64,000 nucleotides of DNA, taken from positions 1 through 64,000 of the IMG/VR virus record IMGVR_UViG_3300009506_000022; one strand, written 5' to 3'. Positions 1 to 64,000 of the stretch are shown here, piece after piece. Origin of the DNA: a virus. The notes under the pieces were generated by a model. That model saw nothing but the letters and a program-made list of their open reading frames with translations. It did not search any database and had not been told where the DNA came from. The position numbers and the translations under genes were made by a program. Within the stretch, counting starts at the first letter, position 1, and each line of letters opens with the position of its first letter.

Positions 1-1263
1 AAAGATGCTGAACGCCATGGGGTAAAGACGTTGCTTCCAGATATAAATCTTTCAGGAAAAGGTTTTGTGATCGAGAGAGAAATGAACGCTATTGTTTGTT
101 CTCTTACAGATATCAAAAAGGTTGGGGAGAAAGCTGTTGAAGCAGTTGTTGAGGAGCGTGAAAAAGGAGGGAAGTTTAGGGGATTCACGAACTTTCTTGA
201 ACGGTGTCGTGGTCGTGCTGTTCATAAGGGAAACATTGAATCTCTCGCGTTGGCTGGAGCGTTTGACAAAATGGTTCCAAATCCTCGTTGGTTGGTAACG
301 GAACTTCCAAGGATGTGGAATGAGATAGATAAGAAACGATGGGATTTTATCGAGCGTGCTATTGATGCGTCAAAGACATCACATCAATGGAGCGAAGATG
401 TTCGAGCTTCATATGCTGAAGAGGTAAATCCATTTGTTGCGCGAGTTCATATTTCTGTTTTGTATGCGAATTTTATATTGGAATATGTAAGACCAAAGTT
501 TACTGAGTTGCGAGAATCAGAGATGTCAGAAAAGAAGATTCTTTGGTCTGCTGCAAGAATACAAGACTATGAAACAAGAACCGTTGGCGATTCTGTTGAA
601 GTCAAAGATTTTCCTTCTCCACAGGTTCAAGCAAAGATCGGTTGGGGAAAAGAATGGTTGCGACTAATCGTTGAAGGGGTTGATGGGAAACCGATTTGGA
701 TAAAGGTCGACTACCAATTGGTTCCAATCTTCAAACCGATCATCGAGAAAGGAAATAGTCCAGGGATTATTTTTTGTGCTGAGGTCAACCCAAGATATGG
801 TTCTTTGATTCTTCATTTCATGGCTGATTTTGATCGATTGGTTGAAAAGATAGAGAAGAAAGAACGACTCGAGTTATACGAGAGACTTTTTGTTGATCAT
901 CCATCTGTCGATTTTCCTTGGAAAACGAAAGAAGATCGTGTTGTTGCGATGTTAGATTTGAGCGATGTTGTGAAACGCGATAGAAGAAAGATAAGAGTTA
1001 TAGGGATTATAGATCGCATTCACGAAAGACCAGACAAGAATGGACATATCATGGCTTTTTTTGGTCTTGTTGGGGTGCGTGGTTACATTCGTGTTTTGTG
1101 TTTTTCGCGCAGTTGGGAGAAATACAACGAAAGAATAAACCAAGGCTATTTGATGGGAATGACGCTATCAAGACTTGATAGAGATGAATTGACCTGGTCG
1201 TTAGAGAGTAAAACAGGAAACCTAAAATTACATGGGAGACCAAAGAGAGATGGCCGGAACTAG
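1..1263 (+). CDS. dnaE: DNA polymerase III alpha subunit (DnaE-type), C-terminal part
   Basis: Replicative DNA polymerase catalytic subunit, cut by the left window edge; the frame is open from base 1. The first visible residues include LPDINLSG, matching the conserved LPPDIN segment that follows the palm/fingers in DnaE. Next comes a helix-hairpin-helix region (KKVGEKAVEAVVE, then GKFRGFTNFLERC) that binds duplex DNA. Residues about 330-375 (RKIRVIGIID, HIMAFFGLVG, GYIRVLCFSRSWE) look like the C-terminal OB fold of bacterial alpha subunits. The catalytic PHP and palm domains lie outside the window. The phage probably replicates with a bacterial-type C-family polymerase rather than a T4- or T7-like one. 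The downstream HU-like gene overlaps its end. Confidence 0.9.
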   Translation, partial: KDAERHGVKTLLPDINLSGKGFVIEREMNAIVCSLTDIKKVGEKAVEAVVEEREKGGKFRGFTNFLERCRGRAVHKGNIESLALAGAFDKMVPNPRWLVTELPRMWNEIDKKRWDFIERAIDASKTSHQWSEDVRASYAEEVNPFVARVHISVLYANFILEYVRPKFTELRESEMSEKKILWSAARIQDYETRTVGDSVEVKDFPSPQVQAKIGWGKEWLRLIVEGVDGKPIWIKVDYQLVPIFKPIIEKGNSPGIIFCAEVNPRYGSLILHFMADFDRLVEKIEKKERLELYERLFVDHPSVDFPWKTKEDRVVAMLDLSDVVKRDRRKIRVIGIIDRIHERPDKNGHIMAFFGLVGVRGYIRVLCFSRSWEKYNERINQGYLMGMTLSRLDRDELTWSLESKTGNLKLHGRPKRDGRN

Positions 1264-1549
1264 AACGATATGTAAAAAGATTCGTGTTCGATGTCCTCAT
1301 TGCAGTGAGGGTTTGGATTTATCAGATATGGGAAAAGAGTTGTTTCAGCGGATGTTGGAGGAACTCGAGGAAAACGGAAGAGTTGAAGCTGAAGGGTTTG
1401 GAACTTTTCGAGTTGCGACGATGCCGCCTAGAAAGGTGGCCAATTTTGGCAAAGGAGATGTAACGATTCCAGCGATAAAGGTTATTCGATTTAAAGCGTC
1501 TGATCATGCAAAAGGCAAGATCAACGGAAAGGGAAACGATAATGATTAA
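1232..1549 (+). CDS. HU/IHF-like DNA-binding protein
   Basis: Small DNA-bending protein of the HU/IHF fold. The C-terminal half has the family pattern: GRVEAEGFGTFRV (beta-strand platform), then PRKVANFGKGDVTIPA and KVIRFKAS (the arm and final strand). The first 35 residues differ from ordinary HU and carry a CPHC motif (RVRCPHCSEGL), perhaps half of a metal site. It overlaps the polymerase gene by 32 bases. ATG at 1250 is an alternative start in the same frame. It probably organises or bends phage DNA during replication or recombination. Confidence 0.7.
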   Translation: MGDQREMAGTRTICKKIRVRCPHCSEGLDLSDMGKELFQRMLEELEENGRVEAEGFGTFRVATMPPRKVANFGKGDVTIPAIKVIRFKASDHAKGKINGKGNDND

Positions 1550-2030
1550 AGTACTGAAAATAGGTAAAGAAGAAATAAAAATAAACACTGATGTCATTGC
1601 TGGCATCGGGAGCGATCTAACTGATGATATGGATAAGGTGTCATCTCTGATTGCCACATATGGTGCTTATCTTGCTGCTGCAAAGAGAGAACAGATCTTG
1701 CAGAAAGCGACTTATCGACATTGGAAAGCGCGTTTCAAAAAAAAGCTTTTTGATGCAGAGCCAAAGCTTGCTGATAAAAAAGCTGATGCTGAGGTTGAAG
1801 CTCAGAAAACTTTTATGGATTACAAAGAACAAGAAGGTTTGTGTCTCGAGAATGTTGAGTTTCTTGAAAAGCTTGTTGAGGCGTTGAAAGAAAAGAGTCC
1901 AAACCTTCGCAGTCGTGGCGCATGGGAACGAAAAGAATTTGAGTCTCATGGGATGACGACCAAAGTCGATATCGATGCAAAAAAGGAAAAGCTAAGACAG
2001 AAATCCGCAAAACAACCAGTTACGAGATAA
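1542..2030 (+). CDS. Helical protein of the recombination module, possibly a UvsY-like mediator
   Basis: A 162-residue, mostly helical and charged protein with no catalytic motif. It sits directly before the gp32-like and UvsX-like genes, where phages often encode a recombination mediator that loads the recombinase on single-stranded DNA. The family assignment is inference from neighbourhood, size and helical character. The start at 1542 overlaps the end of the HU-like gene; an open frame runs further upstream, but this ATG follows a purine-rich AAAGGGAAA stretch. The C-terminal tail is lysine-rich. Confidence 0.55.
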   Translation: MIKVLKIGKEEIKINTDVIAGIGSDLTDDMDKVSSLIATYGAYLAAAKREQILQKATYRHWKARFKKKLFDAEPKLADKKADAEVEAQKTFMDYKEQEGLCLENVEFLEKLVEALKEKSPNLRSRGAWERKEFESHGMTTKVDIDAKKEKLRQKSAKQPVTR

Positions 2031-2059
2031 GTCTACTATAAGATATAAAGGAGAAACAA

Positions 2060-3487
2060 ATGGCATTAAATACACAGCGCTGGGCGCAAAAAAAGAAGGA
2101 AGTCGATCAAAAACTAAAAGAGAGACAAGAAGGAAACCTTTGGGGAAAAATAGAAGAGGGTGAGTATCTCTGTTATGTGCATCCATTGGTTTATCCAGAT
2201 GATGAACACAACCATACAGGTGGATACAATTTCATTGAAGCTATGATGCACTACAATCTTGGTGGTCAAAACAATGCGCAATTGTGTTTGAACTACAAAG
2301 AGAACCCCATTCTTTCTCATCCGATCATACAAAAATTTGTTGCGAATAGAGAAAAGAACGCTTTCAAGATTACTCCAAAACTTCGTTGTGAGGCTTGTGA
2401 GAAAATCGAAAGTGGAGAAATAACCAACCCCAAGAACAAGCAACAAATCAAATGGTTCTTTGGGTTAACTCCCATGTGGTATAGAAAAGATAAAGCAGAC
2501 AATTGGTCTCGAATAAAGTTCAAACCGAGATTTTTGATTTCTGGTCCTCAGATCTTCAATGATTACATGGATTGTTTGATTGATTTGTCGTCATCTAACA
2601 TAGAACCGATGGATCCAGATTGCGCAGTGTTATTGAAGCTAAACAGGACTGGCACTGACTTCAATACAACTGAATATTCTGTTTCTGTTGATATCGATAG
2701 TGCTCGTGAGCCTATAAAACTCGATAAAGGCCAAAAGGCTGCGATCGCGAAAGTGGTAAGACCAAAAGGAGAACTTGATTTGTTTCATCTAGTTTCTTCT
2801 TTTACGAAGTCGCCAAAACAAATTTCTGCGCTTATTGCCGGTGTTAGCGAACGGAATGTTGCGGATGAAGAAGCAGAGAGTCCAAAAGAATGCTTTGGGA
2901 AAAACTGGGAAGATGATGATGAATGCAACGCTTGCGATAGTAGCGAGGAGTGCATGAGGGTTTGTGGGGTGAAGCCAAAGAGGGTTGAAGCCAAGTCGCA
3001 AAATAATGGGAAAGCGGGTTCGAGCAAAAAGAAAACTCAAAAAGAGACAGAAGAACCGCCACAAGAGACAGAACAGGAAGAAGCGCCATTCGAGTCAGAG
3101 ATGGAGTGTTTTGCCAACTACGATTCGGAAGCAGAAGAGTGTAAGGTTTGCCATGAAGCAGAACAGTGTTTTGAGGCGACTCCAGATGGTGTGGTTCCTG
3201 ACAATGATGGCGATGAACAAGATGGCGATGAACAAAGCGAAGATTTTGAAGCTGATGACGAAACGCAACAGCCACACTGTTATGGGCAATACGAAGGTGA
3301 TGACGAAGATTGTGCTCGATGTGATGTCAAAAAACAGTGCGAGAAAGATTCAGAAGTTGACGATTCGAACTCTCAAGTTGAGCAAGAATCAGAATCGGAA
3401 GATGATGATCCAGATGTTGCGAGTCTCAAAGAAGAAGCTGAACGGTTAGCGAAGAAGTCTCGCGGCAAAGGTAGGTCGAAGCAATAA
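2060..3487 (+). CDS. T4 gp32-like single-stranded DNA-binding protein with cysteine-repeat acidic tail
   Basis: Coats single-stranded DNA at forks and recombination intermediates. The core (about residues 1-230) follows the gp32 OB-fold layout: a histidine/cysteine region (H..GGYNFIEAMMHY, LRCEACEKI), a lysine-rich strand block, then LKLNRTGTDFNTTEYSV. From about residue 275 the protein is a long acidic tail carrying three copies of C-[FY]-[GA]-x(n)-E/D-C-x2-C-x5-C, starting near C278, C350 and C407. Acidic tails are normal in gp32 proteins, where they recruit partners; the repeated cysteine motif is not. It has its own Shine-Dalgarno (AAGGAG at about 2047), and its stop overlaps the start of the recombinase gene. 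Confidence 0.75.
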   Translation: MALNTQRWAQKKKEVDQKLKERQEGNLWGKIEEGEYLCYVHPLVYPDDEHNHTGGYNFIEAMMHYNLGGQNNAQLCLNYKENPILSHPIIQKFVANREKNAFKITPKLRCEACEKIESGEITNPKNKQQIKWFFGLTPMWYRKDKADNWSRIKFKPRFLISGPQIFNDYMDCLIDLSSSNIEPMDPDCAVLLKLNRTGTDFNTTEYSVSVDIDSAREPIKLDKGQKAAIAKVVRPKGELDLFHLVSSFTKSPKQISALIAGVSERNVADEEAESPKECFGKNWEDDDECNACDSSEECMRVCGVKPKRVEAKSQNNGKAGSSKKKTQKETEEPPQETEQEEAPFESEMECFANYDSEAEECKVCHEAEQCFEATPDGVVPDNDGDEQDGDEQSEDFEADDETQQPHCYGQYEGDDEDCARCDVKKQCEKDSEVDDSNSQVEQESESEDDDPDVASLKEEAERLAKKSRGKGRSKQ

Positions 3488-4620
3488 TGGCTAGAAAGAA
3501 AAACACCTCCTCGTCTTCTAAAAAAGGAAAGTCTGAGAAGAAGACGAGAGAGGTGGAAATAAAAAATTCGTTTGAAGAAACTCTCATTCAGGAATTGAAT
3601 CGGAATGAGAGTGACACCCCAGCTCAACTCTTAAGTTCCGATGGGCTTGCAATAAAAATAAAAGGTGTGATAAGCACACAAGCACCATCGCTTGATCGTG
3701 CTTTAGGGAGATGGGGGATCCCTTTAGGTAGAACAATTATGCTTCATGGTCAGGAGGGTTCTGGAAAGTCAACTCTTGCGCTTCATTGTGTTGCTGAAAC
3801 ACAAAGGGTTGGCGGTATGGCTGTTTATATCGATACTGAATATAAACTAGATCCTGAATATGCAAAAGCAATAGGAGTTGATGTTGATAAGCTTACGTTG
3901 ATTCAACCTCAATGGTTAGAAAAAGCTTTTGAAATGATGGAGACAACAATTCGGGTTGTTTCTTCTTATCGAAAAGAAGGAATTATCATTCCAACGTTGA
4001 TTGTGTTGGATAGTATAAATTCAACAAAAACAAAAGCGGTTATTCAAGGAGAATGGGATGATCCTCATGTATCGCCAGAAGCAAAAGTGTGGAGCGAAAA
4101 ATTTCCTAAGCTAGTTCCTTTGATTAGTAACGAGAACGTTTGTTTGCTTCTTATCTCTCAAATCAGAGAAAAGATTGGCGTAATGTTTGGCTCAAAAGAT
4201 AGGACTGCTGGTGGTAACACTCCTAGATATTATGCATCTATTCTCATGGGTATAGAGAGAAAAGGTCAACTTGAGTCTGGGTTAGGAAGCGAAACAAGTG
4301 TCTTTGTTGCAAAGAACTGTGTTGCACCACCATTTAGAGTTGCAAAGTTCAGGATCATGTATGGAATAGGAATAGACTATGAACACTCGTTGGTTGAAGC
4401 GTGTATTGATTCAGGTGTCATAGAAAGTTCAGGTTCGTGGTTGAGTGTTCCTTTGATTCTTGAGCCATCTGGCGAGCCAATAAAAGCTCAAGGAAGAGAG
4501 GGGATGGCAAATCGATTGAGGGTAGATTCTAGTCTGTGTAGAGAACTTTATAAGATATTGAAGACGCCAATCGAGAAGAGAAAGAAGATTCAGAAAAAGA
4601 ACCCAGTGAAGAGGAAATAA
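3487..4620 (+). CDS. uvsX: UvsX/RecA-like recombinase
   Basis: ATP-dependent strand-exchange protein. Walker A is GQEGSGKST at about residues 88-96, followed by ALHCVAETQRVGGMAVYIDTE, the RecA-family beta2 strand with its acidic residue. Walker B-like LIVLDSI and the loop-2 region (REKIGVMFGS, GGNTPRYYASI) come next. The N-terminus is a serine/lysine-rich tail. The length of 377 residues is normal for phage RecA/UvsX. It lies between the gp32-like gene and the Mre11/Rad50-like pair, so the cluster works as a recombination-dependent replication and repair unit. Confidence 0.9.
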   Translation: MARKKNTSSSSKKGKSEKKTREVEIKNSFEETLIQELNRNESDTPAQLLSSDGLAIKIKGVISTQAPSLDRALGRWGIPLGRTIMLHGQEGSGKSTLALHCVAETQRVGGMAVYIDTEYKLDPEYAKAIGVDVDKLTLIQPQWLEKAFEMMETTIRVVSSYRKEGIIIPTLIVLDSINSTKTKAVIQGEWDDPHVSPEAKVWSEKFPKLVPLISNENVCLLLISQIREKIGVMFGSKDRTAGGNTPRYYASILMGIERKGQLESGLGSETSVFVAKNCVAPPFRVAKFRIMYGIGIDYEHSLVEACIDSGVIESSGSWLSVPLILEPSGEPIKAQGREGMANRLRVDSSLCRELYKILKTPIEKRKKIQKKNPVKRK

Positions 4621-5759
4621 TGTACAAGGCTCTTTTTACAGCAGATTGGCATCTTAGTAACAAGTTGCCGTATTCAAAAGCGATGGTTGGTATGGATGGC
4701 ATTACCGATCGGCTGTTGGAACAAATGGCGATTATTCGACAAATCATCAAGGCAGCAAAAGAACTTGAGGTTGATGGGTTCTATATTCTTGGTGATATAT
4801 TTGACAAGCGTTCGTTGGACGCGATTGTTGTGAAGGCTGGAGCTCAATTGATATCTGAGTTGATTGAGGTTGTGCCGAACGTTTTTATCATGGTTGGAAA
4901 TCATGATGTTTATTCGTTGACAAGCAGTCGTTCGGTGAACGAATTTTTCGATTTCATTGGAAATGGTAGCGCTAAATATCTCGAGCCACAAACTGTTATT
5001 GATAATGTTGGGGTTAGATTTCATGTGTTGCCATGGTGTTCTTTGGATGTTGCTGGCGATAGATTGAAATCGATGGTTGTCGCAAAAAAATCGATGGTTT
5101 CCGCCGATAAGATAGTAAATAACAAAGAACTTGATATTTTGTTGCTTCATCATTCTGTAAAAGGCGCCGTTGATCGCAACTGGGTTTCTGAGGATGGATT
5201 GAATCCAGATGAGCTTGATCGCGATTGGGATTTGGTTCTGTCTGGGCATTTTCATGACAAACAGCCTTTTGGTGATAAAGGCCATTACGTAAGCGCTCCA
5301 ATGCAACACGATTTTGGCGATGAAGGAAATGGGTTGCGAGGGTATTATGTTGGTTATTTCAACGCAGATGAATATAAACTTGAGTTCAAGACAACCGAAC
5401 ATCATTGTTTTCATTCTATGTTGTATTCTACTTATCTATTGAACCCAAACGAAAATTTGGTTGAATGGAAAAGCGGCGATTATGTTCGATTCGATGTCTT
5501 GTGTACACATGCCGAATGGAAGTTGTTGAAGACGGAGGTTGAGGCGACAGAAGGCGAGCTTGTAAAGAAAGGATTCAGAGTCGTTCCAGCTCGATTTGTT
5601 CCGCAAACTCAACATGGTGACAGAATTGAACTTTCAGAGGACGCTTCATCTATAGAGATTGTTTCGCGATATCTCGATGTAACATCTTATGATGGACTTG
5701 ATAGAAGCAAGTTGATTGAAATAGCAAGACATGCTTTGAAGGAAGTCGAAAATGATTGA
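4620..5759 (+). CDS. sbcD: SbcD/Mre11-like (T4 gp47-type) nuclease subunit
   Basis: Calcineurin-like metallophosphoesterase that degrades DNA ends together with the Rad50-like partner. Metal-binding motifs appear in order: ADWHLS (residues 8-13), GDIFDK (about 58-63), GNHDVY (about 98-103) and SGHFHDK (about 207-213). It starts on the stop codon of the recombinase gene and overlaps the start of the ATPase subunit by eight bases, so translation of the pair is probably coupled. Expected role: resection of double-strand breaks for recombination-driven replication. Confidence 0.9.
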   Translation: MYKALFTADWHLSNKLPYSKAMVGMDGITDRLLEQMAIIRQIIKAAKELEVDGFYILGDIFDKRSLDAIVVKAGAQLISELIEVVPNVFIMVGNHDVYSLTSSRSVNEFFDFIGNGSAKYLEPQTVIDNVGVRFHVLPWCSLDVAGDRLKSMVVAKKSMVSADKIVNNKELDILLLHHSVKGAVDRNWVSEDGLNPDELDRDWDLVLSGHFHDKQPFGDKGHYVSAPMQHDFGDEGNGLRGYYVGYFNADEYKLEFKTTEHHCFHSMLYSTYLLNPNENLVEWKSGDYVRFDVLCTHAEWKLLKTEVEATEGELVKKGFRVVPARFVPQTQHGDRIELSEDASSIEIVSRYLDVTSYDGLDRSKLIEIARHALKEVEND

Positions 5760-7674
5760 ACATGGTCTATTGGTAATAGAAAACTTTTGCTGTATTCAAC
5801 AGGCGAAAATCAATCTGGCAAAAGCTGGATTGACTCTTATCGTTGGAGACAACCAGGACACTAACGCAGCGATAAATAATGGTGCTGGGAAAACCACGAT
5901 TCCAAAAGCGCTTACTTGGTGTTTATATGAGGATACACTTGATGGCGATCGATATGATGAGGTTATTCGATGGGGAGAAGACAAGACGGTTGTGCGACAT
6001 CTTGTTAGAGTCAACAAGGATGTTTGGCAAATTGTGAGAAGTAGGACAAAAGGAAAGCCGAGATTAGGACTATCAGTTGCAAGAAATTTCAAAAAAGGGG
6101 TCAGCTTCATTCCGATAGAGGGTGAGCGCAAAGAACTTCAACATAGGATTGATAAGCTTCTTGGTAAAGACTTTCGGAGTTTTTGTAACACTACGCTTTA
6201 CGGCGAAGGTGATATTTCTCGTTTTTATTCTGCAACAGATTCTTCGAAAAAAGATAGTGTTCATCGGTTGCTAAAAAGTGATGTCTTCAAGAAAGCGATG
6301 AAATATATCAAACAGAATCATTACGATGGATTGAAGAAGAAGTTGGAAGTGTTGGAACATGAACTTGATGTGTTGAAAGGGAAGCTTGAAGGATACGATA
6401 TCAAACAAATAAAAATATCACACGAAGAATGGGAAGAAGAACGCGAAGATCGCGTTGTTCAATGCTCAGAAGAATGTCGGAAATATTTATCTGATATAGA
6501 AAGAACTAAGAAACAGGAAAGCGCTTCAAGGAAGGAATATGAAAAAGAGCTAAAAGAAATCAAAAAAAACATGCGAATTTTATCTATTCAAAAGAAGAGT
6601 TATTCAAAATCCACAGAAGAACTTCAAACACTTGAACGTGATATTGGGGAGGTTGTGGAAAGAAGGATAAAGGCTGGTGAAAATATCAAATCGAAAGAAG
6701 ACTCTTGGTTTCTTCTGCAAGGCGATGAGTGTCCAACCTGTACTTCTGATTTATCTGAAGGGAAAGCAAACGAATATAAAGAAGAAGTAACTAAGAGTCT
6801 AGAAAAACTAAAAGGAGAACTTGCGGATTTAACAAATAAAGATGCTGAACTGAGGATTGCGATATCAAAGAAGTATGAAGAGGTTGAGATGTTCAGAAAT
6901 GCAAACGATGAAATAAAAGGACTCAACACGAGAAAAGATGTTTTACATACTCTATTAGAATCTTCTGATGATAAGATTGCTGTTTATACAAAAGAAAGAA
7001 AGGTGTTGGCCGAACAGGCATTGAAAAAAGCAAAGAAGATAGAGCAAGAGAAAAACCCTCACAGCGATCTATTACAAAAAACAGAAGAAAATATCAAAAA
7101 GATAAACAAAAAGATTACCGAAAAGAGAAGTGAACTAAAAACGGTTCGAGACGATTTTGCTCATTACGGGTTTTGGGTGAAAGGTTTCGGTCCTGGTGGC
7201 CTTCCTTCGTTGCTTCTTGATAGTAAGATGGATTTCTTATCAGAGCGTGCAAATGATTATTTGCTAACGCTTGCTGATGGTGACATTTCTGTTTCATACA
7301 AAACACAAAGAGAGCTGAAACAGAAAGGTCAGATGAGGGATGAGATTGATGCTCAAGTTATCATCGAAGGAATTCCAAACGTGAAACCAAGTAAAGCTCA
7401 AAAAAGGAAACTCGATATTGCGAGCGATCTTGGTTTGATGGATATGGCTGTTTCTAGAAACGGCCATTCGAATCTTTTGATGATGGACGAAGTTCTTGAT
7501 GGAATGGATTCAGAGGGTGTTAGGCGTGTTCTTGATTTGATTCATAGACTTCGTGCAATTTATCACAGCATATTTGTGACAACACATGAGGCTGGTTTAC
7601 TTGAAATATTTGATCGAGCTATTTGTGCTCGAAAGAAAAATGGTGCAACAAACGTTTTTACCATGAAGGGGTAA
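5752..7674 (+). CDS. sbcC: SbcC/Rad50-like (T4 gp46-type) ATPase subunit
   Basis: SMC-family ATPase partner of the upstream nuclease. The N-terminal Walker A is NGAGKTT (about residues 43-49). A long coiled coil (about 190-480) is interrupted by a zinc hook, CPTC at residues 327-330. The C-terminal lobe has the signature-like region KPSKAQKRKLDIA and Walker B LLMMDEVLDGMD (about 574-585), then a D-loop/H-loop region (FVTTHE). The signature motif reads PSKAQKRKL rather than the usual LSGGQ, as in several phage gp46 proteins. At 640 residues it is shorter than bacterial SbcC and close to T4 gp46. Confidence 0.9.
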   Translation: MIEHGLLVIENFCCIQQAKINLAKAGLTLIVGDNQDTNAAINNGAGKTTIPKALTWCLYEDTLDGDRYDEVIRWGEDKTVVRHLVRVNKDVWQIVRSRTKGKPRLGLSVARNFKKGVSFIPIEGERKELQHRIDKLLGKDFRSFCNTTLYGEGDISRFYSATDSSKKDSVHRLLKSDVFKKAMKYIKQNHYDGLKKKLEVLEHELDVLKGKLEGYDIKQIKISHEEWEEEREDRVVQCSEECRKYLSDIERTKKQESASRKEYEKELKEIKKNMRILSIQKKSYSKSTEELQTLERDIGEVVERRIKAGENIKSKEDSWFLLQGDECPTCTSDLSEGKANEYKEEVTKSLEKLKGELADLTNKDAELRIAISKKYEEVEMFRNANDEIKGLNTRKDVLHTLLESSDDKIAVYTKERKVLAEQALKKAKKIEQEKNPHSDLLQKTEENIKKINKKITEKRSELKTVRDDFAHYGFWVKGFGPGGLPSLLLDSKMDFLSERANDYLLTLADGDISVSYKTQRELKQKGQMRDEIDAQVIIEGIPNVKPSKAQKRKLDIASDLGLMDMAVSRNGHSNLLMMDEVLDGMDSEGVRRVLDLIHRLRAIYHSIFVTTHEAGLLEIFDRAICARKKNGATNVFTMKG

Positions 7675-7676
7675 CT

Positions 7677-8444
7677 ATGGAAGAAGAACAGAAAAAGATT
7701 GATTATAAGTTCATTTCAAAACAATTGGTGTGTGTCGGGTGGGAATTGCTTTCTGGGAATATCGGGTTCCCCGGTGCGATGTGGCAACACCATTGTATAA
7801 ATCGCAAGCTAAGCACATATGAAGCAGCGCTTTGTCATAACTTATTAGTTAAGATTTGTGATATAAACGAGAAGCATCGCAATTTTGAAGTGTTTAGGAA
7901 CATGCTTCGGTTGTTTGCTGATGGGTGGTCTATAGATATATCTAATCTAGAGGAAGATGAAGTTTTTATTTCTGTTCTAGATTTGTGTTTGTGGTGGAAA
8001 CAGATCAATCAAGGTGGCGAGAGATTTACATTTCAAGAAGCTGAAACATATGTCGAAAAAGAAAAAGCTCTTGATTGTTTGTTTTTGCAATATTTGATTC
8101 GTCTTCAATCTGGCGAGATTGAACGTATGGTGATTCGTCCTATTGATATTGTTCTTCCAGATCAAGAACACGAAAAAAATGAATGTGTTGTGGGTTCGGG
8201 TGTTGAATCAGAGAGTGTAGAACGAATCGAACAACCAATCAGAACATCTATTGGTGATAGCGGTTTTGTTTTCAAGGGCGACAAAGAGCTGTTAGTAAAT
8301 GCTCTTTTGTTTTTGGTTGATAAAGATATCAAAACTAAAATGAAAGCGCTGAACAATAAAGTAAAAGCTTTGATAGAATGTTCAAGAGAAGTTGAAGAAG
8401 CGCTGAAGGATTTAGGGATTTCATTAGATGAAAAAGGTGATTGA
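7677..8444 (+). CDS. Hypothetical protein, 255 residues
   Basis: Function not recognised. Starts two bases after the Rad50-like gene, with a good ribosome site (AAGGGGTAACT before ATG at 7677). The protein is acidic and tryptophan/cysteine-containing in its first half (VGWELLSGN, WQHHCIN). A central low-complexity acidic linker precedes a helical C-terminal segment rich in lysine and glutamate that could form a coiled coil. It overlaps the RuvC-like gene by 17 bases, so it belongs to the recombination operon. Confidence 0.75.
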   Translation: MEEEQKKIDYKFISKQLVCVGWELLSGNIGFPGAMWQHHCINRKLSTYEAALCHNLLVKICDINEKHRNFEVFRNMLRLFADGWSIDISNLEEDEVFISVLDLCLWWKQINQGGERFTFQEAETYVEKEKALDCLFLQYLIRLQSGEIERMVIRPIDIVLPDQEHEKNECVVGSGVESESVERIEQPIRTSIGDSGFVFKGDKELLVNALLFLVDKDIKTKMKALNNKVKALIECSREVEEALKDLGISLDEKGD

Positions 8445-9117
8445 TATATTAGGTGTCGACTTGTCGATGAATCATGGGGCTTTTGTTCTGTTGAGGAATG
8501 GGTCGCTTTTTGATTATCGATTTGTGACAGATAAATCTGTTCTCGCCAAAAAAGACAAGGCGCGTGGAGAATATCTCGCGGCTTCAAAAATCAAAGATAT
8601 GGTTGAGAGAGACTTTCTTCGTCTCGCATTTTGGTATGCGTATTCAAATCAAATATTCAAAGAACTTCCAGCTGAGTATATGGGGATTGAAGGATATGCA
8701 TATAGAATGTCACAAAATGCTCATCAGATAGGTGGTGTCGCTTCTATTTTCCGAGTGAAGTCTTGGATTCGAGGATTGAAGATAAGAGTTCATGGTCCAG
8801 AGACAGTGAAGATGTTTGGTGCCGATGATGGTAGCGCTGCGAAATCTGAAGTTCGTTTTGCTATGCACGATAAGTTTCCAGAGACGAAACAGTTTGATAA
8901 ATATGCGCATGGCAAAGGAACAATGCAGTTTCAAATTGCAGAAGATTTATGTGACGCCTATGTGGTTGCGCAGCTTGTCTGGCTCGAGGTTCGATTACGT
9001 TTGGGTTTGGTTGATTTGAAGAGTTTGCCGCCGAAAACGATTCAGATTTTTAATCGAATAACAAAAAGGTGGCCAGTCAACATTCTTGGTCGCGATTGGA
9101 TTCAAAGGGAACAATGA
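8428..9117 (+). CDS. RuvC-like Holliday junction resolvase
   Basis: RNase H-fold endonuclease expected to resolve branched recombination intermediates before packaging. The four acidic residues of RuvC are in the right order: D11 in GVDLS, E88 in YMGIEGYAY, and D173 and D176 in AEDLCDAYV, where the D-x2-D spacing matches the D138/D141 pair of E. coli RuvC. The middle holds NAHQIGGVASIFRV, like the QAxGVxxxa helix of the family. The C-terminal 40 residues are an extra basic tail. Its placement after the UvsX and gp46/47 genes fits the role. Confidence 0.8.
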   Translation: MKKVIDILGVDLSMNHGAFVLLRNGSLFDYRFVTDKSVLAKKDKARGEYLAASKIKDMVERDFLRLAFWYAYSNQIFKELPAEYMGIEGYAYRMSQNAHQIGGVASIFRVKSWIRGLKIRVHGPETVKMFGADDGSAAKSEVRFAMHDKFPETKQFDKYAHGKGTMQFQIAEDLCDAYVVAQLVWLEVRLRLGLVDLKSLPPKTIQIFNRITKRWPVNILGRDWIQREQ

Positions 9118-9737
9118 TGGATACTCGGAAGCTCGATCGGATTGAGAGGTTGTGGAAGGATTGCAAGAAATGCGACCTTCATAAAACTAGGAAGCAAGTT
9201 GTCTTTTGGCGAGGACACCCACAAGCGAGACTTGTGATTGTTGGAGAAGCACCTGGAGAGATGGAGGATCGCCGCGGCCAACCGTTTATTGGTCAAGCTG
9301 GTCAGCTTTTTGATGAGCTATGTGAGAAAGCGGTTGTTGGTGATTCTCCACCAGAACCATGGAGCGTATTTCTTGCAAATACAGTCGGGTGTAGGCCGCC
9401 CAAAAACAGGAAGCCAATGATAAACGAGTTCATAAAATGTGAAGGGAGATTGTATTCGATGATTGCTGCTGTTGATCCGCAAGTTCTTCTTTTATTGGGT
9501 GGAACGGCACTTTCAATGCTTACTGGAGAAACGAAGATTATGAGATCTGCTGGTAAGTTATTTGAAGTCAAATTTGAATGGAAACGTAGGATGAGAGTTT
9601 ACAAAGCGATTCCCACGTTACATCCAGCTTTTCTTTTACGAAATAGAAAAAACACTGAATTAATAAATGCTGTTGTTTCACATATCCAAGCTGCTTGGGA
9701 GATAGCTCAACCAGGCGGTTGGTTAGAAAGGGATTGA
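9114..9737 (+). CDS. Family 4 uracil-DNA glycosylase
   Basis: Iron-sulfur uracil-DNA glycosylase that removes uracil from DNA. Motif 1 is GEAPGEMED with RRGQPFIGQAGQLFD. The four cluster cysteines are visible as C17/C20 (DCKKC), C93 (VGCRPPKNR) and C109 (FIKCEGR). Motif 2 is the HPAFLLRN region near the C-terminus. ATG 9114 overlaps the stop of the resolvase gene; ATG 9117 is equally possible and better spaced from AAGGGA. Together with the cytidylate kinase and dCMP deaminase further on, it suggests attention to uracil and pyrimidine balance. It could also process deaminated sites during recombination. Confidence 0.9.
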   Translation: MMDTRKLDRIERLWKDCKKCDLHKTRKQVVFWRGHPQARLVIVGEAPGEMEDRRGQPFIGQAGQLFDELCEKAVVGDSPPEPWSVFLANTVGCRPPKNRKPMINEFIKCEGRLYSMIAAVDPQVLLLLGGTALSMLTGETKIMRSAGKLFEVKFEWKRRMRVYKAIPTLHPAFLLRNRKNTELINAVVSHIQAAWEIAQPGGWLERD

Positions 9738-9739
9738 AT

Positions 9740-9973
9740 ATGGGAAAAGATTTGTTTGATATGCTATGGAATATAAAAGGAAAATTATGTGAGTTTGAAA
9801 CTCATGAGAGCGCTTATAGAACAGAGGTTGTCCATCATGTCACTGAGCGCGAAATCAAATATGCTGATGTTGTCGTGAAATATCCAATGAAGATTTGTTT
9901 CGATGCGGCTGAAACAGATTTTCTTCATATCAGCAGTTTGAAATCTGTAAGAGTGGTAGGAAGCGACGTATAG
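9740..9973 (+). CDS. Small hypothetical protein, 77 residues
   Basis: Not recognised. Starts two bases after the glycosylase stop, with a GAAAGGGA ribosome site. The sequence is a mix of short helices and strands (EVVHHVTEREIKYADVVVKY, then KSVRVVGSDV) with no metal or catalytic motif. Co-transcribed with the glycosylase. Confidence 0.6.
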   Translation: MGKDLFDMLWNIKGKLCEFETHESAYRTEVVHHVTEREIKYADVVVKYPMKICFDAAETDFLHISSLKSVRVVGSDV

Positions 9974-9987
9974 GAGTTTGAAGTAAA

Positions 9988-10791
9988 ATGGTAAAGACGT
10001 ATCTTCAGTGGGTTGGAACTGGTTATTACGCGACAATCAGCGATTTTGTCATTGATGTTCGCGATCGTGGTCTTGTAAAGAGGCTCCCAAATATTCGAAC
10101 TGCGGTTTCTTTTTCTAAGAACGATGTAGCTGTGTTCTTGACCCACAATAACGGTAGGCTCAGACAGTGTTTGGCTTGTGCTGAGCCTACCATTTGCCCT
10201 TTGTGTCATGGCGAAGATGATGAGTGTTTGAGATGTAGAGGGCTTGGTTCTTTGGAGAAGGGAACTGGTGGATACGCAACTATTGATGGCGAGAAGTGGA
10301 CTTTTCTCCGATATGTCAAAATGAAACGAAACACAAAACATCCGTTTTGGGATAGCGAACATGTGGTTGGTGATGTTTCGTGGTGCAAGGTTTGTGGTGG
10401 TCGTGGTCAAGTTCCGCTTGGCGAAGTTTTTGGGTTTTATATTCCAGAGGAATATTGGTGTGTTGTGCGTGATCCTATAGAAGATTCTCCAGAGGAAATT
10501 ATTTATTCCAACATAAAAGTCTTTTCTAAGCGAGATGTGAAAAAAAGAGGTTTATTTGACAAGGGATTTTATGCTGTTGTTGAAAAAGAAGTTTCTGAAA
10601 GGGTTGCGAGATTGAAAAGTGAGGTTCTTGCAAAGATTGGTGATCCGCCAGTGGAGCATCTTGGCGGGTTTGTTCTTTTAGAACAGCCATTTTCTTATAT
10701 CGAAAAACAATTTCGTGGTGTGAAGAGTTGGGAACCGCCAGTTTTTATCAAGGATGAGGAAGAGAGACATCCCTTGGATGGAATAGCGTGA
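9988..10791 (+). CDS. Zinc-binding protein with DnaJ-like CxxCxGxG motifs
   Basis: Function unknown. The central region carries a cluster of cysteines like the DnaJ zinc domain: CLAC, CPLCHGEDDECLRCRGLGSL (about residues 60-92) and WCKVCGGRGQ (about 131-140). These fit two zinc sites built from paired CxxC[HRG]GxG knuckles. The N-terminal 60 residues and the C-terminal 120 have no recognised fold, and there is no J domain. The DNA encoding the first cysteine block contains a perfect 10-bp inverted repeat (10153-10162 with 10182-10191). Confidence 0.7.
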   Translation: MVKTYLQWVGTGYYATISDFVIDVRDRGLVKRLPNIRTAVSFSKNDVAVFLTHNNGRLRQCLACAEPTICPLCHGEDDECLRCRGLGSLEKGTGGYATIDGEKWTFLRYVKMKRNTKHPFWDSEHVVGDVSWCKVCGGRGQVPLGEVFGFYIPEEYWCVVRDPIEDSPEEIIYSNIKVFSKRDVKKRGLFDKGFYAVVEKEVSERVARLKSEVLAKIGDPPVEHLGGFVLLEQPFSYIEKQFRGVKSWEPPVFIKDEEERHPLDGIA

Positions 10792-10810
10792 TGCGCTATA
10801 CTCGCCTTGT

Positions 10811-10861
10811 CCCTTGGCCGCCTTGTCTGGGAGTAACCCACTACTCTTTTTAGGCCAAGGG
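10811..10861 (+). promoter_or_regulatory. Structured leader upstream of the AdoMet decarboxylase gene
   Basis: A perfect 9-bp stem (CCCTTGGCC at 10811-10819 with GGCCAAGGG at 10853-10861) encloses a smaller 5-bp hairpin (GAGTA at 10831-10835 with TACTC at 10842-10846). An alternative inner pairing is TGGG/CCCA (10828-10831 with 10837-10840). It ends 15 bases before the ATG and just before AGAGGT, the likely ribosome site. It may be a regulatory RNA element or a processing site; there is no T-run directly after the stem, so it is not a classic terminator. Confidence 0.5.
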
Positions 10862-10876
10862 ATTTTAGAGGTAAAA

Positions 10877-11377
10877 ATGATAAGCAGAAAAAACATGTTG
10901 GGGATTATATGTACTGAAGCAATTGAGTCTGATTTTGTTCCAGGCAAAATAATGAAAAAAAAATCAATAGAAGGTAAGCATATAAAAATTCAAATTTATG
11001 GTGTTAAGTTTCACTTGTTGAATGATGTATCGCTTGTCAACAAGTTTCTTTTGGATATGGTTCATGCTGCGAAGATGAGGGAACTCGATAAACCGCATGT
11101 TTACGATATCAAAGAAACATTAACAAAAAATGGATTTGAACCAGACAAGGATGAACCAGAAGGTGTAATTGGAATTGTTGTTTTGAGCACAAGTCATGTT
11201 GCGATTCATACATGGCCACATCGAGGGTATGCTGTAGTTGATTTATTTTCGTGTCGAGATTTCGAAGAAAGAGATATTACATGGCTTATCGTTGATATTT
11301 TGAAACCAACAAAAATGGCTGTTCATGATTTGAGTTTTTCTCTTGAGATGCCAGAGATTCGCGAACATGAACCCTGA
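10877..11377 (+). CDS. speH: S-adenosylmethionine decarboxylase-like proenzyme (SpeH family)
   Basis: Pyruvoyl-dependent decarboxylase family, giving decarboxylated AdoMet for polyamine synthesis. The core GIVVLSTSHVAIHTWP then GYAVVDLFSC matches SpeH, with the predicted pyruvoyl serine S106, proton donor H111 and C126 all present. The residue before the self-cleavage serine is Thr105 where SpeH has Glu (S-E-S-H), so processing or substrate may differ. About 45 extra residues precede the core compared with typical small SpeH proteins. ATG 10877 is chosen because AGAGGT lies just upstream. A spermidine-synthase-like methyltransferase is encoded at 30162. Confidence 0.8.
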   Translation: MISRKNMLGIICTEAIESDFVPGKIMKKKSIEGKHIKIQIYGVKFHLLNDVSLVNKFLLDMVHAAKMRELDKPHVYDIKETLTKNGFEPDKDEPEGVIGIVVLSTSHVAIHTWPHRGYAVVDLFSCRDFEERDITWLIVDILKPTKMAVHDLSFSLEMPEIREHEP

Positions 11378-11389
11378 AAGGGTTATGAA

Positions 11390-11998
11390 ATGAGAAACTT
11401 TATTGTTGTATTAGCTTTGATTATATCCTTTAGTGTATTAAAAATAGAGGCGAAAGAGAAAAAATATTCTATGATTCCAGCGGAACAATTTGATTCAACT
11501 ACTCGTTTGTGGCTTGCGCGTGCCATGGTTGGTGAAGCTGGCTGGCTTGCGAGAAGAGATCATGTTGCAATCGCTTATGTTTTAAAGCGGCGTTGGAAAT
11601 CGATGAGGAAGCGTTGGCCACAAATTCAATTCAAGACAGTTATTCTTTCGTATTCAAAAGCTCTTGGCGGATGGAGAAGAGAATATACTGCTAGACAATT
11701 GTGGGTCAGAGACCTTGGTTTTGATTTGCATGAACCAAAAGGGTGGCCGAAAAAGATTTCATGGAAAAGCCATTCGAAGTATTGGAAATCGATTCTAAGA
11801 TATGTTGCTAAATGGGGAGATGGTAGACTTTTAGATCCGTGTAGGGGTAGGGCTTATCATTGGGGTGGGTACACCGATATTCCAAATGAAAAATTGTTTC
11901 CTATAGATTGTGGAGAAACTTTGAACACTTTTTATGGGATACAGAAAACAAACAGACAAGGAGATAACAGTGGGAAAAGAAAAAATAACAAGAGGTAA
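11390..11998 (+). CDS. Secreted SleB-like cell wall hydrolase
   Basis: Probable peptidoglycan-cutting enzyme. The N-terminus is a classic signal peptide (MRNF, then a hydrophobic stretch VVLALIISFSVL, cleavage likely after IEA at about 21). It is followed by the SleB/hydrolase_2 pattern: LARAMVGEAGW with E49 as candidate catalytic acid, then DHVAIAYVLKRRW. Later DPCRGRAYHWGGYTDIP resembles the substrate-binding segment of the family. The signal peptide suggests export by the host Sec system, as in SAR or signal endolysins; no holin is recognised nearby. The C-terminus is lysine/asparagine-rich. Confidence 0.7.
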   Translation: MRNFIVVLALIISFSVLKIEAKEKKYSMIPAEQFDSTTRLWLARAMVGEAGWLARRDHVAIAYVLKRRWKSMRKRWPQIQFKTVILSYSKALGGWRREYTARQLWVRDLGFDLHEPKGWPKKISWKSHSKYWKSILRYVAKWGDGRLLDPCRGRAYHWGGYTDIPNEKLFPIDCGETLNTFYGIQKTNRQGDNSGKRKNNKR

Positions 11999-12347
11999 GA
12001 AAAAGACTTCTCCGCAGAATGGAGAGATGCATGTATCAAGAGAGCATCGACTTAACGGCGTAACGGTTGCGAAGGACCATGGCTCTAAAGAGTTTGACCC
12101 AGAAGAACTTCCTCAAAGCTCTATTGATTCGTTAGTTGCTGAAGCTGGTGCCAACATCGAAAGAACGGTTCAGCCAGAGCAATATGAGGCGTTGCGTATT
12201 GGCGTGTTTTGTCGACTACCATGTTCTCTTGAGGACATGAAAAGTGGAAAAGCTTTCAAGGTTGTTCATGCGATGTGTCGTAAAGAACTTTCTGAACAAC
12301 TTCAGAGAGGGCTTGAAGGGCTTGAGTCTCCATTCAAACGCAGATGA
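11970..12347 (+). CDS. Hypothetical protein, 125 residues
   Basis: Not recognised. GTG start at 11970 is chosen because AAGGAGAT sits eight bases upstream; it overlaps the hydrolase gene by 29 bases in another frame. The N-terminal 30 residues are lysine-rich and disordered-looking. The second half (QYEALRIGVFCRL, KAFKVVHAMCRKELSEQLQRGL) is amphipathic helix, as in phage accessory DNA-binding proteins, but there is no diagnostic motif. Confidence 0.65.
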   Translation: MGKEKITRGKKKTSPQNGEMHVSREHRLNGVTVAKDHGSKEFDPEELPQSSIDSLVAEAGANIERTVQPEQYEALRIGVFCRLPCSLEDMKSGKAFKVVHAMCRKELSEQLQRGLEGLESPFKRR

Positions 12348-12535
12348 ATCGACGAGATTTAGTAGCAAGGCGAAAGGCGCGCTTAGAATGTCCTGAACGC
12401 CATGATTGCGGTTTACTTTCTATTCGACACCTTGAGCCGAGATTTCGTGGGGACAAGTGGATTTGGATTTTGAAAACCAAAGAGGTTGAGCTTTCTGTTT
12501 TGTTTTGCCCGTGGTGTGGAGAAAGGTTGGAGTAG
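12344..12535 (+). CDS. Small zinc-ribbon-like protein, 63 residues
   Basis: Starts in an ATGA overlap with the upstream gene. Basic N-terminus (NRRDLVARRKARLEC), then a short beta region, ending in CPWCGERLE, half of a zinc ribbon; the partner cysteines may be CPERHDC near residues 16-22. Function unknown; one of several small metal-binding phage proteins in the window. Confidence 0.65.
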   Translation: MNRRDLVARRKARLECPERHDCGLLSIRHLEPRFRGDKWIWILKTKEVELSVLFCPWCGERLE

Positions 12536-12536
12536 T

Positions 12537-12875
12537 ATGAGTCCAGCGGTAGCAAAGGTCTTGAAGCAATATGCGGGCTTTCTTCTTCCGAAAGAAATAA
12601 ACGATCATTTTCCTGGAATGTCTAATATGCTTCATAGAAAACTCAAGAGTTGGTGGCAAAATATGCCAGCCAAAAAACGCCATGATTTTTTGATGAGAGC
12701 AAAGCGATTGGAACCATTATCGGACGAATATCGAGTTATTGCGATTCGATCTGGAATCATTTTGGATTGGCCGCCAAAAACAATAGTTAGAAGTCCATCC
12801 CGGGGTAGAGATGTCAAAAGAACAAAAGGAAAGGCTAAGAGAGTATCGAAGAAATCTTTGTCGAAGAAACTATAG
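12537..12875 (+). CDS. Hypothetical basic protein, 112 residues
   Basis: Not recognised. ATG at 12537 follows GGAG and lies just after the preceding stop. The body is helical and tryptophan-containing (LKSWWQNMPAKKRHDFL), and the last 25 residues are almost all K, R and S, suggesting nucleic-acid contact. The 3' end overlaps the next gene by 65 bases in a different frame, a large overlap for this genome. Confidence 0.6.
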   Translation: MSPAVAKVLKQYAGFLLPKEINDHFPGMSNMLHRKLKSWWQNMPAKKRHDFLMRAKRLEPLSDEYRVIAIRSGIILDWPPKTIVRSPSRGRDVKRTKGKAKRVSKKSLSKKL

Positions 12876-13104
12876 CTTTGCGAGATGGTACGCCTTTCGT
12901 TGTTTAGATGTTTTGGCAGACAAGGTTTTTGGCTCTCAAGAGTATACAAACATGTGGGTTGAGCAATCGTTTGGAGAACAGATTGTTGATCTCGACCATA
13001 AAACATGTCTTGAGTTGATTTCGATGTGTAGAGAAGAGTTTCGCAGACATCAAAGGAAAACAAAGTTCTATGATATGATTCCAAAGAAGAGGGGTAGCAG
13101 ATGA
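12811..13104 (+). CDS. Hypothetical helical basic protein, 97 residues
   Basis: Starts inside the preceding gene, at ATG 12811 after GGGGTAGAG. All-alpha, with an arginine-rich first helix (KERLREYRRNLCRRNYSFARWY) and a second half containing CLELISMCREEFRRHQRK. No known domain recognised. It ends in an overlap with the nuclease-like gene, so it is part of the same operon. Confidence 0.6.
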   Translation: MSKEQKERLREYRRNLCRRNYSFARWYAFRCLDVLADKVFGSQEYTNMWVEQSFGEQIVDLDHKTCLELISMCREEFRRHQRKTKFYDMIPKKRGSR

Positions 13105-13823
13105 TTCCTATGGTCTCTTTGAACGAAGATAGACGATCGAAAAAGAAACATTTCGAGACTGAGGGTGAACTGTGTGACTATTTTTCTTCTATTGCAAAAG
13201 CGAATGGTTGGAAAGTGTTTCCAGAGGTTGATGGTTGGGATCTTGTTCTATTTGATGGCGAAGTTCAGATTGGCGTGGAAGCAAAGTTGAGAAGTAACAT
13301 TCAGCTGTTGGGTCAAGTGATGCGTAGAACAAGAACTCTTACTGGGTATAAGCAATATGGTTCTTGTCCAGATTATCGAGCGGTGTTGGTTCCAAAGATA
13401 ACTGCTGGAATAGTTGATGTTTGTTTTCATCTTAGGATTGTGCTTTTTACTTCTGGAACTCGGTTTATTCAGCTCAATCCTTTGTTCAACCTAAAGACAA
13501 AGAAACATTTAGTTCTTCCATCTGTTCCGTTGCAGAGTGGTGGGGGTCGCCCATCACCAAAAGTGTTGTCTCAATGGCGAGAGAAATCTTTGAGGTTGTG
13601 TATTCGGTTGAGACGAGACGGTTTTGTGACGGGGAAAGATTTCGATGAGTTGGGTCTTCATCGCCAAAATTGGGTGAAGTCTTGGCTTGACCGCGATGGG
13701 AAGGTTGGCCGGCATGCGAGGTATGTGCTTAGACCTGGCGTGACCCTTCCAGATGATGGATATGAGAGAGAGCGCGACATGATTGCTGAGGTCGACAAGA
13801 ACAGAAAGGAAATGGGGTTATGA
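13101..13823 (+). CDS. PD-(D/E)XK nuclease-like protein
   Basis: Putative endonuclease-fold protein. The N-terminal domain has the restriction-endonuclease-like core: a helix (GELCDYFSSIAKANGWKV), then D47 in GWDLVLF and E60-A-K62 in IGVEAKLRSN, followed by the helix IQLLGQVMRRTR. The C-terminal 100 residues (SPKVLSQWREKSLRLCIRL, then GKDFDELGLHRQNWV) look like a helical DNA-binding module. It could act as a phage nuclease or DNA-end processing protein, or as a fold relative without activity; the motif spacing supports but does not prove catalysis. Confidence 0.6.
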   Translation: MIPMVSLNEDRRSKKKHFETEGELCDYFSSIAKANGWKVFPEVDGWDLVLFDGEVQIGVEAKLRSNIQLLGQVMRRTRTLTGYKQYGSCPDYRAVLVPKITAGIVDVCFHLRIVLFTSGTRFIQLNPLFNLKTKKHLVLPSVPLQSGGGRPSPKVLSQWREKSLRLCIRLRRDGFVTGKDFDELGLHRQNWVKSWLDRDGKVGRHARYVLRPGVTLPDDGYERERDMIAEVDKNRKEMGL

Positions 13824-14041
13824 AACATGAGCTCGAGGGTACAGAGGTTTGGTGTCAAGCTCAAGGTTGTTCTAGTCGAGTTATGTGGGGTTCGCGCGAA
13901 TGGACTGCGAAATGGGTCAGTGTGTGGGTAGAGTCAGAGAGACGTTCTTTTGATTCGTGTTCCAATGAGTGTACGAAAAAAATCGAGAAAGGGAGATATG
14001 TCAAGGAAAAGAAAATCGACCAAAATGTTCAGACGGGTTGA
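13820..14041 (+). CDS. Small cysteine-containing protein, 73 residues
   Basis: Starts in an ATGA overlap. Cysteines in EVWCQAQGCSS and FDSCSNECTKK make a likely C-x4-C ... C-x3-C metal site with tryptophan-rich strands between. The family is not recognised; it resembles small phage zinc proteins. Confidence 0.6.
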   Translation: MKHELEGTEVWCQAQGCSSRVMWGSREWTAKWVSVWVESERRSFDSCSNECTKKIEKGRYVKEKKIDQNVQTG

Positions 14042-14237
14042 GCTTGAGAATCTATTCGACAAAGACATTGTAAGAAAATGTGTCGATGTCGCGAACAAGT
14101 GTGGCCTTGAAGGCTTACGGGTTCTGGAGATTGGATTTGAGCGAGTTGACGAGAAAGACTTTGGCCTTCTCATGGTAGAACCTGTTTCTGAAGCGAATCT
14201 TCGCGAACCCGTCAAATCGGCGATTCTAGACGATTAA
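13998..14237 (+). CDS. Hypothetical protein, 79 residues
   Basis: ATG at 13998 follows GAAAGGGAGAT, a good ribosome site, inside the end of the preceding gene. Basic N-terminus (MSRKRKSTKMFRRVE), then a compact alpha/beta stretch (KCVDVANKCGLEGLRVLEIGFERV). Function unknown. It is the last gene before a non-coding gap with a promoter. Confidence 0.6.
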   Translation: MSRKRKSTKMFRRVELENLFDKDIVRKCVDVANKCGLEGLRVLEIGFERVDEKDFGLLMVEPVSEANLREPVKSAILDD

Positions 14238-14428
14238 ATTTTGGGCGATGAAAGATATGGCTGCAATCGGGTTTGTGGAACCCAGCTAATCCTGGTTATG
14301 GTTCTGAAGCTAGAACCGCAGTTGTTTTGTTGATCGCGAAAAACGCAACGGTGCTGTTTGGCGGTTGACAAAACTTGAAGGCAACTAAACAATGTGTAAT
14401 CACACAAATAACCATTTTGGAGGAAACA
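14238..14428 (+). promoter_or_regulatory. Intergenic region with two hairpins and a sigma70-like promoter
   Basis: A gene-free stretch of about 190 bases. Two short perfect hairpins occur: GGGTT/AACCC (14269-14273 with 14279-14283) and GGTTCT/AGAACC (14300-14305 with 14312-14317). A consensus -35 TTGACA (14365-14370) is followed, after 17 bases, by AACAAT (14388-14393) as the -10. The downstream gene has a strong GGAGG at about 14419-14423. Probably a transcription-unit boundary; no tRNA was found despite the hairpins. Confidence 0.5.
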
Positions 14429-15058
14429 ATGTATGAAGATGAGCGTTTTGAGACGCGAGATGTGTTTGTTGAACTTACAGATGAACAACGCCAGGAGCGC
14501 GCCAAGCAATATGTTCATTGCGACAATCAGATTGAAAAGTTGAAAGCTGAACAGAAATCGTCGAACGATAAATACAAGCGCGATATTGGTACGCTGATGA
14601 ACGAGAAGGAAAATCTCAAACAGGCGGTTACCGATGGCCGCGAGTTGACAGCTGTTGAATGCGAATGGGTCGAGAATTTTGAGCAAAAATGCTATTTCCT
14701 CATCAATCCAAACTTGGAAGAAGATGATGACGATTACATTGTGGACCAACGCACGATGACGGCTAGTGAGCTTCAAGGCAATCTCGAGTTTTCAGAAGAT
14801 GAACAAAACGGAAGCGATGAACAGAACGGCGCTGAGGATGAACAAAACAGTGGCGAAGATGAACAGCAGACCGATGGTGATGAACAAAGCGGCAATGAGG
14901 GAGATGGCGATGAATATGGCGAGCCAGAGGAATCGCCAAACCCACAACCGCAAAGAGGGAAAAAGAAGGCTACTAAGAAAGCAGCCACTAAGAAATCAAC
15001 CGCCAAGAAAAAATCCACAGGAGGTAAAAAGAAGGGAGCATTGACGAGAGTTAAATAA
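14429..15058 (+). CDS. Coiled-coil protein with acidic repeats and histone H1-like basic tail
   Basis: Function unknown. Three parts are visible. Residues 1-110 contain a helical coiled coil (DEQRQERAKQYVHCDNQIEKL and similar). Residues about 120-175 are a low-complexity acidic block built from repeats of DEQNG/DEQS type. The last 35 residues are KKATKKAATKK-type repeats, like the tail of histone H1 or bacterial H1-like proteins. It is probably a nucleic-acid-binding or DNA-condensing factor. It has its own promoter candidate (TTGACA at 14365) and a strong Shine-Dalgarno, so it may be well expressed. Confidence 0.75.
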   Translation: MYEDERFETRDVFVELTDEQRQERAKQYVHCDNQIEKLKAEQKSSNDKYKRDIGTLMNEKENLKQAVTDGRELTAVECEWVENFEQKCYFLINPNLEEDDDDYIVDQRTMTASELQGNLEFSEDEQNGSDEQNGAEDEQNSGEDEQQTDGDEQSGNEGDGDEYGEPEESPNPQPQRGKKKATKKAATKKSTAKKKSTGGKKKGALTRVK

Positions 15059-15107
15059 AAAAAATAGAGTCTTCTATAAATAATAAAACAAAAAAAAGGA
15101 GTGTAAG

Positions 15108-15389
15108 ATGGATGAGATAAAACTTGGATATCGATATCGAGATGTGATTTCTGGCTTTAAAGGAATTGCTATTGGGATATCACATTGGTTATATGGCTGT
15201 ACTCGCGTTGGATTACAGCCAGAAGCTCTTGATGATGGTAAACCTGTTGATTCCCATTGGTTTGATAAGCCGCAACTTGAGTTTGTCGATGAGGGAATCT
15301 ACAAAAACGAGAAGCCGCTCAAAAGCGAAGAAGAACCGCTTGGCGGTCCAAAGCAAGATCCAAGCAGAAAGAAAGATGCAATCAGATGA
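15108..15389 (+). CDS. Conserved phage hypothetical protein, 93 residues
   Basis: The N-terminus KLGYRYRDVISGFKGIAIG, then HWLYGCTRVGLQPEAL, matches a small protein seen in many phages and prophages (consensus KLGDxVxDxVTGFxGIAxGxxxYLxGCxR), of unknown function. The C-terminal third is charged linker. AAAAGGAG lies upstream, and the stop overlaps the cytidylate kinase start. Confidence 0.7.
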   Translation: MDEIKLGYRYRDVISGFKGIAIGISHWLYGCTRVGLQPEALDDGKPVDSHWFDKPQLEFVDEGIYKNEKPLKSEEEPLGGPKQDPSRKKDAIR

Positions 15390-16075
15390 AGCTGGTTGTT
15401 ACTTTCGATGGTCCAGTTGCAAGTGGTAAATCATCTTTGGCGCGCCGCGTTGCGCGCCAAGTTGGTTATATCTTTCTATCTACGGGTTTGCTTTATCGTG
15501 CGGTTGCGTATCGAGTAAGAGATTTGAATCTAGAACGCAAAGCTGAGGATGAAACCTATATGTTTGGGATAGCGATGAACTCGTCTTATTCTTTTAGTGT
15601 TGTTGATCATGAGAGTCGTTTGTTTCTTAATGGCTTTGATGTCACAGACGAATTGAAAAAAGATGACATTTCAATGCTTGCGAGTCAGATATCAAAACAT
15701 CAACGTGTGCGGAAAGCGTTGTTGCGGATTCAACAAGGTATGGGAAAGAATGGCGGGATTGTCGCTGAAGGCCGCGACACAGGAAGGGTTGTGTTTCCTC
15801 ATGCTGATATCAAATATTGGTTGACAGCCGATATTGATTTTAGAGCGAGGATGCGGCAACGCGATTTATTGAAGGATGGAAAAACCATTTCTTTTAGAGA
15901 TATCTACAAACAAGTTGTTGCTCGAGACAAACAAGACATGGAGGGTGAAACACCATCTCTTGTTCGCACATCGGATATGATAGAACTTGATACTACGAAT
16001 AAAGACCTTGATGACCTTGCGTTTGAGGTTTCCGAGAACATTCTTGGACGCGAAAAAGAACTGTGTGGTTATTGA
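15386..16075 (+). CDS. cmk: Cytidylate kinase
   Basis: Transfers phosphate from ATP to CMP or dCMP, feeding pyrimidine nucleotides to DNA synthesis. P-loop GPVASGKSS (residues 9-17), then STGLLYRAVA (NMP-binding helix), EGRDTGRVVFP, and RARMRQRD in the lid region are all family hallmarks. At 229 residues it matches bacterial Cmk. It works with the dCMP deaminase (19708) in nucleotide supply. Confidence 0.9.
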   Translation: MKLVVTFDGPVASGKSSLARRVARQVGYIFLSTGLLYRAVAYRVRDLNLERKAEDETYMFGIAMNSSYSFSVVDHESRLFLNGFDVTDELKKDDISMLASQISKHQRVRKALLRIQQGMGKNGGIVAEGRDTGRVVFPHADIKYWLTADIDFRARMRQRDLLKDGKTISFRDIYKQVVARDKQDMEGETPSLVRTSDMIELDTTNKDLDDLAFEVSENILGREKELCGY

Positions 16076-16082
16076 GGTCGAA

Positions 16083-16382
16083 ATGAAGCAAATAAAGAGC
16101 AATCGTATTGGGAAGTTTGAAGTCTCGATTGAGCTAATAAACCAGTTTCCAGAATCGCTGAAAACAGTGATGTCAGAATGCATTGTGATCGGTGCTGATA
16201 TGCTGAACTATTATGGGAAAGTTGTTTACACCGCTGTTTCAGCTAGATTTGATGAAATCAAAGAAGGTGATGAGATTCCAGAGTATATTTGGGAACTAAA
16301 CACAAAAGACGGAAAGGATTACATTACATCCTGTCGAAGATTGAAAGATGTCGAAGAAGATATTGATATGGAGGATTTATAA
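16083..16382 (+). CDS. Hypothetical protein, 99 residues
   Basis: Not recognised. ATG 16083 follows GAGGTCGAA just after the kinase stop. Beta-rich core (NRIGKFEVSIELINQF, ECIVIGADMLNYYGKVVYTAV) and acidic C-terminus. It shares its last base with the next start. Confidence 0.6.
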   Translation: MKQIKSNRIGKFEVSIELINQFPESLKTVMSECIVIGADMLNYYGKVVYTAVSARFDEIKEGDEIPEYIWELNTKDGKDYITSCRRLKDVEEDIDMEDL

Positions 16383-16699
16383 TGAATATAAAACAAAAAA
16401 AATTGACACTACAAGAAGCGTTTGCGCTTATAAACGAAATGAATGAAAAAATGCTTGATATCGATGATCTAAGTATGGTGCCACAATTGAGTTTGGAAGC
16501 AACTACTCCAAACAAAGAAGATAGAGATTTTGAAGGTCGCATTATGTTTCTTGGTGAACAGCTATGGGATTCTTTTGAGGATTCTCATGATATAGATGAA
16601 ATCAAGAGAAACATTGCAGAAGATATTGTTTCTAATGCCGAGAATCTTTCTTTGATTGCGAGCCAAATCAATAAGCTGATAGCCAACAAGAAGTGGTAA
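16382..16699 (+). CDS. Hypothetical helical protein, 105 residues
   Basis: Not recognised. Mostly helical and acidic, with LTLQEAFALINEMNEKM at the N-terminus and a C-terminal amphipathic helix (NAENLSLIASQINKLIANKKW). Its stop codon ends at 16699, one base before a tRNA-like minihelix. Confidence 0.6.
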   Translation: MNIKQKKLTLQEAFALINEMNEKMLDIDDLSMVPQLSLEATTPNKEDRDFEGRIMFLGEQLWDSFEDSHDIDEIKRNIAEDIVSNAENLSLIASQINKLIANKKW

Positions 16700-16739
16700 G
16701 CGATGGGTGGTTACACAGGTTCGACTCCTGTGCATCGCA
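16700..16739 (+). ncRNA. tRNA acceptor/T-arm minihelix-like element
   Basis: A T-arm identical in form to that of a tRNA is present: a 5-bp stem ACAGG/CCTGT closed by C-G, around the 7-base loop TTCGACT (16720-16726), which fits the TTCRANY rule. Directly outside it, GCGATG (16700-16705) pairs with CATCGC (16733-16738), like a 6-bp acceptor stem, followed by A16739 as a possible discriminator. Only 8 bases (16706-16713) lie where the D and anticodon arms should be. It is either a reduced tRNA-like RNA, a tRNA remnant, or a tRNA 3'-end copy as found at phage attachment sites. No CCA is encoded. Confidence 0.45.
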
Positions 16740-16742
16740 CTG

Positions 16743-16886
16743 GTTAAAGGAGGTGCGACATGTGCCATTGAAGCGCTGAGGAGCGCGAAAACAAAAATGA
16801 CCATTCTTGTTAAGTGTGCACAAAACTCTAACGACCATGCCTGGTCACATTCGGTGGCCAGGCGATTAATAACAGGCAAGGTTGAT
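16743..16886 (+). promoter_or_regulatory. Structured leader with minicistron and hairpins
   Basis: A near-perfect Shine-Dalgarno AAAGGAGGTG (about 16746-16755) is followed by the three-codon frame ATG TGC CAT TGA (16760-16771). Then come a tight hairpin, GCGCT/AGCGC (16773-16777 with 16782-16786), and a strong 10-bp hairpin (16839-16848 with 16854-16863, loop ATTCG). The next gene starts 23 bases after this. An in-frame ATG at 16797 could alternatively extend that gene over part of this region. Confidence 0.4.
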
Positions 16887-17342
16887 ATGGCATATGCGGA
16901 AAAAACAACGGTTCCTATCGAAAAAAGTAAAGCTGATATCGAGCGTATTTTGAGAAAAGCTGGAGCGGACCAGTTTGTTTCTGGTTGGGATCGAGAGAAA
17001 GGTGTGGGTCGAATCCAATGCAAGTTGGATGGAATCTTTCTTCAGTTTAGTATAACGGCACCAGAACCAGATAGGTTTAGAAAAACTGGTACTGGAAGAA
17101 TGCGTGATGAAGACGCTCTAAAAACTGTTTTGGAAAAAGAAGAACAGCGGCGATGGCGAGGACTTCTTCTTGTTATAAAAGCTAAGCTCGAGATGATTCA
17201 AACTGGCCAGACTACGATTCAAGACGAGTTTATGGCGAACATCTTGTTGCCAAACCAAAAGACTGTTGGTGAATGGATTGCTCCTCAGCTCGCAAAAGCA
17301 TATGAAAGAGGAACTATGCCAAAACTTCTTCCAGGAGGTTGA
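16887..17342 (+). CDS. Conserved phage hypothetical protein, 151 residues
   Basis: Matches a widespread phage protein of unknown function: AYAEKTTVPIEKSKADIE, then GADQFVSGWD, FSITAPEPDR, RRWRGLLLVIKAKLE, and QDEFMANILLPNQKTVGEWI are its conserved blocks. ATG 16887 is chosen because the family normally begins MAYAEKT; ATG 16797 in frame would add 30 residues. Likely soluble, alpha/beta. It ends two bases before a GTG-started gene. Confidence 0.75.
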   Translation: MAYAEKTTVPIEKSKADIERILRKAGADQFVSGWDREKGVGRIQCKLDGIFLQFSITAPEPDRFRKTGTGRMRDEDALKTVLEKEEQRRWRGLLLVIKAKLEMIQTGQTTIQDEFMANILLPNQKTVGEWIAPQLAKAYERGTMPKLLPGG

Positions 17343-17343
17343 T

Positions 17344-17652
17344 GTGAAGATTGACGAAAAAAAAACATTAAAGGAACTCACAAAAAAAATAGAGAGGATG
17401 GAGTTCGAACAGCGCATTGATGGCAAGATGCGCTGTGTACGTTTGGTTATGCCTCTTGTTAGTGGTGCGGAAGCAATGCATCTTACTGGTGTGGAAGCTC
17501 AGAAAGCACAGTTGCGGTTTATTCTTTTGACAGCCGCTGGTGTTTGTAATCACGTTGGGAAGAAAAGTTTAGCCAATGAGATTCAGGGTGTTTTGCGTTT
17601 ATTACTAACCAAAATAGATGGAAACCAACAAGTCAATCCGACAAAAAACTGA
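17344..17652 (+). CDS. Hypothetical protein, 102 residues
   Basis: Not recognised. GTG start at 17344, preceded by AGGAGGTTGAT; the ATG one frame over at 17342 is stopped at once by TGA. Helical protein with TLKELTKKIERMEFEQRI at the start and QLRFILLTAAGVCNHVGKK in the middle. It shares a base with the next start. Confidence 0.6.
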   Translation: MKIDEKKTLKELTKKIERMEFEQRIDGKMRCVRLVMPLVSGAEAMHLTGVEAQKAQLRFILLTAAGVCNHVGKKSLANEIQGVLRLLLTKIDGNQQVNPTKN

Positions 17653-18218
17653 TGATGTTTGATAGTTTTTATAGTGATCCACATTTTGGTCATGCTGCAA
17701 TCATAGAATATGAAGACAGACCATTTTCGTCTTTGGATGAAATGAACGATGTGTTGATTGCTGGTTACAACGATGTTGTCAAAGAGAACCATACATGCTT
17801 GTGGTTGGGGGATGCTTTTTTGATGTCGTATTTGCTTGCAAGGGACATCATGGATAGGCTGAACGGAGTAAAGTTCATTGTTCCAGGCAACCACGATCGA
17901 AGTCCTGCAAGCTTATCTAATATTGGTTTCGTTGTTATAACAAGAGATGTGGTTTTCAAGGTTAGAGAACGAGTTGTTAGGGCGAATCACTATCCTTACC
18001 TGAATACAGATAATAGACATGTAAAGCAGTTGACATCAAGGCAGCTAACAAGAATGAAGAGGAAGTATCCGCCGAGGATAAAAGGAGAAGTTCTCGTTCA
18101 TGGCCATTCACATGGAAAAAAAAGAAGATTTCAAAATATGATAAATGTTGGAGTCGACGCCTGGGGATATCGACCAGTTACATTCAATCAGCTCGAGAAA
18201 GAGGTTTCGAAGATATGA
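17652..18218 (+). CDS. Calcineurin-like metallophosphoesterase
   Basis: Small phosphoesterase of unknown substrate. The metal motifs are SDPHFGH (residues 8-14), WLGDAF (about 55), VPGNHDRS (about 76) and LVHGHSHGKKRR (about 147). At 188 residues it resembles the small phosphoesterases common in phages and bacteria, which can act on nucleotides, phosphorylated ends or proteins. It is distinct from the larger gp47-like nuclease at 4620. Confidence 0.85.
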   Translation: MMFDSFYSDPHFGHAAIIEYEDRPFSSLDEMNDVLIAGYNDVVKENHTCLWLGDAFLMSYLLARDIMDRLNGVKFIVPGNHDRSPASLSNIGFVVITRDVVFKVRERVVRANHYPYLNTDNRHVKQLTSRQLTRMKRKYPPRIKGEVLVHGHSHGKKRRFQNMINVGVDAWGYRPVTFNQLEKEVSKI

Positions 18219-18415
18219 TAGAAGAAATCGTTCAGTGTTCGAATCCGAAAGAGTGTTATTGCAAAGGACGAAGGTGGTGTTGTCCACGATGCAAAAGATT
18301 TGTTCCTGAATGTTTTGGAGCTGCTGATGATTTATCTCACTTGTGTGATGATTGTTATGTGGCTGTTAAGGAAAAAGAAGAGGAACGCGATGTCAAGAAG
18401 AGTTCAAATACGTAG
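18215..18415 (+). CDS. Small cysteine-rich zinc-finger-like protein, 66 residues
   Basis: Starts in an ATGA overlap. Cysteines: QCSNPKECYCKG, WCCPRCKRFVPECFG, LCDDCYVA. The CPRC ... LCDDC pair makes a zinc ribbon. The last 15 residues are charged. Function unknown. Confidence 0.65.
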   Translation: MIEEIVQCSNPKECYCKGRRWCCPRCKRFVPECFGAADDLSHLCDDCYVAVKEKEEERDVKKSSNT

Positions 18416-18734
18416 TCGAAAAGAAATAGTGAAGTTACCAGAGAACACGGTTTACTGTGGGCGACCAACGATATTTGGAAACCCGTATAAGCCAGCGGAT
18501 TATATTGAACCAGTCATTCGAATGACTGGATGTGGCGATCGAGATATTTACTATGTTAGCAAACTTGCACGTTTATATTGTTTGTTAGATTACAAAGCTT
18601 ACCTTGATAAAAGGCCAGACCTGAAAGAAAAAATGAGGCAAGAGCTGAAAGGTAAGAACCTTGCTTGTTTTTGCTCTCTAAACCAAGAATGTCATGTAGA
18701 TTTGATTTTGAGGATAGCAAATGAAGCAGTTTGA
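18390..18734 (+). CDS. DUF4326 family protein
   Basis: Family of unknown function frequent in phages. Diagnostic blocks: VYCGRPTIFGNPYK near the start, helix KMRQELKGKNLACFC, then ECHVDLILRIAN at the end, i.e. the G-R-P...GNP and LxGKxLxCxC...CHxDxL signatures. ATG 18390 has GAGGAACGC upstream and lies inside the preceding gene. The conserved Cys/His set suggests metal or nucleotide chemistry, unproven. Confidence 0.75.
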   Translation: MSRRVQIRSRKEIVKLPENTVYCGRPTIFGNPYKPADYIEPVIRMTGCGDRDIYYVSKLARLYCLLDYKAYLDKRPDLKEKMRQELKGKNLACFCSLNQECHVDLILRIANEAV

Positions 18735-18912
18735 GTACAAAACAATCAGGATAAGAAAACGTGGCGAAGCAGCTGATATACTAAATCTCCTTGGCCAAGA
18801 GGGGTGGGAAGCTTTCGGTGTAGTTTCTCTCAACAGTGAAGTTAGCAATTCGTTTGATGTTCTTCTCAAAAGAGAGATTGTTGTAGGTGTAGGGTTCCGA
18901 AAACCTGATTGA
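18721..18912 (+). CDS. DUF4177-like protein, 63 residues
   Basis: Short alpha/beta protein with the DUF4177 pattern: KQFEYKTIRI, a helix ending LLGQEGWEAFGV, and a final strand SFDVLLKREI. Proteins of this family are common in phages and bacteria and have no known role. It overlaps the DUF4326 gene by 14 bases. Confidence 0.7.
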   Translation: MKQFEYKTIRIRKRGEAADILNLLGQEGWEAFGVVSLNSEVSNSFDVLLKREIVVGVGFRKPD

Positions 18913-18929
18913 AACAATAAGGGGTAAAT

Positions 18930-19355
18930 ATGGAAAAACGAGAGGGTTACGAACCAGTAGATAAGCGTGATATCGAATATCCAAGACTTCTTCCGCCAAA
19001 AAGGAAATCTGAAATCATAAAGTTGGAGATTGCCAACAACACCATTTTTTTTGGTACTGGCGAATATCAAAACGGAGAACTTGGAGAGATATTCATAGAT
19101 TTACATAAAGAAGGGACTGCATTGAGAGCAATGTGTAACTGTTTTGCGATCGCTGTTTCTCTTGGGATACAATATGGTGTTCCATTGAAGACTTATGTTG
19201 ATTTTTTCAAACAGACTAGTTTTGAGCCGAATGGTCTTGTTAGGGGTTATGACAAGATAAAGAAAGCATCATCGATAGTATCGTTGATATTTAGAATAAT
19301 CGGCAAAGAATATATCGATCCAGAAGGTTATTCAGATGAGGAGGAATCTCTTTGA
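18930..19355 (+). CDS. Orphan C-terminal (TSCPD-type) domain of B12-dependent ribonucleotide reductase
   Basis: Resembles the last domain of adenosylcobalamin-dependent ribonucleotide reductase (NrdJ/NrdJb): FFGTGEYQNGELGEIFIDLH, then LRAMCNCFAIAVSLGIQYGVPL, then FEPNGLVRGYDKIKKASSIVSLIFRII. The N-terminal catalytic barrel is absent here and not visible elsewhere in the window. In some bacteria this part is a separate chain (NrdJb). It could complement a host or distant phage NrdJ, or regulate it. It has an AAGGGGTAAAT ribosome site. Confidence 0.75.
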   Translation: MEKREGYEPVDKRDIEYPRLLPPKRKSEIIKLEIANNTIFFGTGEYQNGELGEIFIDLHKEGTALRAMCNCFAIAVSLGIQYGVPLKTYVDFFKQTSFEPNGLVRGYDKIKKASSIVSLIFRIIGKEYIDPEGYSDEEESL

Positions 19356-19705
19356 TACTAAATAGAATAGAACCGTTTTTGGATGTTGGAGAAGTCCCAA
19401 TAAGACCAACGAAGCTGTTTGGTCAAATGGCTACTATAATGAATCAAAGCATACATGAACTCAGACACAAAGATTTGTTTTGGTTGATGCACAAGGGATT
19501 AGCCAAGGAGCTTGAATACAGCTTGGATGCAAGAAGAACTCTTTATGGTTCTGTTCATCCAGGAATGGAAGGCAAAGCAAGAGGGCTTTTTGGAATTGTT
19601 GTTCAAACATCTCTTATTGTTCAACCAACTTGTATAGAGCTTAGAAGCTGTAGCTTAAACAATCCATTTTCTGTTATTGCAATCAACGTAAAATTTGAGG
19701 TGTAA
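19352..19705 (+). CDS. Hypothetical protein, 117 residues
   Basis: Not recognised. TTG start overlapping the previous stop (TTGA), supported by GAGGAATCTC just upstream. Beta-rich second half (RGLFGIVVQTSLIVQPTCIEL, FSVIAINVKFEV). Translationally coupled to the NrdJ-like gene and next to dCMP deaminase, so a nucleotide-related role is possible but unsupported by sequence. Confidence 0.6.
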   Translation: MILNRIEPFLDVGEVPIRPTKLFGQMATIMNQSIHELRHKDLFWLMHKGLAKELEYSLDARRTLYGSVHPGMEGKARGLFGIVVQTSLIVQPTCIELRSCSLNNPFSVIAINVKFEV

Positions 19706-19707
19706 AT

Positions 19708-20184
19708 ATGTGTAGACCAACATTTGAAGAAGTGTATATGGAGTTTGCTTTATCTATATCGAGACGAAGCACGTGTAGTAGATTACAGGTTGGAGCTGTA
19801 GTGACAACAACCGATTTCAGGAAGGTACTTGCGATAGGATACAATGGAAATGCATCTGGATTGCCAAACAAATGCGATTCTAGTGAGCCAGGAAATTGTG
19901 GTTGTCTTCACGCTGAGGAAAACGCAGTTATCAATTGCGATAGTTCGCGGTTTGTTGACAAGATATTCTTTTCAACACATTTGCCTTGTGTGATGTGTGC
20001 GAAGCGGATTATCAATCTCGGTAATGTGAAGAAGGTAATATACAAAGAAACCTACAGAATCAAGGATAGTGTTGCTCTATTCAACGCTTCTGGAATAGAT
20101 GTGTACAAGATTTGGGATGGAGTCATTCATGGTCCTTTTTTTGCTTCAGAAAGCGAAAAGATAAAATCAACAATCGAGTGGTAA
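19708..20184 (+). CDS. dCMP deaminase-like (ComE/Dcd-type) protein
   Basis: Zinc-dependent cytidine/deoxycytidylate deaminase fold converting dCMP to dUMP. Motifs: RSTCSRLQVGAVV, YNGNASG, CGCLHAEENAV (zinc His plus catalytic Glu) and LPCVMCAKRI (two zinc cysteines). At 158 residues it matches phage dCMP deaminases. Works upstream of thymidylate synthesis; the companion cytidylate kinase is at 15386. Confidence 0.9.
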   Translation: MCRPTFEEVYMEFALSISRRSTCSRLQVGAVVTTTDFRKVLAIGYNGNASGLPNKCDSSEPGNCGCLHAEENAVINCDSSRFVDKIFFSTHLPCVMCAKRIINLGNVKKVIYKETYRIKDSVALFNASGIDVYKIWDGVIHGPFFASESEKIKSTIEW

Positions 20185-20188
20185 TCAG

Positions 20189-20401
20189 ATGTCGATTGAT
20201 ATTCCAAGCAATCACAGATACAAGTTTTGTAAACAGTGTTGTTTTTTTGTTGAGCAAGGGAAAAGTAGGTGCAAAATCGGTCTTGGAAAGTGCCAAGATG
20301 ATACTGGGTTGGACGGTAAGTGTTATATTGAAATAGCCTATGAACAAGGCTGGGAAGATAGAGATAAACAAATAGAAAGGATAGAAGATGGAAACGAGTA
20401 A
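20189..20401 (+). CDS. Small cysteine-rich protein, 70 residues
   Basis: Cysteines FCKQCCFF, CKIGLGKCQD and KCYIE suggest a single zinc or disulfide-type knot, followed by a charged helix. No family recognised. Overlaps the next gene by 14 bases. Confidence 0.6.
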   Translation: MSIDIPSNHRYKFCKQCCFFVEQGKSRCKIGLGKCQDDTGLDGKCYIEIAYEQGWEDRDKQIERIEDGNE

Positions 20402-20804
20402 TATCAACTTTGCGTATTTGCGCGATCCAGCAAACAAGTTGCGTGTTGTGACATTTGCTTGGAAAGAGATAGAAGAGGCAAAACTAGATAGCGGTTATCG
20501 TGCTGTTGAATATTCATACGCAATCAATAAAGTCGTTTCGCCAAGAAATGAACCTTGGCGTACAAGGAAATCAGAACAACACAACAAAAAGACTGCGAGA
20601 ACAATGACAGCTGGTAGGTTGAAATCAGACAGATATAAACAGAAAGCTGTGGTTGAGACAGAAAAGGCGATTCAATCGATTATGAGCGATTTTATTTATC
20701 ATATATCATCGAGGATATCGTGGTTGAGGAAGAAAGGGGTTGTGCCAACTCCTGAACTTTTTATTCGCGATGTGTTAGAAAGAATAAGGGACCAAAAAGA
20801 GTAA
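20388..20804 (+). CDS. Hypothetical protein, 138 residues
   Basis: Not recognised. Basic and helical; central segment TRKSEQHNKKTARTMTAGRLK is strongly positive, C-terminal half amphipathic helix. Good ribosome site (AAAGGATAGAAG). Sixty bases follow before the next gene; they include a possible 12-codon frame from 20809 with no other support. Confidence 0.6.
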   Translation: METSNINFAYLRDPANKLRVVTFAWKEIEEAKLDSGYRAVEYSYAINKVVSPRNEPWRTRKSEQHNKKTARTMTAGRLKSDRYKQKAVVETEKAIQSIMSDFIYHISSRISWLRKKGVVPTPELFIRDVLERIRDQKE

Positions 20805-20864
20805 AGAGATGAAGTCTAGTAGTTCAACAAGCGACAAAGAACTGTAGATATTTTTGGAGGAACG

Positions 20865-21221
20865 ATGCCAAGAGATATATATGGGGTAGAAATCGATATA
20901 GCAAAGAGGATTTCGGAAAGAACGCCACATCATCCAGAATCGAGACGAATATTAAGCGAGATATCAGATGAATGGAATCAAAACCCTAACAATAGCGGTG
21001 AACGTTTAGCGTATGAGCTTGATATTGTTTTTGAACGTCGCGATATTCTAAATGGCCGTGGACCAGTGTTGTGTCCTCGTTGTGGTTGCGAGAAACCAGA
21101 TAATCGCAAACTGAAGAGGGTGAACGATCGTGCGATTGAAATAAAATGTGGTCTTTGTGGCTGTAAATACACAGCAAGAGTTGTGTTGATAACAACAGTT
21201 GAAATCAACGAATTGAAGTAA
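20865..21221 (+). CDS. Zinc-ribbon protein, 118 residues
   Basis: N-terminal helical half, then LCPRCGCEKPDN and IKCGLCGCKYTARV, two CxxCGC knuckles about 28 residues apart that make a zinc ribbon. Ribosome site TTGGAGGAACG. Possibly nucleic-acid binding; no family named. Confidence 0.65.
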   Translation: MPRDIYGVEIDIAKRISERTPHHPESRRILSEISDEWNQNPNNSGERLAYELDIVFERRDILNGRGPVLCPRCGCEKPDNRKLKRVNDRAIEIKCGLCGCKYTARVVLITTVEINELK

Positions 21222-21222
21222 G

Positions 21223-21519
21223 ATGAAGTACAGGATAAGAATTCCATCTCTTAGAGAAAATAATGATTGGATTGTTGAAGCCAAAGATAGGATGGAAGCC
21301 GCAAAGAAAGCGTGTCCACCAAATAACGACTATTGGGAATATAAAGTAGAGTCGTTTAGCTATAAAAGGTTTCAGATTTCTCGTAAACTATTGAAGGATC
21401 CGTTTGGGTTCACTCAACACAGAAAGAGAAACAAAGTTCCATTGGGTGCATGGGTTCCATATGGAAAGGTTTTTATCGTTTATGATGAAGATGAGCGTAT
21501 CCCAAATTGTGAGGAGTAA
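21223..21519 (+). CDS. Hypothetical protein, 98 residues
   Basis: Not recognised. Begins one base after the zinc-ribbon gene. Small alpha/beta start (KYRIRIPSLRENNDWIVEAKDRMEAAKKA), then a basic middle and an acidic tail. Confidence 0.55.
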   Translation: MKYRIRIPSLRENNDWIVEAKDRMEAAKKACPPNNDYWEYKVESFSYKRFQISRKLLKDPFGFTQHRKRNKVPLGAWVPYGKVFIVYDEDERIPNCEE

Positions 21520-21520
21520 G

Positions 21521-21952
21521 ATGATAAATACATGTTTTATGCTTACAGGAACTGAAGAAGCTGCTAGCGATGAAAAGCTATATCGATACGAGGATGTTAA
21601 TTATTCAAGAGGCGTAGACGAATATGATAATCCACTTCCTGGTGGACACATTTGTGTTGAGTTACGCGAATATCCGATATTGAAGAGAACCCCAAAAGGA
21701 GTGTGGATAAGCGAGTGTTGGAGATGGGGTTCTCCATTGAAGTTTGCAGCCGATGAAACAAGACAAGATAGAGGGGAGAGGTTTATTCTTCTTTCGGCGC
21801 GCAAGAAGTTTGCAGCTGAAACCAAGGAACAAGCGCTAGAGGATTACAAAGCACGCAAGCTAGCGCAAATCAGGATTTTGAAAGCAAAGATATCTGCTGC
21901 TGAAAGTGCATTGAATGCAGCGTGTAACGATAGGATGGAAAGCTATTATTGA
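21521..21952 (+). CDS. Hypothetical protein, 143 residues
   Basis: Not recognised. ATG 21521 follows TGAGGAGTAAG. Beta-rich first half with proline/glycine turns (YDNPLPGGHICVELREYPIL, ISECWRWGSPLKF), then a C-terminal helix that could form a coiled coil (LAQIRILKAKISAAESALNA). Confidence 0.6.
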   Translation: MINTCFMLTGTEEAASDEKLYRYEDVNYSRGVDEYDNPLPGGHICVELREYPILKRTPKGVWISECWRWGSPLKFAADETRQDRGERFILLSARKKFAAETKEQALEDYKARKLAQIRILKAKISAAESALNAACNDRMESYY

Positions 21953-21968
21953 AAGTAAAGGAAGTACG

Positions 21969-22292
21969 ATGGAAATAGATTTTCTAAAGTTTTTAGGTAA
22001 GTTTCGCACTCCAGAAGACGATATTGTCGAAGCCAGTCTATTGCACAAATATCCAGATATTGCAAAGGCGCAAATCGATTTGTGTAAGGCGCTTAGAGCA
22101 TGGACACAAGAGACTGGAAGAGAAACGGTTGTTGTCATTGTGGAGCGAGGACCACTGAGAGAACTTCCTGTGTTCAACAAACAACGATTCTATGGTTTTT
22201 TTGCTCGAAACGGCAAGCCAAGGAGAGAAGAGGAAAATGTCGTTTCTCATGTTCTCGATTCATTGATGGAAATCATCGCAAAGGTGTTTTGA
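21969..22292 (+). CDS. Hypothetical protein, 107 residues
   Basis: Not recognised. N-terminal helical, with a central strand TVVVIVERGPL. ATG at 21969 follows AAAGGAAGTACG. The stop TGA overlaps the ATG of the tiny membrane protein. Confidence 0.55.
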   Translation: MEIDFLKFLGKFRTPEDDIVEASLLHKYPDIAKAQIDLCKALRAWTQETGRETVVVIVERGPLRELPVFNKQRFYGFFARNGKPRREEENVVSHVLDSLMEIIAKVF

Positions 22293-22375
22293 TGGATATC
22301 TCAGAAGTCGTATTCGTGGCATGGTGTGTTATTGGGATACTTTTTATCATATTGGTGGTGAACGGAAAGCGTTAG
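22292..22375 (+). CDS. Tiny single-pass membrane protein, 27 residues
   Basis: MDISEV, then a hydrophobic stretch VFVAWCVIGILFIILVV, ending NGKR: one transmembrane helix with a basic end. Overlaps the upstream stop and the downstream GTG by one base each, and AAAGGTG lies before the ATG. The tight coupling on both sides supports real translation. Possible membrane modulator; function unknown. Confidence 0.5.
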   Translation: MDISEVVFVAWCVIGILFIILVVNGKR

Positions 22376-23595
22376 TGAAGCCGATAAACATCGAGTTGTT
22401 TTGTTGTTCTGGTGGCATGTCGAAGGGGTTCAAGGATGCTGGAATCCAGTTTGATATCGTAGTTGATAGCGATATCGATGCGTGTAACAGCTATGAAGCC
22501 AATATGGGGGAGAGACCAATCCAGATGGATGTAAAAGATTTCCTTCGTTTGGTTAAATCTGGAATGAAGCGAGATATCAATCTATTGGTTGCCGATCCGC
22601 CATGCACGCCATGGTCGCGAGCGGGAAAGAAGAAGGGATTGGCGGATTCGCGAGATATGATACTGGCGACCATCGAGATTCTGGAGCTGTTGAAGCCGCG
22701 ATTTTGGCTGATAGCGAACGTTCCTGGATTGGACGATTCAAACAACTGGAAAACGGTTCAGCGCACGATAGGAAGGCTCACAGGAAGCGGATATTGTATT
22801 GACTACCGCAAGCTGAATGCGGCTGATTACGGCGTTCCGCAACGAAGGATAAGACCCTTTTGGTTTGGACATCGTGGTGGTGACTGTCTGAGTTGGCCTA
22901 AACCAACTCATGGGAACCCCAAAAGCATCGGACACGCTCTATTTGGGGATAACCGCCAACCATGGGTGACATGCAAGGATGCGTTACAACACCTCGAGCT
23001 CGAGGAACTCGGAGAACCGCGGCGATTGAAATCAATAAGCGCGAAGCACAAGCCGAATGAACCAGATGATGTCAGTGGAACCATTAGGAAGAGTGGAGGT
23101 TCATCGGGTTCAAAAACGATAGCGTTGCATCCCAAACATCCACCGAACGAACCCCACAAACCATCTGGAACCATCAGAGGTGGAGGTAGCGGTCACAGCG
23201 CGCCAAAGGTGTATTTGACGTTTCATGACAAACATCCAATCAATCGGGTAGATGAGCCCTCACATGTTGTGAACGCGAAACATCACGGATGTTCTGGCGG
23301 TCAAGCGATGGAATGGCCATGGGATAGGGTGGCGACCACGATAACACAGGATTCCAGGTTGACACCCCCGGGACATCACGATGGCGGAAGTTATATGACA
23401 ACACCAAATGTCATCATTTTGAGCGAGCGTGCCGCTTCAATACTTCAGGGATTCCCAGATGGTTGGGTGTTCTGTGGACAGACGAAGAAGGCGAGATGGT
23501 CGCAAATAGGCCAAGCGATGCCACCACAGTTGGCTTGCGCGGTTGGAAAGAAGATAAAGGAGTTGATATGTCAGACAGTGTGTCAAAAGCAATAA
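22375..23595 (+). CDS. C5-cytosine DNA methyltransferase with altered motif VI
   Basis: SAM-dependent methyltransferase fold for the C5 position of cytosine. Motif I IELFCCSGGMSKGF; motif IV DPPCTPWSRAG with the catalytic cysteine; motif VIII PQRRIRPFW; motif IX region LQGFPDGW; motif X QIGQAMPPQLACAVG. Motif VI, normally ENV, reads I-A-N-V-P at residues 113-117, so the catalytic glutamate is alanine. The target-recognition region holds three related segments around NEP/DEP ... SGTI/SHVV. GTG 22375 starts right before the KPINIELF strand. It may protect phage DNA, be impaired, or do different chemistry. Confidence 0.85.
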   Translation: MKPINIELFCCSGGMSKGFKDAGIQFDIVVDSDIDACNSYEANMGERPIQMDVKDFLRLVKSGMKRDINLLVADPPCTPWSRAGKKKGLADSRDMILATIEILELLKPRFWLIANVPGLDDSNNWKTVQRTIGRLTGSGYCIDYRKLNAADYGVPQRRIRPFWFGHRGGDCLSWPKPTHGNPKSIGHALFGDNRQPWVTCKDALQHLELEELGEPRRLKSISAKHKPNEPDDVSGTIRKSGGSSGSKTIALHPKHPPNEPHKPSGTIRGGGSGHSAPKVYLTFHDKHPINRVDEPSHVVNAKHHGCSGGQAMEWPWDRVATTITQDSRLTPPGHHDGGSYMTTPNVIILSERAASILQGFPDGWVFCGQTKKARWSQIGQAMPPQLACAVGKKIKELICQTVCQKQ

Positions 23596-23999
23596 CCGTT
23601 ATTGTTGAGGTTAGAGAAGGAAATATAGAACTTGAATCGTTATTGATTGATGAGCAAAACGGTTTAGATGAATACGAATGGTTTCAGGAGATGTATCAAG
23701 GAGGTCCTGAACTCATGTTGTTTGATACATTGAAACCAAAAGATGGTAGATACGAGATAGTTGGCGAACTCGTGAGTGAGAATATTCAAACCGACCAAGG
23801 CGATGAATATGACGAGTATTTCCATGTTATCAGCACAAAGAAGCTGATGAATCTGAGATTGAATGCAACGATACTTGGTTATCGAGTTACACTATTCTGG
23901 GCTTGGTATGATATGTGGTTCGGCGCCTATTATGATCGGAAATCGAAATCGCTTTATTTGGGAATGTTCCCAACCTTGATGTTGAGAATAAGAAAATAG
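23568..23999 (+). CDS. Hypothetical protein, 143 residues
   Basis: Not recognised. ATG 23568 with AAGGAGTTGAT upstream, overlapping the methyltransferase end by 28 bases. Acidic, alpha/beta, with an aromatic C-terminal part (LFWAWYDMWFGAYYDR). Coupled to the methyltransferase, so possibly an accessory protein. Confidence 0.6.
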   Translation: MSDSVSKAITVIVEVREGNIELESLLIDEQNGLDEYEWFQEMYQGGPELMLFDTLKPKDGRYEIVGELVSENIQTDQGDEYDEYFHVISTKKLMNLRLNATILGYRVTLFWAWYDMWFGAYYDRKSKSLYLGMFPTLMLRIRK

Positions 24000-24053
24000 A
24001 GATTGTGGTGGTCAACAACACAAATATTGGGTATTGTGTGGGTAGGTTGGCCA

Positions 24054-24596
24054 ATGAAGTTAGCATTTGATAACGAGGCGATAAAAACTCGCATTGTAGC
24101 TTTAGCGCGATGTATTGATGCTGATTATCTCAGTGTGGGTAAGCTTCACATGATAGGGATTCTGCCTGATGGATATCAGTTGGTGAGCGATGTATCCAAG
24201 GCGCTGAAAACCCATCATACTGTGGATTTCGTATTGGAACAAAGGGAACCCGTATTCCCGTTGACCTCCCGCAAATACATCCGTAACGGCTTGCATCGGC
24301 AAACAAACAAAAAAGATGTATTGGTGGTAACAACGCTGCTGAGAGATGAAAGAGTGATATATGACACGTACACATCGATACTGTGTGAGGAGAATCCGAG
24401 AACAATACGATTACTCGCGCTTCTTTACTACGTGAGCGAGATTGGGTTGAATCCAAAACCAAACTATATCGGCTTTCCAATCAAGGGACATCCCAAGTTC
24501 CAGGGATACGGATTACCGCCACAACCTTACCTGAGAGATATCTATGAACATGTTCTCAACGGTAAACGAAAATCAAATCCAAATCATCGTTTATAG
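24054..24596 (+). CDS. Hypoxanthine phosphoribosyltransferase-like protein
   Basis: Layout of HPRT-type enzymes: RIVALARCIDADYLSVGKLHMIGILPDGY with VSDVSKALKTHHTVDFV (hood and first strand), VLVVTTLLRDERVIYDT where the PRPP loop (usually VxDIxDTGxT) should be, and a C-terminal IGFPIKGHPKFQGYGL region like the purine-contacting GF..P..FVVGYG. The acidic pair and TG of the PRPP loop are missing, so it may be inactive, bind another ligand, or be regulatory. ATG 24054 is the first good start. Confidence 0.55.
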   Translation: MKLAFDNEAIKTRIVALARCIDADYLSVGKLHMIGILPDGYQLVSDVSKALKTHHTVDFVLEQREPVFPLTSRKYIRNGLHRQTNKKDVLVVTTLLRDERVIYDTYTSILCEENPRTIRLLALLYYVSEIGLNPKPNYIGFPIKGHPKFQGYGLPPQPYLRDIYEHVLNGKRKSNPNHRL

Positions 24597-24824
24597 AGAA
24601 CGAAAACAAAATCGGAAACAAACCAAAAAACTAGCAACAAAACCACCCGCAATCAAAAAGAATAGTAGAGGAACCAGAGAGACGCAAACAATAAGGAAGA
24701 ACAACACAATACACAAAACAACAGAGAAAGCAATAGAGAAGAAAGCAATAACTCCCATAGAGAAAGAAACAATCACATCACCAGCTTCTCTATCACATTC
24801 ATAAAAACAAAAATAATGAATCAT
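24591..24824 (-). CDS. Possible leftward two-helix membrane protein, 77 residues
   Basis: The only candidate gene on the minus strand. It encodes about 20 polar residues, then two adjoining hydrophobic helices (GVIAFFSIAFSVVLCIVLFF and LVPLLFFLIAGGFVASFLV) with a basic end. On the plus strand this stretch has C well above G, the reverse of all neighbouring rightward genes, as expected if coding is leftward. No convincing ribosome site is seen before the first ATG; M23 (SMGVIAFF) could be the true start. Confidence 0.35.
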   Translation of the reverse strand: MIHYFCFYECDREAGDVIVSFSMGVIAFFSIAFSVVLCIVLFFLIVCVSLVPLLFFLIAGGFVASFLVCFRFCFRSL

Positions 24825-25304
24825 CCTATGATATGAACTAAATCTATTCTATTTCCTAAATACAAACTCCAAAGAAATAAACACTTGGAAGCGAAAACAA
24901 TAAATACTCTCGGTTCTCGTTTTGTCCGACGAAGTCCCCTCAAAGAACCGATTTACAGTTTCTACTACTATCTCATCTACTAGCAACTTTACTCATCTAC
25001 TATCGGTTGCGCCATATCGAAGGGAAACTAATCGGTCGATATCGCATCGATATGTCCCCTGAAGCGTAGATTTCACGCGGTTTTGTCAACCAGTTCGCGG
25101 TGAAAGTGTCAACGAGGGAACGCACCTTGACAATCGATGAATATTGCTGACTATGTATGACACCACCCCCACTGGTAAGAAAAGTAGATGTAAAAAACGA
25201 AAAAAAAATCTAGTGTCAGACACGCGCGCTGCACAGAACTGCCTAAAATATATTGGAACCAGCTGAAAACCCTTGACAACTCATGAGTACTACTGAACAC
25301 TAAA
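24825..25304. promoter_or_regulatory. Repeat-rich non-coding region, candidate control or origin region
   Basis: About 480 bases without a supported gene. It contains two 11-base direct repeats CTCATCTACTA (24972-24982 and 24992-25002, 20 bases apart); TCGATAT twice 11 bases apart (25036, 25047) plus its inverse ATATCGA (25014-25020); and GTGTCA/TGACAC at 25106, 25158 and the palindrome GTGTCAGACAC (25213-25223), with another copy just beyond at 25315. TTGACA at 25127-25132 has only a weak -10 (ACTATG, 17 bases on). This fits operators or origin iterons between two transcription units. Confidence 0.5.
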
Positions 25305-25310
25305 GTGATA

Positions 25311-25574
25311 ATGAGTGTCACGAATCGATATAGAGGGAAGGGAGGTTGCGATGTAGGGTTTGATTTTTTACATAGCGAAAAAGTTGAAAGTGGTTTTGTA
25401 GTGAATGACGATTCCCATCATGGGGCTTCTCCCCATTTTGGGAATCCCGTAAAGATTGAAAGCTGGTTGAGAGATATTGCGATAGCGCAAGTCGCAATAG
25501 CGCCAAGTGTGTCGCGCAACACCTTGAAGCGAAGTACTCTCGCCAGCTTTGAGTTTTTAGTGAGGGAGAAATGA
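25311..25574 (+). CDS. Doubtful small gene, 87 residues, over a structured leader
   Basis: An open frame of MSVTNRYRGKGG type ends in the same ATGA overlap style as the real genes around it, with GAGGGAGAA before the next start. Against it: no ribosome site before ATG 25311, a strong hairpin inside (25410-25446), and a near-perfect Shine-Dalgarno (AAGGGAGGT at about 25338-25346) that leads in another frame to ATG-TAG at 25351. It may instead be a non-coding leader for the downstream operon. Confidence 0.35.
   Translation: MSVTNRYRGKGGCDVGFDFLHSEKVESGFVVNDDSHHGASPHFGNPVKIESWLRDIAIAQVAIAPSVSRNTLKRSTLASFEFLVREK
25410..25446 (+). promoter_or_regulatory. Strong 14-bp hairpin
   Basis: Outer 8-bp stem GATTCCCA/TGGGAATC, a 2x2 internal loop, then 6-bp stem ATGGGG/CCCCAT around the loop CTTCT. 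A second small inverted repeat TTGCGA/TCGCAA follows (25477-25482 with 25492-25497). No T-run, so an RNA structural or processing element is likelier than a terminator. Confidence 0.5.
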
Positions 25575-25858
25575 AACGATTTCTTAGTGCCTATGACCTC
25601 GAGAGATTGGCGTTACCGCCAGAGAGATGGCATGTGATTCCGCGATGTGTCGAGACCGCGTTGGGCCAAACATTGGAGGAAGCTTCAAGTGAGGTACCGC
25701 TATGTGTTGGTCACCTTGAGTTGACGGGATGGTTCATTGTGATGAGCGGGCAAGGACCATTTATTTTTTGGATGGAGAAGGAAGAAGGTGGAACCTATGG
25801 TTATGCCACGGATGGACGGCGTGATCGTTGGTACCCTGAGGAGAACGCATCAAAATGA
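25571..25858 (+). CDS. Hypothetical protein sharing a domain with the 30777 gene
   Basis: Residues about 30-75 (LEEASSEVPLCVGHLELTGWFIV, then PFIFWMEKEE) align by eye with the C-terminal domain of the protein at 30777-31409 (RSDLCVGRMSDVGWFIV, PTIVWIEDKES), so the two are partial paralogues. Function unknown. It starts in an ATGA overlap and ends in another. Confidence 0.65.
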   Translation: MKRFLSAYDLERLALPPERWHVIPRCVETALGQTLEEASSEVPLCVGHLELTGWFIVMSGQGPFIFWMEKEEGGTYGYATDGRRDRWYPEENASK

Positions 25859-26187
25859 AAAATCCCTATGAGCTAAATCCAAATGGCGATTTCACGATAA
25901 TACAAAGAATAAAGAACGAGACGTGGGAAGAAGGATATCGTGCTGGTTTGAATTGGCATCCGAACTGTTCAGAGACTCCAGTACCAGAAGTGTCTCAAGA
26001 CACGATGTTATTGGTCTCGTGGAATGATGCTCGTGGGTGGGAGTTCGAGGGGTATGCCTACGATATGGCCGATGGGTTATATCGGGTTATAGGGACTTGT
26101 GGAACAGTAATAAACACAGGTGGCCTGTTACGAAAAGCAGAGATAATAGCATGGTTGGAAGTGCCGATTCCAAAGGAGAACGCATGA
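25855..26187 (+). CDS. DUF551-like hypothetical protein, 110 residues
   Basis: Beta-rich, with the layout of phage DUF551-type proteins: DTMLLVSWNDARGWEFEGYAYD, then a C-terminal AEIIAWLEVPIPKE, similar to the W..lP.P ending of that family. The N-terminal third looks like a separate helical piece (NETWEEGYRAGLNW). The assignment is tentative. Confidence 0.6.
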   Translation: MKNPYELNPNGDFTIIQRIKNETWEEGYRAGLNWHPNCSETPVPEVSQDTMLLVSWNDARGWEFEGYAYDMADGLYRVIGTCGTVINTGGLLRKAEIIAWLEVPIPKENA

Positions 26188-26366
26188 GCATAAGCAATAT
26201 ACTTCTGATTCCGCGATTGTTTGCTTCCTCTCTTGAGAAAGAGAGGATTGATAGAGAGCGATCGAAACCCGCGAATCCCAGAAAGAAGGTAACAAAGCGA
26301 GCGAGTAAATTGAAGAAGAAATCCCGCAAGATGCGCGAAAAATCCCGCAAGAAGAACAGAAAATAA
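26184..26366 (+). CDS. Small highly basic protein, 60 residues
   Basis: Starts in an ATGA overlap. The second half is almost only K, R and S (KKVTKRASKLKKKSRKMREK), typical of a nucleic-acid-binding tail; the first 25 residues are mixed (SISNILLIPRLFASSLEKER). The stop overlaps the next ATG. Confidence 0.5.
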   Translation: MSISNILLIPRLFASSLEKERIDRERSKPANPRKKVTKRASKLKKKSRKMREKSRKKNRK

Positions 26367-26749
26367 TGTGTGATCGATATAAGCAAAGGATTTATGGCCA
26401 ACTCAAGGCTTTGTTTACGCATGCTCAAAATGGTGAGCGTGTCGTTTTCTTCTGCGAGAACGCTTCGTCGCGGAAACATGCGATGTCTATGTTGTTGGAT
26501 ATCCTCAGAGTTCGAGGGATATTCTATAACAATGAGAATCAAAAACGTGATGGTGGGGTCTTCCTTCCTGGCGGTTGTGTGAGATTGATGACTTGCGATG
26601 CTCGTAGATTCCATCTGGATGTTGGCGAAAAACTGGCGACACATCGATTCCATCGATACGATGTCGAACCCAATATTCAAGAGGTTTTCGAAGCCGATCT
26701 TTTGGAGAGAGCGCGCTGCTTCGATGCCAAACTTGGTAAGGTGAAGTGA
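26366..26749 (+). CDS. Hypothetical protein, tandem paralogue A
   Basis: Unknown function. Clearly related to the next gene: GERVVFFCENASSRKHAMSM and LLDILRVRGI here against GKRVGFFCHSVLMQHESIKL and LLDILRLRGM there, and VRLMTCDARRF against IRIMVCDPYRY. The strand/helix order (VVFFC, then GCVRLMTCD) resembles a nucleotide-binding Rossmann-like half without a P-loop. Confidence 0.65.
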   Translation: MCDRYKQRIYGQLKALFTHAQNGERVVFFCENASSRKHAMSMLLDILRVRGIFYNNENQKRDGGVFLPGGCVRLMTCDARRFHLDVGEKLATHRFHRYDVEPNIQEVFEADLLERARCFDAKLGKVK

Positions 26750-27150
26750 TGTGTCGGCGTACTGGTAGAACCTATTCTCAAATCGAGGAACTCGTTGTTT
26801 TCGCATTGAGTGGAAAGCGTGTAGGGTTCTTTTGTCATTCTGTATTGATGCAACACGAATCGATAAAGCTATTGCTGGATATCCTTCGTCTTAGGGGAAT
26901 GTGTCATGGTCGTGGCATGCGAGTTCGCGAAGATGGTGTCATTTTTCCAAACGGGTTCATTCGAATCATGGTTTGTGATCCCTATAGATATCTTGAGGAT
27001 ATCAGAGATAAACTGAGAGGGAGACAATACGATAAATATAGTGTTGATCATCATGTTTACGAGCTATTTGATGCCCATGTTTTGGAGAAAATCAACAAAC
27101 TGGAAGCCAAGAACGCAGTGTTGAAGAGAGAAATCAAAGGGAAACTATGA
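26749..27150 (+). CDS. Hypothetical protein, tandem paralogue B
   Basis: Second copy of the tandem pair. The same core blocks (VGFFCHS, LLDILRLRG, FIRIMVCDPYRY) are followed by a longer helical C-terminus (VYELFDAHVLEKINKLEAKN) that may be a short coiled coil. ATG 26749 overlaps the stop of copy A; AAGGTGAAG is the ribosome site. The pair probably arose by duplication. Confidence 0.65.
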   Translation: MCRRTGRTYSQIEELVVFALSGKRVGFFCHSVLMQHESIKLLLDILRLRGMCHGRGMRVREDGVIFPNGFIRIMVCDPYRYLEDIRDKLRGRQYDKYSVDHHVYELFDAHVLEKINKLEAKNAVLKREIKGKL

Positions 27151-27479
27151 GGTTCAAAAACGAAATAGTGGCATTGCTCAAGGGATATGGGGAATCGTAT
27201 CGAAACTACAAGCATGAGAAGGGAACCCCTAATGAAGTGGTGGCGGCGCGCGCCGCTATGGAAGCCAGGATTGAAACTCTGTTGTGGGTGCTGGGTTGTG
27301 AGATCGAACATCTAGATTTATTGGAACAAACCAGGGTTGATGGTGTTATCTTGAATTGTGGCGCGCCATTGAAGCATGTGAAAGGAATAGATTCTAACAA
27401 ACTTGATGATACTGGGTACCTCGAGGAAATGAACGCAAGAACTTTAGATTTGGAATCGGGACATTGGGTGCCACGTTAA
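27147..27479 (+). CDS. Hypothetical protein, 110 residues
   Basis: Not recognised. N-terminal helices (FKNEIVALLKGYGESYRNYKHE, EVVAARAAMEARIETLLWVLG) with a mixed C-terminus. Starts in an ATGA overlap with the tandem paralogue. Confidence 0.55.
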   Translation: MRFKNEIVALLKGYGESYRNYKHEKGTPNEVVAARAAMEARIETLLWVLGCEIEHLDLLEQTRVDGVILNCGAPLKHVKGIDSNKLDDTGYLEEMNARTLDLESGHWVPR

Positions 27480-27494
27480 ACATGTGAAATATAG

Positions 27495-28235
27495 ATGAAT
27501 AAAAAACTATATATCGCTTATGATGAGCGTGCTGAAATCATGTCTACAGATGATTGTACTGTGCTTGAAAGTTTTGATTCATTTATCAATGCATATAAAG
27601 GGATGGAACAATATCCAAGAGGTGTATTGTTTTCTTACGATATTGTAGGGAAACAACTAGTGAATGAAACGAAGGTTGAGATGAAAGAGAAAGAATACAA
27701 GATTTCTGATTGTGTGAGTTTTCGCCGCTCAAAAGATACATATGGCTGTTTCTCGAATATGGCTGGCGGATTTCCTCTGGTGGTGAATGGAACCCGAATC
27801 AGAACTAGCGAGGCGCTATATCAGAGTTGTCGATATCCCCACATACCAGAGTTGCAGCGCGAAATAATAGCTGAGCACAATCCTATTAAGGCAAAAAGAA
27901 TAACGCGCCATGGCGATAACCTGAGAAAAACAAGGCCTGATTGGTTCGATGTCAATCTTGACATCATGTTTTGGTGCTTGGAAGTAAAGCTGATTCAAAA
28001 CCCAAGTTTCGAGGCGATGTTGTTGAGCACATCAAAACCAATCGTTGAGCATTCAAAGAAGGATCCCTACTGGGGTGCGTATCGAGTTGGCGATCTCTAT
28101 GTTGGGCATAACAAGCTTGGATTACTGCTGATGGACCTTCGCAAGAAAGCGAAAAGTGGAATATTGGCGGTCGATCCGTTACCGATTACAGCTTTCTTTT
28201 TGTTTGGTGAGAAGATCGAAAGGGTTACGAGATGA
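27495..28235 (+). CDS. NADAR (YbiA-like) domain protein with extra N-terminal domain
   Basis: The NADAR fold spans about residues 75-235: VSFRRSKDTYGCFSNMAGGFP, then RIRTSEALYQSCRYPHIPE and PIKAKRITR, and later DPYWGAYRVGDL. Known NADAR proteins remove ADP-ribose from guanine in DNA or handle ADP-ribose adducts, and are partners or antidotes of DarT-type toxins. Residues 1-70 are a separate small domain (KKLYIAYDERAEI, GMEQYPRGVLFSYDI) of unknown role. It could reverse host ADP-ribosylation defences or act in NAD turnover; its start lies 15 bases after the preceding gene. Confidence 0.8.
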   Translation: MNKKLYIAYDERAEIMSTDDCTVLESFDSFINAYKGMEQYPRGVLFSYDIVGKQLVNETKVEMKEKEYKISDCVSFRRSKDTYGCFSNMAGGFPLVVNGTRIRTSEALYQSCRYPHIPELQREIIAEHNPIKAKRITRHGDNLRKTRPDWFDVNLDIMFWCLEVKLIQNPSFEAMLLSTSKPIVEHSKKDPYWGAYRVGDLYVGHNKLGLLLMDLRKKAKSGILAVDPLPITAFFLFGEKIERVTR

Positions 28236-28864
28236 ATCTTGATGAACACTGGAATCGTTATGTCAGCAGGCTATCTCAAGAAGGGGGATTCAAACAACGC
28301 CTTGTTGCGATGGAAGCTTTTTATTTTGGTGTCATGGCGTGTTTGGAAATCATAGCAGAAATCGATCCACTAAACGCTGGGGTGGTAAAGGTTGCTTCTG
28401 AACTGGAAGCGTTTCTCAGGAGAATGAACGGTGGAAAAAAGCAAGTAATAGATTTCATAAATAACTATTTTATTCTTGAAGCAGCAGATGGGAAGTCTTA
28501 TTGGGTTCCTAAATCGATGCTTGGTGATGGCGAGCCGAATTGCGAAACGATGGAAGTCGATTTTGCAATAGGCGATTTTCTTCCTGGTGCTGATATCGTT
28601 CCTCGTGAAGCTGTTCGTTGGTTTTCTTGCGAGATGGAAAAGAAGTTGTTGGCCAACGATCACAAAGGGAAGGAAGGTTGGCTCTCTCGCAATTGTAACT
28701 ACAATACTCTGAAGATAAAGTTGGAGGAAGAATATCTCGAGGTGAGGAAACTTCTACATCTCCATTATAACAAATGGGAATCGCGTAATCTCATCGGTGA
28801 ATGTGCCGATATCGCCAACATCGCGATGATGATCGCAGACAGATTTAGAAAGAGAAGTCAATGA
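28232..28864 (+). CDS. MazG-like NTP pyrophosphohydrolase fusion
   Basis: The C-terminal half (about residues 125-205) is MazG-like all-alpha: FSCEMEKKLLANDHKGKE, then LKIKLEEEYLEVRKLL (the EEx2E metal motif in form EEEYLE) and GECADIANIAMMIADRF (ExxD). This type hydrolyses non-canonical or alarmone NTPs. The N-terminal 120 residues are a different, unassigned domain (a helical part, then a beta part with YWVPKSMLG), so this is a two-domain fusion. Confidence 0.7.
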   Translation: MNLDEHWNRYVSRLSQEGGFKQRLVAMEAFYFGVMACLEIIAEIDPLNAGVVKVASELEAFLRRMNGGKKQVIDFINNYFILEAADGKSYWVPKSMLGDGEPNCETMEVDFAIGDFLPGADIVPREAVRWFSCEMEKKLLANDHKGKEGWLSRNCNYNTLKIKLEEEYLEVRKLLHLHYNKWESRNLIGECADIANIAMMIADRFRKRSQ

Positions 28865-29373
28865 AACCTTGGTTCCCATCTAAAGAGGAACGCGAAGCGA
28901 TTTCGCAAGCCATCGAATCAGCGCGAAAGATCCAAACCTTTTTATGGGGAGAAGCTCGTGGCGAAATGGGTTTAGTGGGATGGATTGCTTCGTTGCGCAA
29001 GAGGATAGATAAACTAGAACAAATAAATCGCGATAATCCTCATGCTGCGGTAGAGATCAGAAAGAGGCTTCTTCAAAACGCGGCTTTATCCATTGCGTTG
29101 ATTGGCATCATCGATAGAGATGGCGTTCCATGGGATGTGAAGCCGAATAAAGAAAAGATTTCTGAAAGATACAAAAAAGAATCTTGTGATCAGAGCGAAG
29201 AACCTGTTGATGGAAACATATACTGCGTTCAATGTGGAAAACGGCTTGAGATAGGCGATTGGAGTTGGTGTTATGAGTGCGGCGCTCCAATTTGCAAGGA
29301 ACACACTCATAGCACGCTAGGAGATGATGGCGAGTGGAAAGATTCTTGTATTGATTGCCTTCATTACGGGTGA
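28861..29373 (+). CDS. Helical protein with C-terminal zinc ribbon, 170 residues
   Basis: The first 85 residues match a helical phage segment (FLWGEARGEMGLVGWIASLRKRIDKLE, then RKRLLQNAALSIALIGIIDR) also found beside MazG-type genes. The C-terminus has YCVQCGKRLE, WCYECGAPICKEH and SCIDCLH, enough cysteines and histidines for two zinc sites, RING/FYVE-like in spacing. Function unknown. It follows the MazG-like gene in an ATGA overlap. Confidence 0.65.
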   Translation: MKPWFPSKEEREAISQAIESARKIQTFLWGEARGEMGLVGWIASLRKRIDKLEQINRDNPHAAVEIRKRLLQNAALSIALIGIIDRDGVPWDVKPNKEKISERYKKESCDQSEEPVDGNIYCVQCGKRLEIGDWSWCYECGAPICKEHTHSTLGDDGEWKDSCIDCLHYG

Positions 29374-29384
29374 TGGAGAACCTG

Positions 29385-29642
29385 ATGATAGATTATAGCA
29401 AAGATGAATTTGAGGAAACAATAACTGAGTTTACTCATGAGATTCGGATTCGGTTTCCAAATCGAACAAACGAAAAGCCACTACACGAGCTATATCGTGG
29501 GAGTTCTGCTTTTATTCGCAAAACGGCATTTATATTGGCTTATGCCGCTGGGATTGTGGAACAAAACGGTTGTTTTGGGATTCATAACACGCTTTTAGCG
29601 CTTATAAAGAAGATTGAATCAAAAGTAAAGGGACAGAACTGA
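29385..29642 (+). CDS. Hypothetical protein, 85 residues
   Basis: Not recognised. ATG 29385 is chosen for GGAGAA six bases upstream; ATG 29373 would add four residues. All-alpha acidic N-terminus (YSKDEFEETITEFTHEIRI), then a hydrophobic helix AFILAYAAGI. Confidence 0.55.
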   Translation: MIDYSKDEFEETITEFTHEIRIRFPNRTNEKPLHELYRGSSAFIRKTAFILAYAAGIVEQNGCFGIHNTLLALIKKIESKVKGQN

Positions 29643-29998
29643 TGCTATCTGGAGACGAAAAAAAGAGGTTGAGGTTCTGTTTGAACTCTTGTGATACTTA
29701 CGAGAAGCTAAGAGAACTTTGTTATCACATCGTTTCTATGCTTGAGGAGAGTATGCAAGAACACGGTGGATGTACCAACTACGAAGTTTTGGTTTTGTTA
29801 GATTGTGGGTGGCGCGCTTTCTACCAAGGTACTCGTGGTGAATGTATCGCGTACATGGAAGCGATCAAGCTGTTTGGTAAGTGTCAACAAGAAGTTCGTA
29901 TTGGGGTAGGCGACTGTTTCTGTTATCCAGAGGAATATTTTTTGGAACCGATTCCAGGAAGAGGTGAGCATGAAAGATCTAAGCGACAAACAGCGTAG
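29642..29998 (+). CDS. Hypothetical protein, 118 residues
   Basis: Not recognised. Helical with scattered cysteines (LRFCLNSCDTYEKLRELCYH, GDCFCYPEEYF), perhaps a metal site. Starts on the last base of the previous gene. Confidence 0.55.
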   Translation: MLSGDEKKRLRFCLNSCDTYEKLRELCYHIVSMLEESMQEHGGCTNYEVLVLLDCGWRAFYQGTRGECIAYMEAIKLFGKCQQEVRIGVGDCFCYPEEYFLEPIPGRGEHERSKRQTA

Positions 29999-30158
29999 GA
30001 TGTGTGAACGCTGTTGCTTTCTGTCTCCAGAATGCTTTCCAAGAGGTAAGTTGATCGATTGTATGGGAGACAAACACCGAAGCAGTTTTATTAGAGGTAA
30101 TGGATTCGCGCCGCTGCCAAAGAGGGAACGATTCAAAGAAATGAACGAGGATATATAA
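29970..30158 (+). CDS. Small cysteine-containing protein, 62 residues
   Basis: ATG 29970 with GGAAGAGGTG upstream, overlapping the previous gene by 29 bases. Contains RRMCERCCFLSPECFPRG and a later C, like a small zinc finger. Function unknown. Confidence 0.55.
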   Translation: MKDLSDKQRRMCERCCFLSPECFPRGKLIDCMGDKHRSSFIRGNGFAPLPKRERFKEMNEDI

Positions 30159-30161
30159 AAC

Positions 30162-30764
30162 ATGAGCGCGTGGTGGGAGAAATACAAAGTTGATGTTCCA
30201 GAGGGTAAATCTGGAGATTGGGCGATAAGTCGTTTTGAGATCACAAAAAAACAGGAAGAGATGTATGTGCTTCGTTCGCTATTTCATCGAGTGAATCGAG
30301 CTGTTGATGCTGGAATCTATACTAAGCTTACGTTCAACAACGCGATAATAATGTCTGACACAAAGCCAGAGATCAAAGACCATATTGATTTTATAAATAA
30401 GGCGAAAGGTAACGTTCTCATTCATGGTCTTGGATTGGGAATGGTTGCACGAGCTTGTTTGATAAAACTTGAAGTTCTTAGTGTTACGATAGTTGAAATA
30501 GAAGAAGATGTGATAAAGCTTGTATCTCCTTGGTTACATGAGAACGCGCAAAACAGCGGCGTTCGTTTAGAGATCATTAATGGTGACGCCTATACATATA
30601 AGATCCCACAAAAAATAAGATGGGATGTCGTATGGCATGATATCTGGCCAGATATTTGTGGTGATAACTATGACGGTATGAAGAGACTACACCGAAGATT
30701 TGGAAAGAAATGCGATTTCCAAGACTCGTGGTGTAGAAACCTCGTAAAGAAACTGCGAGATTGA
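30162..30764 (+). CDS. Class I SAM-dependent methyltransferase or spermidine-synthase-like protein
   Basis: Rossmann methyltransferase core: motif I GNVLIHGLGLGMVARA, acidic end of strand 2 in VTIVEIEEDVIKL, DAYTY after strand 3, and WDVVWHDIWPDI at strand 4, the pattern of the phage family often annotated as spermidine-synthase-like. The WHDIWPD segment sits where spermidine synthases have their catalytic Asp region. Substrate unproven. With the AdoMet decarboxylase-like gene at 10877 it could form a two-step polyamine route, though the genes are 19 kb apart. Confidence 0.7.
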   Translation: MSAWWEKYKVDVPEGKSGDWAISRFEITKKQEEMYVLRSLFHRVNRAVDAGIYTKLTFNNAIIMSDTKPEIKDHIDFINKAKGNVLIHGLGLGMVARACLIKLEVLSVTIVEIEEDVIKLVSPWLHENAQNSGVRLEIINGDAYTYKIPQKIRWDVVWHDIWPDICGDNYDGMKRLHRRFGKKCDFQDSWCRNLVKKLRD

Positions 30765-30776
30765 AAAGGAGTTGTT

Positions 30777-31409
30777 ATGGAATCTAGGTTAAAACCTGTT
30801 GAGAAAGGATATCTTTCGAGGCGTACATGGAGCGAATTTCGAAAGTGTGGCCTAATATGGTGGATAAATCGATTTCTCCATCTGTTCGGTTGGGCAATAG
30901 TTCTTGAAATCGATGAGGATGATTCTATACGAGAGGTGTATCCCGCAAGAACTCGCTTTAGAGGGTTTGATGAAGAAACTGAAACCGCTGGATTCAAGAT
31001 GTTATCGAAGTACTTACAGCGTGTTGGCGATCAACTTGTTGATGACTGCGAGTTTGAAAGTGAGCATATAAATCTTGCTTGTGATAAACAAGGGTTCCCA
31101 AAAAGGAAACATAACATGTTGAGCGTAAACGATATGTTGGAATATGCTTTAAGCGACATTGATTGGAAGCTATGGGATGCGCCGCCAGAATGTATTGCGG
31201 AAGCTTTAGAAAAGCATTTAGTAATAACTTTTGATGATGCCAAGAAAAGGAGCGATTTGTGTGTTGGGCGCATGAGCGATGTTGGTTGGTTTATTGTAAA
31301 AACAGATGGTTTGGAACCAACCATAGTTTGGATAGAGGATAAAGAATCGCATAACTACAAACACACGATTTCACTTGATGGAAAAGTAGTTTTTTTCGAT
31401 TTAGAATAG
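30777..31409 (+). CDS. Conserved phage protein with a domain shared with the 25571 gene
   Basis: Residues 1-75 follow a known phage family pattern of unknown role: WWINRFLHLFGWAIVLEI, then EVYPARTRFRGFDEE. The middle is a linker; the C-terminal domain (PECIAEALEKHLVITFDD, LCVGRMSDVGWFIV, IVWIED) is paralogous to the small protein at 25571-25858. A domain fusion or a duplicated domain is likely. Confidence 0.7.
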   Translation: MESRLKPVEKGYLSRRTWSEFRKCGLIWWINRFLHLFGWAIVLEIDEDDSIREVYPARTRFRGFDEETETAGFKMLSKYLQRVGDQLVDDCEFESEHINLACDKQGFPKRKHNMLSVNDMLEYALSDIDWKLWDAPPECIAEALEKHLVITFDDAKKRSDLCVGRMSDVGWFIVKTDGLEPTIVWIEDKESHNYKHTISLDGKVVFFDLE

Positions 31410-31419
31410 GATAAATAAA

Positions 31420-31710
31420 ATGTGTAAATCTCTAGAACAATCAGGAAGGTTTCCGCTTATTGGCGGTAGCTCGATATCGTGGGAAGCCGCAAAGAAAGCG
31501 CACCGTTTTTATGTTTCTCTATATGGGAACGTTCAGACGCTAGAAGAGATTGCTGGACGTGGCGGGTTTCACATCTTTGAATTCTGTATCTTTTATTTGG
31601 GACTTCCTCCATTCAAAAGCAGAAACGAGAAGAAGCAGCATGAAATCGTTGCTCGTGTAGCATCGATGCTTGGCGACCAGTGGCGTTTCGATAGGGAATA
31701 TAACGAATGA
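31420..31710 (+). CDS. Hypothetical protein, 96 residues
   Basis: Not recognised. Helical, aromatic-rich (WEAAKKAHRFYVSLYGN, GGFHIFEFCIFYLGLPPF). Overlaps the DUF7768-like gene by four bases (ATGA). Confidence 0.55.
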   Translation: MCKSLEQSGRFPLIGGSSISWEAAKKAHRFYVSLYGNVQTLEEIAGRGGFHIFEFCIFYLGLPPFKSRNEKKQHEIVARVASMLGDQWRFDREYNE

Positions 31711-32033
31711 AAACGGTTGCGATTGAAAGCCCATACAAAGGAGATGTTGAGAGGAATCTAAAATATCTCGATGAGTGTATTTTATATTGTATAAAAAATG
31801 GAATGACGCCATATGCAAGCCATAAAATGTTGACAACAGCTCTTGATGATAACCAGAAGTGCGAAAGAACGCTTGGGATCGTGGCTGGATTACATATGTC
31901 AACCAGGATGGACGAAAGAATATTCTTTATTGATTACGGCTTTTCAGATGGAATGTTAGCGGCCAGAAAAGAATATGACATTCGTGGTTTGTCGTATCGA
32001 GTCGTAAAGATACGACAGAAAGAGGAAAAATGA
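31707..32033 (+). CDS. DUF7768-like nucleoside deoxyribosyltransferase-fold protein
   Basis: Pattern of a phage family with a Rossmann-like nucleoside 2-deoxyribosyltransferase fold: VAIESPYKGDVERNLKYLD, then YASHKMLTTALDD, ERTLGIVAGLHM and IDYGFSDGMLAA. The ESPYxG and GxSxGM blocks are the usual ligand-binding segments. Enzyme activity is unproven; a role in base or nucleotide salvage would suit the nearby nucleotide genes. Confidence 0.65.
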   Translation: MKTVAIESPYKGDVERNLKYLDECILYCIKNGMTPYASHKMLTTALDDNQKCERTLGIVAGLHMSTRMDERIFFIDYGFSDGMLAARKEYDIRGLSYRVVKIRQKEEK

Positions 32034-32230
32034 AACGAGGAATAAAAAAATCAGGAGTTTGTGGGCTTCAGAAGTTCTTCAAGGTTTCTGAGGTTTCAAC
32101 ACGATGGGGAGTAAGTGAATCAACGATAAGAAGAATGATCGAACGTGGCGAACTTGCAATAACTCGATTTGGAAACTTGGTTAGGATTTCTATTGAGGAA
32201 ATCAGAAAGCACGAGGAAGCAGATGTATAA
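32030..32230 (+). CDS. Helix-turn-helix (excisionase/MerR-like) protein, 66 residues
   Basis: DNA-binding domain of the HTH_17/excisionase type: FFKVSEVSTRWGVSESTIRRMIERGEL followed by a wing (AITRFGNLVRISIEEI). It is a likely regulator or recombination directionality factor; a serine recombinase is encoded 14 kb away at 46014. Confidence 0.75.
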   Translation: MKRGIKKSGVCGLQKFFKVSEVSTRWGVSESTIRRMIERGELAITRFGNLVRISIEEIRKHEEADV

Positions 32231-33164
32231 GTGTTGTAAATCATGTGTGAATCCGAGATGCGAGTATCACGGTAAAGAAGGACCGCAAGACTTTATTTGC
32301 AAGCAACACATGAGAGTTGCGCAACAAGCCGAGTTTATGCCCGATGGAAGTTGTCGGATGGTTCCAATGAAGACAGAGGAGAATTCGCTTATCTTCAAGA
32401 AGATTCTTGCTGATCTTGCCAAGAACGCTTCTTTCTCTCCAGGTTATCGTTATTGCGGCAATTGGGAGCATCCAGATATAGATATTCCACTGCCAGAGGA
32501 ACATGGATATAAAGAATTAATGACGCTTGGCGATAAGAGCAAAATGCGTTTTATATGGTCAAAAGGACTTAGCTTTGCAGAATTTACAAAGAGGTTCGAA
32601 AAGTCGCTGGTTCGAGATATTTACTCTATGAGTTATAAAACTGATATCGATATTGAAGAAATGCCACTGATAACAGAGCGCGATTTGTTTGAATTAGAAA
32701 CAGAGCGCGTATTTGAATCGAGTTTTGCCAAGAAGTTTGGAATTGAATTGAAGCCTCATCAGGAGTTATTACTTGATGATAAACGTTTTATTTCAGTTAT
32801 TGCAAACTGCAAGATTGATGCTTGTGTTTCGTTTCTAAATACTGGCTGTTTTACTTGGGAATTGAAACCTCGTTGGAAATATGTTTTGGATTTTGATTTT
32901 GACATAGAAGGCGAGTCTTATGAAATCAGAGTTGTTGAATCTGAATGTGAAGGCCATAAATTCGATCTTGTTTATGACGAGGAATTTGAGGGTGATTGTA
33001 AGCGTTCTTTGCAATTTATAACTCATGGCAGTTTGTATCGAACAAGAGTTTTTGTTTTACTGTGGCCAAAGAAGCCAGTTTTTATAAATGAAGCAAGGCT
33101 ATCTTGGAATAAACAAAACAAACGGAAGTTTGAAAACTGGAAGTCGTTGGAGAAGAGTCTATGA
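32223..33164 (+). CDS. Hypothetical protein with N-terminal zinc-finger-like region, 313 residues
   Basis: Not recognised. ATG 32223 follows GAGGAAGC. N-terminal cysteines CCKSCVNPRCEYH and FICKQH suggest a zinc site; the rest is a large alpha/beta domain with strongly acidic strands (YVLDFDFDIEGESYEIRV, FDLVYDEEFEGDC). Basic C-terminus. No catalytic motif identified. Confidence 0.65.
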   Translation: MYKCCKSCVNPRCEYHGKEGPQDFICKQHMRVAQQAEFMPDGSCRMVPMKTEENSLIFKKILADLAKNASFSPGYRYCGNWEHPDIDIPLPEEHGYKELMTLGDKSKMRFIWSKGLSFAEFTKRFEKSLVRDIYSMSYKTDIDIEEMPLITERDLFELETERVFESSFAKKFGIELKPHQELLLDDKRFISVIANCKIDACVSFLNTGCFTWELKPRWKYVLDFDFDIEGESYEIRVVESECEGHKFDLVYDEEFEGDCKRSLQFITHGSLYRTRVFVLLWPKKPVFINEARLSWNKQNKRKFENWKSLEKSL

Positions 33165-33382
33165 ACGAAGTGGAGCGTGAGAAGATAATTTCAAGTTTGA
33201 TCGATTTGGTAAACAGAGTCGAAGGGCTTCAAAACATTGCGAGAAAAAACGGAGAGAAGTTTGATAATCTGACTCGAGCTATCGATGCTCTTTCTGATGC
33301 GATCCGAGATACAGGAAACAATATTTCTCAAACGATTTCAAATGGTTTTGAATATATTTATATCAGGATGTTGCAAAGATAG
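33161..33382 (+). CDS. Small coiled-coil protein, 73 residues
   Basis: All-alpha heptad-like sequence (IISSLIDLVNRVEGLQNIARK, then FDNLTRAIDALSDAIRDTGNNI), so probably an oligomerising helix. Function unknown. ATGA overlap with the previous gene; last gene before a promoter. Confidence 0.6.
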   Translation: MNEVEREKIISSLIDLVNRVEGLQNIARKNGEKFDNLTRAIDALSDAIRDTGNNISQTISNGFEYIYIRMLQR

Positions 33383-33437
33383 ACGGTTTCAGAAAGGTAA
33401 GCAAGAACACAAAAAATGATGCTACAAGAAACTTGAT

Positions 33438-33465
33438 TTGACACTTTGTTGTGAATCGTTATTAT
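33438..33465 (+). promoter_or_regulatory. Sigma70-type promoter
   Basis: TTGACA (33438-33443, perfect -35), 16 bases, then TATTAT (33460-33465, five of six). Transcription should start near 33472, just before the GAGGATGCT leader of the next small gene. The best promoter-like sequence in the window. Confidence 0.65.
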
Positions 33466-33484
33466 AGGGGTATGCGAGGATGCT

Positions 33485-33667
33485 ATGGAACACAAACAAA
33501 AATGGAGAGCTCGAAAGGGAGCTGAGATTTTTGATTTCCGCGAGGATGCTCTCGCGCGTGTTCTGCTTGATGAAGGCTGGGAGGTTTGGGAGCTCGAGAG
33601 TAACGAGCAACCACGGGTTCCTTGCCAATCTGGCGTGTTTCAGATCGATATCAAAAAGCAACTCTAA
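33485..33667 (+). CDS. Small hypothetical protein, 60 residues
   Basis: Not recognised. First gene after the sigma70-like promoter, with GAGGATGCT before the ATG. Sequence is basic at the N-terminus (EHKQKWRARKGAEIFDFRE) then mixed (WEVWELESNEQPRVPCQSGV). Sixty bases follow before the next gene and contain a small hairpin (TTGATT/AATCAA at 33698-33714). Confidence 0.5.
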   Translation: MEHKQKWRARKGAEIFDFREDALARVLLDEGWEVWELESNEQPRVPCQSGVFQIDIKKQL

Positions 33668-33728
33668 TCGATTCATAGACGGTTTTCTATTCATTTATTG
33701 ATTTTATGAATCAAATGGAGGTTATGTT

Positions 33729-33935
33729 ATGGGAATGATACATATATCAATCAAAGGTAGTTTTCAGCCAAACGAGGAAAAAAAATTTTTTGCTGTTGAA
33801 AACGGTCATGCTTCTGCAATCGCAGAAGCAATAAAATGGTTGGCGGGTGTTGTGTTACAAAAAGCTATTCGTCGAGATCATGATTTGCATGAAAGAGGAG
33901 TTAAGCCAAGCGGTCCATTTGGTAAGGTAGAATAA
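33729..33935 (+). CDS. Small hypothetical protein, 68 residues
   Basis: Not recognised. Strong ribosome site (GGAGGTTATGTT). Alpha/beta with IHISIKGSFQ and the helix HASAIAEAIKWLAGVVLQKAI. Same transcript as the previous gene. Confidence 0.55.
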   Translation: MGMIHISIKGSFQPNEEKKFFAVENGHASAIAEAIKWLAGVVLQKAIRRDHDLHERGVKPSGPFGKVE

Positions 33936-33968
33936 CATTTATTGTTTCTTTCGATATAGAGGGTGTTG

Positions 33969-34358
33969 ATGCCTGTATATTTGAAATATCGTGGGATTAG
34001 TATTGGGCCATTTTTGGATGGAACACCATATGAGGAATATCTTAAGTGGTGGAACCCGTTTTTCAAAAAAGCTAAAGAAGATAAGTTTGTTGCTGAGAAA
34101 CAAAAAAGAGTTGGTAGCGTAACCTTCGATGAGCGCGATTTGTTGGCTTGCAAAAGAATTGTTCTAGAGTTTTTTTCTCAATGCGTTGTTATCTCCAAAG
34201 ACGTAAGTCCTTATGATAAAACTTATATTTATTGTTTGTATTCGATGTGGTTTGATTCGCTTCCTTCTGTTCGAGATATGAACCTAGAGGATATTCCTGA
34301 ATACGAATGGTTTATTGGTTCTCGTAATGGCGGTCTTATCTGTATGAGGGTGAAATGA
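33969..34358 (+). CDS. Hypothetical protein, 129 residues
   Basis: Not recognised. ATG 33969 follows GAGGGTGTT. Mixed alpha/beta with aromatic patches (YEEYLKWWNPFFKKAKED, TYIYCLYSMWFDSLP). Overlaps the next gene in an ATGA. Confidence 0.55.
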   Translation: MPVYLKYRGISIGPFLDGTPYEEYLKWWNPFFKKAKEDKFVAEKQKRVGSVTFDERDLLACKRIVLEFFSQCVVISKDVSPYDKTYIYCLYSMWFDSLPSVRDMNLEDIPEYEWFIGSRNGGLICMRVK

Positions 34359-34582
34359 GGTTGCAAATAAAAAACTGCAAAGCTTGTCCTTTGTTGGGAC
34401 AAGAACTGAATAAAGATGGCGTTATTTCGGTGTGGTGTAATCATCCGAGAACTGCGCAAAAAAAGTATGATAAATATGTGATAGGGGGAAATGTTTTTAG
34501 AGGATTTCGAATTGGAGTGCGCAAGCCGCCAAAACAATGTCCATTGTATTATTGTGAGCTCGAGCTGTGTGTGAATAGATAA
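34355..34582 (+). CDS. Small cysteine-rich protein, 75 residues
   Basis: Cysteine/histidine spacing NCKACPLLG, VWCNHP, QCPLYYC, LCVN suggests one zinc-binding knot. No known family; unlike the CxxCG ribbons nearby. Confidence 0.6.
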   Translation: MRLQIKNCKACPLLGQELNKDGVISVWCNHPRTAQKKYDKYVIGGNVFRGFRIGVRKPPKQCPLYYCELELCVNR

Positions 34583-34597
34583 TAAAGGTTCAAGGAA

Positions 34598-34813
34598 ATG
34601 ACAAATAAAGCAGAAATAGCAAAATGGTTGAAAGGTGGTGCTAAGAGATGCGATTCTTCTCTTAGAGTTGGTAAATGTGATATTTGCGGGAAAGCGATTA
34701 TTAGAGGAAACTATTATTTCTCTCAATCAAGCGGCGTTGCTCACATGGATTGTGTTTTATCTGAGGATGTGATGCAAGAGCTAGAGATAGAACGCGGTGT
34801 GCGAAATGTGTAA
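34598..34813 (+). CDS. Small zinc-binding protein, 71 residues
   Basis: KCDICGKAIIRGNYYF, then HMDCVL forms a C-x2-C ... H-x2-C zinc knuckle, LIM- or treble-clef-like. N-terminal helix EIAKWLKGGAKR. Function unknown. Confidence 0.6.
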   Translation: MTNKAEIAKWLKGGAKRCDSSLRVGKCDICGKAIIRGNYYFSQSSGVAHMDCVLSEDVMQELEIERGVRNV

Positions 34814-34931
34814 TCCTACCGATAGGTGGCTTTGTTTTGATGCTGCCTGGAAAAAACAAATGAGTTGGCAGGGATATCCTGAAAACTGGAGACCAAACAA
34901 TAATTTGTTGAAGCGAGCCAATCAAGCCTAG
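34806..34931 (+). CDS. Small tryptophan-rich protein, 41 residues
   Basis: Frame from ATG 34806 to TAG 34931, overlapping the preceding stop by eight bases: CNPTDRWLCFDAAWKKQMSW, then GYPENWRPNNN. Five tryptophans in 41 residues and the overlap style argue for translation, but no ribosome site better than GGTGTG is seen. Its 3' end forms the left arm of a 17-bp inverted repeat. Confidence 0.45.
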   Translation: MCNPTDRWLCFDAAWKKQMSWQGYPENWRPNNNLLKRANQA

Positions 34932-34973
34932 CTTCTAAATCTCCCCCCCGGGAAGCGCTTGATTGGCTCGCTT
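34911..34973 (+). promoter_or_regulatory. 17-bp perfect inverted repeat upstream of the DUF1643 gene
   Basis: Left arm at 34911-34927 and right arm at 34957-34973 are perfectly complementary over 17 bases, with a 29-base loop holding a C-run (CCCCCCCGGG). GAGCGAGGAGTCTT with the GAGGAG ribosome site lies immediately 3' of the right arm. It may be a terminator/attenuator or an RNA switch controlling the downstream gene and helicase. Confidence 0.6.
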
Positions 34974-34987
34974 GAGCGAGGAGTCTT

Positions 34988-35494
34988 ATGGAAAGAAATG
35001 CTGTTATCTCTATGTGTGGAAAATATCGCTATTGGTTATCTCGAAAATGGGATGATATTAACGATAACGAAATGGTTTGTTGGGTGATGTTGAATCCAAG
35101 TATTGCAGATGGAAATGTTGACGATCCAACAATCAGGAAATGTATTGGGTTCAGCAAACAAATAGGATCTGGCGGACTTCAGGTTGTAAATCTTTTTGCG
35201 TATCGAGCGACGAATCCAAGAGAACTTTTGAATGTTCGCGATCCAGTTGGTGTACAGAACTGTAGATGGTTGCGAGATATTCTTCTCAAAAGCAACAAGG
35301 TTATTTTTGCATGGGGTTCTAATGGAGGAAAGAAAAAGCTTATAGATGTAGGTCCTCTTATTTTAATAAACAACATAGTTTTGTTACAAAACATGCAAGA
35401 AAAATTTTTTCGTTTTGGTCTTACCAAAAACGGTCAACCACTTCATCCGCTTATGTTGCCGTATAGTAGCAAACTAGAGAGGGTTTATGAGTGA
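34988..35494 (+). CDS. DUF1643 family protein
   Basis: Conserved family of unknown function seen in phages and bacteria. Blocks: YRYWLSRKWD, then VMLNPSIADGNVDDPTIRKC, QVVNLFAYRATNPREL, FAWGSNGG and HPLMLPYSSKL. The MLNPS.AD...D.T. and N.FA.R.T signatures are diagnostic. It directly precedes and overlaps the helicase gene by eight bases. Confidence 0.8.
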   Translation: MERNAVISMCGKYRYWLSRKWDDINDNEMVCWVMLNPSIADGNVDDPTIRKCIGFSKQIGSGGLQVVNLFAYRATNPRELLNVRDPVGVQNCRWLRDILLKSNKVIFAWGSNGGKKKLIDVGPLILINNIVLLQNMQEKFFRFGLTKNGQPLHPLMLPYSSKLERVYE

Positions 35495-37457
35495 ACTTAT
35501 AGAAGGGTTAAACGACAGACAACAAGAAGTTGTTTATCATGATCAAGGACCAATACTTGTTGGAGCTGGCGCTGGTAGTGGGAAAACGCAAGTCTTGATT
35601 AGAAGAGTCGGATATCTCGTTATAGAAAGAGATGTTGATCCGACTAGGATTCTTGCTGTGACTTTCAGCAAAAGTGGCGCTGAGGAAATGCAAGAACGAC
35701 TTGATTCTCTTATTGGAGAGAGTGGAGCCAGGATTGGAACATTTCATTCTTTAGCATATGAGATCATCAAACACGAAAATTCAGAATATCGAACATGGAT
35801 TGTTGATGACAAAAATAGATATCGTGTTTGTATCAAGGAAGCCGTTGGTTATAAAGGAATCAAATGGAACAATGCAGATGTCAATATTCTGGAGCGTTTT
35901 ATTGAAATCTGTAAAGCTTATGGTGCGCGACCTGGTTCAGCGAAAGCTTTAGAGATAGCACGAAGTTTTGCAAAAAAGAAGCCTAGCTTATCTACGATTC
36001 CGGTAAAAATGATTATGGCTTATGATGAAGCGGAAGGGATTCGAGAATCTAAGCGTCTCATTTGTTTTGACGACATGTTGCTGGAAGCCGTTGAGTTGCT
36101 CACGAACAAGCTTATTTGTAAACATTGGGCGAATAAATACGACTACATTTTACAAGATGAAGCTCAAGATCAAAACTGGTGTCAGTTTCAAATAGGCGAG
36201 CTTCTTGCCAAAGAACATCGCAACTACATGCTGGTTGGCGATCCTTGTCAAACCATATACTCATTTCGTGGTGTTGAGGTAAAGAGATTTTTTGAGCTAA
36301 GAGATCGATGGAATGCAAAGTTCATTTCGATGAACCGAAATTATCGAAGTGGACAATCGATTATTTCTAGTGCCAATTCGTTGTTGCGAAACATGGATCC
36401 TAAAATAGCCTTGAGCGAAATGGTTTGTGAACGATCTGTTGATAGCGAAGTTTCGGTTGTTAGTTACGCAACGCTGGACGAAGAAGGAAACGGCATTGCG
36501 AATCAGATCAAACAGTTGTTGAGTGATGGAGAACAACCTAAGAATATTGCTGTGTTGTATCGCACCAACGCGCAGTCTAGAGCACCAGAGGAATCGTTGA
36601 TTTCTGCTGGTGTTCCATATCAAGTCATAGGGAGTATAAACTTCTATGAACGTAAAGAGGTCAAACATCTTCTATCTTATTTGAGATTAGCGGCTCTTAG
36701 GGGTAGTTTCCAAGATGTTGCTGGTTCAATAAATAGTCCATTTCGATTTCTTGGGAAGAAGTTTCTTGAAAGGGTAGAGAAGGCATCATCGAAAGGCAAA
36801 AAGATAGCTGATTGGCCAGGTCTTGTTCAAGACGTTTGCAAACAGGCTGGCCTTCAATACAGGCAGAAACAGAGCGCTGAAGAATGGATCGATTTAGTTC
36901 GTGAGATGACGGCTCGAGCGATAATAAATCAAACAGAAGAGTGTACGCCAGAGGATTTAGAAGAAGCGAAACCAGCTTCGATCCTTTCCGATATTGTACG
37001 CGAAACAAAATATAAAGAATGGCTGAAACAAGAAGAGGGCGATGAGACTCCAGACAACAGTAGGGTTTCGAATGTCATGGAGATGATTCGCGCCGCAAGC
37101 CGCTTCGATACTGTTGACGCTCTTTTGGATTATGTCGATATGACACTAGAGGCTTCAAAGACCAGTTCTAAAAACGGCGGAGGACCAAACAAAGTTACGT
37201 TGTGTTCGATCCATCGTTCGAAGGGTTTGGAATGGGCGAATGTTTTTATCGCTGGAGTATGCGAAAAGATTCTTCCTCATGGTAGATGCGAAGATATTGA
37301 AGAGGAACGTAGGATTTTTTACGTTGGGATTACGAGAGCTCAAGAGCGGTTGGCGATAAGCGCTGTAAGAAAGATTGCCGTTGGGGGAGACATGATAGAG
37401 GTTGAACCGAGTCGATTCATCAAAGAGATCGGTGGCGAAATAAAACAAGAAGGGTGA
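35487..37457 (+). CDS. UvrD/Rep/PcrA-type superfamily 1 helicase
   Basis: ATP-dependent 3'-5' DNA helicase. Motifs in order: Q-motif NDRQQEVVYH, motif I GAGAGSGKTQV (residues 27-37), Ia VTFSKSGAEEM, II LQDEAQDQN, III VGDPCQTIYSFRG, IV region VLYRTNAQSRAPEE, V CSIHRSKGLEWANVF and VI YVGITRAQERL. 656 residues, close to bacterial Rep/UvrD. Likely helps replication restart or repair alongside the recombination module. Confidence 0.95.
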   Translation: MSELIEGLNDRQQEVVYHDQGPILVGAGAGSGKTQVLIRRVGYLVIERDVDPTRILAVTFSKSGAEEMQERLDSLIGESGARIGTFHSLAYEIIKHENSEYRTWIVDDKNRYRVCIKEAVGYKGIKWNNADVNILERFIEICKAYGARPGSAKALEIARSFAKKKPSLSTIPVKMIMAYDEAEGIRESKRLICFDDMLLEAVELLTNKLICKHWANKYDYILQDEAQDQNWCQFQIGELLAKEHRNYMLVGDPCQTIYSFRGVEVKRFFELRDRWNAKFISMNRNYRSGQSIISSANSLLRNMDPKIALSEMVCERSVDSEVSVVSYATLDEEGNGIANQIKQLLSDGEQPKNIAVLYRTNAQSRAPEESLISAGVPYQVIGSINFYERKEVKHLLSYLRLAALRGSFQDVAGSINSPFRFLGKKFLERVEKASSKGKKIADWPGLVQDVCKQAGLQYRQKQSAEEWIDLVREMTARAIINQTEECTPEDLEEAKPASILSDIVRETKYKEWLKQEEGDETPDNSRVSNVMEMIRAASRFDTVDALLDYVDMTLEASKTSSKNGGGPNKVTLCSIHRSKGLEWANVFIAGVCEKILPHGRCEDIEEERRIFYVGITRAQERLAISAVRKIAVGGDMIEVEPSRFIKEIGGEIKQEG

Positions 37458-37464
37458 AAGCTGT

Positions 37465-37740
37465 ATGAGAGAAAAACTAAAGAAGCGTGTCAGAGATGCT
37501 GTTATGGCTTGTGCTGGTAGGATGAAAGCCAAAAGGCTTTATTTAGAATTTGAGAGAGCCAGCGATGCTCCAACGGCAAGGATGAAAGAATCCGATATCA
37601 AGAAGGTTCTTGATGCCATGATGTCTACATCGAAAGGAAGAATCAAACTTTTTATGTTGGCCTATCTTGGCTTGCAGGTTTGCGATAACGAGATTCAAAA
37701 ATTGGAACGAGGAAGCGACAATCTCCTGATGGGAGATTGA
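37465..37740 (+). CDS. Hypothetical protein, 91 residues
   Basis: Not recognised. Follows the helicase by seven bases with an AAGGGTGAAAG leader. Basic helices (MREKLKKRVRDAVMACAGRMK) then SKGRIKLFMLAYLGLQVCD. Confidence 0.55.
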   Translation: MREKLKKRVRDAVMACAGRMKAKRLYLEFERASDAPTARMKESDIKKVLDAMMSTSKGRIKLFMLAYLGLQVCDNEIQKLERGSDNLLMGD

Positions 37741-37757
37741 GAAAGGAAAATATAGAT

Positions 37758-38105
37758 ATGTCAAATGACGCAAGAGAAATGATGAAACCGTTATCTACAG
37801 ATGAGGTTCGCAATCTGTTGACATCAACTCTTCATGGATCACCTCCACACAAAACGCTGATGAGAATCTTTGCAACTCTTGCGGCGTGGTCGTCTTTGGA
37901 GGAAAACGAACGTGTTGTTTTTGAAGCGATTCAGTCTATTTGTGAATCGTTGAAGCATGCTCATCAAGGTTCTGAAATGATGCTTCAACAAATAGAACGA
38001 AAGGATTATAAGGCGCTTCTAGAAACCGGCAAGGCAGCGAAAGCGGCAATGAGTGAACTTGTTCGAGTGACAGCCGAACTTTTGAAATTGAGACAGAAAA
38101 GTTGA
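37758..38105 (+). CDS. Hypothetical helical protein, 115 residues
   Basis: Not recognised. ATG 37758 follows AAAGGAAAA; TTG 37737, right after GGGAGA, would add seven residues. All-alpha (NLLTSTLHGSPPHKTL, RIFATLAAWSSLEENERVVF, GKAAKAAMSELVRVTAELL). Confidence 0.55.
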   Translation: MSNDAREMMKPLSTDEVRNLLTSTLHGSPPHKTLMRIFATLAAWSSLEENERVVFEAIQSICESLKHAHQGSEMMLQQIERKDYKALLETGKAAKAAMSELVRVTAELLKLRQKS

Positions 38106-38458
38106 TGGATAAACCTACATATCTGATCTCTCTGTTTGGGTGGGAGGGGTTCTGGCCGCTTTTTCTGAAAGATGATTACGAGGAAGCAAAACGGATTGTC
38201 GAAGATGTTGTCAAAAAGCAAGGTGTTCCAGAGGATACAGTTGGCTATTGCGTTACATGTTTTGATCGTAGCGATATTGCGCTTGGCGATATCTTTTATC
38301 AATGCAAAGAGGATCCTTCAGAAAACCCAGATTGGAGAAAGCCTGGTTGTTCTCAATGGGAATGGGATTCGGTTCCTTATCATTCTCGTCCTCGAGAAGA
38401 ATGCACTTGGTGGCGCTCTTTTGTTGTGGATGCTAAAATAGATATTGAGGAAAAATAA
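38105..38458 (+). CDS. Hypothetical protein, 117 residues
   Basis: Not recognised. Starts on the previous stop (TGATG). Tryptophan/cysteine-rich second half (CVTCFDRSD, FYQCKED, PDWRKPGCSQWEWD, CTWWRSFVVD); a metal site is possible. Confidence 0.55.
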   Translation: MDKPTYLISLFGWEGFWPLFLKDDYEEAKRIVEDVVKKQGVPEDTVGYCVTCFDRSDIALGDIFYQCKEDPSENPDWRKPGCSQWEWDSVPYHSRPREECTWWRSFVVDAKIDIEEK

Positions 38459-38667
38459 TGAGTTGTCTGAAGCAATGGAAGGTTGGGCGTCGTGTTCTTG
38501 GTTTGATGGCAAGTGGGGTGGTTGTTATCGCAGAACGGAGAGATGGGGGTGGTTTTCCAGATGAGCAATTTACACTTGCGAGTGGACTTCCAGGTTTGAT
38601 TGCAATACGGGATACGTTGAATGAAGTTATAGACGAGATAAAATCTCGTAGAAAACAAAAGGAGTAG
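38458..38667 (+). CDS. Small hypothetical protein, 69 residues
   Basis: Not recognised. Shares a base with the previous stop. Beta hairpin (VGRRVLGLMASGVVVIAERR) then a C-terminal helix ending RRKQKE. Confidence 0.5.
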   Translation: MSCLKQWKVGRRVLGLMASGVVVIAERRDGGGFPDEQFTLASGLPGLIAIRDTLNEVIDEIKSRRKQKE

Positions 38668-38669
38668 TC

Positions 38670-38927
38670 ATGGTAGAGATATTCATAAACAGGTTGGTTC
38701 AGAAGATAAACATGTTGAACCTTTTTTTGGTGAACAACGTAGTTGTTGAGCAAGACGAAGATATTCCAACAATTATCATTATCAAGGTGTATCTTTCGAA
38801 GTGGGGATATTTTTTCTTCGGATTGATACAGTGGTTTGTGAAAAGGAAGCTTGCTGCGGTTGCTTTAGATCTTCCTGAAGATTTTCAGGTTACCATCGAA
38901 GCGACCTATCAATCCCCAAAGAAATGA
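38670..38927 (+). CDS. Small membrane-associated protein, 85 residues
   Basis: Contains the hydrophobic segments INMLNLFLVNNVVV and IIIIKVYLSKWGYFFFGLIQWFV, the second followed by KRK, which could be a membrane or membrane-surface helix. AAAAGGAG ribosome site. Function unknown. Confidence 0.5.
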   Translation: MVEIFINRLVQKINMLNLFLVNNVVVEQDEDIPTIIIIKVYLSKWGYFFFGLIQWFVKRKLAAVALDLPEDFQVTIEATYQSPKK

Positions 38928-39220
38928 GGCGATTGGTTACATCGAACTCTTTTACACGTAGTCAAGTTCGTTTGATTGTTAGATTGTTTAATGCGTTACT
39001 TCAAGGTCGCGATGTAACGTTTTACTTTCGAAGTCCAGATTTTGGCGCCGTGTTTGAAAAGTTCAAAACGATGTATGATAAGTGGGAAGAAAACGAAAGA
39101 AAGAAGTTTGCCAAAAGAAAAAATAAAAATATCCATAATATTAGGGCAAAGGATGAAAACCCTAAGGAACCGCAAGGGGTTGACAGCTTACCAACTTGCG
39201 AGAATGACAGGGATATCTAG
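38924..39220 (+). CDS. Hypothetical protein, 98 residues
   Basis: Not recognised. ATGA overlap start; N-terminal RSQVRLIVRLFNALLQGRDVTF, then a very basic, disordered C-terminus (KKFAKRKNKNIHNIRAKDE). Its second half overlaps the HTH regulator in another frame by about 145 bases, so one of the two ends may be wrong. Confidence 0.45.
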   Translation: MRRLVTSNSFTRSQVRLIVRLFNALLQGRDVTFYFRSPDFGAVFEKFKTMYDKWEENERKKFAKRKNKNIHNIRAKDENPKEPQGVDSLPTCENDRDI

Positions 39221-39347
39221 GGATGACATATCTAGAATGGAAAATGGATGGGTATGTCCTACTATAAATAAGTTATATAAAGTGTCTATTGCCCTTTGTG
39301 TTCCGATATCTGAGATTGTTTGTGTGCTTGAAGGGATTGAACTGTGA
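39075..39347 (+). CDS. XRE/Cro-CI-like helix-turn-helix regulator
   Basis: DNA-binding HTH_3 domain: RMKTLRNRKGLTAYQLARMTGISRDDISRMENG and then PTINKLYKVSIALCVPISEI, the classical five-helix Cro/CI core. A likely repressor or antirepressor of phage promoters. The start is uncertain: ATG 39075, TTG 39108 (after AAAGAAG) or ATG 39153 all keep the domain. It overlaps the preceding gene extensively. Confidence 0.75.
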   Translation: MISGKKTKERSLPKEKIKISIILGQRMKTLRNRKGLTAYQLARMTGISRDDISRMENGWVCPTINKLYKVSIALCVPISEIVCVLEGIEL

Positions 39348-39745
39348 AAATAATCATTGCGGGAATCAGAACTTTAACTGATTATTCTATCGTTTGTCGC
39401 GCTGTTGAAATCAGTGGGCTCAAAATCTCTATGGTTGTGAGTGGTTTGGATGACGAGATAGAAAAAAGGAGCGTTCAAGGATTTAGAATTAGAGGCGTTG
39501 ACGCTTTAGGTGTTCGTTGGGCAAAACAACACAAGATTCCTTTTATTGTTTTTCCTCCCAATTGGAATCGATATGGAAAACGAGCTGGACCAAAGAGAAA
39601 CAGAGAGATGGCGGTTTACGCCAACGGCTTGATTGCTATTTGGAACGGTCGAAGCGATGGAACGAAAGATATGATTGATGCGATGTATAACAAAAAGAAA
39701 CCGATATTTGTTTACAGTTTGTCTTGTGACGAACAATTGGTTTGA
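39344..39745 (+). CDS. SLOG/DUF2493-like nucleotide-sensing-fold protein
   Basis: Rossmann-like SLOG superfamily protein: KIIIAGIRTLTDYSIV, VVSGLDDEIE (first-strand region), GVDALGVRWAKQHKIPFIVFPPNWNRYGKRAGPKRNREM and LIAIWNGRSDGTKDMIDA. The usual GGxxGvD segment is altered to DDEIEKRS...GVDALG. Such proteins are thought to bind nucleotides or ADP-ribose-type ligands; the family is known in phages and defence systems. GTG start overlaps the regulator stop. Confidence 0.75.
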   Translation: MKIIIAGIRTLTDYSIVCRAVEISGLKISMVVSGLDDEIEKRSVQGFRIRGVDALGVRWAKQHKIPFIVFPPNWNRYGKRAGPKRNREMAVYANGLIAIWNGRSDGTKDMIDAMYNKKKPIFVYSLSCDEQLV

Positions 39746-39756
39746 TCGGAGATATC

Positions 39757-40086
39757 ATGAAAAAGAGGATTCGAGATCTAATCGACAGTGATATATCTTA
39801 TGAAGTTCCAAGACATGTTCTTGGCCATTTTTTGCAGCTTAGCCATTATACGAAGTTTGAGCGGAAGCTTGAACTTGTTTTTCAGAACTATCTTGGTCGA
39901 ACTTTCAACGATTCTACGGTCAATGATTTGGTAGATAGGATTAGAAATATTTGGTCTAGAATGTATATAGAAGGCATGGTCGATTGTCCTGTTGATGAAA
40001 TGCCACTCTATAAAATTGAGTTTGACCATGATCGAAACCTAGTTTTCTCTTGGAATGACGAAGGGGATAGCAATGAAACACACTGA
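39757..40086 (+). CDS. Hypothetical protein, 109 residues
   Basis: Not recognised. ATG 39757 with CGGAGATATC upstream. Helical N-terminus (KKRIRDLIDSDISYEVPRHV) with KFERKLELVFQNYLGRTFND, then strand YKIEFDHDRNLVFSW. Confidence 0.55.
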   Translation: MKKRIRDLIDSDISYEVPRHVLGHFLQLSHYTKFERKLELVFQNYLGRTFNDSTVNDLVDRIRNIWSRMYIEGMVDCPVDEMPLYKIEFDHDRNLVFSWNDEGDSNETH

Positions 40087-40543
40087 AGGGTTTTGCCATA
40101 TGGAATATAGTTCTGAATGTGGAAAGAAAATTAGCATTTGGAATAGTCGAGATGGCGTTACACCATTTATTTGTTTTATAGAAGGGGTTGAATATAAACA
40201 TTCGAATTGGAATAACGATAAGCAAAACGCTAGTTATATTCCAAGGGTTGGAGACTACCTTTTTGTTGATTCCACTCTTGAAGATTTGATAGACGAACGT
40301 TTTATCTGGTGGGATACTAACGCTAATTCGATAGATTCGTTTGCTGTGAAAACCTTTCATGCTCACTACGGTTATGATCGGAATAAAACGTGTCGCCTTC
40401 TTGCTGAGGAAGATTTAATTCGAAACGGTGAACCTCCACCACATCTTTTGGTGGCAACAAAAGATTTTGTTCGAGGATGGATTTGTCATAAACAAATGCT
40501 TATTACCGCCATGGATAGTATTCAAAAAAAATATAAAATATAA
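40073..40543 (+). CDS. Hypothetical protein, 156 residues
   Basis: Not recognised. ATG 40073 follows GAAGGGGATAGC. Beta-rich with CHMEYSSECGKKISIW near the start and a DYLFVDSTLEDLIDE helix later. Overlaps the preceding gene by 14 bases. Confidence 0.55.
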   Translation: MKHTEGFCHMEYSSECGKKISIWNSRDGVTPFICFIEGVEYKHSNWNNDKQNASYIPRVGDYLFVDSTLEDLIDERFIWWDTNANSIDSFAVKTFHAHYGYDRNKTCRLLAEEDLIRNGEPPPHLLVATKDFVRGWICHKQMLITAMDSIQKKYKI

Positions 40544-40556
40544 GAAAGTGGTTAAG

Positions 40557-40865
40557 ATGAAGATAATAAACGGAGAACATGATTCAAAAGATAATGAAAG
40601 AGTTCCTTTTTCCACTTTGAAGCCTGGTGACTTTTTTATCCATTCTTCGCGTGTTTTGGTGAAGGTAGATAAAGATATTTATCAAATCGAACATGAAAAA
40701 GAGGATGGTGCATCTCATAGCTTCAAGCTTGTCTCTGCTGTTCGTATTGGTCATATAGATGATCCAGAAGAATCAAGAAAGATTGCTGGAAAAACAAGTA
40801 ACATTGGACAAGACACTAAAGTAAAGTTGGTTGACAATATCGCCGCGATGTATCTAAAAGGGTAG
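40557..40865 (+). CDS. Hypothetical protein, 102 residues
   Basis: Not recognised. Starts 13 bases after the previous stop. Small beta-barrel-like (LKPGDFFIHSSRVLVKVDKD, YQIEHEKEDGASHSFKLVSA), as in SH3-like phage proteins. Confidence 0.5.
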   Translation: MKIINGEHDSKDNERVPFSTLKPGDFFIHSSRVLVKVDKDIYQIEHEKEDGASHSFKLVSAVRIGHIDDPEESRKIAGKTSNIGQDTKVKLVDNIAAMYLKG

Positions 40866-40867
40866 TG

Positions 40868-41119
40868 ATGAAGAAAGCCAAGACGTTGTTTCCTCTTGAT
40901 TGCAAGCCAACTTTTGTTGACTCTATCGAAGTTGGCGATCTCAAGTTATTTGAGAAGACTCTTGGAAACAATGTCTTGAAAAAAAATGATGGGCTTCGAC
41001 CAACCCCTCTTGCAGTAAGGGTCGTTGAAAACAAAGGGGTTCCAAAGAACGTTGCGGTTCTTTGTGATAGCAAGGGGAATGTGATCGTTCAGTGTTGTTT
41101 TTGTGAATCTGAAGAGTGA
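40868..41119 (+). CDS. Small hypothetical protein, 83 residues
   Basis: Not recognised. Two-part sequence: LFPLDCKPTFVDSIEVGDLKLFEK and PTPLAVRVVENKGVPKNVAVL; ends in VIVQCCFCESEE. Last gene before an intergenic gap. Confidence 0.5.
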   Translation: MKKAKTLFPLDCKPTFVDSIEVGDLKLFEKTLGNNVLKKNDGLRPTPLAVRVVENKGVPKNVAVLCDSKGNVIVQCCFCESEE

Positions 41120-41237
41120 TCTTTTTGAAACAAAAACGGAAACGATTTTTTATAAAAAAAGTGTTGTTATTTAGCTTCTAATCTATATTATTGGCGGCGT
41201 AGTTAGCAGTTCCACAACCAACAAATAGGAGGAATCG

Positions 41238-42149
41238 ATGGGAACCGCACACGCCAATATTTGGCTAAGAAATGCTAATTGTGAGTTGTTGCCGAATGTC
41301 TGGAGAACAGATCTTGTAATACAGGGTTGTCCAGGTTCATATTTGGTCGATCTTTTTCCAGAGGTCATAGACCAGCTGAAAGAACGATATAGCACCTCAG
41401 CTTCGATGATATGCACTACTGATTTTCCTTTAGGGACCGATCAAGCTGGAAAGACTTTAGGCCTTACTTTTGGTTCTGGAAGCGTTCAGAACCTGGCTTT
41501 TAGCGCTCCAGCGATGAAGCTTGAGGAGATCGTTGGTCAGATGAAAGCTTTCTTCAAAGATTGCGAAATCGCTGTGATTGACGGAAGCATTGTTGTCAAA
41601 ACCACAGAACATGGTCCTGGTGTTTCGATTACGGTTAGTGGCGATAGCGATTTGACCTGGAGCACAGTGAAGGATGGAGAAGGATATAAGATCGTATCTC
41701 ATTTCTATCAGAATGCGAAACGGATCATGTTGATGCCACCTTCTGGAGAAAACATCAATCATATAGAAGTGGATATTCCGCCTGGTTGCTATCGTGTTTG
41801 GACTCGTGTTTGTCATGGCAACAATGAGGAAACTTCGATTCAGATGATAAATCCAAGATGTGGGGAGGAAGTATGTGTGAACCTATTGCTTCCAACGATT
41901 GAAACGTGTTCAGCTCACCTGGTTCATCCTCTTATGGATCACATTGTGGTCAACCAGAAGTTTGATAACGATGCGAATCGTGTCATGATTTTTCGCGGCT
42001 TGATCTATGGTGCTCAGTTGGCGAAACAGGTTGTTCTGGATCAACTTGCTTATCGATTAGAGGAAGCTGAGGATAAAAACGACACCGATCTGCAAGCTCG
42101 AGTTAATGCTGTTATTGCGTTGGCTAACCAGCTTCCAGATTGTTATTGA
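41238..42149 (+). CDS. Stand-alone acidic protein with its own terminator, 303 residues
   Basis: Not recognised. A single gene in its own unit: strong ribosome site AGGAGGAATCG, an AT-rich 120-base leader with a TATATT (41184-41189) that could serve as -10, and an intrinsic terminator 22 bases after the stop. Beta-rich in the first two thirds (QNLAFSAPAMKLEEIVGQ, CEIAVIDGSIVVKTTEHGPGV, VDIPPGCYRVWTRVCHG), helical at the C-terminus (LAKQVVLDQLAYRLEEAED, then DLQARVNAVIALANQL). The isolated, well-terminated expression suggests an abundant protein, possibly virion-associated. Confidence 0.65.
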   Translation: MGTAHANIWLRNANCELLPNVWRTDLVIQGCPGSYLVDLFPEVIDQLKERYSTSASMICTTDFPLGTDQAGKTLGLTFGSGSVQNLAFSAPAMKLEEIVGQMKAFFKDCEIAVIDGSIVVKTTEHGPGVSITVSGDSDLTWSTVKDGEGYKIVSHFYQNAKRIMLMPPSGENINHIEVDIPPGCYRVWTRVCHGNNEETSIQMINPRCGEEVCVNLLLPTIETCSAHLVHPLMDHIVVNQKFDNDANRVMIFRGLIYGAQLAKQVVLDQLAYRLEEAEDKNDTDLQARVNAVIALANQLPDCY

Positions 42150-42170
42150 TATCTGAAACAATAGCTTGAG

Positions 42171-42200
42171 ATAGGGCGGGTTTTCCCGCCCTATTTTTTT
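42171..42200 (+). terminator. Intrinsic terminator
   Basis: Perfect 10-bp stem ATAGGGCGGG/CCCGCCCTAT with loop TTTT, then a run of T to 42200. A textbook rho-independent terminator for the 41238 gene. Confidence 0.9.
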
Positions 42201-42315
42201 GGCGACTTATCTTACATCAGAATATAAAAATAGTGATAAAACAAAATAAAGTGTTGCATCAACAAAAGAGATGGTTCATATTTAAAACATGACAACAACA
42301 AGAGGAAAAGAAAGC

Positions 42316-42531
42316 ATGATGAAAAGAATAGGAACTGTGGTTGTTGGAAGAGATCTTGTTGGCGGCAAATGGGAGAGAACAGAACTTGGTCGTTACAAAA
42401 CAGAAAAGGCCGCGAGATTCGCTTATTATCGCAGACATCAATATGCGAACTTTTCAAATATCGATGTTGAACCCATTTATACATTTGCTGGAAGTGATTG
42501 TTCTTCCGATCCTTTTGCTATTTTTAACTGA
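42316..42531 (+). CDS. Small hypothetical protein, 71 residues
   Basis: Not recognised. Start ATG 42316 or 42319 after AGAGGAAAAG; an upstream ATG at 42289 has no ribosome site. Basic, beta-like (RIGTVVVGRDLVGGKWERTEL, EKAARFAYYRRHQYANF). Confidence 0.45.
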   Translation: MMKRIGTVVVGRDLVGGKWERTELGRYKTEKAARFAYYRRHQYANFSNIDVEPIYTFAGSDCSSDPFAIFN

Positions 42532-42545
42532 TTGTGGGGGTAGAT

Positions 42546-43088
42546 ATGCATCCGAAAAAGATTGATAGATTCATTAAGCTTGTTGCGAGAGAGTTGAATA
42601 AAGCTGGTGTTTATTCTCCGAAAGCTGAGAATAAAGCGCGCGATATCGTATATGCTAGTGTCAATGGAATGAAGCTTACTCGTTATGTTGTTGCGGATTT
42701 TTTGAAACCTGTCGGCAAAAATAAACTTGGCGAAATCGAAAATAGTTTTCTTCGCGCTAAAGTTGCGATCGATGTTTCGAGGATTTGGATTTACATGACT
42801 TCAGATACTGCAAACAATGCGTGTTTGAGATTGCATCTCGATACGATGATGACAAAAAAAGCTGCTGCAAAATGGTTGTTAAAGAAAGGGTTTATTTCTG
42901 AGTTGATTTATGACTCTTTCATTCTTGATCATTATCATGGTGGTGTTGATGGCAATCCGGTTGTTAAAGACGACCAAACTAGTCTGGAAATCGATTTTGG
43001 CAAACAGCTCAAGAAAGATCCGAGACGAGGGTTGAATCATTCTGTTCGCAAGCTTAATCTAAAAAGGAGGGAGCTAAGCGGAGCATAA
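42546..43088 (+). CDS. Hypothetical protein, 180 residues
   Basis: Not recognised. ATG 42546 after GGGGGTAGAT. Helical (KKIDRFIKLVARELNKAGVY, KAAAKWLLKKGFISELIYDSFI) with a C-terminal basic region. No catalytic motif seen; DNA binding is possible. Confidence 0.55.
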   Translation: MHPKKIDRFIKLVARELNKAGVYSPKAENKARDIVYASVNGMKLTRYVVADFLKPVGKNKLGEIENSFLRAKVAIDVSRIWIYMTSDTANNACLRLHLDTMMTKKAAAKWLLKKGFISELIYDSFILDHYHGGVDGNPVVKDDQTSLEIDFGKQLKKDPRRGLNHSVRKLNLKRRELSGA

Positions 43089-43107
43089 AAACAAGATTGG
43101 GGGAAAA

Positions 43108-43308
43108 ATGACGCAATATCAGTTGAGACAGATCGCCAAAAAAATAAGGAATGGAAACGCAAGAGTTGAGGGGAAAACATGTGATGGTTCTTGGTGGACA
43201 GAGGGAGAGCATTTTTGGATTATCACAGATTTCGAGACACAATCAACGCTTCATGTTCCTGTTAGTATGAGACCAACATGGGGAAGGTATGTTTGTTCCG
43301 ACAATTAA
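43108..43308 (+). CDS. Small hypothetical protein, 66 residues
   Basis: Not recognised. GGGGGAAAA before the ATG. QYQLRQIAKKIRNGNARVEGK and a beta part (EGEHFWIITDFETQ) suggest a small DNA-associated fold. Confidence 0.5.
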   Translation: MTQYQLRQIAKKIRNGNARVEGKTCDGSWWTEGEHFWIITDFETQSTLHVPVSMRPTWGRYVCSDN

Positions 43309-43330
43309 CTATACGAATAAAGGGGTAGAA

Positions 43331-43594
43331 ATGTCTGTTCGAGAAAAAATAAAGCTTATAAAGAGTGTGATTGCATACAAAGAGAAGGCCTTGGATGTAA
43401 TTCGAGGTTCCAATCGAGATGGGGACTACACCGTTTTGATGTACGAGATCGGTGGTATGCAGAATGCTTTAGATGCATATGAGAGACATCAAGATGTTGA
43501 TTCACGCATCAAGCAATATCTTGGTAGTCGACCGAAGATCCATACACGCGCTTTTGTCATGGGAATGTATTTTGTAGCCAAAGTGATCCAATAA
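43331..43594 (+). CDS. Hypothetical protein, 87 residues
   Basis: Not recognised. ATG 43331 after AAAGGGGTAGAA. Helical (REKIKLIKSVIAYKEKALDVIR, LMYEIGGMQNALDAYERHQ). Confidence 0.5.
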   Translation: MSVREKIKLIKSVIAYKEKALDVIRGSNRDGDYTVLMYEIGGMQNALDAYERHQDVDSRIKQYLGSRPKIHTRAFVMGMYFVAKVIQ

Positions 43595-43873
43595 GAGAAA
43601 AAGTGTTCTTTTGTGCGCAAGTCGATTTTGCGTAAAGGCACCAAATCTTCGATTTGAGGCTGTCAAAATATCATTGAAACACCGTTCGATAAAAATGATG
43701 GAAGAGAATCTGGTCGTTGGCTTGTTTGTCCTCAGCTTTGTAAAGCGGCGCGCTTCGATTCACTGCGGAGAGATACTGTAGAAAAAAAGTACTGTATTCG
43801 CATATCTCACTTATTTTTTGTGAAACATCATTATTTTGTTGAAACACTAATAGTGATGATCCATAATTTAAAT
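43595..43873 (+). promoter_or_regulatory. Non-coding region with repeated TGAAACA motifs and a promoter
   Basis: About 280 bases without a supported gene on either strand. TTGAAACAC occurs at 43674-43682 and 43839-43847, with a related GTGAAACATC near 43820. The second TTGAAACAC supplies a -35 (TTGAAA, 43839-43844), with CATAAT (43862-43867) as -10 exactly 17 bases on. A direct repeat TACTGTA (spaced by an A-rich run) lies near 43775-43797. Transcription should start close to 43874. Confidence 0.5.
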
Positions 43874-44050
43874 ATGGACAAGGCAACAATAAAAGCGAAA
43901 CCACCACAACCAGCGATTGCAAGGAAGCTCGAGAATCCTCTTCAGAAAATGGGTAGAGAACTCGACACATATCTGAAGGCCGTTCGTGTTTCGGAAAACC
44001 TAACTTTATTGATCAAAGAATCTAATAAAATAAACAAGTTAGCAGCATAA
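43874..44050 (+). CDS. Small basic protein, possibly from a leaderless message, 58 residues
   Basis: DKATIKAKPPQPAIARKLENP and then a helix (LDTYLKAVRVSENLTLLIKE). No ribosome site precedes ATG 43874, but the predicted start of transcription from the CATAAT promoter falls on this ATG, as in leaderless genes. Function unknown. The next gene starts 13 bases after with a normal ribosome site. Confidence 0.5.
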   Translation: MDKATIKAKPPQPAIARKLENPLQKMGRELDTYLKAVRVSENLTLLIKESNKINKLAA

Positions 44051-44063
44051 CAAAGGGGTAAAA

Positions 44064-44663
44064 ATGAAAACTTTAATCCAAAATAAAATTTTTGAATTGC
44101 AAACGTTGTTAGAGGCTACTCACGAAATCGATTGTGAGAGTTGTCGCTGTTCCGAGTCGTCCTGTACACAATGCGACGATATCGTCAAGACTCTCATGGA
44201 TGAGATAGAGAACCTAAAGAAAAACTTAGCCGAGAGTAATGAACCGCGTGAGTGGTCAATGCGCGATGATGGTGGTTGGCATGGCACGATTGTGGCCGAG
44301 TCTGCAGAGGAGGCGCTGGATGAGGTGGAGTCAGATATGGATATTGATTCTTGGGTGGATGCGGCTGGTAATGTCGAGACAGTGTATGTGACATTGTGGG
44401 CAGAATGCGAGTTGACTGGCGAAGAAGAAAGCCGTGATGTGGTGTTAGAGCCAGCAGAACCAAGATGTACACATGATGGACATCACTGGGTAGATATTTC
44501 AAATGGATATGATTTTGTCGATTCATCCGATTATGCCTGTATCCATTGTGGGTGTGCGCGGACAGAAAAACGACATGCAGATTGTAGTGGTATCCTACGA
44601 GACTATATTTCGTATGAGCCGAAAAAATACGCTGATTCTCTTGATATTGATGAGTGCGACTGA
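44064..44663 (+). CDS. Acidic phage protein with zinc-binding cysteines, 199 residues
   Basis: Resembles a phage family with the segment EPREWSMRDDGGWHGTIVAE then WVDAAGNVETVYVTLWAE. N-terminal CESCRCSESSCTQCDD and C-terminal CTHDGHHW ... CIHCGCARTE form probable metal sites. Strongly acidic centre. Function unknown. Ribosome site AAAGGGGTAAAA. Confidence 0.6.
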   Translation: MKTLIQNKIFELQTLLEATHEIDCESCRCSESSCTQCDDIVKTLMDEIENLKKNLAESNEPREWSMRDDGGWHGTIVAESAEEALDEVESDMDIDSWVDAAGNVETVYVTLWAECELTGEEESRDVVLEPAEPRCTHDGHHWVDISNGYDFVDSSDYACIHCGCARTEKRHADCSGILRDYISYEPKKYADSLDIDECD

Positions 44664-44667
44664 ACCT

Positions 44668-44709
44668 TAGCTGGGCGTTTCCCTCCTATGGTAGGGGATA
44701 GCCCAGCTA
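44668..44709 (+). terminator. Hairpin, possible terminator or processing site
   Basis: Outer 9-bp stem TAGCTGGGC/GCCCAGCTA and inner CCCT/AGGG (44681-44684 with 44693-44696). No T-run follows, so termination is uncertain. Confidence 0.45.
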
Positions 44710-44746
44710 TGGATTACCGCGATCTCATAATAGAAAGGATTAAAAA

Positions 44747-44947
44747 ATGATTATCTACAAAGGTAAGAGAATGACGAAAGATTCGCAGCATGATGGTGTC
44801 CATGGAAAGGATATCTTGGATGCTATTGAGAAGAATAATGTTGAGTTGCGAGATGGACATTTTGAAGCTGTTGTTCCTCGATTTTGTCAGGATTCAAACT
44901 GTGCGTGGATCCCAACAACGATTCAATTCACTTTTGTTGCAGACTAG
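44747..44947 (+). CDS. Small hypothetical protein, 66 residues
   Basis: Not recognised. AGAAAGGATTAAAAA before the ATG. Helix KDILDAIEKNNVELRDGHF then a beta part with two cysteines (RFCQDSNCAWIP). Confidence 0.5.
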   Translation: MIIYKGKRMTKDSQHDGVHGKDILDAIEKNNVELRDGHFEAVVPRFCQDSNCAWIPTTIQFTFVAD

Positions 44948-44961
44948 GAAGGTATGGTGGT

Positions 44962-45234
44962 ATGGAAAAGGTTAGTGTCAATAGGGTAGAGAAGATTGAA
45001 ACGAAGTTTCAGCTTCGCTTGAATCAAGAAGAACTTTTGTTTTTTCTAAAAGGGGTTGTTCCAAAGGACGCTACGGAAATAAAGGTTTTCGTAAAAGTTC
45101 CTGGTGACGCAGATTGCTCAAACGTTGAACTCGAGATTGGTGAAGATGTATCTTTGATTGTTGAGTGGAAAGTCAAGTCGATATCGCACAAAAGGGTAGA
45201 ACTTCGCATTCCAAAAACAAAAGGGAAGAGATAA
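44962..45234 (+). CDS. Hypothetical protein, 90 residues
   Basis: Not recognised. ATG 44962 after AGGAAGGTATGGTGG. Beta-sandwich-like alternation (KFQLRLNQEELLFFLKGVV, TEIKVFVKVPGDADC, ELEIGEDVSLIVEWKVK) like phage-encoded accessory proteins that carry a D-D-C turn. Confidence 0.55.
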   Translation: MEKVSVNRVEKIETKFQLRLNQEELLFFLKGVVPKDATEIKVFVKVPGDADCSNVELEIGEDVSLIVEWKVKSISHKRVELRIPKTKGKR

Positions 45235-45236
45235 CC

Positions 45237-45527
45237 ATGTTGTTATCAGGAGAATCGATCAAGTGGATGGCTTTTCAGCTCAAAACCAAAGAAGCCTTTG
45301 CTGAAGCTATGATGAACTGTGTTGTTTGTTCATACAACGATCTTTTGGATCATAGCCATACATGGCGAGTTGAACTTCTTGTTTCTCGTCTTGGCAGAGT
45401 GATTCTAGCGATTTCTATTGTTCCAATGGGAGATGATTTTGAAACGATTTCAAAAGACATGGGAGGGGTTTATGTTCGGAAATATTGGCGTAATGAAAAG
45501 AACATTATTACTGATTCTCATAACTAG
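45237..45527 (+). CDS. Hypothetical protein, 96 residues
   Basis: Not recognised. ATG 45237 with AGGGAAGAG upstream, just after the previous stop. Alpha/beta (ESIKWMAFQLKTKEAFAEAMM, VELLVSRLGRVILAISIV). It overlaps the secreted protein start by 56 bases. Confidence 0.5.
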   Translation: MLLSGESIKWMAFQLKTKEAFAEAMMNCVVCSYNDLLDHSHTWRVELLVSRLGRVILAISIVPMGDDFETISKDMGGVYVRKYWRNEKNIITDSHN

Positions 45528-46008
45528 TTTGTGTTGTTGTGGCAGCTACGTTGGTTGGGGAAGCGATTCGGATAATAATCAAAATAGAAAAGATCGAACT
45601 GTTTATAACGAGTTGTCGGTTGAAGATATCATCGATGTTGTTGATGGTGTGATGTATGACATCGATGATTCATGGCCTGGAAAATGGAGCAATGATTGTT
45701 ATGAGCGAATGGGTTGGTTTGAGGTCTTCTTTGTTGATGACACAACGCCATTTTGTTCAGATGACACGCCAGATTGTTTTGGCGTAATAGATACACAAAA
45801 GTGGACAATTTATGTTCTTGCTGGCGATCGCGATTTGCTCTCTCAATATGAAACTCTTGCCCATGAATACACCCATCATATTGGCAACTGTTTGTATTTG
45901 GATGTCGATAGCGATCACGATAGAGAAGATTACTGGAAAACTCTTGATCCAGAAAACAGCATTGAGGCGAGAATAAACGAAGTTATTTGGCAACTTACAC
46001 GAAAGTAG
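45472..46008 (+). CDS. Secreted HExxH zinc-metalloprotease-like protein
   Basis: N-terminal signal peptide (MKRTLLLILITSLCCC from residue 8; triple cysteine at the likely cleavage zone), then an acidic domain with cysteine pairs (ND-C ... PFCSDDTPDCF). HEYTHHI (H131, E132, H135) in ETLAHEYTHHIGNCLY is the zincin helix; a third ligand could come from the following DVDSDHD. ATG 45472 has GGAGGGGTTT; ATG 45493 would start the signal peptide directly. Acts outside the cytoplasm if exported; could attack host surface or periplasmic proteins, or be an exclusion or lysis aid. Confidence 0.65.
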   Translation: MFGNIGVMKRTLLLILITSLCCCGSYVGWGSDSDNNQNRKDRTVYNELSVEDIIDVVDGVMYDIDDSWPGKWSNDCYERMGWFEVFFVDDTTPFCSDDTPDCFGVIDTQKWTIYVLAGDRDLLSQYETLAHEYTHHIGNCLYLDVDSDHDREDYWKTLDPENSIEARINEVIWQLTRK

Positions 46009-46013
46009 ATGAT

Positions 46014-46727
46014 ATGAAAGTTATAGGATACATAAGAGTTAGCACTGAAGAACAAGCAACTGGCGGAATAAGCTTAGAAGCTCAAGCTGAAAAGATTCGA
46101 ACATATTGTAAACTATATGATCTTGAGCTTATTGCTATAATCGAAGATGCTGGTGAATCAGCAAAAACATTGAAGCGTCCTGGGATGCAATGGGTACTTG
46201 ATATTCTAAAAGTCGGGCATTGTTCAAAAGGCATTGTTGAAGGCGTAATTGTTTCTAAACTTGATCGGTTGACTCGCAGCATGAGAGACTTGTCTTATCT
46301 GATTGAGACGTATTTTTCCTCCAGGTTTGATTTGTTTTCTGTATCTGAAAACTTGAATCCAAAAACAGCTGCTGGTCGACTTGTTCTAAACATATTGGCT
46401 TCGGTTGCTCAGTGGGAACGAGAAGTGATTGCAGAAAGAACATCAACTGCCCTTCAGCATCTAAAAGCAAAAGGTCGATATATTGGTGGTCGCGCACCAT
46501 ATGGTTTCAAACAAGACGGAGAAAACGTTGTTGTGGATTCTCGCGAACAGGACATGATTGTGGTGGCTCATAGTCTAAAAAGTGACGGGTTATCTCTAAG
46601 AAAAATAGGAAAGGTTCTTTCCGAGATGGATTACCATCCAAGAAGCGGTGGAAAATGGTCTGCGCAGCAAGTAAAAAGCTTGCTTGCTCAAAAAAATAGA
46701 AAGGATAAACATGAAAAAAGGAGATAA
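46014..46727 (+). CDS. Serine recombinase (resolvase/invertase family)
   Basis: Catalytic serine S10 in IGYIRVSTEEQ, then the conserved SKLDRLTRSMRDL and SVAQWEREVIAERT, followed by GRAPYGF and a C-terminal helix-turn-helix (SLRKIGKVLSEMDYHPRSGGKWS). At 237 residues it is a small resolvase/invertase, not a large integrase. It could invert or resolve a phage DNA segment. No crossover-like repeat pair was recognised next to it. Confidence 0.9.
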   Translation: MKVIGYIRVSTEEQATGGISLEAQAEKIRTYCKLYDLELIAIIEDAGESAKTLKRPGMQWVLDILKVGHCSKGIVEGVIVSKLDRLTRSMRDLSYLIETYFSSRFDLFSVSENLNPKTAAGRLVLNILASVAQWEREVIAERTSTALQHLKAKGRYIGGRAPYGFKQDGENVVVDSREQDMIVVAHSLKSDGLSLRKIGKVLSEMDYHPRSGGKWSAQQVKSLLAQKNRKDKHEKRR

Positions 46728-47187
46728 AAACAAACCTCGTTCTGGTTACACTTGCAAATTTTGTGGAGAACCAACCGACAAAAAAGGAAGCTTTTGTAAA
46801 CCAGAATGCGAGATTGCTTTCTTGAAAGCCGAACTCGCTAAGAAAAATAGAAGCGATAGCGATCCTTATTGTTTTGGGCGCGTTGAATGGGGAACATGTA
46901 TCCAAGAACTCTATTCGACATCTTCTTACGATGCAAAAAAGAGAGCTTCTGATCTTCGTAAGCAAGGGTTTGTTTGTGAGGCAACAAGGATCACAGGTGT
47001 TCCTATTTTTTCTGTGGAGCACAACAGAGTTGTCAACGAAAACATGACCTTATTGACATGCGTCAATAAAGGGAAGAAGTATGATGAGGTAGCACCGAAG
47101 CCAACGTTTTGGGAAGATGGTCTTGGTTTGGTTGCGAACAAAGGGGTTTTGAGACCAAAAGGGGTTTTGAGACCAGAAGGAGAATAG
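46711..47187 (+). CDS. Zinc-finger protein, 158 residues
   Basis: N-terminal YTCKFCGEPTDKKGSFCKPEC forms a C-x2-C ... C-x3-C zinc finger, then a helical/beta body (KKRASDLRKQGFVCEATRI). The C-terminus repeats KGVLRP twice, from a perfect 18-base tandem repeat in the DNA. ATG 46711 follows AAAGGATAAAC. Confidence 0.6.
   Translation: MKKGDKNKPRSGYTCKFCGEPTDKKGSFCKPECEIAFLKAELAKKNRSDSDPYCFGRVEWGTCIQELYSTSSYDAKKRASDLRKQGFVCEATRITGVPIFSVEHNRVVNENMTLLTCVNKGKKYDEVAPKPTFWEDGLGLVANKGVLRPKGVLRPEGE
47140..47175 (+). repeat. Tandem repeat of 18 bp, two copies
   Basis: AAAGGGGTTTTGAGACCA at 47140-47157 is repeated exactly at 47158-47175, encoding the doubled GVLRP[KE]-type end of the zinc-finger protein. 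A recent slippage or duplication event. Confidence 0.85.
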
Positions 47188-47190
47188 GGA

Positions 47191-47763
47191 GTGTCAAACA
47201 TCAAGATCGCCACTTTCCTTATTGATTCTCCTTGGCCAGAAGAAGGTGGCGGAAAGATAAAAAGGGGTGCGCCTTATAAAACGATGAAGCCAAGGGATAT
47301 TTTTCGTACCATCTGGACATGTCCGATTTTCAACCCAACTGATGACTCTCATCTCTATATGTGTGCTTCGAATAACTATGTTCCGCATGCAATAAGGATG
47401 ATTTCTCAGCTTGGATTTGAGTACAAAACAATGTTGACATGGGCGAAAGATCACATGTCTTTAGGGCAATATTTTAGGGGTAGAACTGAACAGATCATTT
47501 TTGCTACCAGAGGAAAAGGGTTTGCTCTTAGAACGGAAAGACGAGATTTGGATACTTTCATCTTTGCTCCAGTTGAACGATACGAAAGTGGTCCAAACAA
47601 AGGCAAAAAGATTCATTCTAGGAAACCAGAAGCGCTATATGAGAGAATCGAACAACGTTCTTTTGGGCCATATGGCGAGATATTTGCCACACAACATAGA
47701 GAGAAAAAGATAATAGGAAATCGAGAAATTGTATGGACATGTTGGGGTGATCAGTTAGAATGA
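47191..47763 (+). CDS. MT-A70-like DNA adenine methyltransferase
   Basis: Motif IV is LIDSPWPEEGGGKIKRGAPYKTM, i.e. D-S-P-W where the family has D-P-P-W. Then HLYMCASNNYVPHAI, GFEYKTMLTWAKDHMSLGQYFRGRTEQIIFATRG and HSRKPEALYERIEQ complete the MT-A70 (N6-adenine) pattern. GTG start with AGGAGAATAGGGA upstream. It probably methylates phage DNA at adenine; the S for P change lies in the active-site loop but is seen in some phage members. Confidence 0.8.
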   Translation: MSNIKIATFLIDSPWPEEGGGKIKRGAPYKTMKPRDIFRTIWTCPIFNPTDDSHLYMCASNNYVPHAIRMISQLGFEYKTMLTWAKDHMSLGQYFRGRTEQIIFATRGKGFALRTERRDLDTFIFAPVERYESGPNKGKKIHSRKPEALYERIEQRSFGPYGEIFATQHREKKIIGNREIVWTCWGDQLE

Positions 47764-47787
47764 ACCTTCATCTACTTGACACCCTTG

Positions 47788-47824
47788 CCGCCACAGTTGA
47801 CTACCCCCATCTGTGGCGGTTTTT
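47788..47824 (+). terminator. Intrinsic terminator
   Basis: Nine-bp stem CCGCCACAG (47788-47796) with CTGTGGCGG (47811-47819), 14-base loop, then TTTTT. Ends the early/middle transcript before the late module begins at 47889. Confidence 0.9.
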
Positions 47825-47888
47825 ATTTGAACTCAAAGGTTTGTTGTAATATCCTTATCTGAACAACACCAGACAAGGAGAAAAGTAG

Positions 47889-48797
47889 ATGTTTTCATCA
47901 CCGATGATTAAATCAGGAAATGGAATCAAAAAGGTTCGAACTGGTTGGAAGCCAGATATTTTTGATCCACGAGATTTTGGCGAGCGTTCGCCACTCATTA
48001 TTGAGACAACAAAAGGACTCAACGTTTTGAGTCTGAGAGCCGAACAGCTTCCGAGAGAAGTTGTTTATTTTGACTATTGTGGTGAGATGGACGATCAAGG
48101 TGCGCTTGGTTCATGTGTGGCCTTTGGAACGTTGAACCATGTTGAATGCATGCAAGCACTTGCAACGGGAAAACATATTCGCGGTTCGCGGCGTGCTTTA
48201 TACAAGATCATGCGAAACCTCATGAAGGTGACGGGTGACACAGGAGCGTGGAACAGATTAGCATTTCAGGCATTGAGACTTTTTGGCCTTCCTCTTGAAG
48301 AATATTGGGAATACGATATCGAGAACTTTGATGATGAAGTTTCCGCTTTTGCTTTGGGGACTGGATTCAAGGCGATAAGCGACTTGAATTATTTCCGGCA
48401 TGACACTATCGATTTACCGCAAGAATGCATTCCAAGTTCGATCAAGAAATGGATGGCTGCTGGAGTGACCTGTGTAGGTGCGTTTTATGGTTGTTCGAAT
48501 TTCAATCGAGGTGGTAGACCTGGAGACATCCCGATGCCTCGCAACAGTGAGCGTCCATCGTGGGGACATTCAGTACATTTCTGTGGTTACAATGACGACT
48601 ACGAAATAGTAGATGTTGATACTGGAGAAAAGACGATAGGCGCCTTTTATCTCGAGAATTCATGGGGGAACGACAACGGAGATGGCGGGTTTTATGCCAT
48701 TCCGTATCAGTACATTATGGCGGGATATGCCCAAGATTTTTGGTCTTTAGTAGATCATAAATGGGTTGATCTCGACGATTTTGGCGCGATTGTTTAG
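47889..48797 (+). CDS. Papain-like (C1A-type) cysteine protease
   Basis: Catalytic set of the papain family: oxyanion Q70 and nucleophile C76 in DDQGALGSCVAF, H227 in WGHSVHFCGYND, N257 in YLENSWGNDNG, then GGFYAIP. 302 residues with no signal peptide. Located first in the late module, just after a terminator and before the terminase genes, so it may be a virion or assembly protein, or an injected enzyme. Ribosome site CAAGGAGAAAAGTAG. Confidence 0.85.
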   Translation: MFSSPMIKSGNGIKKVRTGWKPDIFDPRDFGERSPLIIETTKGLNVLSLRAEQLPREVVYFDYCGEMDDQGALGSCVAFGTLNHVECMQALATGKHIRGSRRALYKIMRNLMKVTGDTGAWNRLAFQALRLFGLPLEEYWEYDIENFDDEVSAFALGTGFKAISDLNYFRHDTIDLPQECIPSSIKKWMAAGVTCVGAFYGCSNFNRGGRPGDIPMPRNSERPSWGHSVHFCGYNDDYEIVDVDTGEKTIGAFYLENSWGNDNGDGGFYAIPYQYIMAGYAQDFWSLVDHKWVDLDDFGAIV

Positions 48798-48805
48798 TAG
48801 ATATC

Positions 48806-48881
48806 TTCAAGTTGAATCAACTTGAACCTTTCAAATCTCTCGACATAACTTGAGGTCAAAGATAGACTTCAAGTTATGTCG
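48806..48881 (+). promoter_or_regulatory. Two competing hairpins over the start of the small terminase gene
   Basis: Hairpin 1: TTCAAGTTG (48806-48814) with CAACTTGAA (48818-48826). Hairpin 2: CGACATAACTTGA (48841-48853) with TCAAGTTATGTCG (48869-48881), a perfect 13-bp stem that contains the ATG at 48876. AACTTGAA of hairpin 1 can instead pair with TTCAAGTT of hairpin 2 (48868-48875), so the two stems are mutually exclusive. No Shine-Dalgarno precedes the ATG. Confidence 0.6.
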
Positions 48882-49484
48882 TTGCAATTAAAGGGTGATG
48901 ATCTTAGAACAGCTCTTGGGAAACTAAGGACATGTTTAGTAGAGAATAAAAAAGATAGCGAGATTTGCGAAGAAATCGGTTTGAGGTGGGAGGAACTACT
49001 TGAACTGAAGCGCAAGTTTTATGATGCTGAAGCCGAGATTCTTAGGGGGAGATCCACTGAACACACCTATGTTCGTTATGTATTAGAGCAACGTCGTTGC
49101 ATGACAGATCTTGATGTTGCGATCACGAAAGACAATAAAGGGAATTCGAGTTATGTAAGCGCTGTTCGCGCGAAATCCGAGATTCTTGACAAGATTTTGA
49201 AGACTGGTGTCGAACTCGGTTTGATCCAAAGGCTTGCTGATGGTGGCGGTTACGCTGCTGGCGAAGCGATCAAATCGATGAACAACAAGGATTTTCGCGT
49301 TTATATCCTTCAAGAGATTCAGGTCCTCAATCAGATGATGGTAAAGTTCGGCGATACTACCATTATGGATGTAGAGGTTGGTCCTCTATATGAAACAAAA
49401 AAACAGCCAAAGATGCCAGTAAAAGGACATTCGAGAACGAAAACTTTTGGTGGCAGAAGGGTTTTGAAAGGGAAAAGTTCATGA
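48876..49484 (+). CDS. Putative terminase small subunit
   Basis: Helical DNA-binding-like protein: GLRWEELLELKRKFYDAEAEIL and ILDKILKTGVELGLIQRLADGG, then a basic C-terminus (RTKTFGGRRVLKGKSS). Assigned from its position at the head of the packaging module, before the large terminase, and from size; no sequence signature is decisive. ATG 48876 lies inside a 13-bp hairpin and lacks a ribosome site. Alternative: a regulatory or head-associated protein. Confidence 0.5.
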   Translation: MSLQLKGDDLRTALGKLRTCLVENKKDSEICEEIGLRWEELLELKRKFYDAEAEILRGRSTEHTYVRYVLEQRRCMTDLDVAITKDNKGNSSYVSAVRAKSEILDKILKTGVELGLIQRLADGGGYAAGEAIKSMNNKDFRVYILQEIQVLNQMMVKFGDTTIMDVEVGPLYETKKQPKMPVKGHSRTKTFGGRRVLKGKSS

Positions 49485-49603
49485 GAATCGATGGTGATTC
49501 TCTATTTATAAACTGTACTCCAGTTTATCGTGAGGTAAACAGGCTGCTGGGTTCTGACGGTTCAGTATGCTGTCAAGAGTACACTTTCTAACAGGAGGAA
49601 AGA
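49483..49603 (+). promoter_or_regulatory. Hairpin-containing gap
   Basis: GAGAATC/GATTCTC (49483-49489 with 49496-49502, six-base loop) and ATAAACTG/CAGTTTAT (49508-49515 with 49521-49528, loop TACTC). The second part holds the AACAGGAGGAAAG ribosome site of the next gene. Possible transcript-processing or regulatory site; no promoter consensus is seen. Confidence 0.4.
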
Positions 49604-49897
49604 ATGTCAGATCGAGTTGTGTACGCAGGTTCATTTAAAGGTACGGGTTCATCCCTCAATATTACCACATTAGGATTTCGTCCTCGTGTGTTGAAGTTGA
49701 TGAATATTGATGGTCTTTGTGAACTCAAATGGCAAAAAGGAATGGCAGATGCAAGCGGAGTAAAGACCGTAACAGCTGGAACGATTTCTCATATCACTTC
49801 TGGTGGCATCACACCTCTAAACAACGGATTCACTTTGGGTGCGGATACGGATCTGAATGTGTCTGGTGAAGAGGTGCATTTCGAAGCTCACGACTGA
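49604..49897 (+). CDS. Small phage structural-like protein, 97 residues
   Basis: Resembles a small protein common in phage structural modules: AGSFKGTGSSLNITTLGFRPRVLKLMN, then GLCELKWQKGMADASGVKTVTAGTISHI and GFTLGADTDLNVSGEEVHFEAH. Beta-rich; a likely decoration or stabilising virion component. Strong AGGAGGAAAG ribosome site. Confidence 0.65.
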   Translation: MSDRVVYAGSFKGTGSSLNITTLGFRPRVLKLMNIDGLCELKWQKGMADASGVKTVTAGTISHITSGGITPLNNGFTLGADTDLNVSGEEVHFEAHD

Positions 49898-49926
49898 TAG
49901 GCGTAGGATCATAACAACAAATAGGC

Positions 49927-49951
49927 TTCCCCTCGGTTTATCCGAGGGGAA
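49927..49951 (+). promoter_or_regulatory. Perfect 10-bp hairpin
   Basis: TTCCCCTCGG (49927-49936) pairs with CCGAGGGGAA (49942-49951) around TTTAT. No T-run follows. Between two structural genes, it may limit read-through or protect the message. Confidence 0.6.
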
Positions 49952-49974
49952 CTTGTTATGGGGAAGGTGATAAC

Positions 49975-50400
49975 ATGGCAGATTTTAGTCCATATGTACC
50001 GTTGAGTGAGGACAACTTGCTCGAGGATAAATCAATCAATTCAGCTCCTCAGCGTGCACCGATTTTCACTGAGCACCGTTCAGTTTCTGGCGCGATTGAT
50101 AGTGGCGACATAACAACTCGTGGTTGGGGAATGGTGATGTCTGAGTTCAAAACAGCTGTGATAAGAGTTGTTCCTGGAACGACTGCGAATATCACAGTTG
50201 AAGCTCGATTTTGGAGTGAGGATGCTGGCAAGTTTATTTCTGCAAATCCAGCGCTTCAACAAGCTGGTGCTGGTGCTGGAATTCCTTTTGATTACACTGT
50301 TGAGGTAAACGGAAAGATTCTTTTTGTTTATGTAACTGGAACAATCGGAAATGGCGCAAAGATTCAGATAGCTGGTGTTGATTTTATTTCAGAACCGTGA
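49975..50400 (+). CDS. Beta-rich structural-type protein, 141 residues
   Basis: Unknown, but in the structural module. Beta-sandwich-like segments (TAVIRVVPGTTANITVEARF, PFDYTVEVNGKILFVYVTG, AKIQIAGVDFI) with an acidic N-terminus. Could be a decoration, neck or tail-related protein. Good AAGGTGATAAC ribosome site. Confidence 0.6.
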   Translation: MADFSPYVPLSEDNLLEDKSINSAPQRAPIFTEHRSVSGAIDSGDITTRGWGMVMSEFKTAVIRVVPGTTANITVEARFWSEDAGKFISANPALQQAGAGAGIPFDYTVEVNGKILFVYVTGTIGNGAKIQIAGVDFISEP

Positions 50401-51914
50401 TGGCAAAGACTGCGGAAATAGTACCACTCATTAGAGGTGCAGCAAAGAAGCTTGAGAGATTAGAGCGAAGCGAGTTGGTTTCTGTCTATGAACAGTATCG
50501 AACAGCTTCTAATGAGTGGCTTCGCAGGCAGATAGTAGAAAACAATAGAATAGATATATTAGCGACTGTCATCCTTGGATATAAAGTAAAACCGTTTCAT
50601 TTGGCAATGTTGAAATGGCAGTTTCGTTACCCTCAAAATCTTGTTCTATCGTTTCGTGGTTGTGGAAAATCAACGATATGCACAGTTATAAAAGCCATTC
50701 ATTTGCATTGTAAAAATCGTCAGCTTAGGATCTTGATTGTTTCGGAAAGTAAAGCAACAGCATCTGATATTTTGAGGGACATCAAAGGGCATTATGAAAG
50801 CAACGATAGGTTGGCTGAAGTTTTTGGTTCTTTTTACGATCCAAAAATTGTCTCGAAATGGGATGTTTCAGCAATATCTATTGTCGGATCGCGACTGACA
50901 CAAAAAGAGACTAGTATCATGTGTGCTGGTCCAGATACTCGGATCACAGGAAAGCATTTTGATGTTGGTTTGATCGATGATTTGGTTACAGAAGACAATT
51001 CGCGTACTGAACATATGCGTGTTCGCGTAAAAACTTGGTATTATAAAACATATAGGCCTTTGATTTTGCCGCCAAAAGAAGGTCTTGAACATAGGGGAGA
51101 GCAACATCATAACGGAACATTTTATCATTGGGATGATCACTATCATCACCTTGAAGCGAATGAACTAAAAGGCAAAGTTCTAAAAATTCCATCGTTAGAT
51201 GAAAACGATAACTCACCTTGGCCTGAAGAGTATTCAACTAAGTTTTTATTAAACCAAAAAGATGAGCTTGGTTCGATTGTTTTTGGTTCTCAATATCAGA
51301 TGGACACAGACGCAATGAAAGGTGAAATCTTTCAGTATGACGATTGCCACCAAATAGATGGAGCGGATTATCCCCCTATTTCTGACATGATCATAACGAT
51401 GGGATGCGATCTTTCTGCGGACGAGAAAGAACAAAAACAGAATGCGATGTTTGCCATTGCTGTTATTGGGATAACTGGCAACATAGCAAAAGATGATATT
51501 TATATTTATCTATTAGATTATTATTTGCAGCATTTGAGACCAAGCAAACAACCAGAAAAGGTTATTGAATATTTTGATATATGGAATCCTTTTAGAGTCG
51601 GAATCGAAACAAATCAATATCAAGCTTCTTTGAAAGAGGCTGTAAAGCTGAAACGACCACAGATGAATGTGATAAAAATTCATTCTAAGATAGATAAAAT
51701 AACTCGTGCGATAAATGATTCTAGATATTTTGAAAATGGAAGAGCGTTTTTCAAAAAAGGTGTGCACGCAAAGCCGATCGATCATTTAGTGTTGTTTTCT
51801 GCAAGATCGAAATACAAAGATTTTTTTGATGCTTATGATTTCGCGCTGTACGCGGCAAAGAAAAAGAGAAACAAACAAGGAAAGCAAAAACGAAAAGTTT
51901 TTGGTGTCTTATAG
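50400..51914 (+). CDS. terL: Terminase large subunit
   Basis: Packaging ATPase and nuclease. Walker A-like LSFRGCGKST (about residues 83-92), Walker B VGLIDDLVTED, coupling region FGSQYQMDTDA, then the nuclease domain beginning ITMGCDLSADEKEQKQNAMFAI (first catalytic Asp) and later FRVGIETNQYQASL. Length of 504 residues is normal. ATG 50400 overlaps the previous stop. With portal and scaffold downstream it defines the packaging module. Confidence 0.9.
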   Translation: MAKTAEIVPLIRGAAKKLERLERSELVSVYEQYRTASNEWLRRQIVENNRIDILATVILGYKVKPFHLAMLKWQFRYPQNLVLSFRGCGKSTICTVIKAIHLHCKNRQLRILIVSESKATASDILRDIKGHYESNDRLAEVFGSFYDPKIVSKWDVSAISIVGSRLTQKETSIMCAGPDTRITGKHFDVGLIDDLVTEDNSRTEHMRVRVKTWYYKTYRPLILPPKEGLEHRGEQHHNGTFYHWDDHYHHLEANELKGKVLKIPSLDENDNSPWPEEYSTKFLLNQKDELGSIVFGSQYQMDTDAMKGEIFQYDDCHQIDGADYPPISDMIITMGCDLSADEKEQKQNAMFAIAVIGITGNIAKDDIYIYLLDYYLQHLRPSKQPEKVIEYFDIWNPFRVGIETNQYQASLKEAVKLKRPQMNVIKIHSKIDKITRAINDSRYFENGRAFFKKGVHAKPIDHLVLFSARSKYKDFFDAYDFALYAAKKKRNKQGKQKRKVFGVL

Positions 51915-51923
51915 GAGGAATCG

Positions 51924-53717
51924 ATGGGAGAAATAACAAAAAACTCGAACTTGCCTCTTCCAGAATCCCCAGAATCTCTAGCGATAAGAAAAAGGAATGT
52001 TAGAGCTGTTTTGATAAATAGCGACATAATCAAAAAAGTTTCTACCGAAATAATAGAAAAACAAGAAGACACCGAAGTTGGAGGAAGCAAACAAGTAGAA
52101 ACCGAGTTTGCAAAGTTGATTTCTTCTGGACAAGCTATTGATCCACCTTTTGATATGTTTGTTTTATCCACTCTTTCTGAGTACAACTCGGAAATGGGAC
52201 CTTGCATCGAGGCAATGAGAACCAACATAGATGGATTCGGTCATCGCTTGGTTTATCGTGGCGATCCAAAAGAGCTTGAAAACGATAAGCCGTTGGCAAA
52301 GAAGGTCTTAGAAGAAAAGGTTAGATTGGAAAACTTCTTCTTGTATGCTGGGCTCGATGATTCGTTTACAAAGATCAGAAAGAAAATGAGAACTGATCTT
52401 GAAAAGACAGGGAATGCGTATTGGGAAGTTGTCCGCTCCATGAAAGGCGAGATTCAGTATTTTGTTCCAATAAAAAGCTATCAAGTTCGACTTACAAAAC
52501 GCGACAAAGAACCAACAGAAGTAAACTTTCCTGTAGTAAAAATAGGACCTGATGGTAAATCGATCAAAAACGATTCGTTCAAAGTAAATACTTATTTCAG
52601 GAGATTTGTTCAGATCACATCGACAACATCTGTTGGCGCAAAAAAAAGTTGGTTCAAACAGTTTGGCGATCCAAGAATAATGGATTGCAAAACTGGGAGT
52701 TATGTTTCTCAAGGCGACTTGGAAAACTTCGAAGATACTGGCAAACCGATGCCAGCAAGTAGAAGGGCAAACGAAGTCGTTCATTGGAAAATGAATGACG
52801 ATCGTTCCCCCTATGGATTGCCTCGATGGATTGGAATATTCCTTGATATTTTGGGAGACAGAAAAGCAAGCGAAATCAACTATATTACTTTTTGTAACAA
52901 TAATATTCCAAGCTTGATTATTGCGGTTTCGAACGGGCAACTAACACAAGATACAGTTGATCGCATCAAAGAGTTTTTCGAGAAAGTTCAAGGTGACGAC
53001 AACCGTTCGAAAGCACTTGTGCTTGAAGCAGAACCATCAGATGAAGATGATGGAGAGGATGCTGGCGCGACCAAGATTGACGTAAAAACGCTAACGGAAG
53101 CGCAACATGATGATGCGATGTTCCAAAACTATAGTCGAGAGAACAGAGAAAAGGTTCGTGTTATCTGGCGCCTTCCTCCTATTTTCACTGGTAGAGCTCA
53201 AGACTATACGAGAACAACGGCTGAAACTTCTAGAGCGTTAGCTGATGAGCAAATTTTCGCACCAGAACGAGACGATTTTGACGATTGGGTAAACCGTATT
53301 TTGTTTCCAAGAATGGGTGTTTTGTATCATCGTTTTCAATCGAACTCTCCAAATACAACTGATAACTCAGAACTTACAAAGATTCTTTCTGGCGCTGAGA
53401 AGACAGGAGGGATTACACCGCGGATCGCGAGAAAGGTTCTCGAGGATATTTTAAGCGTTGAACTTCCACCGTTTCCAGAGGACTTCAACCCAGATATTCC
53501 GTTTAGCCTGACAATGGCTGAAGCGGTAAAAAATATGGGAAACCCAGTTGAGCCAGGACAATCAGTTACAGCTCTAAAGGGGTTAGAGGATGTCGTGAAA
53601 CTAACTGGAACGCCACACCCATTGATTAGTGCATTGATACTTCTTCGAAAGTCGCTTGAAGTCGAATGGTTGAAAGAGGTTTCTGAATCAGAATCAGAAG
53701 AAGAACATGTTGCGTAG
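51924..53717 (+). CDS. Portal protein
   Basis: Dodecameric head vertex through which DNA is packed. Matches phage portal proteins: SEYNSEMGPCIEAMRTNIDGFGH near the start, RKKMRTDLEKTGNAYWEVVR, then RRANEVVHWKMNDDRSPYGLPRWIG, FCNNNIPSLIIAVSNGQLTQDTV, and RVIWRLPPIFTGRAQDYTRTT. 597 residues. GGAGGAATCG ribosome site just after terL; overlaps the MuF-like gene by 11 bases. Confidence 0.9.
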   Translation: MGEITKNSNLPLPESPESLAIRKRNVRAVLINSDIIKKVSTEIIEKQEDTEVGGSKQVETEFAKLISSGQAIDPPFDMFVLSTLSEYNSEMGPCIEAMRTNIDGFGHRLVYRGDPKELENDKPLAKKVLEEKVRLENFFLYAGLDDSFTKIRKKMRTDLEKTGNAYWEVVRSMKGEIQYFVPIKSYQVRLTKRDKEPTEVNFPVVKIGPDGKSIKNDSFKVNTYFRRFVQITSTTSVGAKKSWFKQFGDPRIMDCKTGSYVSQGDLENFEDTGKPMPASRRANEVVHWKMNDDRSPYGLPRWIGIFLDILGDRKASEINYITFCNNNIPSLIIAVSNGQLTQDTVDRIKEFFEKVQGDDNRSKALVLEAEPSDEDDGEDAGATKIDVKTLTEAQHDDAMFQNYSRENREKVRVIWRLPPIFTGRAQDYTRTTAETSRALADEQIFAPERDDFDDWVNRILFPRMGVLYHRFQSNSPNTTDNSELTKILSGAEKTGGITPRIARKVLEDILSVELPPFPEDFNPDIPFSLTMAEAVKNMGNPVEPGQSVTALKGLEDVVKLTGTPHPLISALILLRKSLEVEWLKEVSESESEEEHVA

Positions 53718-54819
53718 TCAAACAATACATAGCCATATGCATGATGGCATTTCTGCGATTGACGCTATTATCGGTAAGGCGTTGAAGGTGAGTGAACTTG
53801 CCAGGATTGCGAAGATCGAAACGAATCTTAGAAAGTATATTGGTCGCGAATGGGACTCGTTGGCTTTAGATGCATCGAAACAAGCTGCAAGTGTAATCCG
53901 TTCTGGTTCTGGCGATCCGAATAATGATGATATCAACAGAATGATGGTGAAGATAAATCGCGTAATGAGCGATTGGAACGACAACATAGAGAAGCGATAT
54001 ATAGATGACAACAAAGAGGTTTATGAACTTGCGCATATTGCAGCGATGAAGCGTTCTCTTGGCAAAAACAAGAAGCAATTAGAATACAATACGCCAATAG
54101 GGCCTGAAACGAAGGTAAGCAAAGCAAAAGATATCGTTTATGTTACAGGAGATGATGGCGCGCGAGTTCCTGTTGTTCTTCCCTCATTCAACACAGTTGA
54201 TCTTGCGGCCATTGATGCTTTTGAGGAACATCAAGTTTTTTGGATCGGTCGACATTATAAAGAAAACGTTTCAAACACAGTTGCTGAAACCGCTCGAAAC
54301 ACGATTGTGAAAGCTGGTCTTGGACGCGAAGAAGCTGGAAAGATCGCGCAAAAAGTTGTTCGTGAAACGCTGGATATCGTGAAGGTTCCAGGTGGATTCA
54401 GTGGAACATCAACACAGTATTTCGAAGGCTTGGTTGCGAACGCTGTTACAACACAACGTGTTGCGGCTCAACTCACGAGTTTCGAGCGATTTGGATACAC
54501 AAAACAAACTATTGTAAATCCTCGTGATCAGAGGACGTGTCCTATATGCGATTTGATGGACGGAAAAGTTTTTGATGTTTCTGATGGAAGGCGAACTTTA
54601 GATAGATTGGTCAAAGCGAAGAATCCTACTTCTGTAAAAAAGATTCAGCCATTTATGACAGTTGCGATCGCAAGAGAACTTACTGGTGGTAAACGCGGTC
54701 CTATTGGAGCCAAACAGACTAAAGCTATTGTCGCTAGAGGCAATTCGATTCCCCCATTTCATTTTAAATGTAGGTGCAGTATCGATATAACAGAGGAAGA
54801 AGAAATCATTTCTTTTTGA
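53707..54819 (+). CDS. MuF/SPP1 gp7-like minor head protein
   Basis: Minor head protein that enters or lines the prohead. The C-terminus has the MuF signature: NPRDQRTCPICDLMDGKVFDV and then PPFHFKCRCSIDI, with four cysteines and a histidine. N-terminal 150 residues are helical and basic. 370 residues. Some MuF proteins are ejected with the DNA; here it directly precedes the large multidomain protease protein. Confidence 0.85.
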   Translation: MLRSQTIHSHMHDGISAIDAIIGKALKVSELARIAKIETNLRKYIGREWDSLALDASKQAASVIRSGSGDPNNDDINRMMVKINRVMSDWNDNIEKRYIDDNKEVYELAHIAAMKRSLGKNKKQLEYNTPIGPETKVSKAKDIVYVTGDDGARVPVVLPSFNTVDLAAIDAFEEHQVFWIGRHYKENVSNTVAETARNTIVKAGLGREEAGKIAQKVVRETLDIVKVPGGFSGTSTQYFEGLVANAVTTQRVAAQLTSFERFGYTKQTIVNPRDQRTCPICDLMDGKVFDVSDGRRTLDRLVKAKNPTSVKKIQPFMTVAIARELTGGKRGPIGAKQTKAIVARGNSIPPFHFKCRCSIDITEEEEIISF

Positions 54820-54828
54820 GGAGTCAAT

Positions 54829-57800
54829 ATGAAAAACGAGCTACCAAAATCTGGAATAGTAGTTACCCCATCAAGTATGGCTGTTGCGATTTCCGAAGGT
54901 AGAAAAACTATCTTGGTGAAGACGAGAAGCTACAATATTGCCAACAGAGAAATGTTACTTCTTGATCGCAACAAAGCGTTGGGTGTTGTAAAAATCGGAG
55001 AAGAACAGGTTCTTCAAAACGATAATTTTGGCGAACATGAAGAACAACATCTGATTACAAAAGAGATCAGAAAAGACTGGTCTGAAGCTCAACCATCATG
55101 GGAAGAAGGGCCGTTCTTTCAATGGTCTGTCGAGATGGTTCAGAAATTTGATGAACCAATAAAGACTTATGTTGAGATTGGACCAACAGTTGTTATAGAA
55201 GAAATAAGTGAAATCGATATTGAAAAACGAGGACCTTTTGGACGTTGGGGTAGTTCAGGAATGTATGCTGAATGGCTTATAAAGCAGTTTCCAGAACACA
55301 AGAAGTATGTCGAGCCATTTGCGGGTTCTGCTTCTATTTTCTTTCGAAAGCAACCTTCAGAATCTGAAGTTCTTGCTGACTACGATAGCGAGGTTGTAAA
55401 TGCTCTGAAAACAATTAAAAAGTTGACGGAAGAACAATTTACAGTTCTCGAGTCTAAAGATCGCATCTTGTCCGAAGATAAGTGGAAGGAAATGAGAAGT
55501 AACATTCCTGAAGATTCTTTAGATAGGCTTCATCGAATGTTGTTCTTGAATGGTGGGGGTTGGAGTTCGAGTCTTATAAGCTATAGAATTCATAAAGATG
55601 GAAAGCAATCGTATGACCCGAATAGGCTGAAGCCGTACAAAGAGAGACTGAATAAAGGAAAAGTATCAATAGAATGTGCTGATTGGAAAGCGACGATTAA
55701 TAAACATGATTCAAAAGACACATTTTTCTTTATTGATTGTCCATATCCTGGAGAGTGGAGCAAAAAAGCCGATGATATTCCAAATGACGATCCAAAACGT
55801 GGCGAAAAAGTTCCTCTTGAGGAGTATGGAAAAGTCTTGAAGTCGATCAAGGGAAGTTTCGTTTTTGCGCTTGGTGATCACAAAGAACATCTCAAGTTTT
55901 TGAAATCACTTGAAGGTGTTGAAATAAAAACGTTTAGTGGAACTGAAGCATCAAATAAAGGTGGAACAAAAACAGCAAAGAGATATTTTGCTTTTAAAAC
56001 AGCGGCGTGTGGGAGCAAAAAACCAAAAAAGAAATCGTTTGACGAAGTCGAAACAGATGCAATGGAGTTTATCGATATAACAGAGGACCAACATGTTTTT
56101 GACGGGTTGATCCTAACAACAGAAAAAGAGGTGATTGACTACAGCACTTCTGAGTTAGTTGATATTCATAAATTGCTTCATCAGATATATTCAGAATTAC
56201 CAGATGGTTGGAACACATCTGATGTTGTCAATTTACATTCGATGGTTGTTGATGAGTTGTGCTCAAGAGAAAAAAATCACCCGTCACCTCCAGATAATGG
56301 CCTTGACGATATTTCTTTTGATTTTGAGTGTCTTACATCGAAACAAAAGAAATGGTTTGAAGAAAATTGCGACGAAGTTCCAGAAATTGAAGAGAGCATA
56401 TCTTATCTAGAAAAACGTCGACTTGCTTTATGGGGTTCCACCGCTGGAAAAAGCAGAGTTGCCAAAAGAATTGTGTCGATGATCCCAGAACACAAAACGT
56501 ATGTCGAGCCGTTTGCTGGTGGTGCTGCTGTTTTTTATGCAAAAGAGCCAAGCGAAAAAGAGGTTCTTTGTGATTCAAATCCAGAAGTTACACACGCATT
56601 CAAGTTTGTTCAATCTGCAAGTGATAACGAAATCGAAGCGCTTAAGAAAATGGATTGGACAGTAAGCAAGCCTCGAGCAAAATCGGTTCATGAAATGAAA
56701 CCAAAAGGAAGCGCTGAGAGATTTTTTAGGTTTGCTTATAAGAGATATGCGCTTTTTATGCGAAATGAAAATAGGATTACCGCAATAGATCCAGCAAAAG
56801 AAGGGAAGGCGCCAGATATAGCGAGTAGGATTTCCGAAACAAGAGAGAGACTGAAGAGGGTTTCTATTGTTGAAGGTGGATATGAAAAAGCGGTTAGTAA
56901 GTTTGATTCGCCAGAAACATTCTTTTATTTCGATCCGCCATATCCAAGTTTGGTCCAGGAGGTTGGAGAGAAAAGCTTTGATGAGGAAGCTTTCATCAAA
57001 ACACTGAAAGGCTTGAAGGGAAAGTTTCTTCTCCATTATGAAGCAAAAGCGAAAAAGAAATTTGATGGCGTTGATGGTTGGATTGTAAAAACCATTTCTG
57101 TTGCTCGTACTCCAGGTCATACAAAAGGAGGTAGCGCGCCAGGAAAACTTCTTGAAGTTAGAAATTATGAACTACCCAAAAAGAAGGTGAAGAAAAACGA
57201 TCCGTATTTGATGGCACCAGAAGGAGAGTTCCCTTTTTCAATACAACACCATTGGATTGGAAAATCGATGAACTCAGTTTTGAGAATCGGTGTTGTTCCA
57301 GACAGATGTGCGATCGGTTGGGCGATGAATACTCAACAAACTGAAGTAAGCGAACCAGTAACAACTCTTGCGAAATCTCGAGAGATATCAAAAAACTCAA
57401 GCAATATTTTCAGTGTTGATTGGTCTATTGGTAGATGGAACAAGAAAGGTGAAGAGGAACAACATATAGAGATTCTTTGTAAACGCCAATCTGTTTTTTC
57501 TCCTGTTTGGCTCGACATTGAGGCGAAAACCGCGAATCCAAAAGAAGGTGAACCATTACCTCTTGGCGGGAATCCGAAATATCCAGGTGTTTTCGAGATT
57601 GTAGAAAAAGGGGTAGTTCAGTTTGGCGCTCAAAGCGAAACTCTTCATGAATATTTTCTTTCTGGCACTGGATTCAAAGGAAAAACTATCTTTCGTATGA
57701 TGAAGATCAAAAAATCGATAGATGGTGATTGTCATGTTTGTGGAGTTGACGCAATAGTTGATGTTGGTTGGGCCGATGAACTCCCAGTGAAACTTTGTAA

Positions 57801-58959
57801 AAAATGCTATGACGATTGGCAAAAAAAGGAAGTGATAGAAAAATCATGCATTCCACAGATAGAATATGGTGACGATATTTCGTTCTGGGTTGGAACCAAT
57901 TCGAAAGATGCTGTTCCATTTGTGCTATCCGAAAAAGCGGTGAGTAGCGAGTGGATGCCACCAGATGGCGTTGCCGCTTTACCTAAAGAGATCAAAAAAC
58001 AAATTCCTAAAGAGTACGAATATTGGAATGAAGCTGGTAGTGATGCGAGACAGATGAGAGATCAACTTGTAAAGGCGATTCAAGAAAAAGATATTCCTCC
58101 TTTTGATTTCGAGTCAATCTTCAAATCTGATAGCCAGAAATCTGGATTCGTTTTACAAAAGCAAATCTGGGAAGATAAGAGCGATCCACGCTGGTTCATT
58201 AGAATTGATACAGGCAAACCAGAAATAAACGTAATTGAATTGCAGTCAGACCCAACCAATATTGAAAAAAGTGAAGTCCGAGTTTGGGTAGAGAAATATA
58301 AGTCTTCAATGGATATCGAGGGGTTGTTGTCGGTTGCTCATTATCTAAATCCAAAGAAAGGGATTAGCTCGTATCTGAAGAAGGTTGATGTTGGAAACGC
58401 TTCTGTGTTGTCTGATTCTGAAGAATCTACTCAAATTGAGTTTAAAGGAGATATTCTGGATGGAGTATTTACGTTAAAGCGAAATAATAACGAGTACTTA
58501 TTAGAGAGAAGCGGCAACGACACAATTGCTGAAATAGAGAAAATGATTGATTTTGAACTTGTTTTGCCAATCGATCATTTTGAAATCCACAAAGCAAAAA
58601 AAGGCAAGGAAAAACGGTTAGTTACTGGAATAGTACTTGAACCAGATATGGTTGATGCTCAAGACGACACCATCAAGTCTGAAGTGATCGAAAAAGCAGC
58701 TCATATGTTTCTTACTCAGTACAACAAAGAAACGAAACTTGGTTTGATGCACACAACGTTTGGCGATATCGGATTTGAATTGTGTCAATCCTTTCTCTCT
58801 CCTGTTGAGTACACTGTAGGGAAAAAAACAGTAAAAAAAGGAAGCTGGGTAATGACAGTACATGTCACTGATGATAATAGATGGTATGATATAAAAAATC
58901 GCAGGCTCACTGGATTTAGTATTGGTGGGAAGGCGAGGATGGCGAAGAAGAATGGATAA
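54829..58959 (+). CDS. Multidomain head protein: ASCH-like, two Dam methylase domains, LigD-PE-like region and XkdF protease
   Basis: 1376 residues. About 1-125: ASCH/PUA-like (ALGVVKIGEEQVL, HLITKEIRKDW). About 135-390: D12-class adenine methyltransferase, with RWGSSGM and YVEPFAGSASIFF (motif I) and FIDCPYPG (motif IV, D-C-P-Y, near 302). About 530-775: a second D12 domain with WGSTAGKS, YVEPFAGGAAVFY and FDPPYPS (near 701). About 790-1220: FPFSIQHHWIGKSMN, ALPKEIKKQIPKEYEYW and GFVLQKQIW, like LigD 3'-phosphoesterase or ligase-associated segments, with a CHVC...CKKC zinc ribbon near 970. About 1247-1372: XkdF prohead-protease domain with LVTGIVLEPDMVDAQ, LGLMHT and GSWVMTVHV and GFSIGGK. 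The order is unusual; the domains may be separated by the protease during maturation. GAGGAG ribosome site. Confidence 0.8.
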   Translation: MKNELPKSGIVVTPSSMAVAISEGRKTILVKTRSYNIANREMLLLDRNKALGVVKIGEEQVLQNDNFGEHEEQHLITKEIRKDWSEAQPSWEEGPFFQWSVEMVQKFDEPIKTYVEIGPTVVIEEISEIDIEKRGPFGRWGSSGMYAEWLIKQFPEHKKYVEPFAGSASIFFRKQPSESEVLADYDSEVVNALKTIKKLTEEQFTVLESKDRILSEDKWKEMRSNIPEDSLDRLHRMLFLNGGGWSSSLISYRIHKDGKQSYDPNRLKPYKERLNKGKVSIECADWKATINKHDSKDTFFFIDCPYPGEWSKKADDIPNDDPKRGEKVPLEEYGKVLKSIKGSFVFALGDHKEHLKFLKSLEGVEIKTFSGTEASNKGGTKTAKRYFAFKTAACGSKKPKKKSFDEVETDAMEFIDITEDQHVFDGLILTTEKEVIDYSTSELVDIHKLLHQIYSELPDGWNTSDVVNLHSMVVDELCSREKNHPSPPDNGLDDISFDFECLTSKQKKWFEENCDEVPEIEESISYLEKRRLALWGSTAGKSRVAKRIVSMIPEHKTYVEPFAGGAAVFYAKEPSEKEVLCDSNPEVTHAFKFVQSASDNEIEALKKMDWTVSKPRAKSVHEMKPKGSAERFFRFAYKRYALFMRNENRITAIDPAKEGKAPDIASRISETRERLKRVSIVEGGYEKAVSKFDSPETFFYFDPPYPSLVQEVGEKSFDEEAFIKTLKGLKGKFLLHYEAKAKKKFDGVDGWIVKTISVARTPGHTKGGSAPGKLLEVRNYELPKKKVKKNDPYLMAPEGEFPFSIQHHWIGKSMNSVLRIGVVPDRCAIGWAMNTQQTEVSEPVTTLAKSREISKNSSNIFSVDWSIGRWNKKGEEEQHIEILCKRQSVFSPVWLDIEAKTANPKEGEPLPLGGNPKYPGVFEIVEKGVVQFGAQSETLHEYFLSGTGFKGKTIFRMMKIKKSIDGDCHVCGVDAIVDVGWADELPVKLCKKCYDDWQKKEVIEKSCIPQIEYGDDISFWVGTNSKDAVPFVLSEKAVSSEWMPPDGVAALPKEIKKQIPKEYEYWNEAGSDARQMRDQLVKAIQEKDIPPFDFESIFKSDSQKSGFVLQKQIWEDKSDPRWFIRIDTGKPEINVIELQSDPTNIEKSEVRVWVEKYKSSMDIEGLLSVAHYLNPKKGISSYLKKVDVGNASVLSDSEESTQIEFKGDILDGVFTLKRNNNEYLLERSGNDTIAEIEKMIDFELVLPIDHFEIHKAKKGKEKRLVTGIVLEPDMVDAQDDTIKSEVIEKAAHMFLTQYNKETKLGLMHTTFGDIGFELCQSFLSPVEYTVGKKTVKKGSWVMTVHVTDDNRWYDIKNRRLTGFSIGGKARMAKKNG

Positions 58960-59803
58960 GCCGCAATCTTCAAAACAAAACCTAAAAGATGCCAACGAGA
59001 TTCTTGAGCTATTCGTAGGCGAGGTTTCGGTGGTAGATAAGCCAGCTAATCTGCGAGATTTTTTGGTAGTCAAAAGAAGAAACAAGGAGGACTCGATGGG
59101 ACAAGCTTTTCAGCAGGATCCTGAGGTCGACAATTTAGAGTTAGTAGAAAAACTAGCTTGGTCAGACCTTGAGAAAGCGGCGCTGCCTGATGATCTAAAG
59201 AAAATGATCGACTCAGCAGTTGCCTGGATGAAAAAAAACGCAAGTGCTGAGAACGCGCCGAAAGAAGCGATTCTTGCTGCTACAGCACTTCTATCAAAGG
59301 TTGCTGGCGGGAAGTTCCCTGGCACAGCACCGAAATCGAAGGATGATGATAAAGACAAGAGCGATGATAGCAAAGATAAGAAAAAGTCTTTGTTGGTTGT
59401 TGGAGATGACGGTTCTTTTGAGATCGGCGGTGAGCCTATCGAAAAAGGGAAATCTCAGTTTACCAAAGAAAGAGTTGACGCTTTGAAAAATGCAATAGCG
59501 CCTTTGATTGGCGTATATGCTCAAGTTGATGAAGCCGGTGCGAAAGAGATGGTTCAAAACCTTGTTGGCGAAACTCTTTCTGGTGAAATAAAGTGGACAG
59601 AAAAGCGTGTTCCAGAACCAACCGATATCGCAGAACAGATCAAGAAGGCAATGGAACCTTTTGCTGAACAAATCAAAGAGGTTGGAAAGCGAGTTGAAGA
59701 CCTCGAGGGTTCTCGCTCAGCTCCACAATCTGATCCTGGTGATGGTGACACCACCGACAAACAAAAAAGTGACAACCCTTGGGATGGCTTGCCGATAGGC
59801 TAG
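58952..59803 (+). CDS. Putative scaffolding protein with prohead-protease-like N-terminal segment
   Basis: Two start sites are likely. ATG 58952 overlaps the protease stop by eight bases and yields residues 1-48, including VGEVSVVDKPANLRDFLVVK, a segment normally found at the end of XkdF/U35-type proteases. ATG 59096, 144 bases later in frame, has a near-perfect AAGGAGG and yields a 235-residue acidic, helical scaffold with a charged KDDDKDKSDDSKDKKK linker and a final coiled coil. Nested scaffold starts are known in phages (lambda C/Nu3). It probably guides capsid assembly and is removed by the protease. Confidence 0.7.
   Translation: MDKPQSSKQNLKDANEILELFVGEVSVVDKPANLRDFLVVKRRNKEDSMGQAFQQDPEVDNLELVEKLAWSDLEKAALPDDLKKMIDSAVAWMKKNASAENAPKEAILAATALLSKVAGGKFPGTAPKSKDDDKDKSDDSKDKKKSLLVVGDDGSFEIGGEPIEKGKSQFTKERVDALKNAIAPLIGVYAQVDEAGAKEMVQNLVGETLSGEIKWTEKRVPEPTDIAEQIKKAMEPFAEQIKEVGKRVEDLEGSRSAPQSDPGDGDTTDKQKSDNPWDGLPIG
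59084..59098 (+). promoter_or_regulatory. Strong internal ribosome binding site and second start
   Basis: AAGGAGG (59084-59090), then ACTCG and ATG (59096). Much stronger than the signal at 58952, so the shorter scaffold form is probably the abundant one. Confidence 0.65.
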
Positions 59804-59860
59804 CTTTGCCGCAGTGGCTTTTTCGCAACCCTTATAGGTTTATTTTATCAGGAGGAAATC

Positions 59861-61072
59861 ATGGGTTTATCAAATGAAGAACTTGCAATGATCCAGAAGG
59901 CTATTACCGCGGCAAACGTCCTAGTTTCTGCAGGAAAGCTAAATCCAGTACAGGCCTCGAAGTTTCTCGATTATGTGATCGACACCACCGTTATGAAGAA
60001 CAATGTTCGTATTGTTCGTTTTCGTAACGAGAAGATGGAGATCAATAAACTCGATATCGGGAATCGAGTTATGTTTCCTGGAACCGAGTATCAAGCTCCA
60101 CAAGAGCGTCAAGGGGTTACATCTTCCAAGCTCGAGCTTCAACCGAAAGAGGTTGTTTGTGCTTTCGATATCACCGACACCTTCAAGAATCAAAATATCG
60201 AAGGTGATAACGCCGCTGATCACATCATGCGGATGTTTGCAACGGGTTGGGGAAACAACATGGAAGAGACAGCGATCAACGGTGATGTCGTTGGTCCAGC
60301 TGGTCTTGAAAATGATGTGTGGGGGTCTGGCTCAACCACACAATACGTCCTTGATTCTTTGCTGGCTTTATTTGACGGTTGGTGGCGTAAAGCAGATGGC
60401 GCTCATCTCGTTAATATGAATGGTGCAAATGTTGGAATCAGTGTTTTTCGGAAGATGTTGACTGCAATGCCAGCCAAGTTCAAAAAGCAACGGCGTAATC
60501 TTCGATGGCTTGTTTCCGATGAGTTGGCGGATGTGTATATCGAAAAGGTTTCAACACGCCAAACAGCGAAGGGTGATCGTGCGGCTGAAGGCGAGGAACA
60601 ATCTCCTCTTGGAATCCCCATGGTGAGAATCCCGGGATTGCCTTTTAACCCAAAGATCGTTCAACATGTCGCGCTTCCGAACGACACCGCAGTAGCTTTA
60701 CGCTACAAACCGATTGTTTCTGCTTCAGAGGTAGTGACACCAAGCACGTTGGATCGAACTCCAGTGACTCCATATGTTGAGGGAACCGCCTATGATATGG
60801 ATTACGTCAATGGGACGATCACAAATCCAAGTGGTGACGCAACTATCGGTGATGGCGATACTGTCAAGATCACTTACGAAGCGGCTCCTCAAATCATTCT
60901 AACCCATTGGCAGAACTTCATTCTTGCTTTTGGGATGGATGATCTCAAAGTCGAGAGACAACGCAATATCCACAAGCGCGCTGATGAGTATGTTATGAGT
61001 GGTCGGTTTGACCAACTGATTGAAAACCTCGATGCTTGCGTCAAGGGATACAATCTAGGGGATAGTCTATAG
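59861..61072 (+). CDS. Major capsid protein (HK97 fold)
   Basis: Main shell protein. Begins with a helical arm (NEELAMIQKAITAANVLVSAG, QASKFLDYVIDTTVMKNNVRI), has the P-domain-like PAKFKKQRRNLRWLVSDELADVY and the core strand PLGIPMVRIPGLPF, and ends with the helical/strand region ILTHWQNFILAFGMDDLKVERQRNIHKRADEYVMSGRFDQLIENLDACVKG-like blocks. A beta-rich insertion at about 286-344 (SEVVTPSTLDRTPVTPYVEG, DYVNGTITNPSGDA) resembles an Ig-like or decoration domain. AGGAGGAAATC ribosome site. Position after scaffold and before small head genes supports the call. Confidence 0.85.
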   Translation: MGLSNEELAMIQKAITAANVLVSAGKLNPVQASKFLDYVIDTTVMKNNVRIVRFRNEKMEINKLDIGNRVMFPGTEYQAPQERQGVTSSKLELQPKEVVCAFDITDTFKNQNIEGDNAADHIMRMFATGWGNNMEETAINGDVVGPAGLENDVWGSGSTTQYVLDSLLALFDGWWRKADGAHLVNMNGANVGISVFRKMLTAMPAKFKKQRRNLRWLVSDELADVYIEKVSTRQTAKGDRAAEGEEQSPLGIPMVRIPGLPFNPKIVQHVALPNDTAVALRYKPIVSASEVVTPSTLDRTPVTPYVEGTAYDMDYVNGTITNPSGDATIGDGDTVKITYEAAPQIILTHWQNFILAFGMDDLKVERQRNIHKRADEYVMSGRFDQLIENLDACVKGYNLGDSL

Positions 61073-61080
61073 GCTGTATT

Positions 61081-61123
61081 TTAGAGCAAGGTGTACTTTA
61101 TGGGATTGTACACCTTGCTCTAA
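61081..61123 (+). terminator. 16-bp perfect hairpin after the capsid gene
   Basis: TTAGAGCAAGGTGTAC (61081-61096) pairs perfectly with GTACACCTTGCTCTAA (61108-61123) around an 11-base loop. No T-run. Placed nine bases after the capsid stop, it probably reduces read-through or protects the abundant capsid message; an RNase III site is also possible. Confidence 0.55.
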
Positions 61124-61146
61124 CCATGTGATTGGAGGACTCAAGC

Positions 61147-61449
61147 ATGGAAGCAACGATTCAACTGAAAGGCTGTAGAAGCCATAGTGTTACGATCAAA
61201 GGCAATTCGGTCAAATTTATTTTTGGGCGCGGGTTTCCGACATCCAACACTGATGTGATCGAATATTGTGAATCTCAACCAGATATGTTCGGTGTCACTA
61301 AGAAGGTCGAACAAGAGAAGTCAGATAAACTAGCTGCAGCTCCCAAACAACAAGCCGTTGAGCACGAGGAAAGAGAGGAAGATGATTCGCCAACCAAAAG
61401 CGAATCGCCTCCACCTCGAGGTAGACGGAGAAAGGTCAAGGCTGAATAG
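61147..61449 (+). CDS. Small head-associated protein, 100 residues
   Basis: ATG 61147 with TTGGAGGACTCAAGC upstream. N-terminal beta part (EATIQLKGCRSHSVTIKGNSV) then an acidic/basic charged tail ending GRRRKVKAE. Function unknown; a capsid-proximal accessory or connector-type position. Confidence 0.55.
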   Translation: MEATIQLKGCRSHSVTIKGNSVKFIFGRGFPTSNTDVIEYCESQPDMFGVTKKVEQEKSDKLAAAPKQQAVEHEEREEDDSPTKSESPPPRGRRRKVKAE

Positions 61450-61451
61450 CA

Positions 61452-61811
61452 ATGACTCGAACCTTTTATGCGCCAAAGAATGTTGGTCCAGTCCAAATTG
61501 ACTTGCCAGAATTCAAAGTGAAAGGACGCAAAGGAGCGCTTCATATTAGACCTTCATCGACTCTATCTTTGTCTGATGACGAAGTGAAGTTTCTCTCAAC
61601 TAACAAAAAGACCAAAGAGCTTTTTTTAAAGCTTAGAGAAACGACACCAAAAAAAAGTGGAGTTTATAAACCTGTTGTTCGGCCACCAGCTGGAAATGAA
61701 CTCTTTGTTGGAAGCAATCTAACAGATGTGAAAGACGAACAGAAAACAGGTGGAACTTTGGAGGAAGGTAAGAAGAAAGCTTCAACTGTTCAGAAAAAGA
61801 AATCTGAATAG
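61452..61811 (+). CDS. Small structural-module protein, 119 residues
   Basis: Follows the previous stop by two bases. Beta part (VQIDLPEFKVKGRKGALHI) then a long charged, low-complexity C-terminus (EEGKKKASTVQKKKSE). Likely virion or assembly accessory; no family recognised. Confidence 0.55.
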   Translation: MTRTFYAPKNVGPVQIDLPEFKVKGRKGALHIRPSSTLSLSDDEVKFLSTNKKTKELFLKLRETTPKKSGVYKPVVRPPAGNELFVGSNLTDVKDEQKTGGTLEEGKKKASTVQKKKSE

Positions 61812-61834
61812 TTTCGCGTCCTCTAGAGGAGGAC

Positions 61835-62215
61835 ATGTTAAAGATACATTTATCAGATGGAAGGACACTTAGTTTTGATTTGAGTGATCCTGATAAAGCG
61901 AAAGAATGGTTATCCCTCGTGAGAAAACTTGCATTTCAGGATTCTATACGCGGGATGACCATTCAGCATAATGGGGGTTCATATTCGCTAACAAGGCCTG
62001 ATTCTTTTCATCATCTTTGGCTGTTTGCGGAACATCTTGATCCAGAACAAAGCAAGAAGTTCAAAGGCGGTAAACAGCTGATTTGTCAGGCTGATGATGT
62101 TCGAGTTTCCATGATGATCCATGAAAAGTCTCGAGCTGTTCGTGTTAGCCTGAAGCGGACTGGTTCTCAACGCTACAATCCGATCATGGATGATGGGAGG
62201 GCTTATGGCGGTTGA
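61835..62215 (+). CDS. Structural-module hypothetical protein, 126 residues
   Basis: Not recognised. GAGGAGGACATG start. Beta hairpin (LKIHLSDGRTLSFDLSD), then helices, with a basic C-terminus (KSRAVRVSLKRTGSQRY). Overlaps the next gene by 11 bases. Confidence 0.6.
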   Translation: MLKIHLSDGRTLSFDLSDPDKAKEWLSLVRKLAFQDSIRGMTIQHNGGSYSLTRPDSFHHLWLFAEHLDPEQSKKFKGGKQLICQADDVRVSMMIHEKSRAVRVSLKRTGSQRYNPIMDDGRAYGG

Positions 62216-62774
62216 TGAACTAGTGAAGAATCGACAGCTTTCGCTTCCAGATACATTCAACGATCAGTTGAGTGGCGAAGACATTGAGGACATAGAATCA
62301 ACTGCGGATCATATGGGTCATTTTCTTTGGGCAGTGATGAGCCAGTTCAAGCGGATCATCCATGGAGATGATGTTGGTAACTGGACAGACAACCCAGTTG
62401 AGATCTTTGGTGGCGATGCTTCTTTGAAAGCACTGTTTGAAGGTGCAAGCGTTTCAAATCAACGCGCTAGCTTGAGCAATAAAGCAATGGCTGCGCAAGC
62501 CACAAGTTCAGATGGCGATCTTGCTTGTGATGTTGCTATTGCCGCAACACCTTCAAATGATGGATATGTTAGAATTTCGATAAACGGCCTTGCAATCAAT
62601 TTGGGCGATGGGGTCAAAACAACAGAGGGCTATTTTTCAAATGATGGCGGCGCAACAGCTCGAGACATTGCCGATATTGCAAGTGGTGATTTGTTGTATT
62701 GGAATGGAAGCGTTGCTAAATATGAGCTTTCTATCGAGGACATTGTTGATTTTGAATATTCAGAGGACACCTGA
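62205..62774 (+). CDS. Structural-module hypothetical protein, 189 residues
   Basis: ATG 62205 with GGGAGGGCTT. An N-terminal helical part (QLSGEDIEDIESTADHMGHF) then beta-rich sequence (LACDVAIAATPSNDGYVRISI, GYFSNDGGATARDIADIASG) of a type found before phage tail fibre genes. Shares one base with the next start. Role probably virion structural. Confidence 0.6.
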   Translation: MAVDELVKNRQLSLPDTFNDQLSGEDIEDIESTADHMGHFLWAVMSQFKRIIHGDDVGNWTDNPVEIFGGDASLKALFEGASVSNQRASLSNKAMAAQATSSDGDLACDVAIAATPSNDGYVRISINGLAINLGDGVKTTEGYFSNDGGATARDIADIASGDLLYWNGSVAKYELSIEDIVDFEYSEDT

Positions 62775-63199
62775 TGCAACTACCGATAAAACAGCTTCGC
62801 CAAAGTGGCGCTTCTGATGGTCAGGTTCCAACCTGGAGCGATGCGCTTCAGCAGTATGTTCCTCAAACGGTTTCTGGTGGTGGTGGTGGCAACACGTTTG
62901 TTGCAGAACCTTTTGTGTATGCAGATACAACAAATAAAGTGATTGGTCCTTTATCGAATACTCCAGCAAACTTGTCTTCCGTTAGTTTATTTCCTATTAC
63001 TGGCTTGATCCAAAAATACACACAAGACTACACGGTTAGATTGGTAATCGGCGGAAGCGCTCCTGGTTATTATATTTGTTTGTCACCAACGAGTACTCCA
63101 CCAGGTGGCGGTTCGTTTTCTGGAAGTTCAAATCCAGCAACTGGAATAGATGGGAATCTAGATCTTGGCGACGATTTTAGAGTTTTATATCCGTATTAG
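62774..63199 (+). CDS. Small beta-rich tail or fibre-associated protein, 141 residues
   Basis: LPIKQLRQSGASDGQVPTW at the start resembles fibre tip or trimerisation regions; glycine-rich linker SGGGGGN, then beta-rich C-terminus (PGYYICLSPTSTPPGGG). Likely a fibre or virion-surface protein. AGGAGGACAC precedes the next gene. Confidence 0.55.
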   Translation: MQLPIKQLRQSGASDGQVPTWSDALQQYVPQTVSGGGGGNTFVAEPFVYADTTNKVIGPLSNTPANLSSVSLFPITGLIQKYTQDYTVRLVIGGSAPGYYICLSPTSTPPGGGSFSGSSNPATGIDGNLDLGDDFRVLYPY

Positions 63200-63207
63200 G
63201 AGGACAC

Positions 63208-64000
63208 ATGTCAAAAATACAAACAAAGTGGATTGCGGATGATGCTATTACTGCTGATAAGATTCATTCTGGAGTTGCTGGCGATGGTCTGATTCAAGCT
63301 GGCGATGGTTCGCTTGAAGTAAACGATGACGATTCGACCCTTGAGATTTCAGCTGATATTTTACAGGTAAAAGACCTTGGCATTACAACAGCTAAGTTGG
63401 CTGCGACTTCGGTAACTTCAGCGAAGCTAGGGGTTGTTGCTGGTGATGGCATTACAGGCGGCAACGGATCGGATTTAGCCGTAGATCCAGACGTGACTGG
63501 CGGCGCCAACCTTGCTCGAGCGATTAGTGTTTCGTCAAATGGCGTTGCGGTAAAAATTGATAACGACACTATTGTTGAAAATGGTTCGCAGCAACTTGCG
63601 GTTGGAGCCAATAGCATTGGAGCCAACGAAGTCGACGAAAGCGATAGCTACACTTGGGTTACAGGGAGCCACGATTTTACTGGTTCTGGTGGCGTTACGG
63701 TTCCAACGCCAACTGGAGACACCGATGCTGTAACTAAAGCGTATGCAGATGCATTACGCCAAGGAGCTAAACCAAAAGATCCAGCTGAAGCTTTGGCTGA
63801 TAGCAATCAGACTTTGAGCGGATTGCCAAGCAACATTGATGGAGTTACCTCTTGGTCGGCTGGCGATCGCGTGTTGCTTACAAATCAAACGACACCTTCA
63901 GAAAACGGCATTTGGGAAGTTCAAACAGGTTCTTGGACGCGACCTGTAGATTTTGATACTGGCGATAGCGCTGGTGGTTCTCAGATTTGGATTCATGCTG
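63208..64000 (+). CDS. Tail fibre-like protein, N-terminal part
   Basis: Cut by the right window edge. ATG 63208 after AGGAGGACAC; frame open to 64000 (264 codons). Start MSKIQTKWIADDAITADKI is typical of phage tail fibre and tail-collar proteins, followed by low-complexity beta repeats (GITTAKLAATSVTSAKLG, GITGGNGSDLAVDPDV) that build long trimeric fibres, then DAVTKAYADALRQGAKPKDPAEAL and a beta domain. Probably involved in host recognition. Confidence 0.75.
   Translation, partial: MSKIQTKWIADDAITADKIHSGVAGDGLIQAGDGSLEVNDDDSTLEISADILQVKDLGITTAKLAATSVTSAKLGVVAGDGITGGNGSDLAVDPDVTGGANLARAISVSSNGVAVKIDNDTIVENGSQQLAVGANSIGANEVDESDSYTWVTGSHDFTGSGGVTVPTPTGDTDAVTKAYADALRQGAKPKDPAEALADSNQTLSGLPSNIDGVTSWSAGDRVLLTNQTTPSENGIWEVQTGSWTRPVDFDTGDSAGGSQIWIHA

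Follow-up and report, generated by a model that had tools for sequence, protein, structure and literature searches.

The window analyzed here is a stretch of 64,000 nucleotides (positions 1 to 64,000) of the 98-kb virus record IMGVR_UViG_3300009506_000022, and it carries a head-gene module on its plus strand. The genes for the terminase large subunit (50397..51914) and the portal protein (51924..53717) are followed by that of a MuF-like minor head protein (53707..54819). Directly downstream of the latter lies a single open frame of 1376 amino acids (54829..58959, plus strand), running from an ATG start to a TAA stop codon. This stop is overlapped by the start of the next, scaffold-like gene (58952..59803), after which comes a phrog_1623 virion structural protein in the capsid position (59861..61072). 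The initial annotation of this DNA had placed a 1376-residue frame between the MuF and scaffold genes; the frame is indeed uninterrupted from its ATG, and the neighboring gene calls bear out its location.

The encoded polyprotein is made of an ASCH domain, a first D12 methyltransferase, a helical module, a second D12 methyltransferase, a LigD phosphoesterase-fold domain, a CxxC/CxxC insert, a linker, a second phosphoesterase fold, and a C-terminal XkdF protease, in that order. All the domains first claimed are present and in the claimed order, the second phosphoesterase fold being an extra one that had been missed. Profile searches for D12 and XkdF, which had been named as a possible refutation, matched both families above the Pfam cut-offs. 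The protein combines at least two disparate catalytic domains in one chain with a portal-terminase gene context, two features of polyvalent proteins.

ASCH and Methyltransferase Domains

The ASCH domain (residues 1–124; 54829..55200) is supported by both profile and fold. The family profile matches PDB 2dp9/1wk2 (3.9e-4), and the AlphaFold model (pLDDT 83.8) retrieves 2dp9 (3.5e-6), ZmASCH and the TRIP4 ASCH domain in Foldseek, in keeping with the ASCH-like N-terminus originally proposed.

Two stretches of the protein match Pfam MethyltransfD12 (PF02086; 4.5e-30 and 105.7 bits, for a cut-off of 22 bits), which upholds the claim of two Dam-type domains. Motif I (EPF.G) is present in both, as EPFAGSA at 162 in the first adenine methyltransferase (residues 136–396; 55234..56016) and as EPFAGGA at 560 in the second (residues 535–788; 56431..57192). 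Motif IV is an intact DPPY (at 702) in the second copy, while in the first it reads DCPY (at 303) instead of the usual DPPY, the sole DCPY among the 32 methyltransferase domains compared; judging from this motif, the first methyltransferase is possibly impaired. The two are separated by the helical module (residues 430–513; 56116..56367), which is repeated across related proteins and whose copies in some relatives weakly resemble PF03013. No further D12 gene was found elsewhere in the 98-kb record, so these two are its only ones. GATC sites are under-represented (457 vs. 668 expected), but this is weak evidence of a methylation or restriction history, because CTAG and GTAC are likewise low.

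Phosphoesterase-Fold Domains

When the AlphaFold model of residues 780–1376 was compared with the PDB, the only five convincing matches were archaeal and Pseudomonas LigD phosphoesterases, with 3p4h as the best Foldseek match (6.7e-5). The first domain (residues 785–960; 57181..57708) has two of its four core catalytic residues changed: where relatives have H-H-D-R, it keeps H808 and R819 but carries N815 in place of the second histidine and V817 in place of the aspartate. As the core is incomplete, the domain is classed as a phosphoesterase fold rather than an active enzyme, and it is probably not catalytic. The second copy (residues about 1100–1235; 58126..58533), detected by family profile and model, has a degenerate motif; here the family profile matches 3p4h (5.8e-5) and 3p43 (3.6e-4). 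The two copies are separated by an insert with two CxxC pairs (C968, C971, C990, C993; 57730..57807), also found in the close relatives L011, L013, L015, and L024 and compatible with a zinc ribbon, and by a conserved linker module (residues 1020–1085; 57886..58083) with the pattern PFVLSEKAV...LPKEIKKQIP...YW. From the initial description of a region like the LigD 3′-phosphoesterase with a zinc ribbon, the fold and the cysteine pairs are therefore retained, the ribbon as a putative one, and the catalytic core is not. No ATP-dependent ligase (PF01068) was found in the polyprotein or anywhere in the 98-kb record.

The XkdF Protease Domain

The C-terminal prohead protease (residues 1245–1376; 58561..58956) matches Pfam Peptidase_S78_2/XkdF (PF14550) over residues 1253–1370 (5.1e-26, 91.6 bits vs. 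a cut-off of 24 bits), exactly the kind of domain that had been announced. A further paper from the group that described polyvalent proteins regards XkdF as having no relation to prohead peptidases of the SH type (PMC7824862). The invariant histidine (H1308) and the likewise invariant serine of GFSIGG (S1364, in TGFSIGG) are retained; of a nearly invariant Glu-Ser pair, the serine (S1321) is kept and the glutamate is replaced by Gln1320. S1321 and S1364 are both candidates for the catalytic serine. The strand motif VSVVDKPAN, corresponding to the last strand of the protease, is found at the start of the next, scaffold-like gene. This split was considered as a specialty of the clade, but it is nothing special, since the phages with stand-alone XkdF that were checked are arranged similarly.

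A Family of Fusions in Uncultivated Viruses

A direct search of viral contigs returned no close relative of the whole protein. Homologous domain orders, which the initial annotation had proposed to look for in phage genomes, were recovered by scans of uncultivated viral contigs, with about 85 non-redundant related proteins. Three of these (L015, L024, and L066) have an architecture like that of the window protein, with one methyltransferase each, and because they lie on independent contigs, a chance fusion or an assembly artefact is ruled out. Among the non-redundant ORFs, 66 include XkdF, in every case as the final domain, and in 48 of these at least one methyltransferase, phosphoesterase/tail, ligase or nucleotidyltransferase domain is also present. 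The assertion that prohead proteases are usually short, and alone or fused to scaffold, fails for the XkdF proteins sampled from uncultivated viruses. Most phosphoesterase-bearing relatives add an ATP-dependent DNA ligase (KxDG is retained in most ligase domains), many a Pol-beta-type nucleotidyltransferase, and some a D12 or C5 methyltransferase. A search of genome contigs toward the host yielded two MAG contigs only.

Could these fusions be a passive genomic accident, selfish or stray enzyme genes having come to lie in frame with a functionally unrelated late gene? Domain order and content do differ greatly among viruses, with up to about seven domains per protein, and simple methyltransferase-XkdF fusions also occur (L122 and L125). 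However, the invariably terminal XkdF, the fact that the identified added domains all act on DNA, RNA or nucleotides, the recurrence of the same kinds of fusion, the long open frames, the purifying selection and the shared gene place make this explanation most improbable, and it is already disfavored. Most relatives tested indeed occupy the same place, adjoining portal/MuF and/or phrog_1623 capsid-type genes, and purifying selection was observed in every domain measured (dN/dS about 0.04–0.40, in six pairs of relatives that do not include the window gene).

The core losses of the first phosphoesterase fold, the DCPY motif and Gln1320 imply that part of the window protein may be decaying or structural. 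The DNA-acting domains might even now serve the head chiefly as structural elements that bind DNA, as in a modified internal or scaffold protein, with enzyme activity no longer relevant in this virus; the degenerate second phosphoesterase copy would fit this as well. Against it, the second methyltransferase retains both motif I and DPPY, and active sites are nearly all kept among relatives, under purifying selection (the H-H-D-R core is complete in 27 of the 29 members checked, and DPPY in 27 of 32 methyltransferase domains). A mainly structural role thus appears decidedly unlikely.

Comparison with Known Systems

Polyvalent proteins, including DarB of phage P1, resemble the window protein in that a single long polypeptide unites several disparate catalytic domains, in their late/portal gene context and in having an adenine methylase (Iyer et al. 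2017, PMC5512222). Their embedded peptidase is read as releasing or processing parts, and the “assemblin-like” peptidase is always C-terminal. On the other hand, the text describing them contains no XkdF, ASCH or LigD-type phosphoesterase, and its “ligases” are RNA ligases only (PMC5512222). The common but not obligatory polyvalent hallmarks (zincin peptidase and SNF2 helicase-methylase dyad) had no Pfam match in the window protein. A second parallel is offered by Nudix, ART and 2H effectors fused to MuF, portal or capsid-processing serine peptidase, which likewise join an effector to a head-assembly protein and are taken to be packaged and then injected (PMC9503650; PMC5512222); the cargo of the window family differs in being directed at DNA methylation and end healing/sealing.

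The phosphoesterase fold is shared with bacterial LigD and archaeal LigD-type phosphoesterases (3n9d, 3p4h, 3p43, 5dmp). LigD combines phosphoesterase, ligase, and polymerase, and relatives of the window protein similarly add an ATP-dependent ligase and a nucleotidyltransferase, but their polymerase is Pol-beta-like where that of LigD is of AEP type, their domain order is variable, and the window copy lacks a ligase and two core residues. Among 50,697 phage records, the phosphoesterase module was found only in ANMV-1 virus (KP703175). Its “ATP-dependent DNA ligase” (AJP62006.1), encoded directly downstream of the portal gene, has the same tandem phosphoesterase-fold core plus linker, with 25% identity over window residues 894–1234; in contrast to the window protein, it has a nucleotidyltransferase and a ligase, has neither methyltransferase nor XkdF, and has lost the core residue R. 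Finally, the stand-alone XkdF of Pakpunavirus phages (PAK_P1 gp3) belongs to the same protease family and occupies the same gene place, but has only 156 amino acids and no methyltransferase domain, although it is annotated “DNA methyltransferase.” The name looks like an annotation carried over from methyltransferase-XkdF fusions, which suggests why many of the about 180 Pseudomonas phage XkdF records bear it.

Proposed Role

The conserved gene place, XkdF always in last position, the varied accretion of DNA domains and the purifying selection in related pairs all favor, on comparative grounds, a tie between the DNA-acting domains and head assembly. On balance, we consider it somewhat more likely than not that the product of the window gene is a polyvalent protein of the head module, and that its DNA-acting domains are recruited through XkdF, enclosed with the genome and carried into the next cell, adenine methylation being the likely surviving activity. 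The observed basis for this consists of domain identities and order, head-gene context, conservation in the family and selection in related pairs; proteolytic release, packaging, injection, and target are what we infer. The C-terminal XkdF domain would draw the entire polyprotein into the prohead as this assembles, and during maturation it would cut prohead proteins there and probably its own linkers too. The ASCH domain, the two methyltransferases and the two phosphoesterase folds would then end up inside the head with the genome, and later in the next cell. There, the entering DNA would be adenine-methylated as an anti-restriction measure, as for DarB, a head-borne methylase that protects DNA in cis (PMC5512222), while the phosphoesterase folds and ASCH may serve as DNA- or end-binding parts. 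Methylation is singled out because the window virus lacks the ligase and has degenerate motifs in both of its phosphoesterase copies. Of the modification or repair of incoming DNA first suggested, modification by methylation therefore stands as the likeliest surviving activity in the window virus; repair, given that the phosphoesterase is probably not catalytic, better suits the wider family, whose cargo would amount to an end-healing/sealing kit (phosphoesterase, ATP-dependent ligase and often a Pol-beta-type nucleotidyltransferase, plus adenine or cytosine methyltransferases).

As a counterpoint, methylation before packaging could render an injected methyltransferase unnecessary. The domains may instead work within the cell that makes the virus, either at the packaging motor or in the prohead interior, completing methylation and healing nicks and 3′ ends of concatemers during packaging, before the protease removes them and they exit the head. 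The gene does adjoin portal/MuF and scaffold, ligase, phosphoesterase, and nucleotidyltransferase could plausibly act together in quality control while DNA is being packaged, and clearing scaffold during prohead maturation is the usual job of XkdF proteases. Non-fused late enzymes would nevertheless suffice for this without any tie to a protease, and for other effectors attached to MuF, portal or protease the published interpretation is injection (PMC9503650), so that a role confined to the producing cell seems unlikely.

Returning to packaged and injected domains, head-borne DNA-protecting proteins are known from few cases, such as P1 DarB. With head-fused effectors and polyvalent proteins already described, what is added here is a cargo variant for DNA methylation and end repair, at least several dozen proteins of uncultivated viruses linking ligase, LigD-type phosphoesterase, nucleotidyltransferase, and methyltransferases to a head-maturation protease. 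More tentatively, a widespread and undescribed class of tailed viruses may package a LigD-like healing, sealing and methylating polyprotein that is self-released by XkdF, the window protein being a methylation-only derivative that has lost its ligase and phosphoesterase activities. If this is true, the virion would deliver a ready DNA repair and anti-restriction kit before any viral gene expression.

Domain organization and genomic setting

The gene at 54829-58959 (plus strand) is an uninterrupted reading frame of 1376 amino acids, as the initial annotation had it. Pfam recognizes MethyltransfD12 in two stretches and an XkdF protease domain at the C terminus, all of them well over cut-off and as had been proposed, and the PHROGs assignment is consistent with this. 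The gene does lie between MuF and scaffold, preceded by terminase, portal and MuF genes and followed by genes for a scaffold-like and a phrog_1623 capsid-type protein. Within the 98-kb virus record, which is possibly incomplete, these are the only two D12 domains, and no PF01068 ligase was found.

The claimed ASCH-like domain was borne out, with an N-terminal profile of eight family members matching ASCH structures 2dp9 and 1wk2, and an AlphaFold model (pLDDT 84) matching 2dp9, Zymomonas ASCH, YqfB and the dsDNA-bound TRIP4 ASCH. For residues 780-1376, the sole strong matches of the AlphaFold model (pLDDT 78, with low values across XkdF) are the LigD phosphoesterases 3p4h, 3n9d, 3n9b, 3p43, and 5dmp, and a profile of residues 780-1240 (14 members) matches these same structures at the second copy. 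The LigD-like fold stands, as two tandem domains where one had been read.

The virus also carries a separate C5-cytosine DNA methyltransferase gene (22321-23592), RecA (3487-4617), an SbcCD-like pair (4620-7671) and UvrD (35487-37454). A papain-family (C1) cysteine protease, unusual in phage, is encoded a short distance upstream of the terminase gene (47889-48794). Across the 98-kb record GATC is rarer than expected (457 observed vs. 668, order-2 Markov), but so are CTAG and GTAC.

Active sites

The first phosphoesterase of relatives carries HWRGKSVHxDxR, aligning with the H-H-D-R of LigD phosphoesterase; of 29 non-redundant members, 27 retain all four residues. At these positions the window protein has H808, N815, V817, and R819, and both of its phosphoesterases are probably inactive. 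The second methyltransferase has DPPY; the first has DCPY, the sole such case among 32 methyltransferase domains, and its activity is doubtful. XkdF retains H1308 and S1364, with Gln1320 at a nearly invariant Glu position. The second methyltransferase and the protease are probably active.

A family of effector-protease fusions

Among 50,697 phage records scanned by tblastn, the phosphoesterase module was found only in ANMV-1 virus, lacking the final R of H-H-D-R, in a gene product annotated as “ATP-dependent DNA ligase” and encoded right after the portal gene. Alignment-based scans of IMG/VR gave 16 and then 34 loci, an XkdF-based scan gave 260 relatives (the best 80 were retained), and a genome collection contributed two MAG contigs, in one of which a portal gene precedes the locus. 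Domains were called with home-made HMMs, a subset being checked by Pfam. In the resulting sample of 86 non-redundant ORFs, biased towards query-like proteins, 48 contain the phosphoesterase, 33 of these with a DNA ligase. XkdF occurs in 66 and is always the final domain (66/66), and 48 of the 66 carry one or more of the following: methyltransferase, phosphoesterase/tail, ligase, nucleotidyltransferase.

Three loci (L015, L024, L066) keep the window order with a single methyltransferase, and in L122 and L125 the fusion is simply one of methyltransferase and XkdF. L031 combines C5 methyltransferase, ligase, phosphoesterase, and XkdF; upstream, at the place of MuF in the window, it encodes a 1065-aa protein with a D12 methyltransferase (2295-5489). 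L075 carries nucleotidyltransferase, two methyltransferases, ligase, phosphoesterase, and XkdF. The nucleotidyltransferase of relatives appears to be Pol-beta-type, on the strength of a GGLANNGRTKGDIDVFI motif visible in the aligned sequences and not of a profile match. In function, the nucleotidyltransferase, ligase, and phosphoesterase set of the ligase-bearing relatives is similar to LigD. A metallo-beta-lactamase fold domain is added in L047 (7317-7865, residues 1122-1304) and L056 (1489-2022, residues 28-205); it adjoins ligase and methyltransferase and is possibly a nuclease. A further effector-protease fusion, 2H/LigT-like phosphoesterase with XkdF, is seen in L105 (915-3332), near-identical in L106 and L108-L110.

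Might these domains have been fused passively? By PHROGs, the gene follows portal or MuF genes in most relatives tested and is followed there by phrog_1623 or other capsid genes. In six related pairs, the window gene not among them, dN/dS (NG86) is 0.04-0.40 in every domain measured. Such constraint on the domains is not what passive fusion would produce.

XkdF naming and fold

Short Pseudomonas-phage XkdF proteases, such as L004 (PAK_P1 gp3, 2983-3453) and L010 (UNO-G1W1), are often annotated “DNA methyltransferase”, as is phrog_1530, yet those read are protease alone; 182 Pseudomonas records match. The label was likely transferred from genuine methyltransferase-XkdF fusions. A VSxVDxPAN strand motif opens the post-protease gene in the window (58952-59803) and in L011, L013, L015, L023, L024, L031, L048, and L050; it lies in the same chain as the protease core in psiM100 (after it) and Lactococcus XkdF (before it). 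The scaffold protein may complete the protease fold.

A proposed head-enclosed polyvalent protein

Effectors tied to head proteins are a known kind, with precedents in DarB and other polyvalent proteins (PMC5512222) and in MuF, portal, or capsid-processing peptidase proteins that bear Nudix, ART, and 2H domains as fusions (PMC9503650). The combination of DNA ligase, tandem LigD-phosphoesterase fold, Dam-type methyltransferases, ASCH, and XkdF was not found among the open-access papers searched, a weak sign of novelty. We favour a head-enclosed polyvalent protein, in which XkdF would couple the whole chain to prohead assembly, proteolysis would release its separate parts, and these would be packaged and injected together with the genome. 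In this virus, the likeliest activity would be adenine methylation of the entering DNA.
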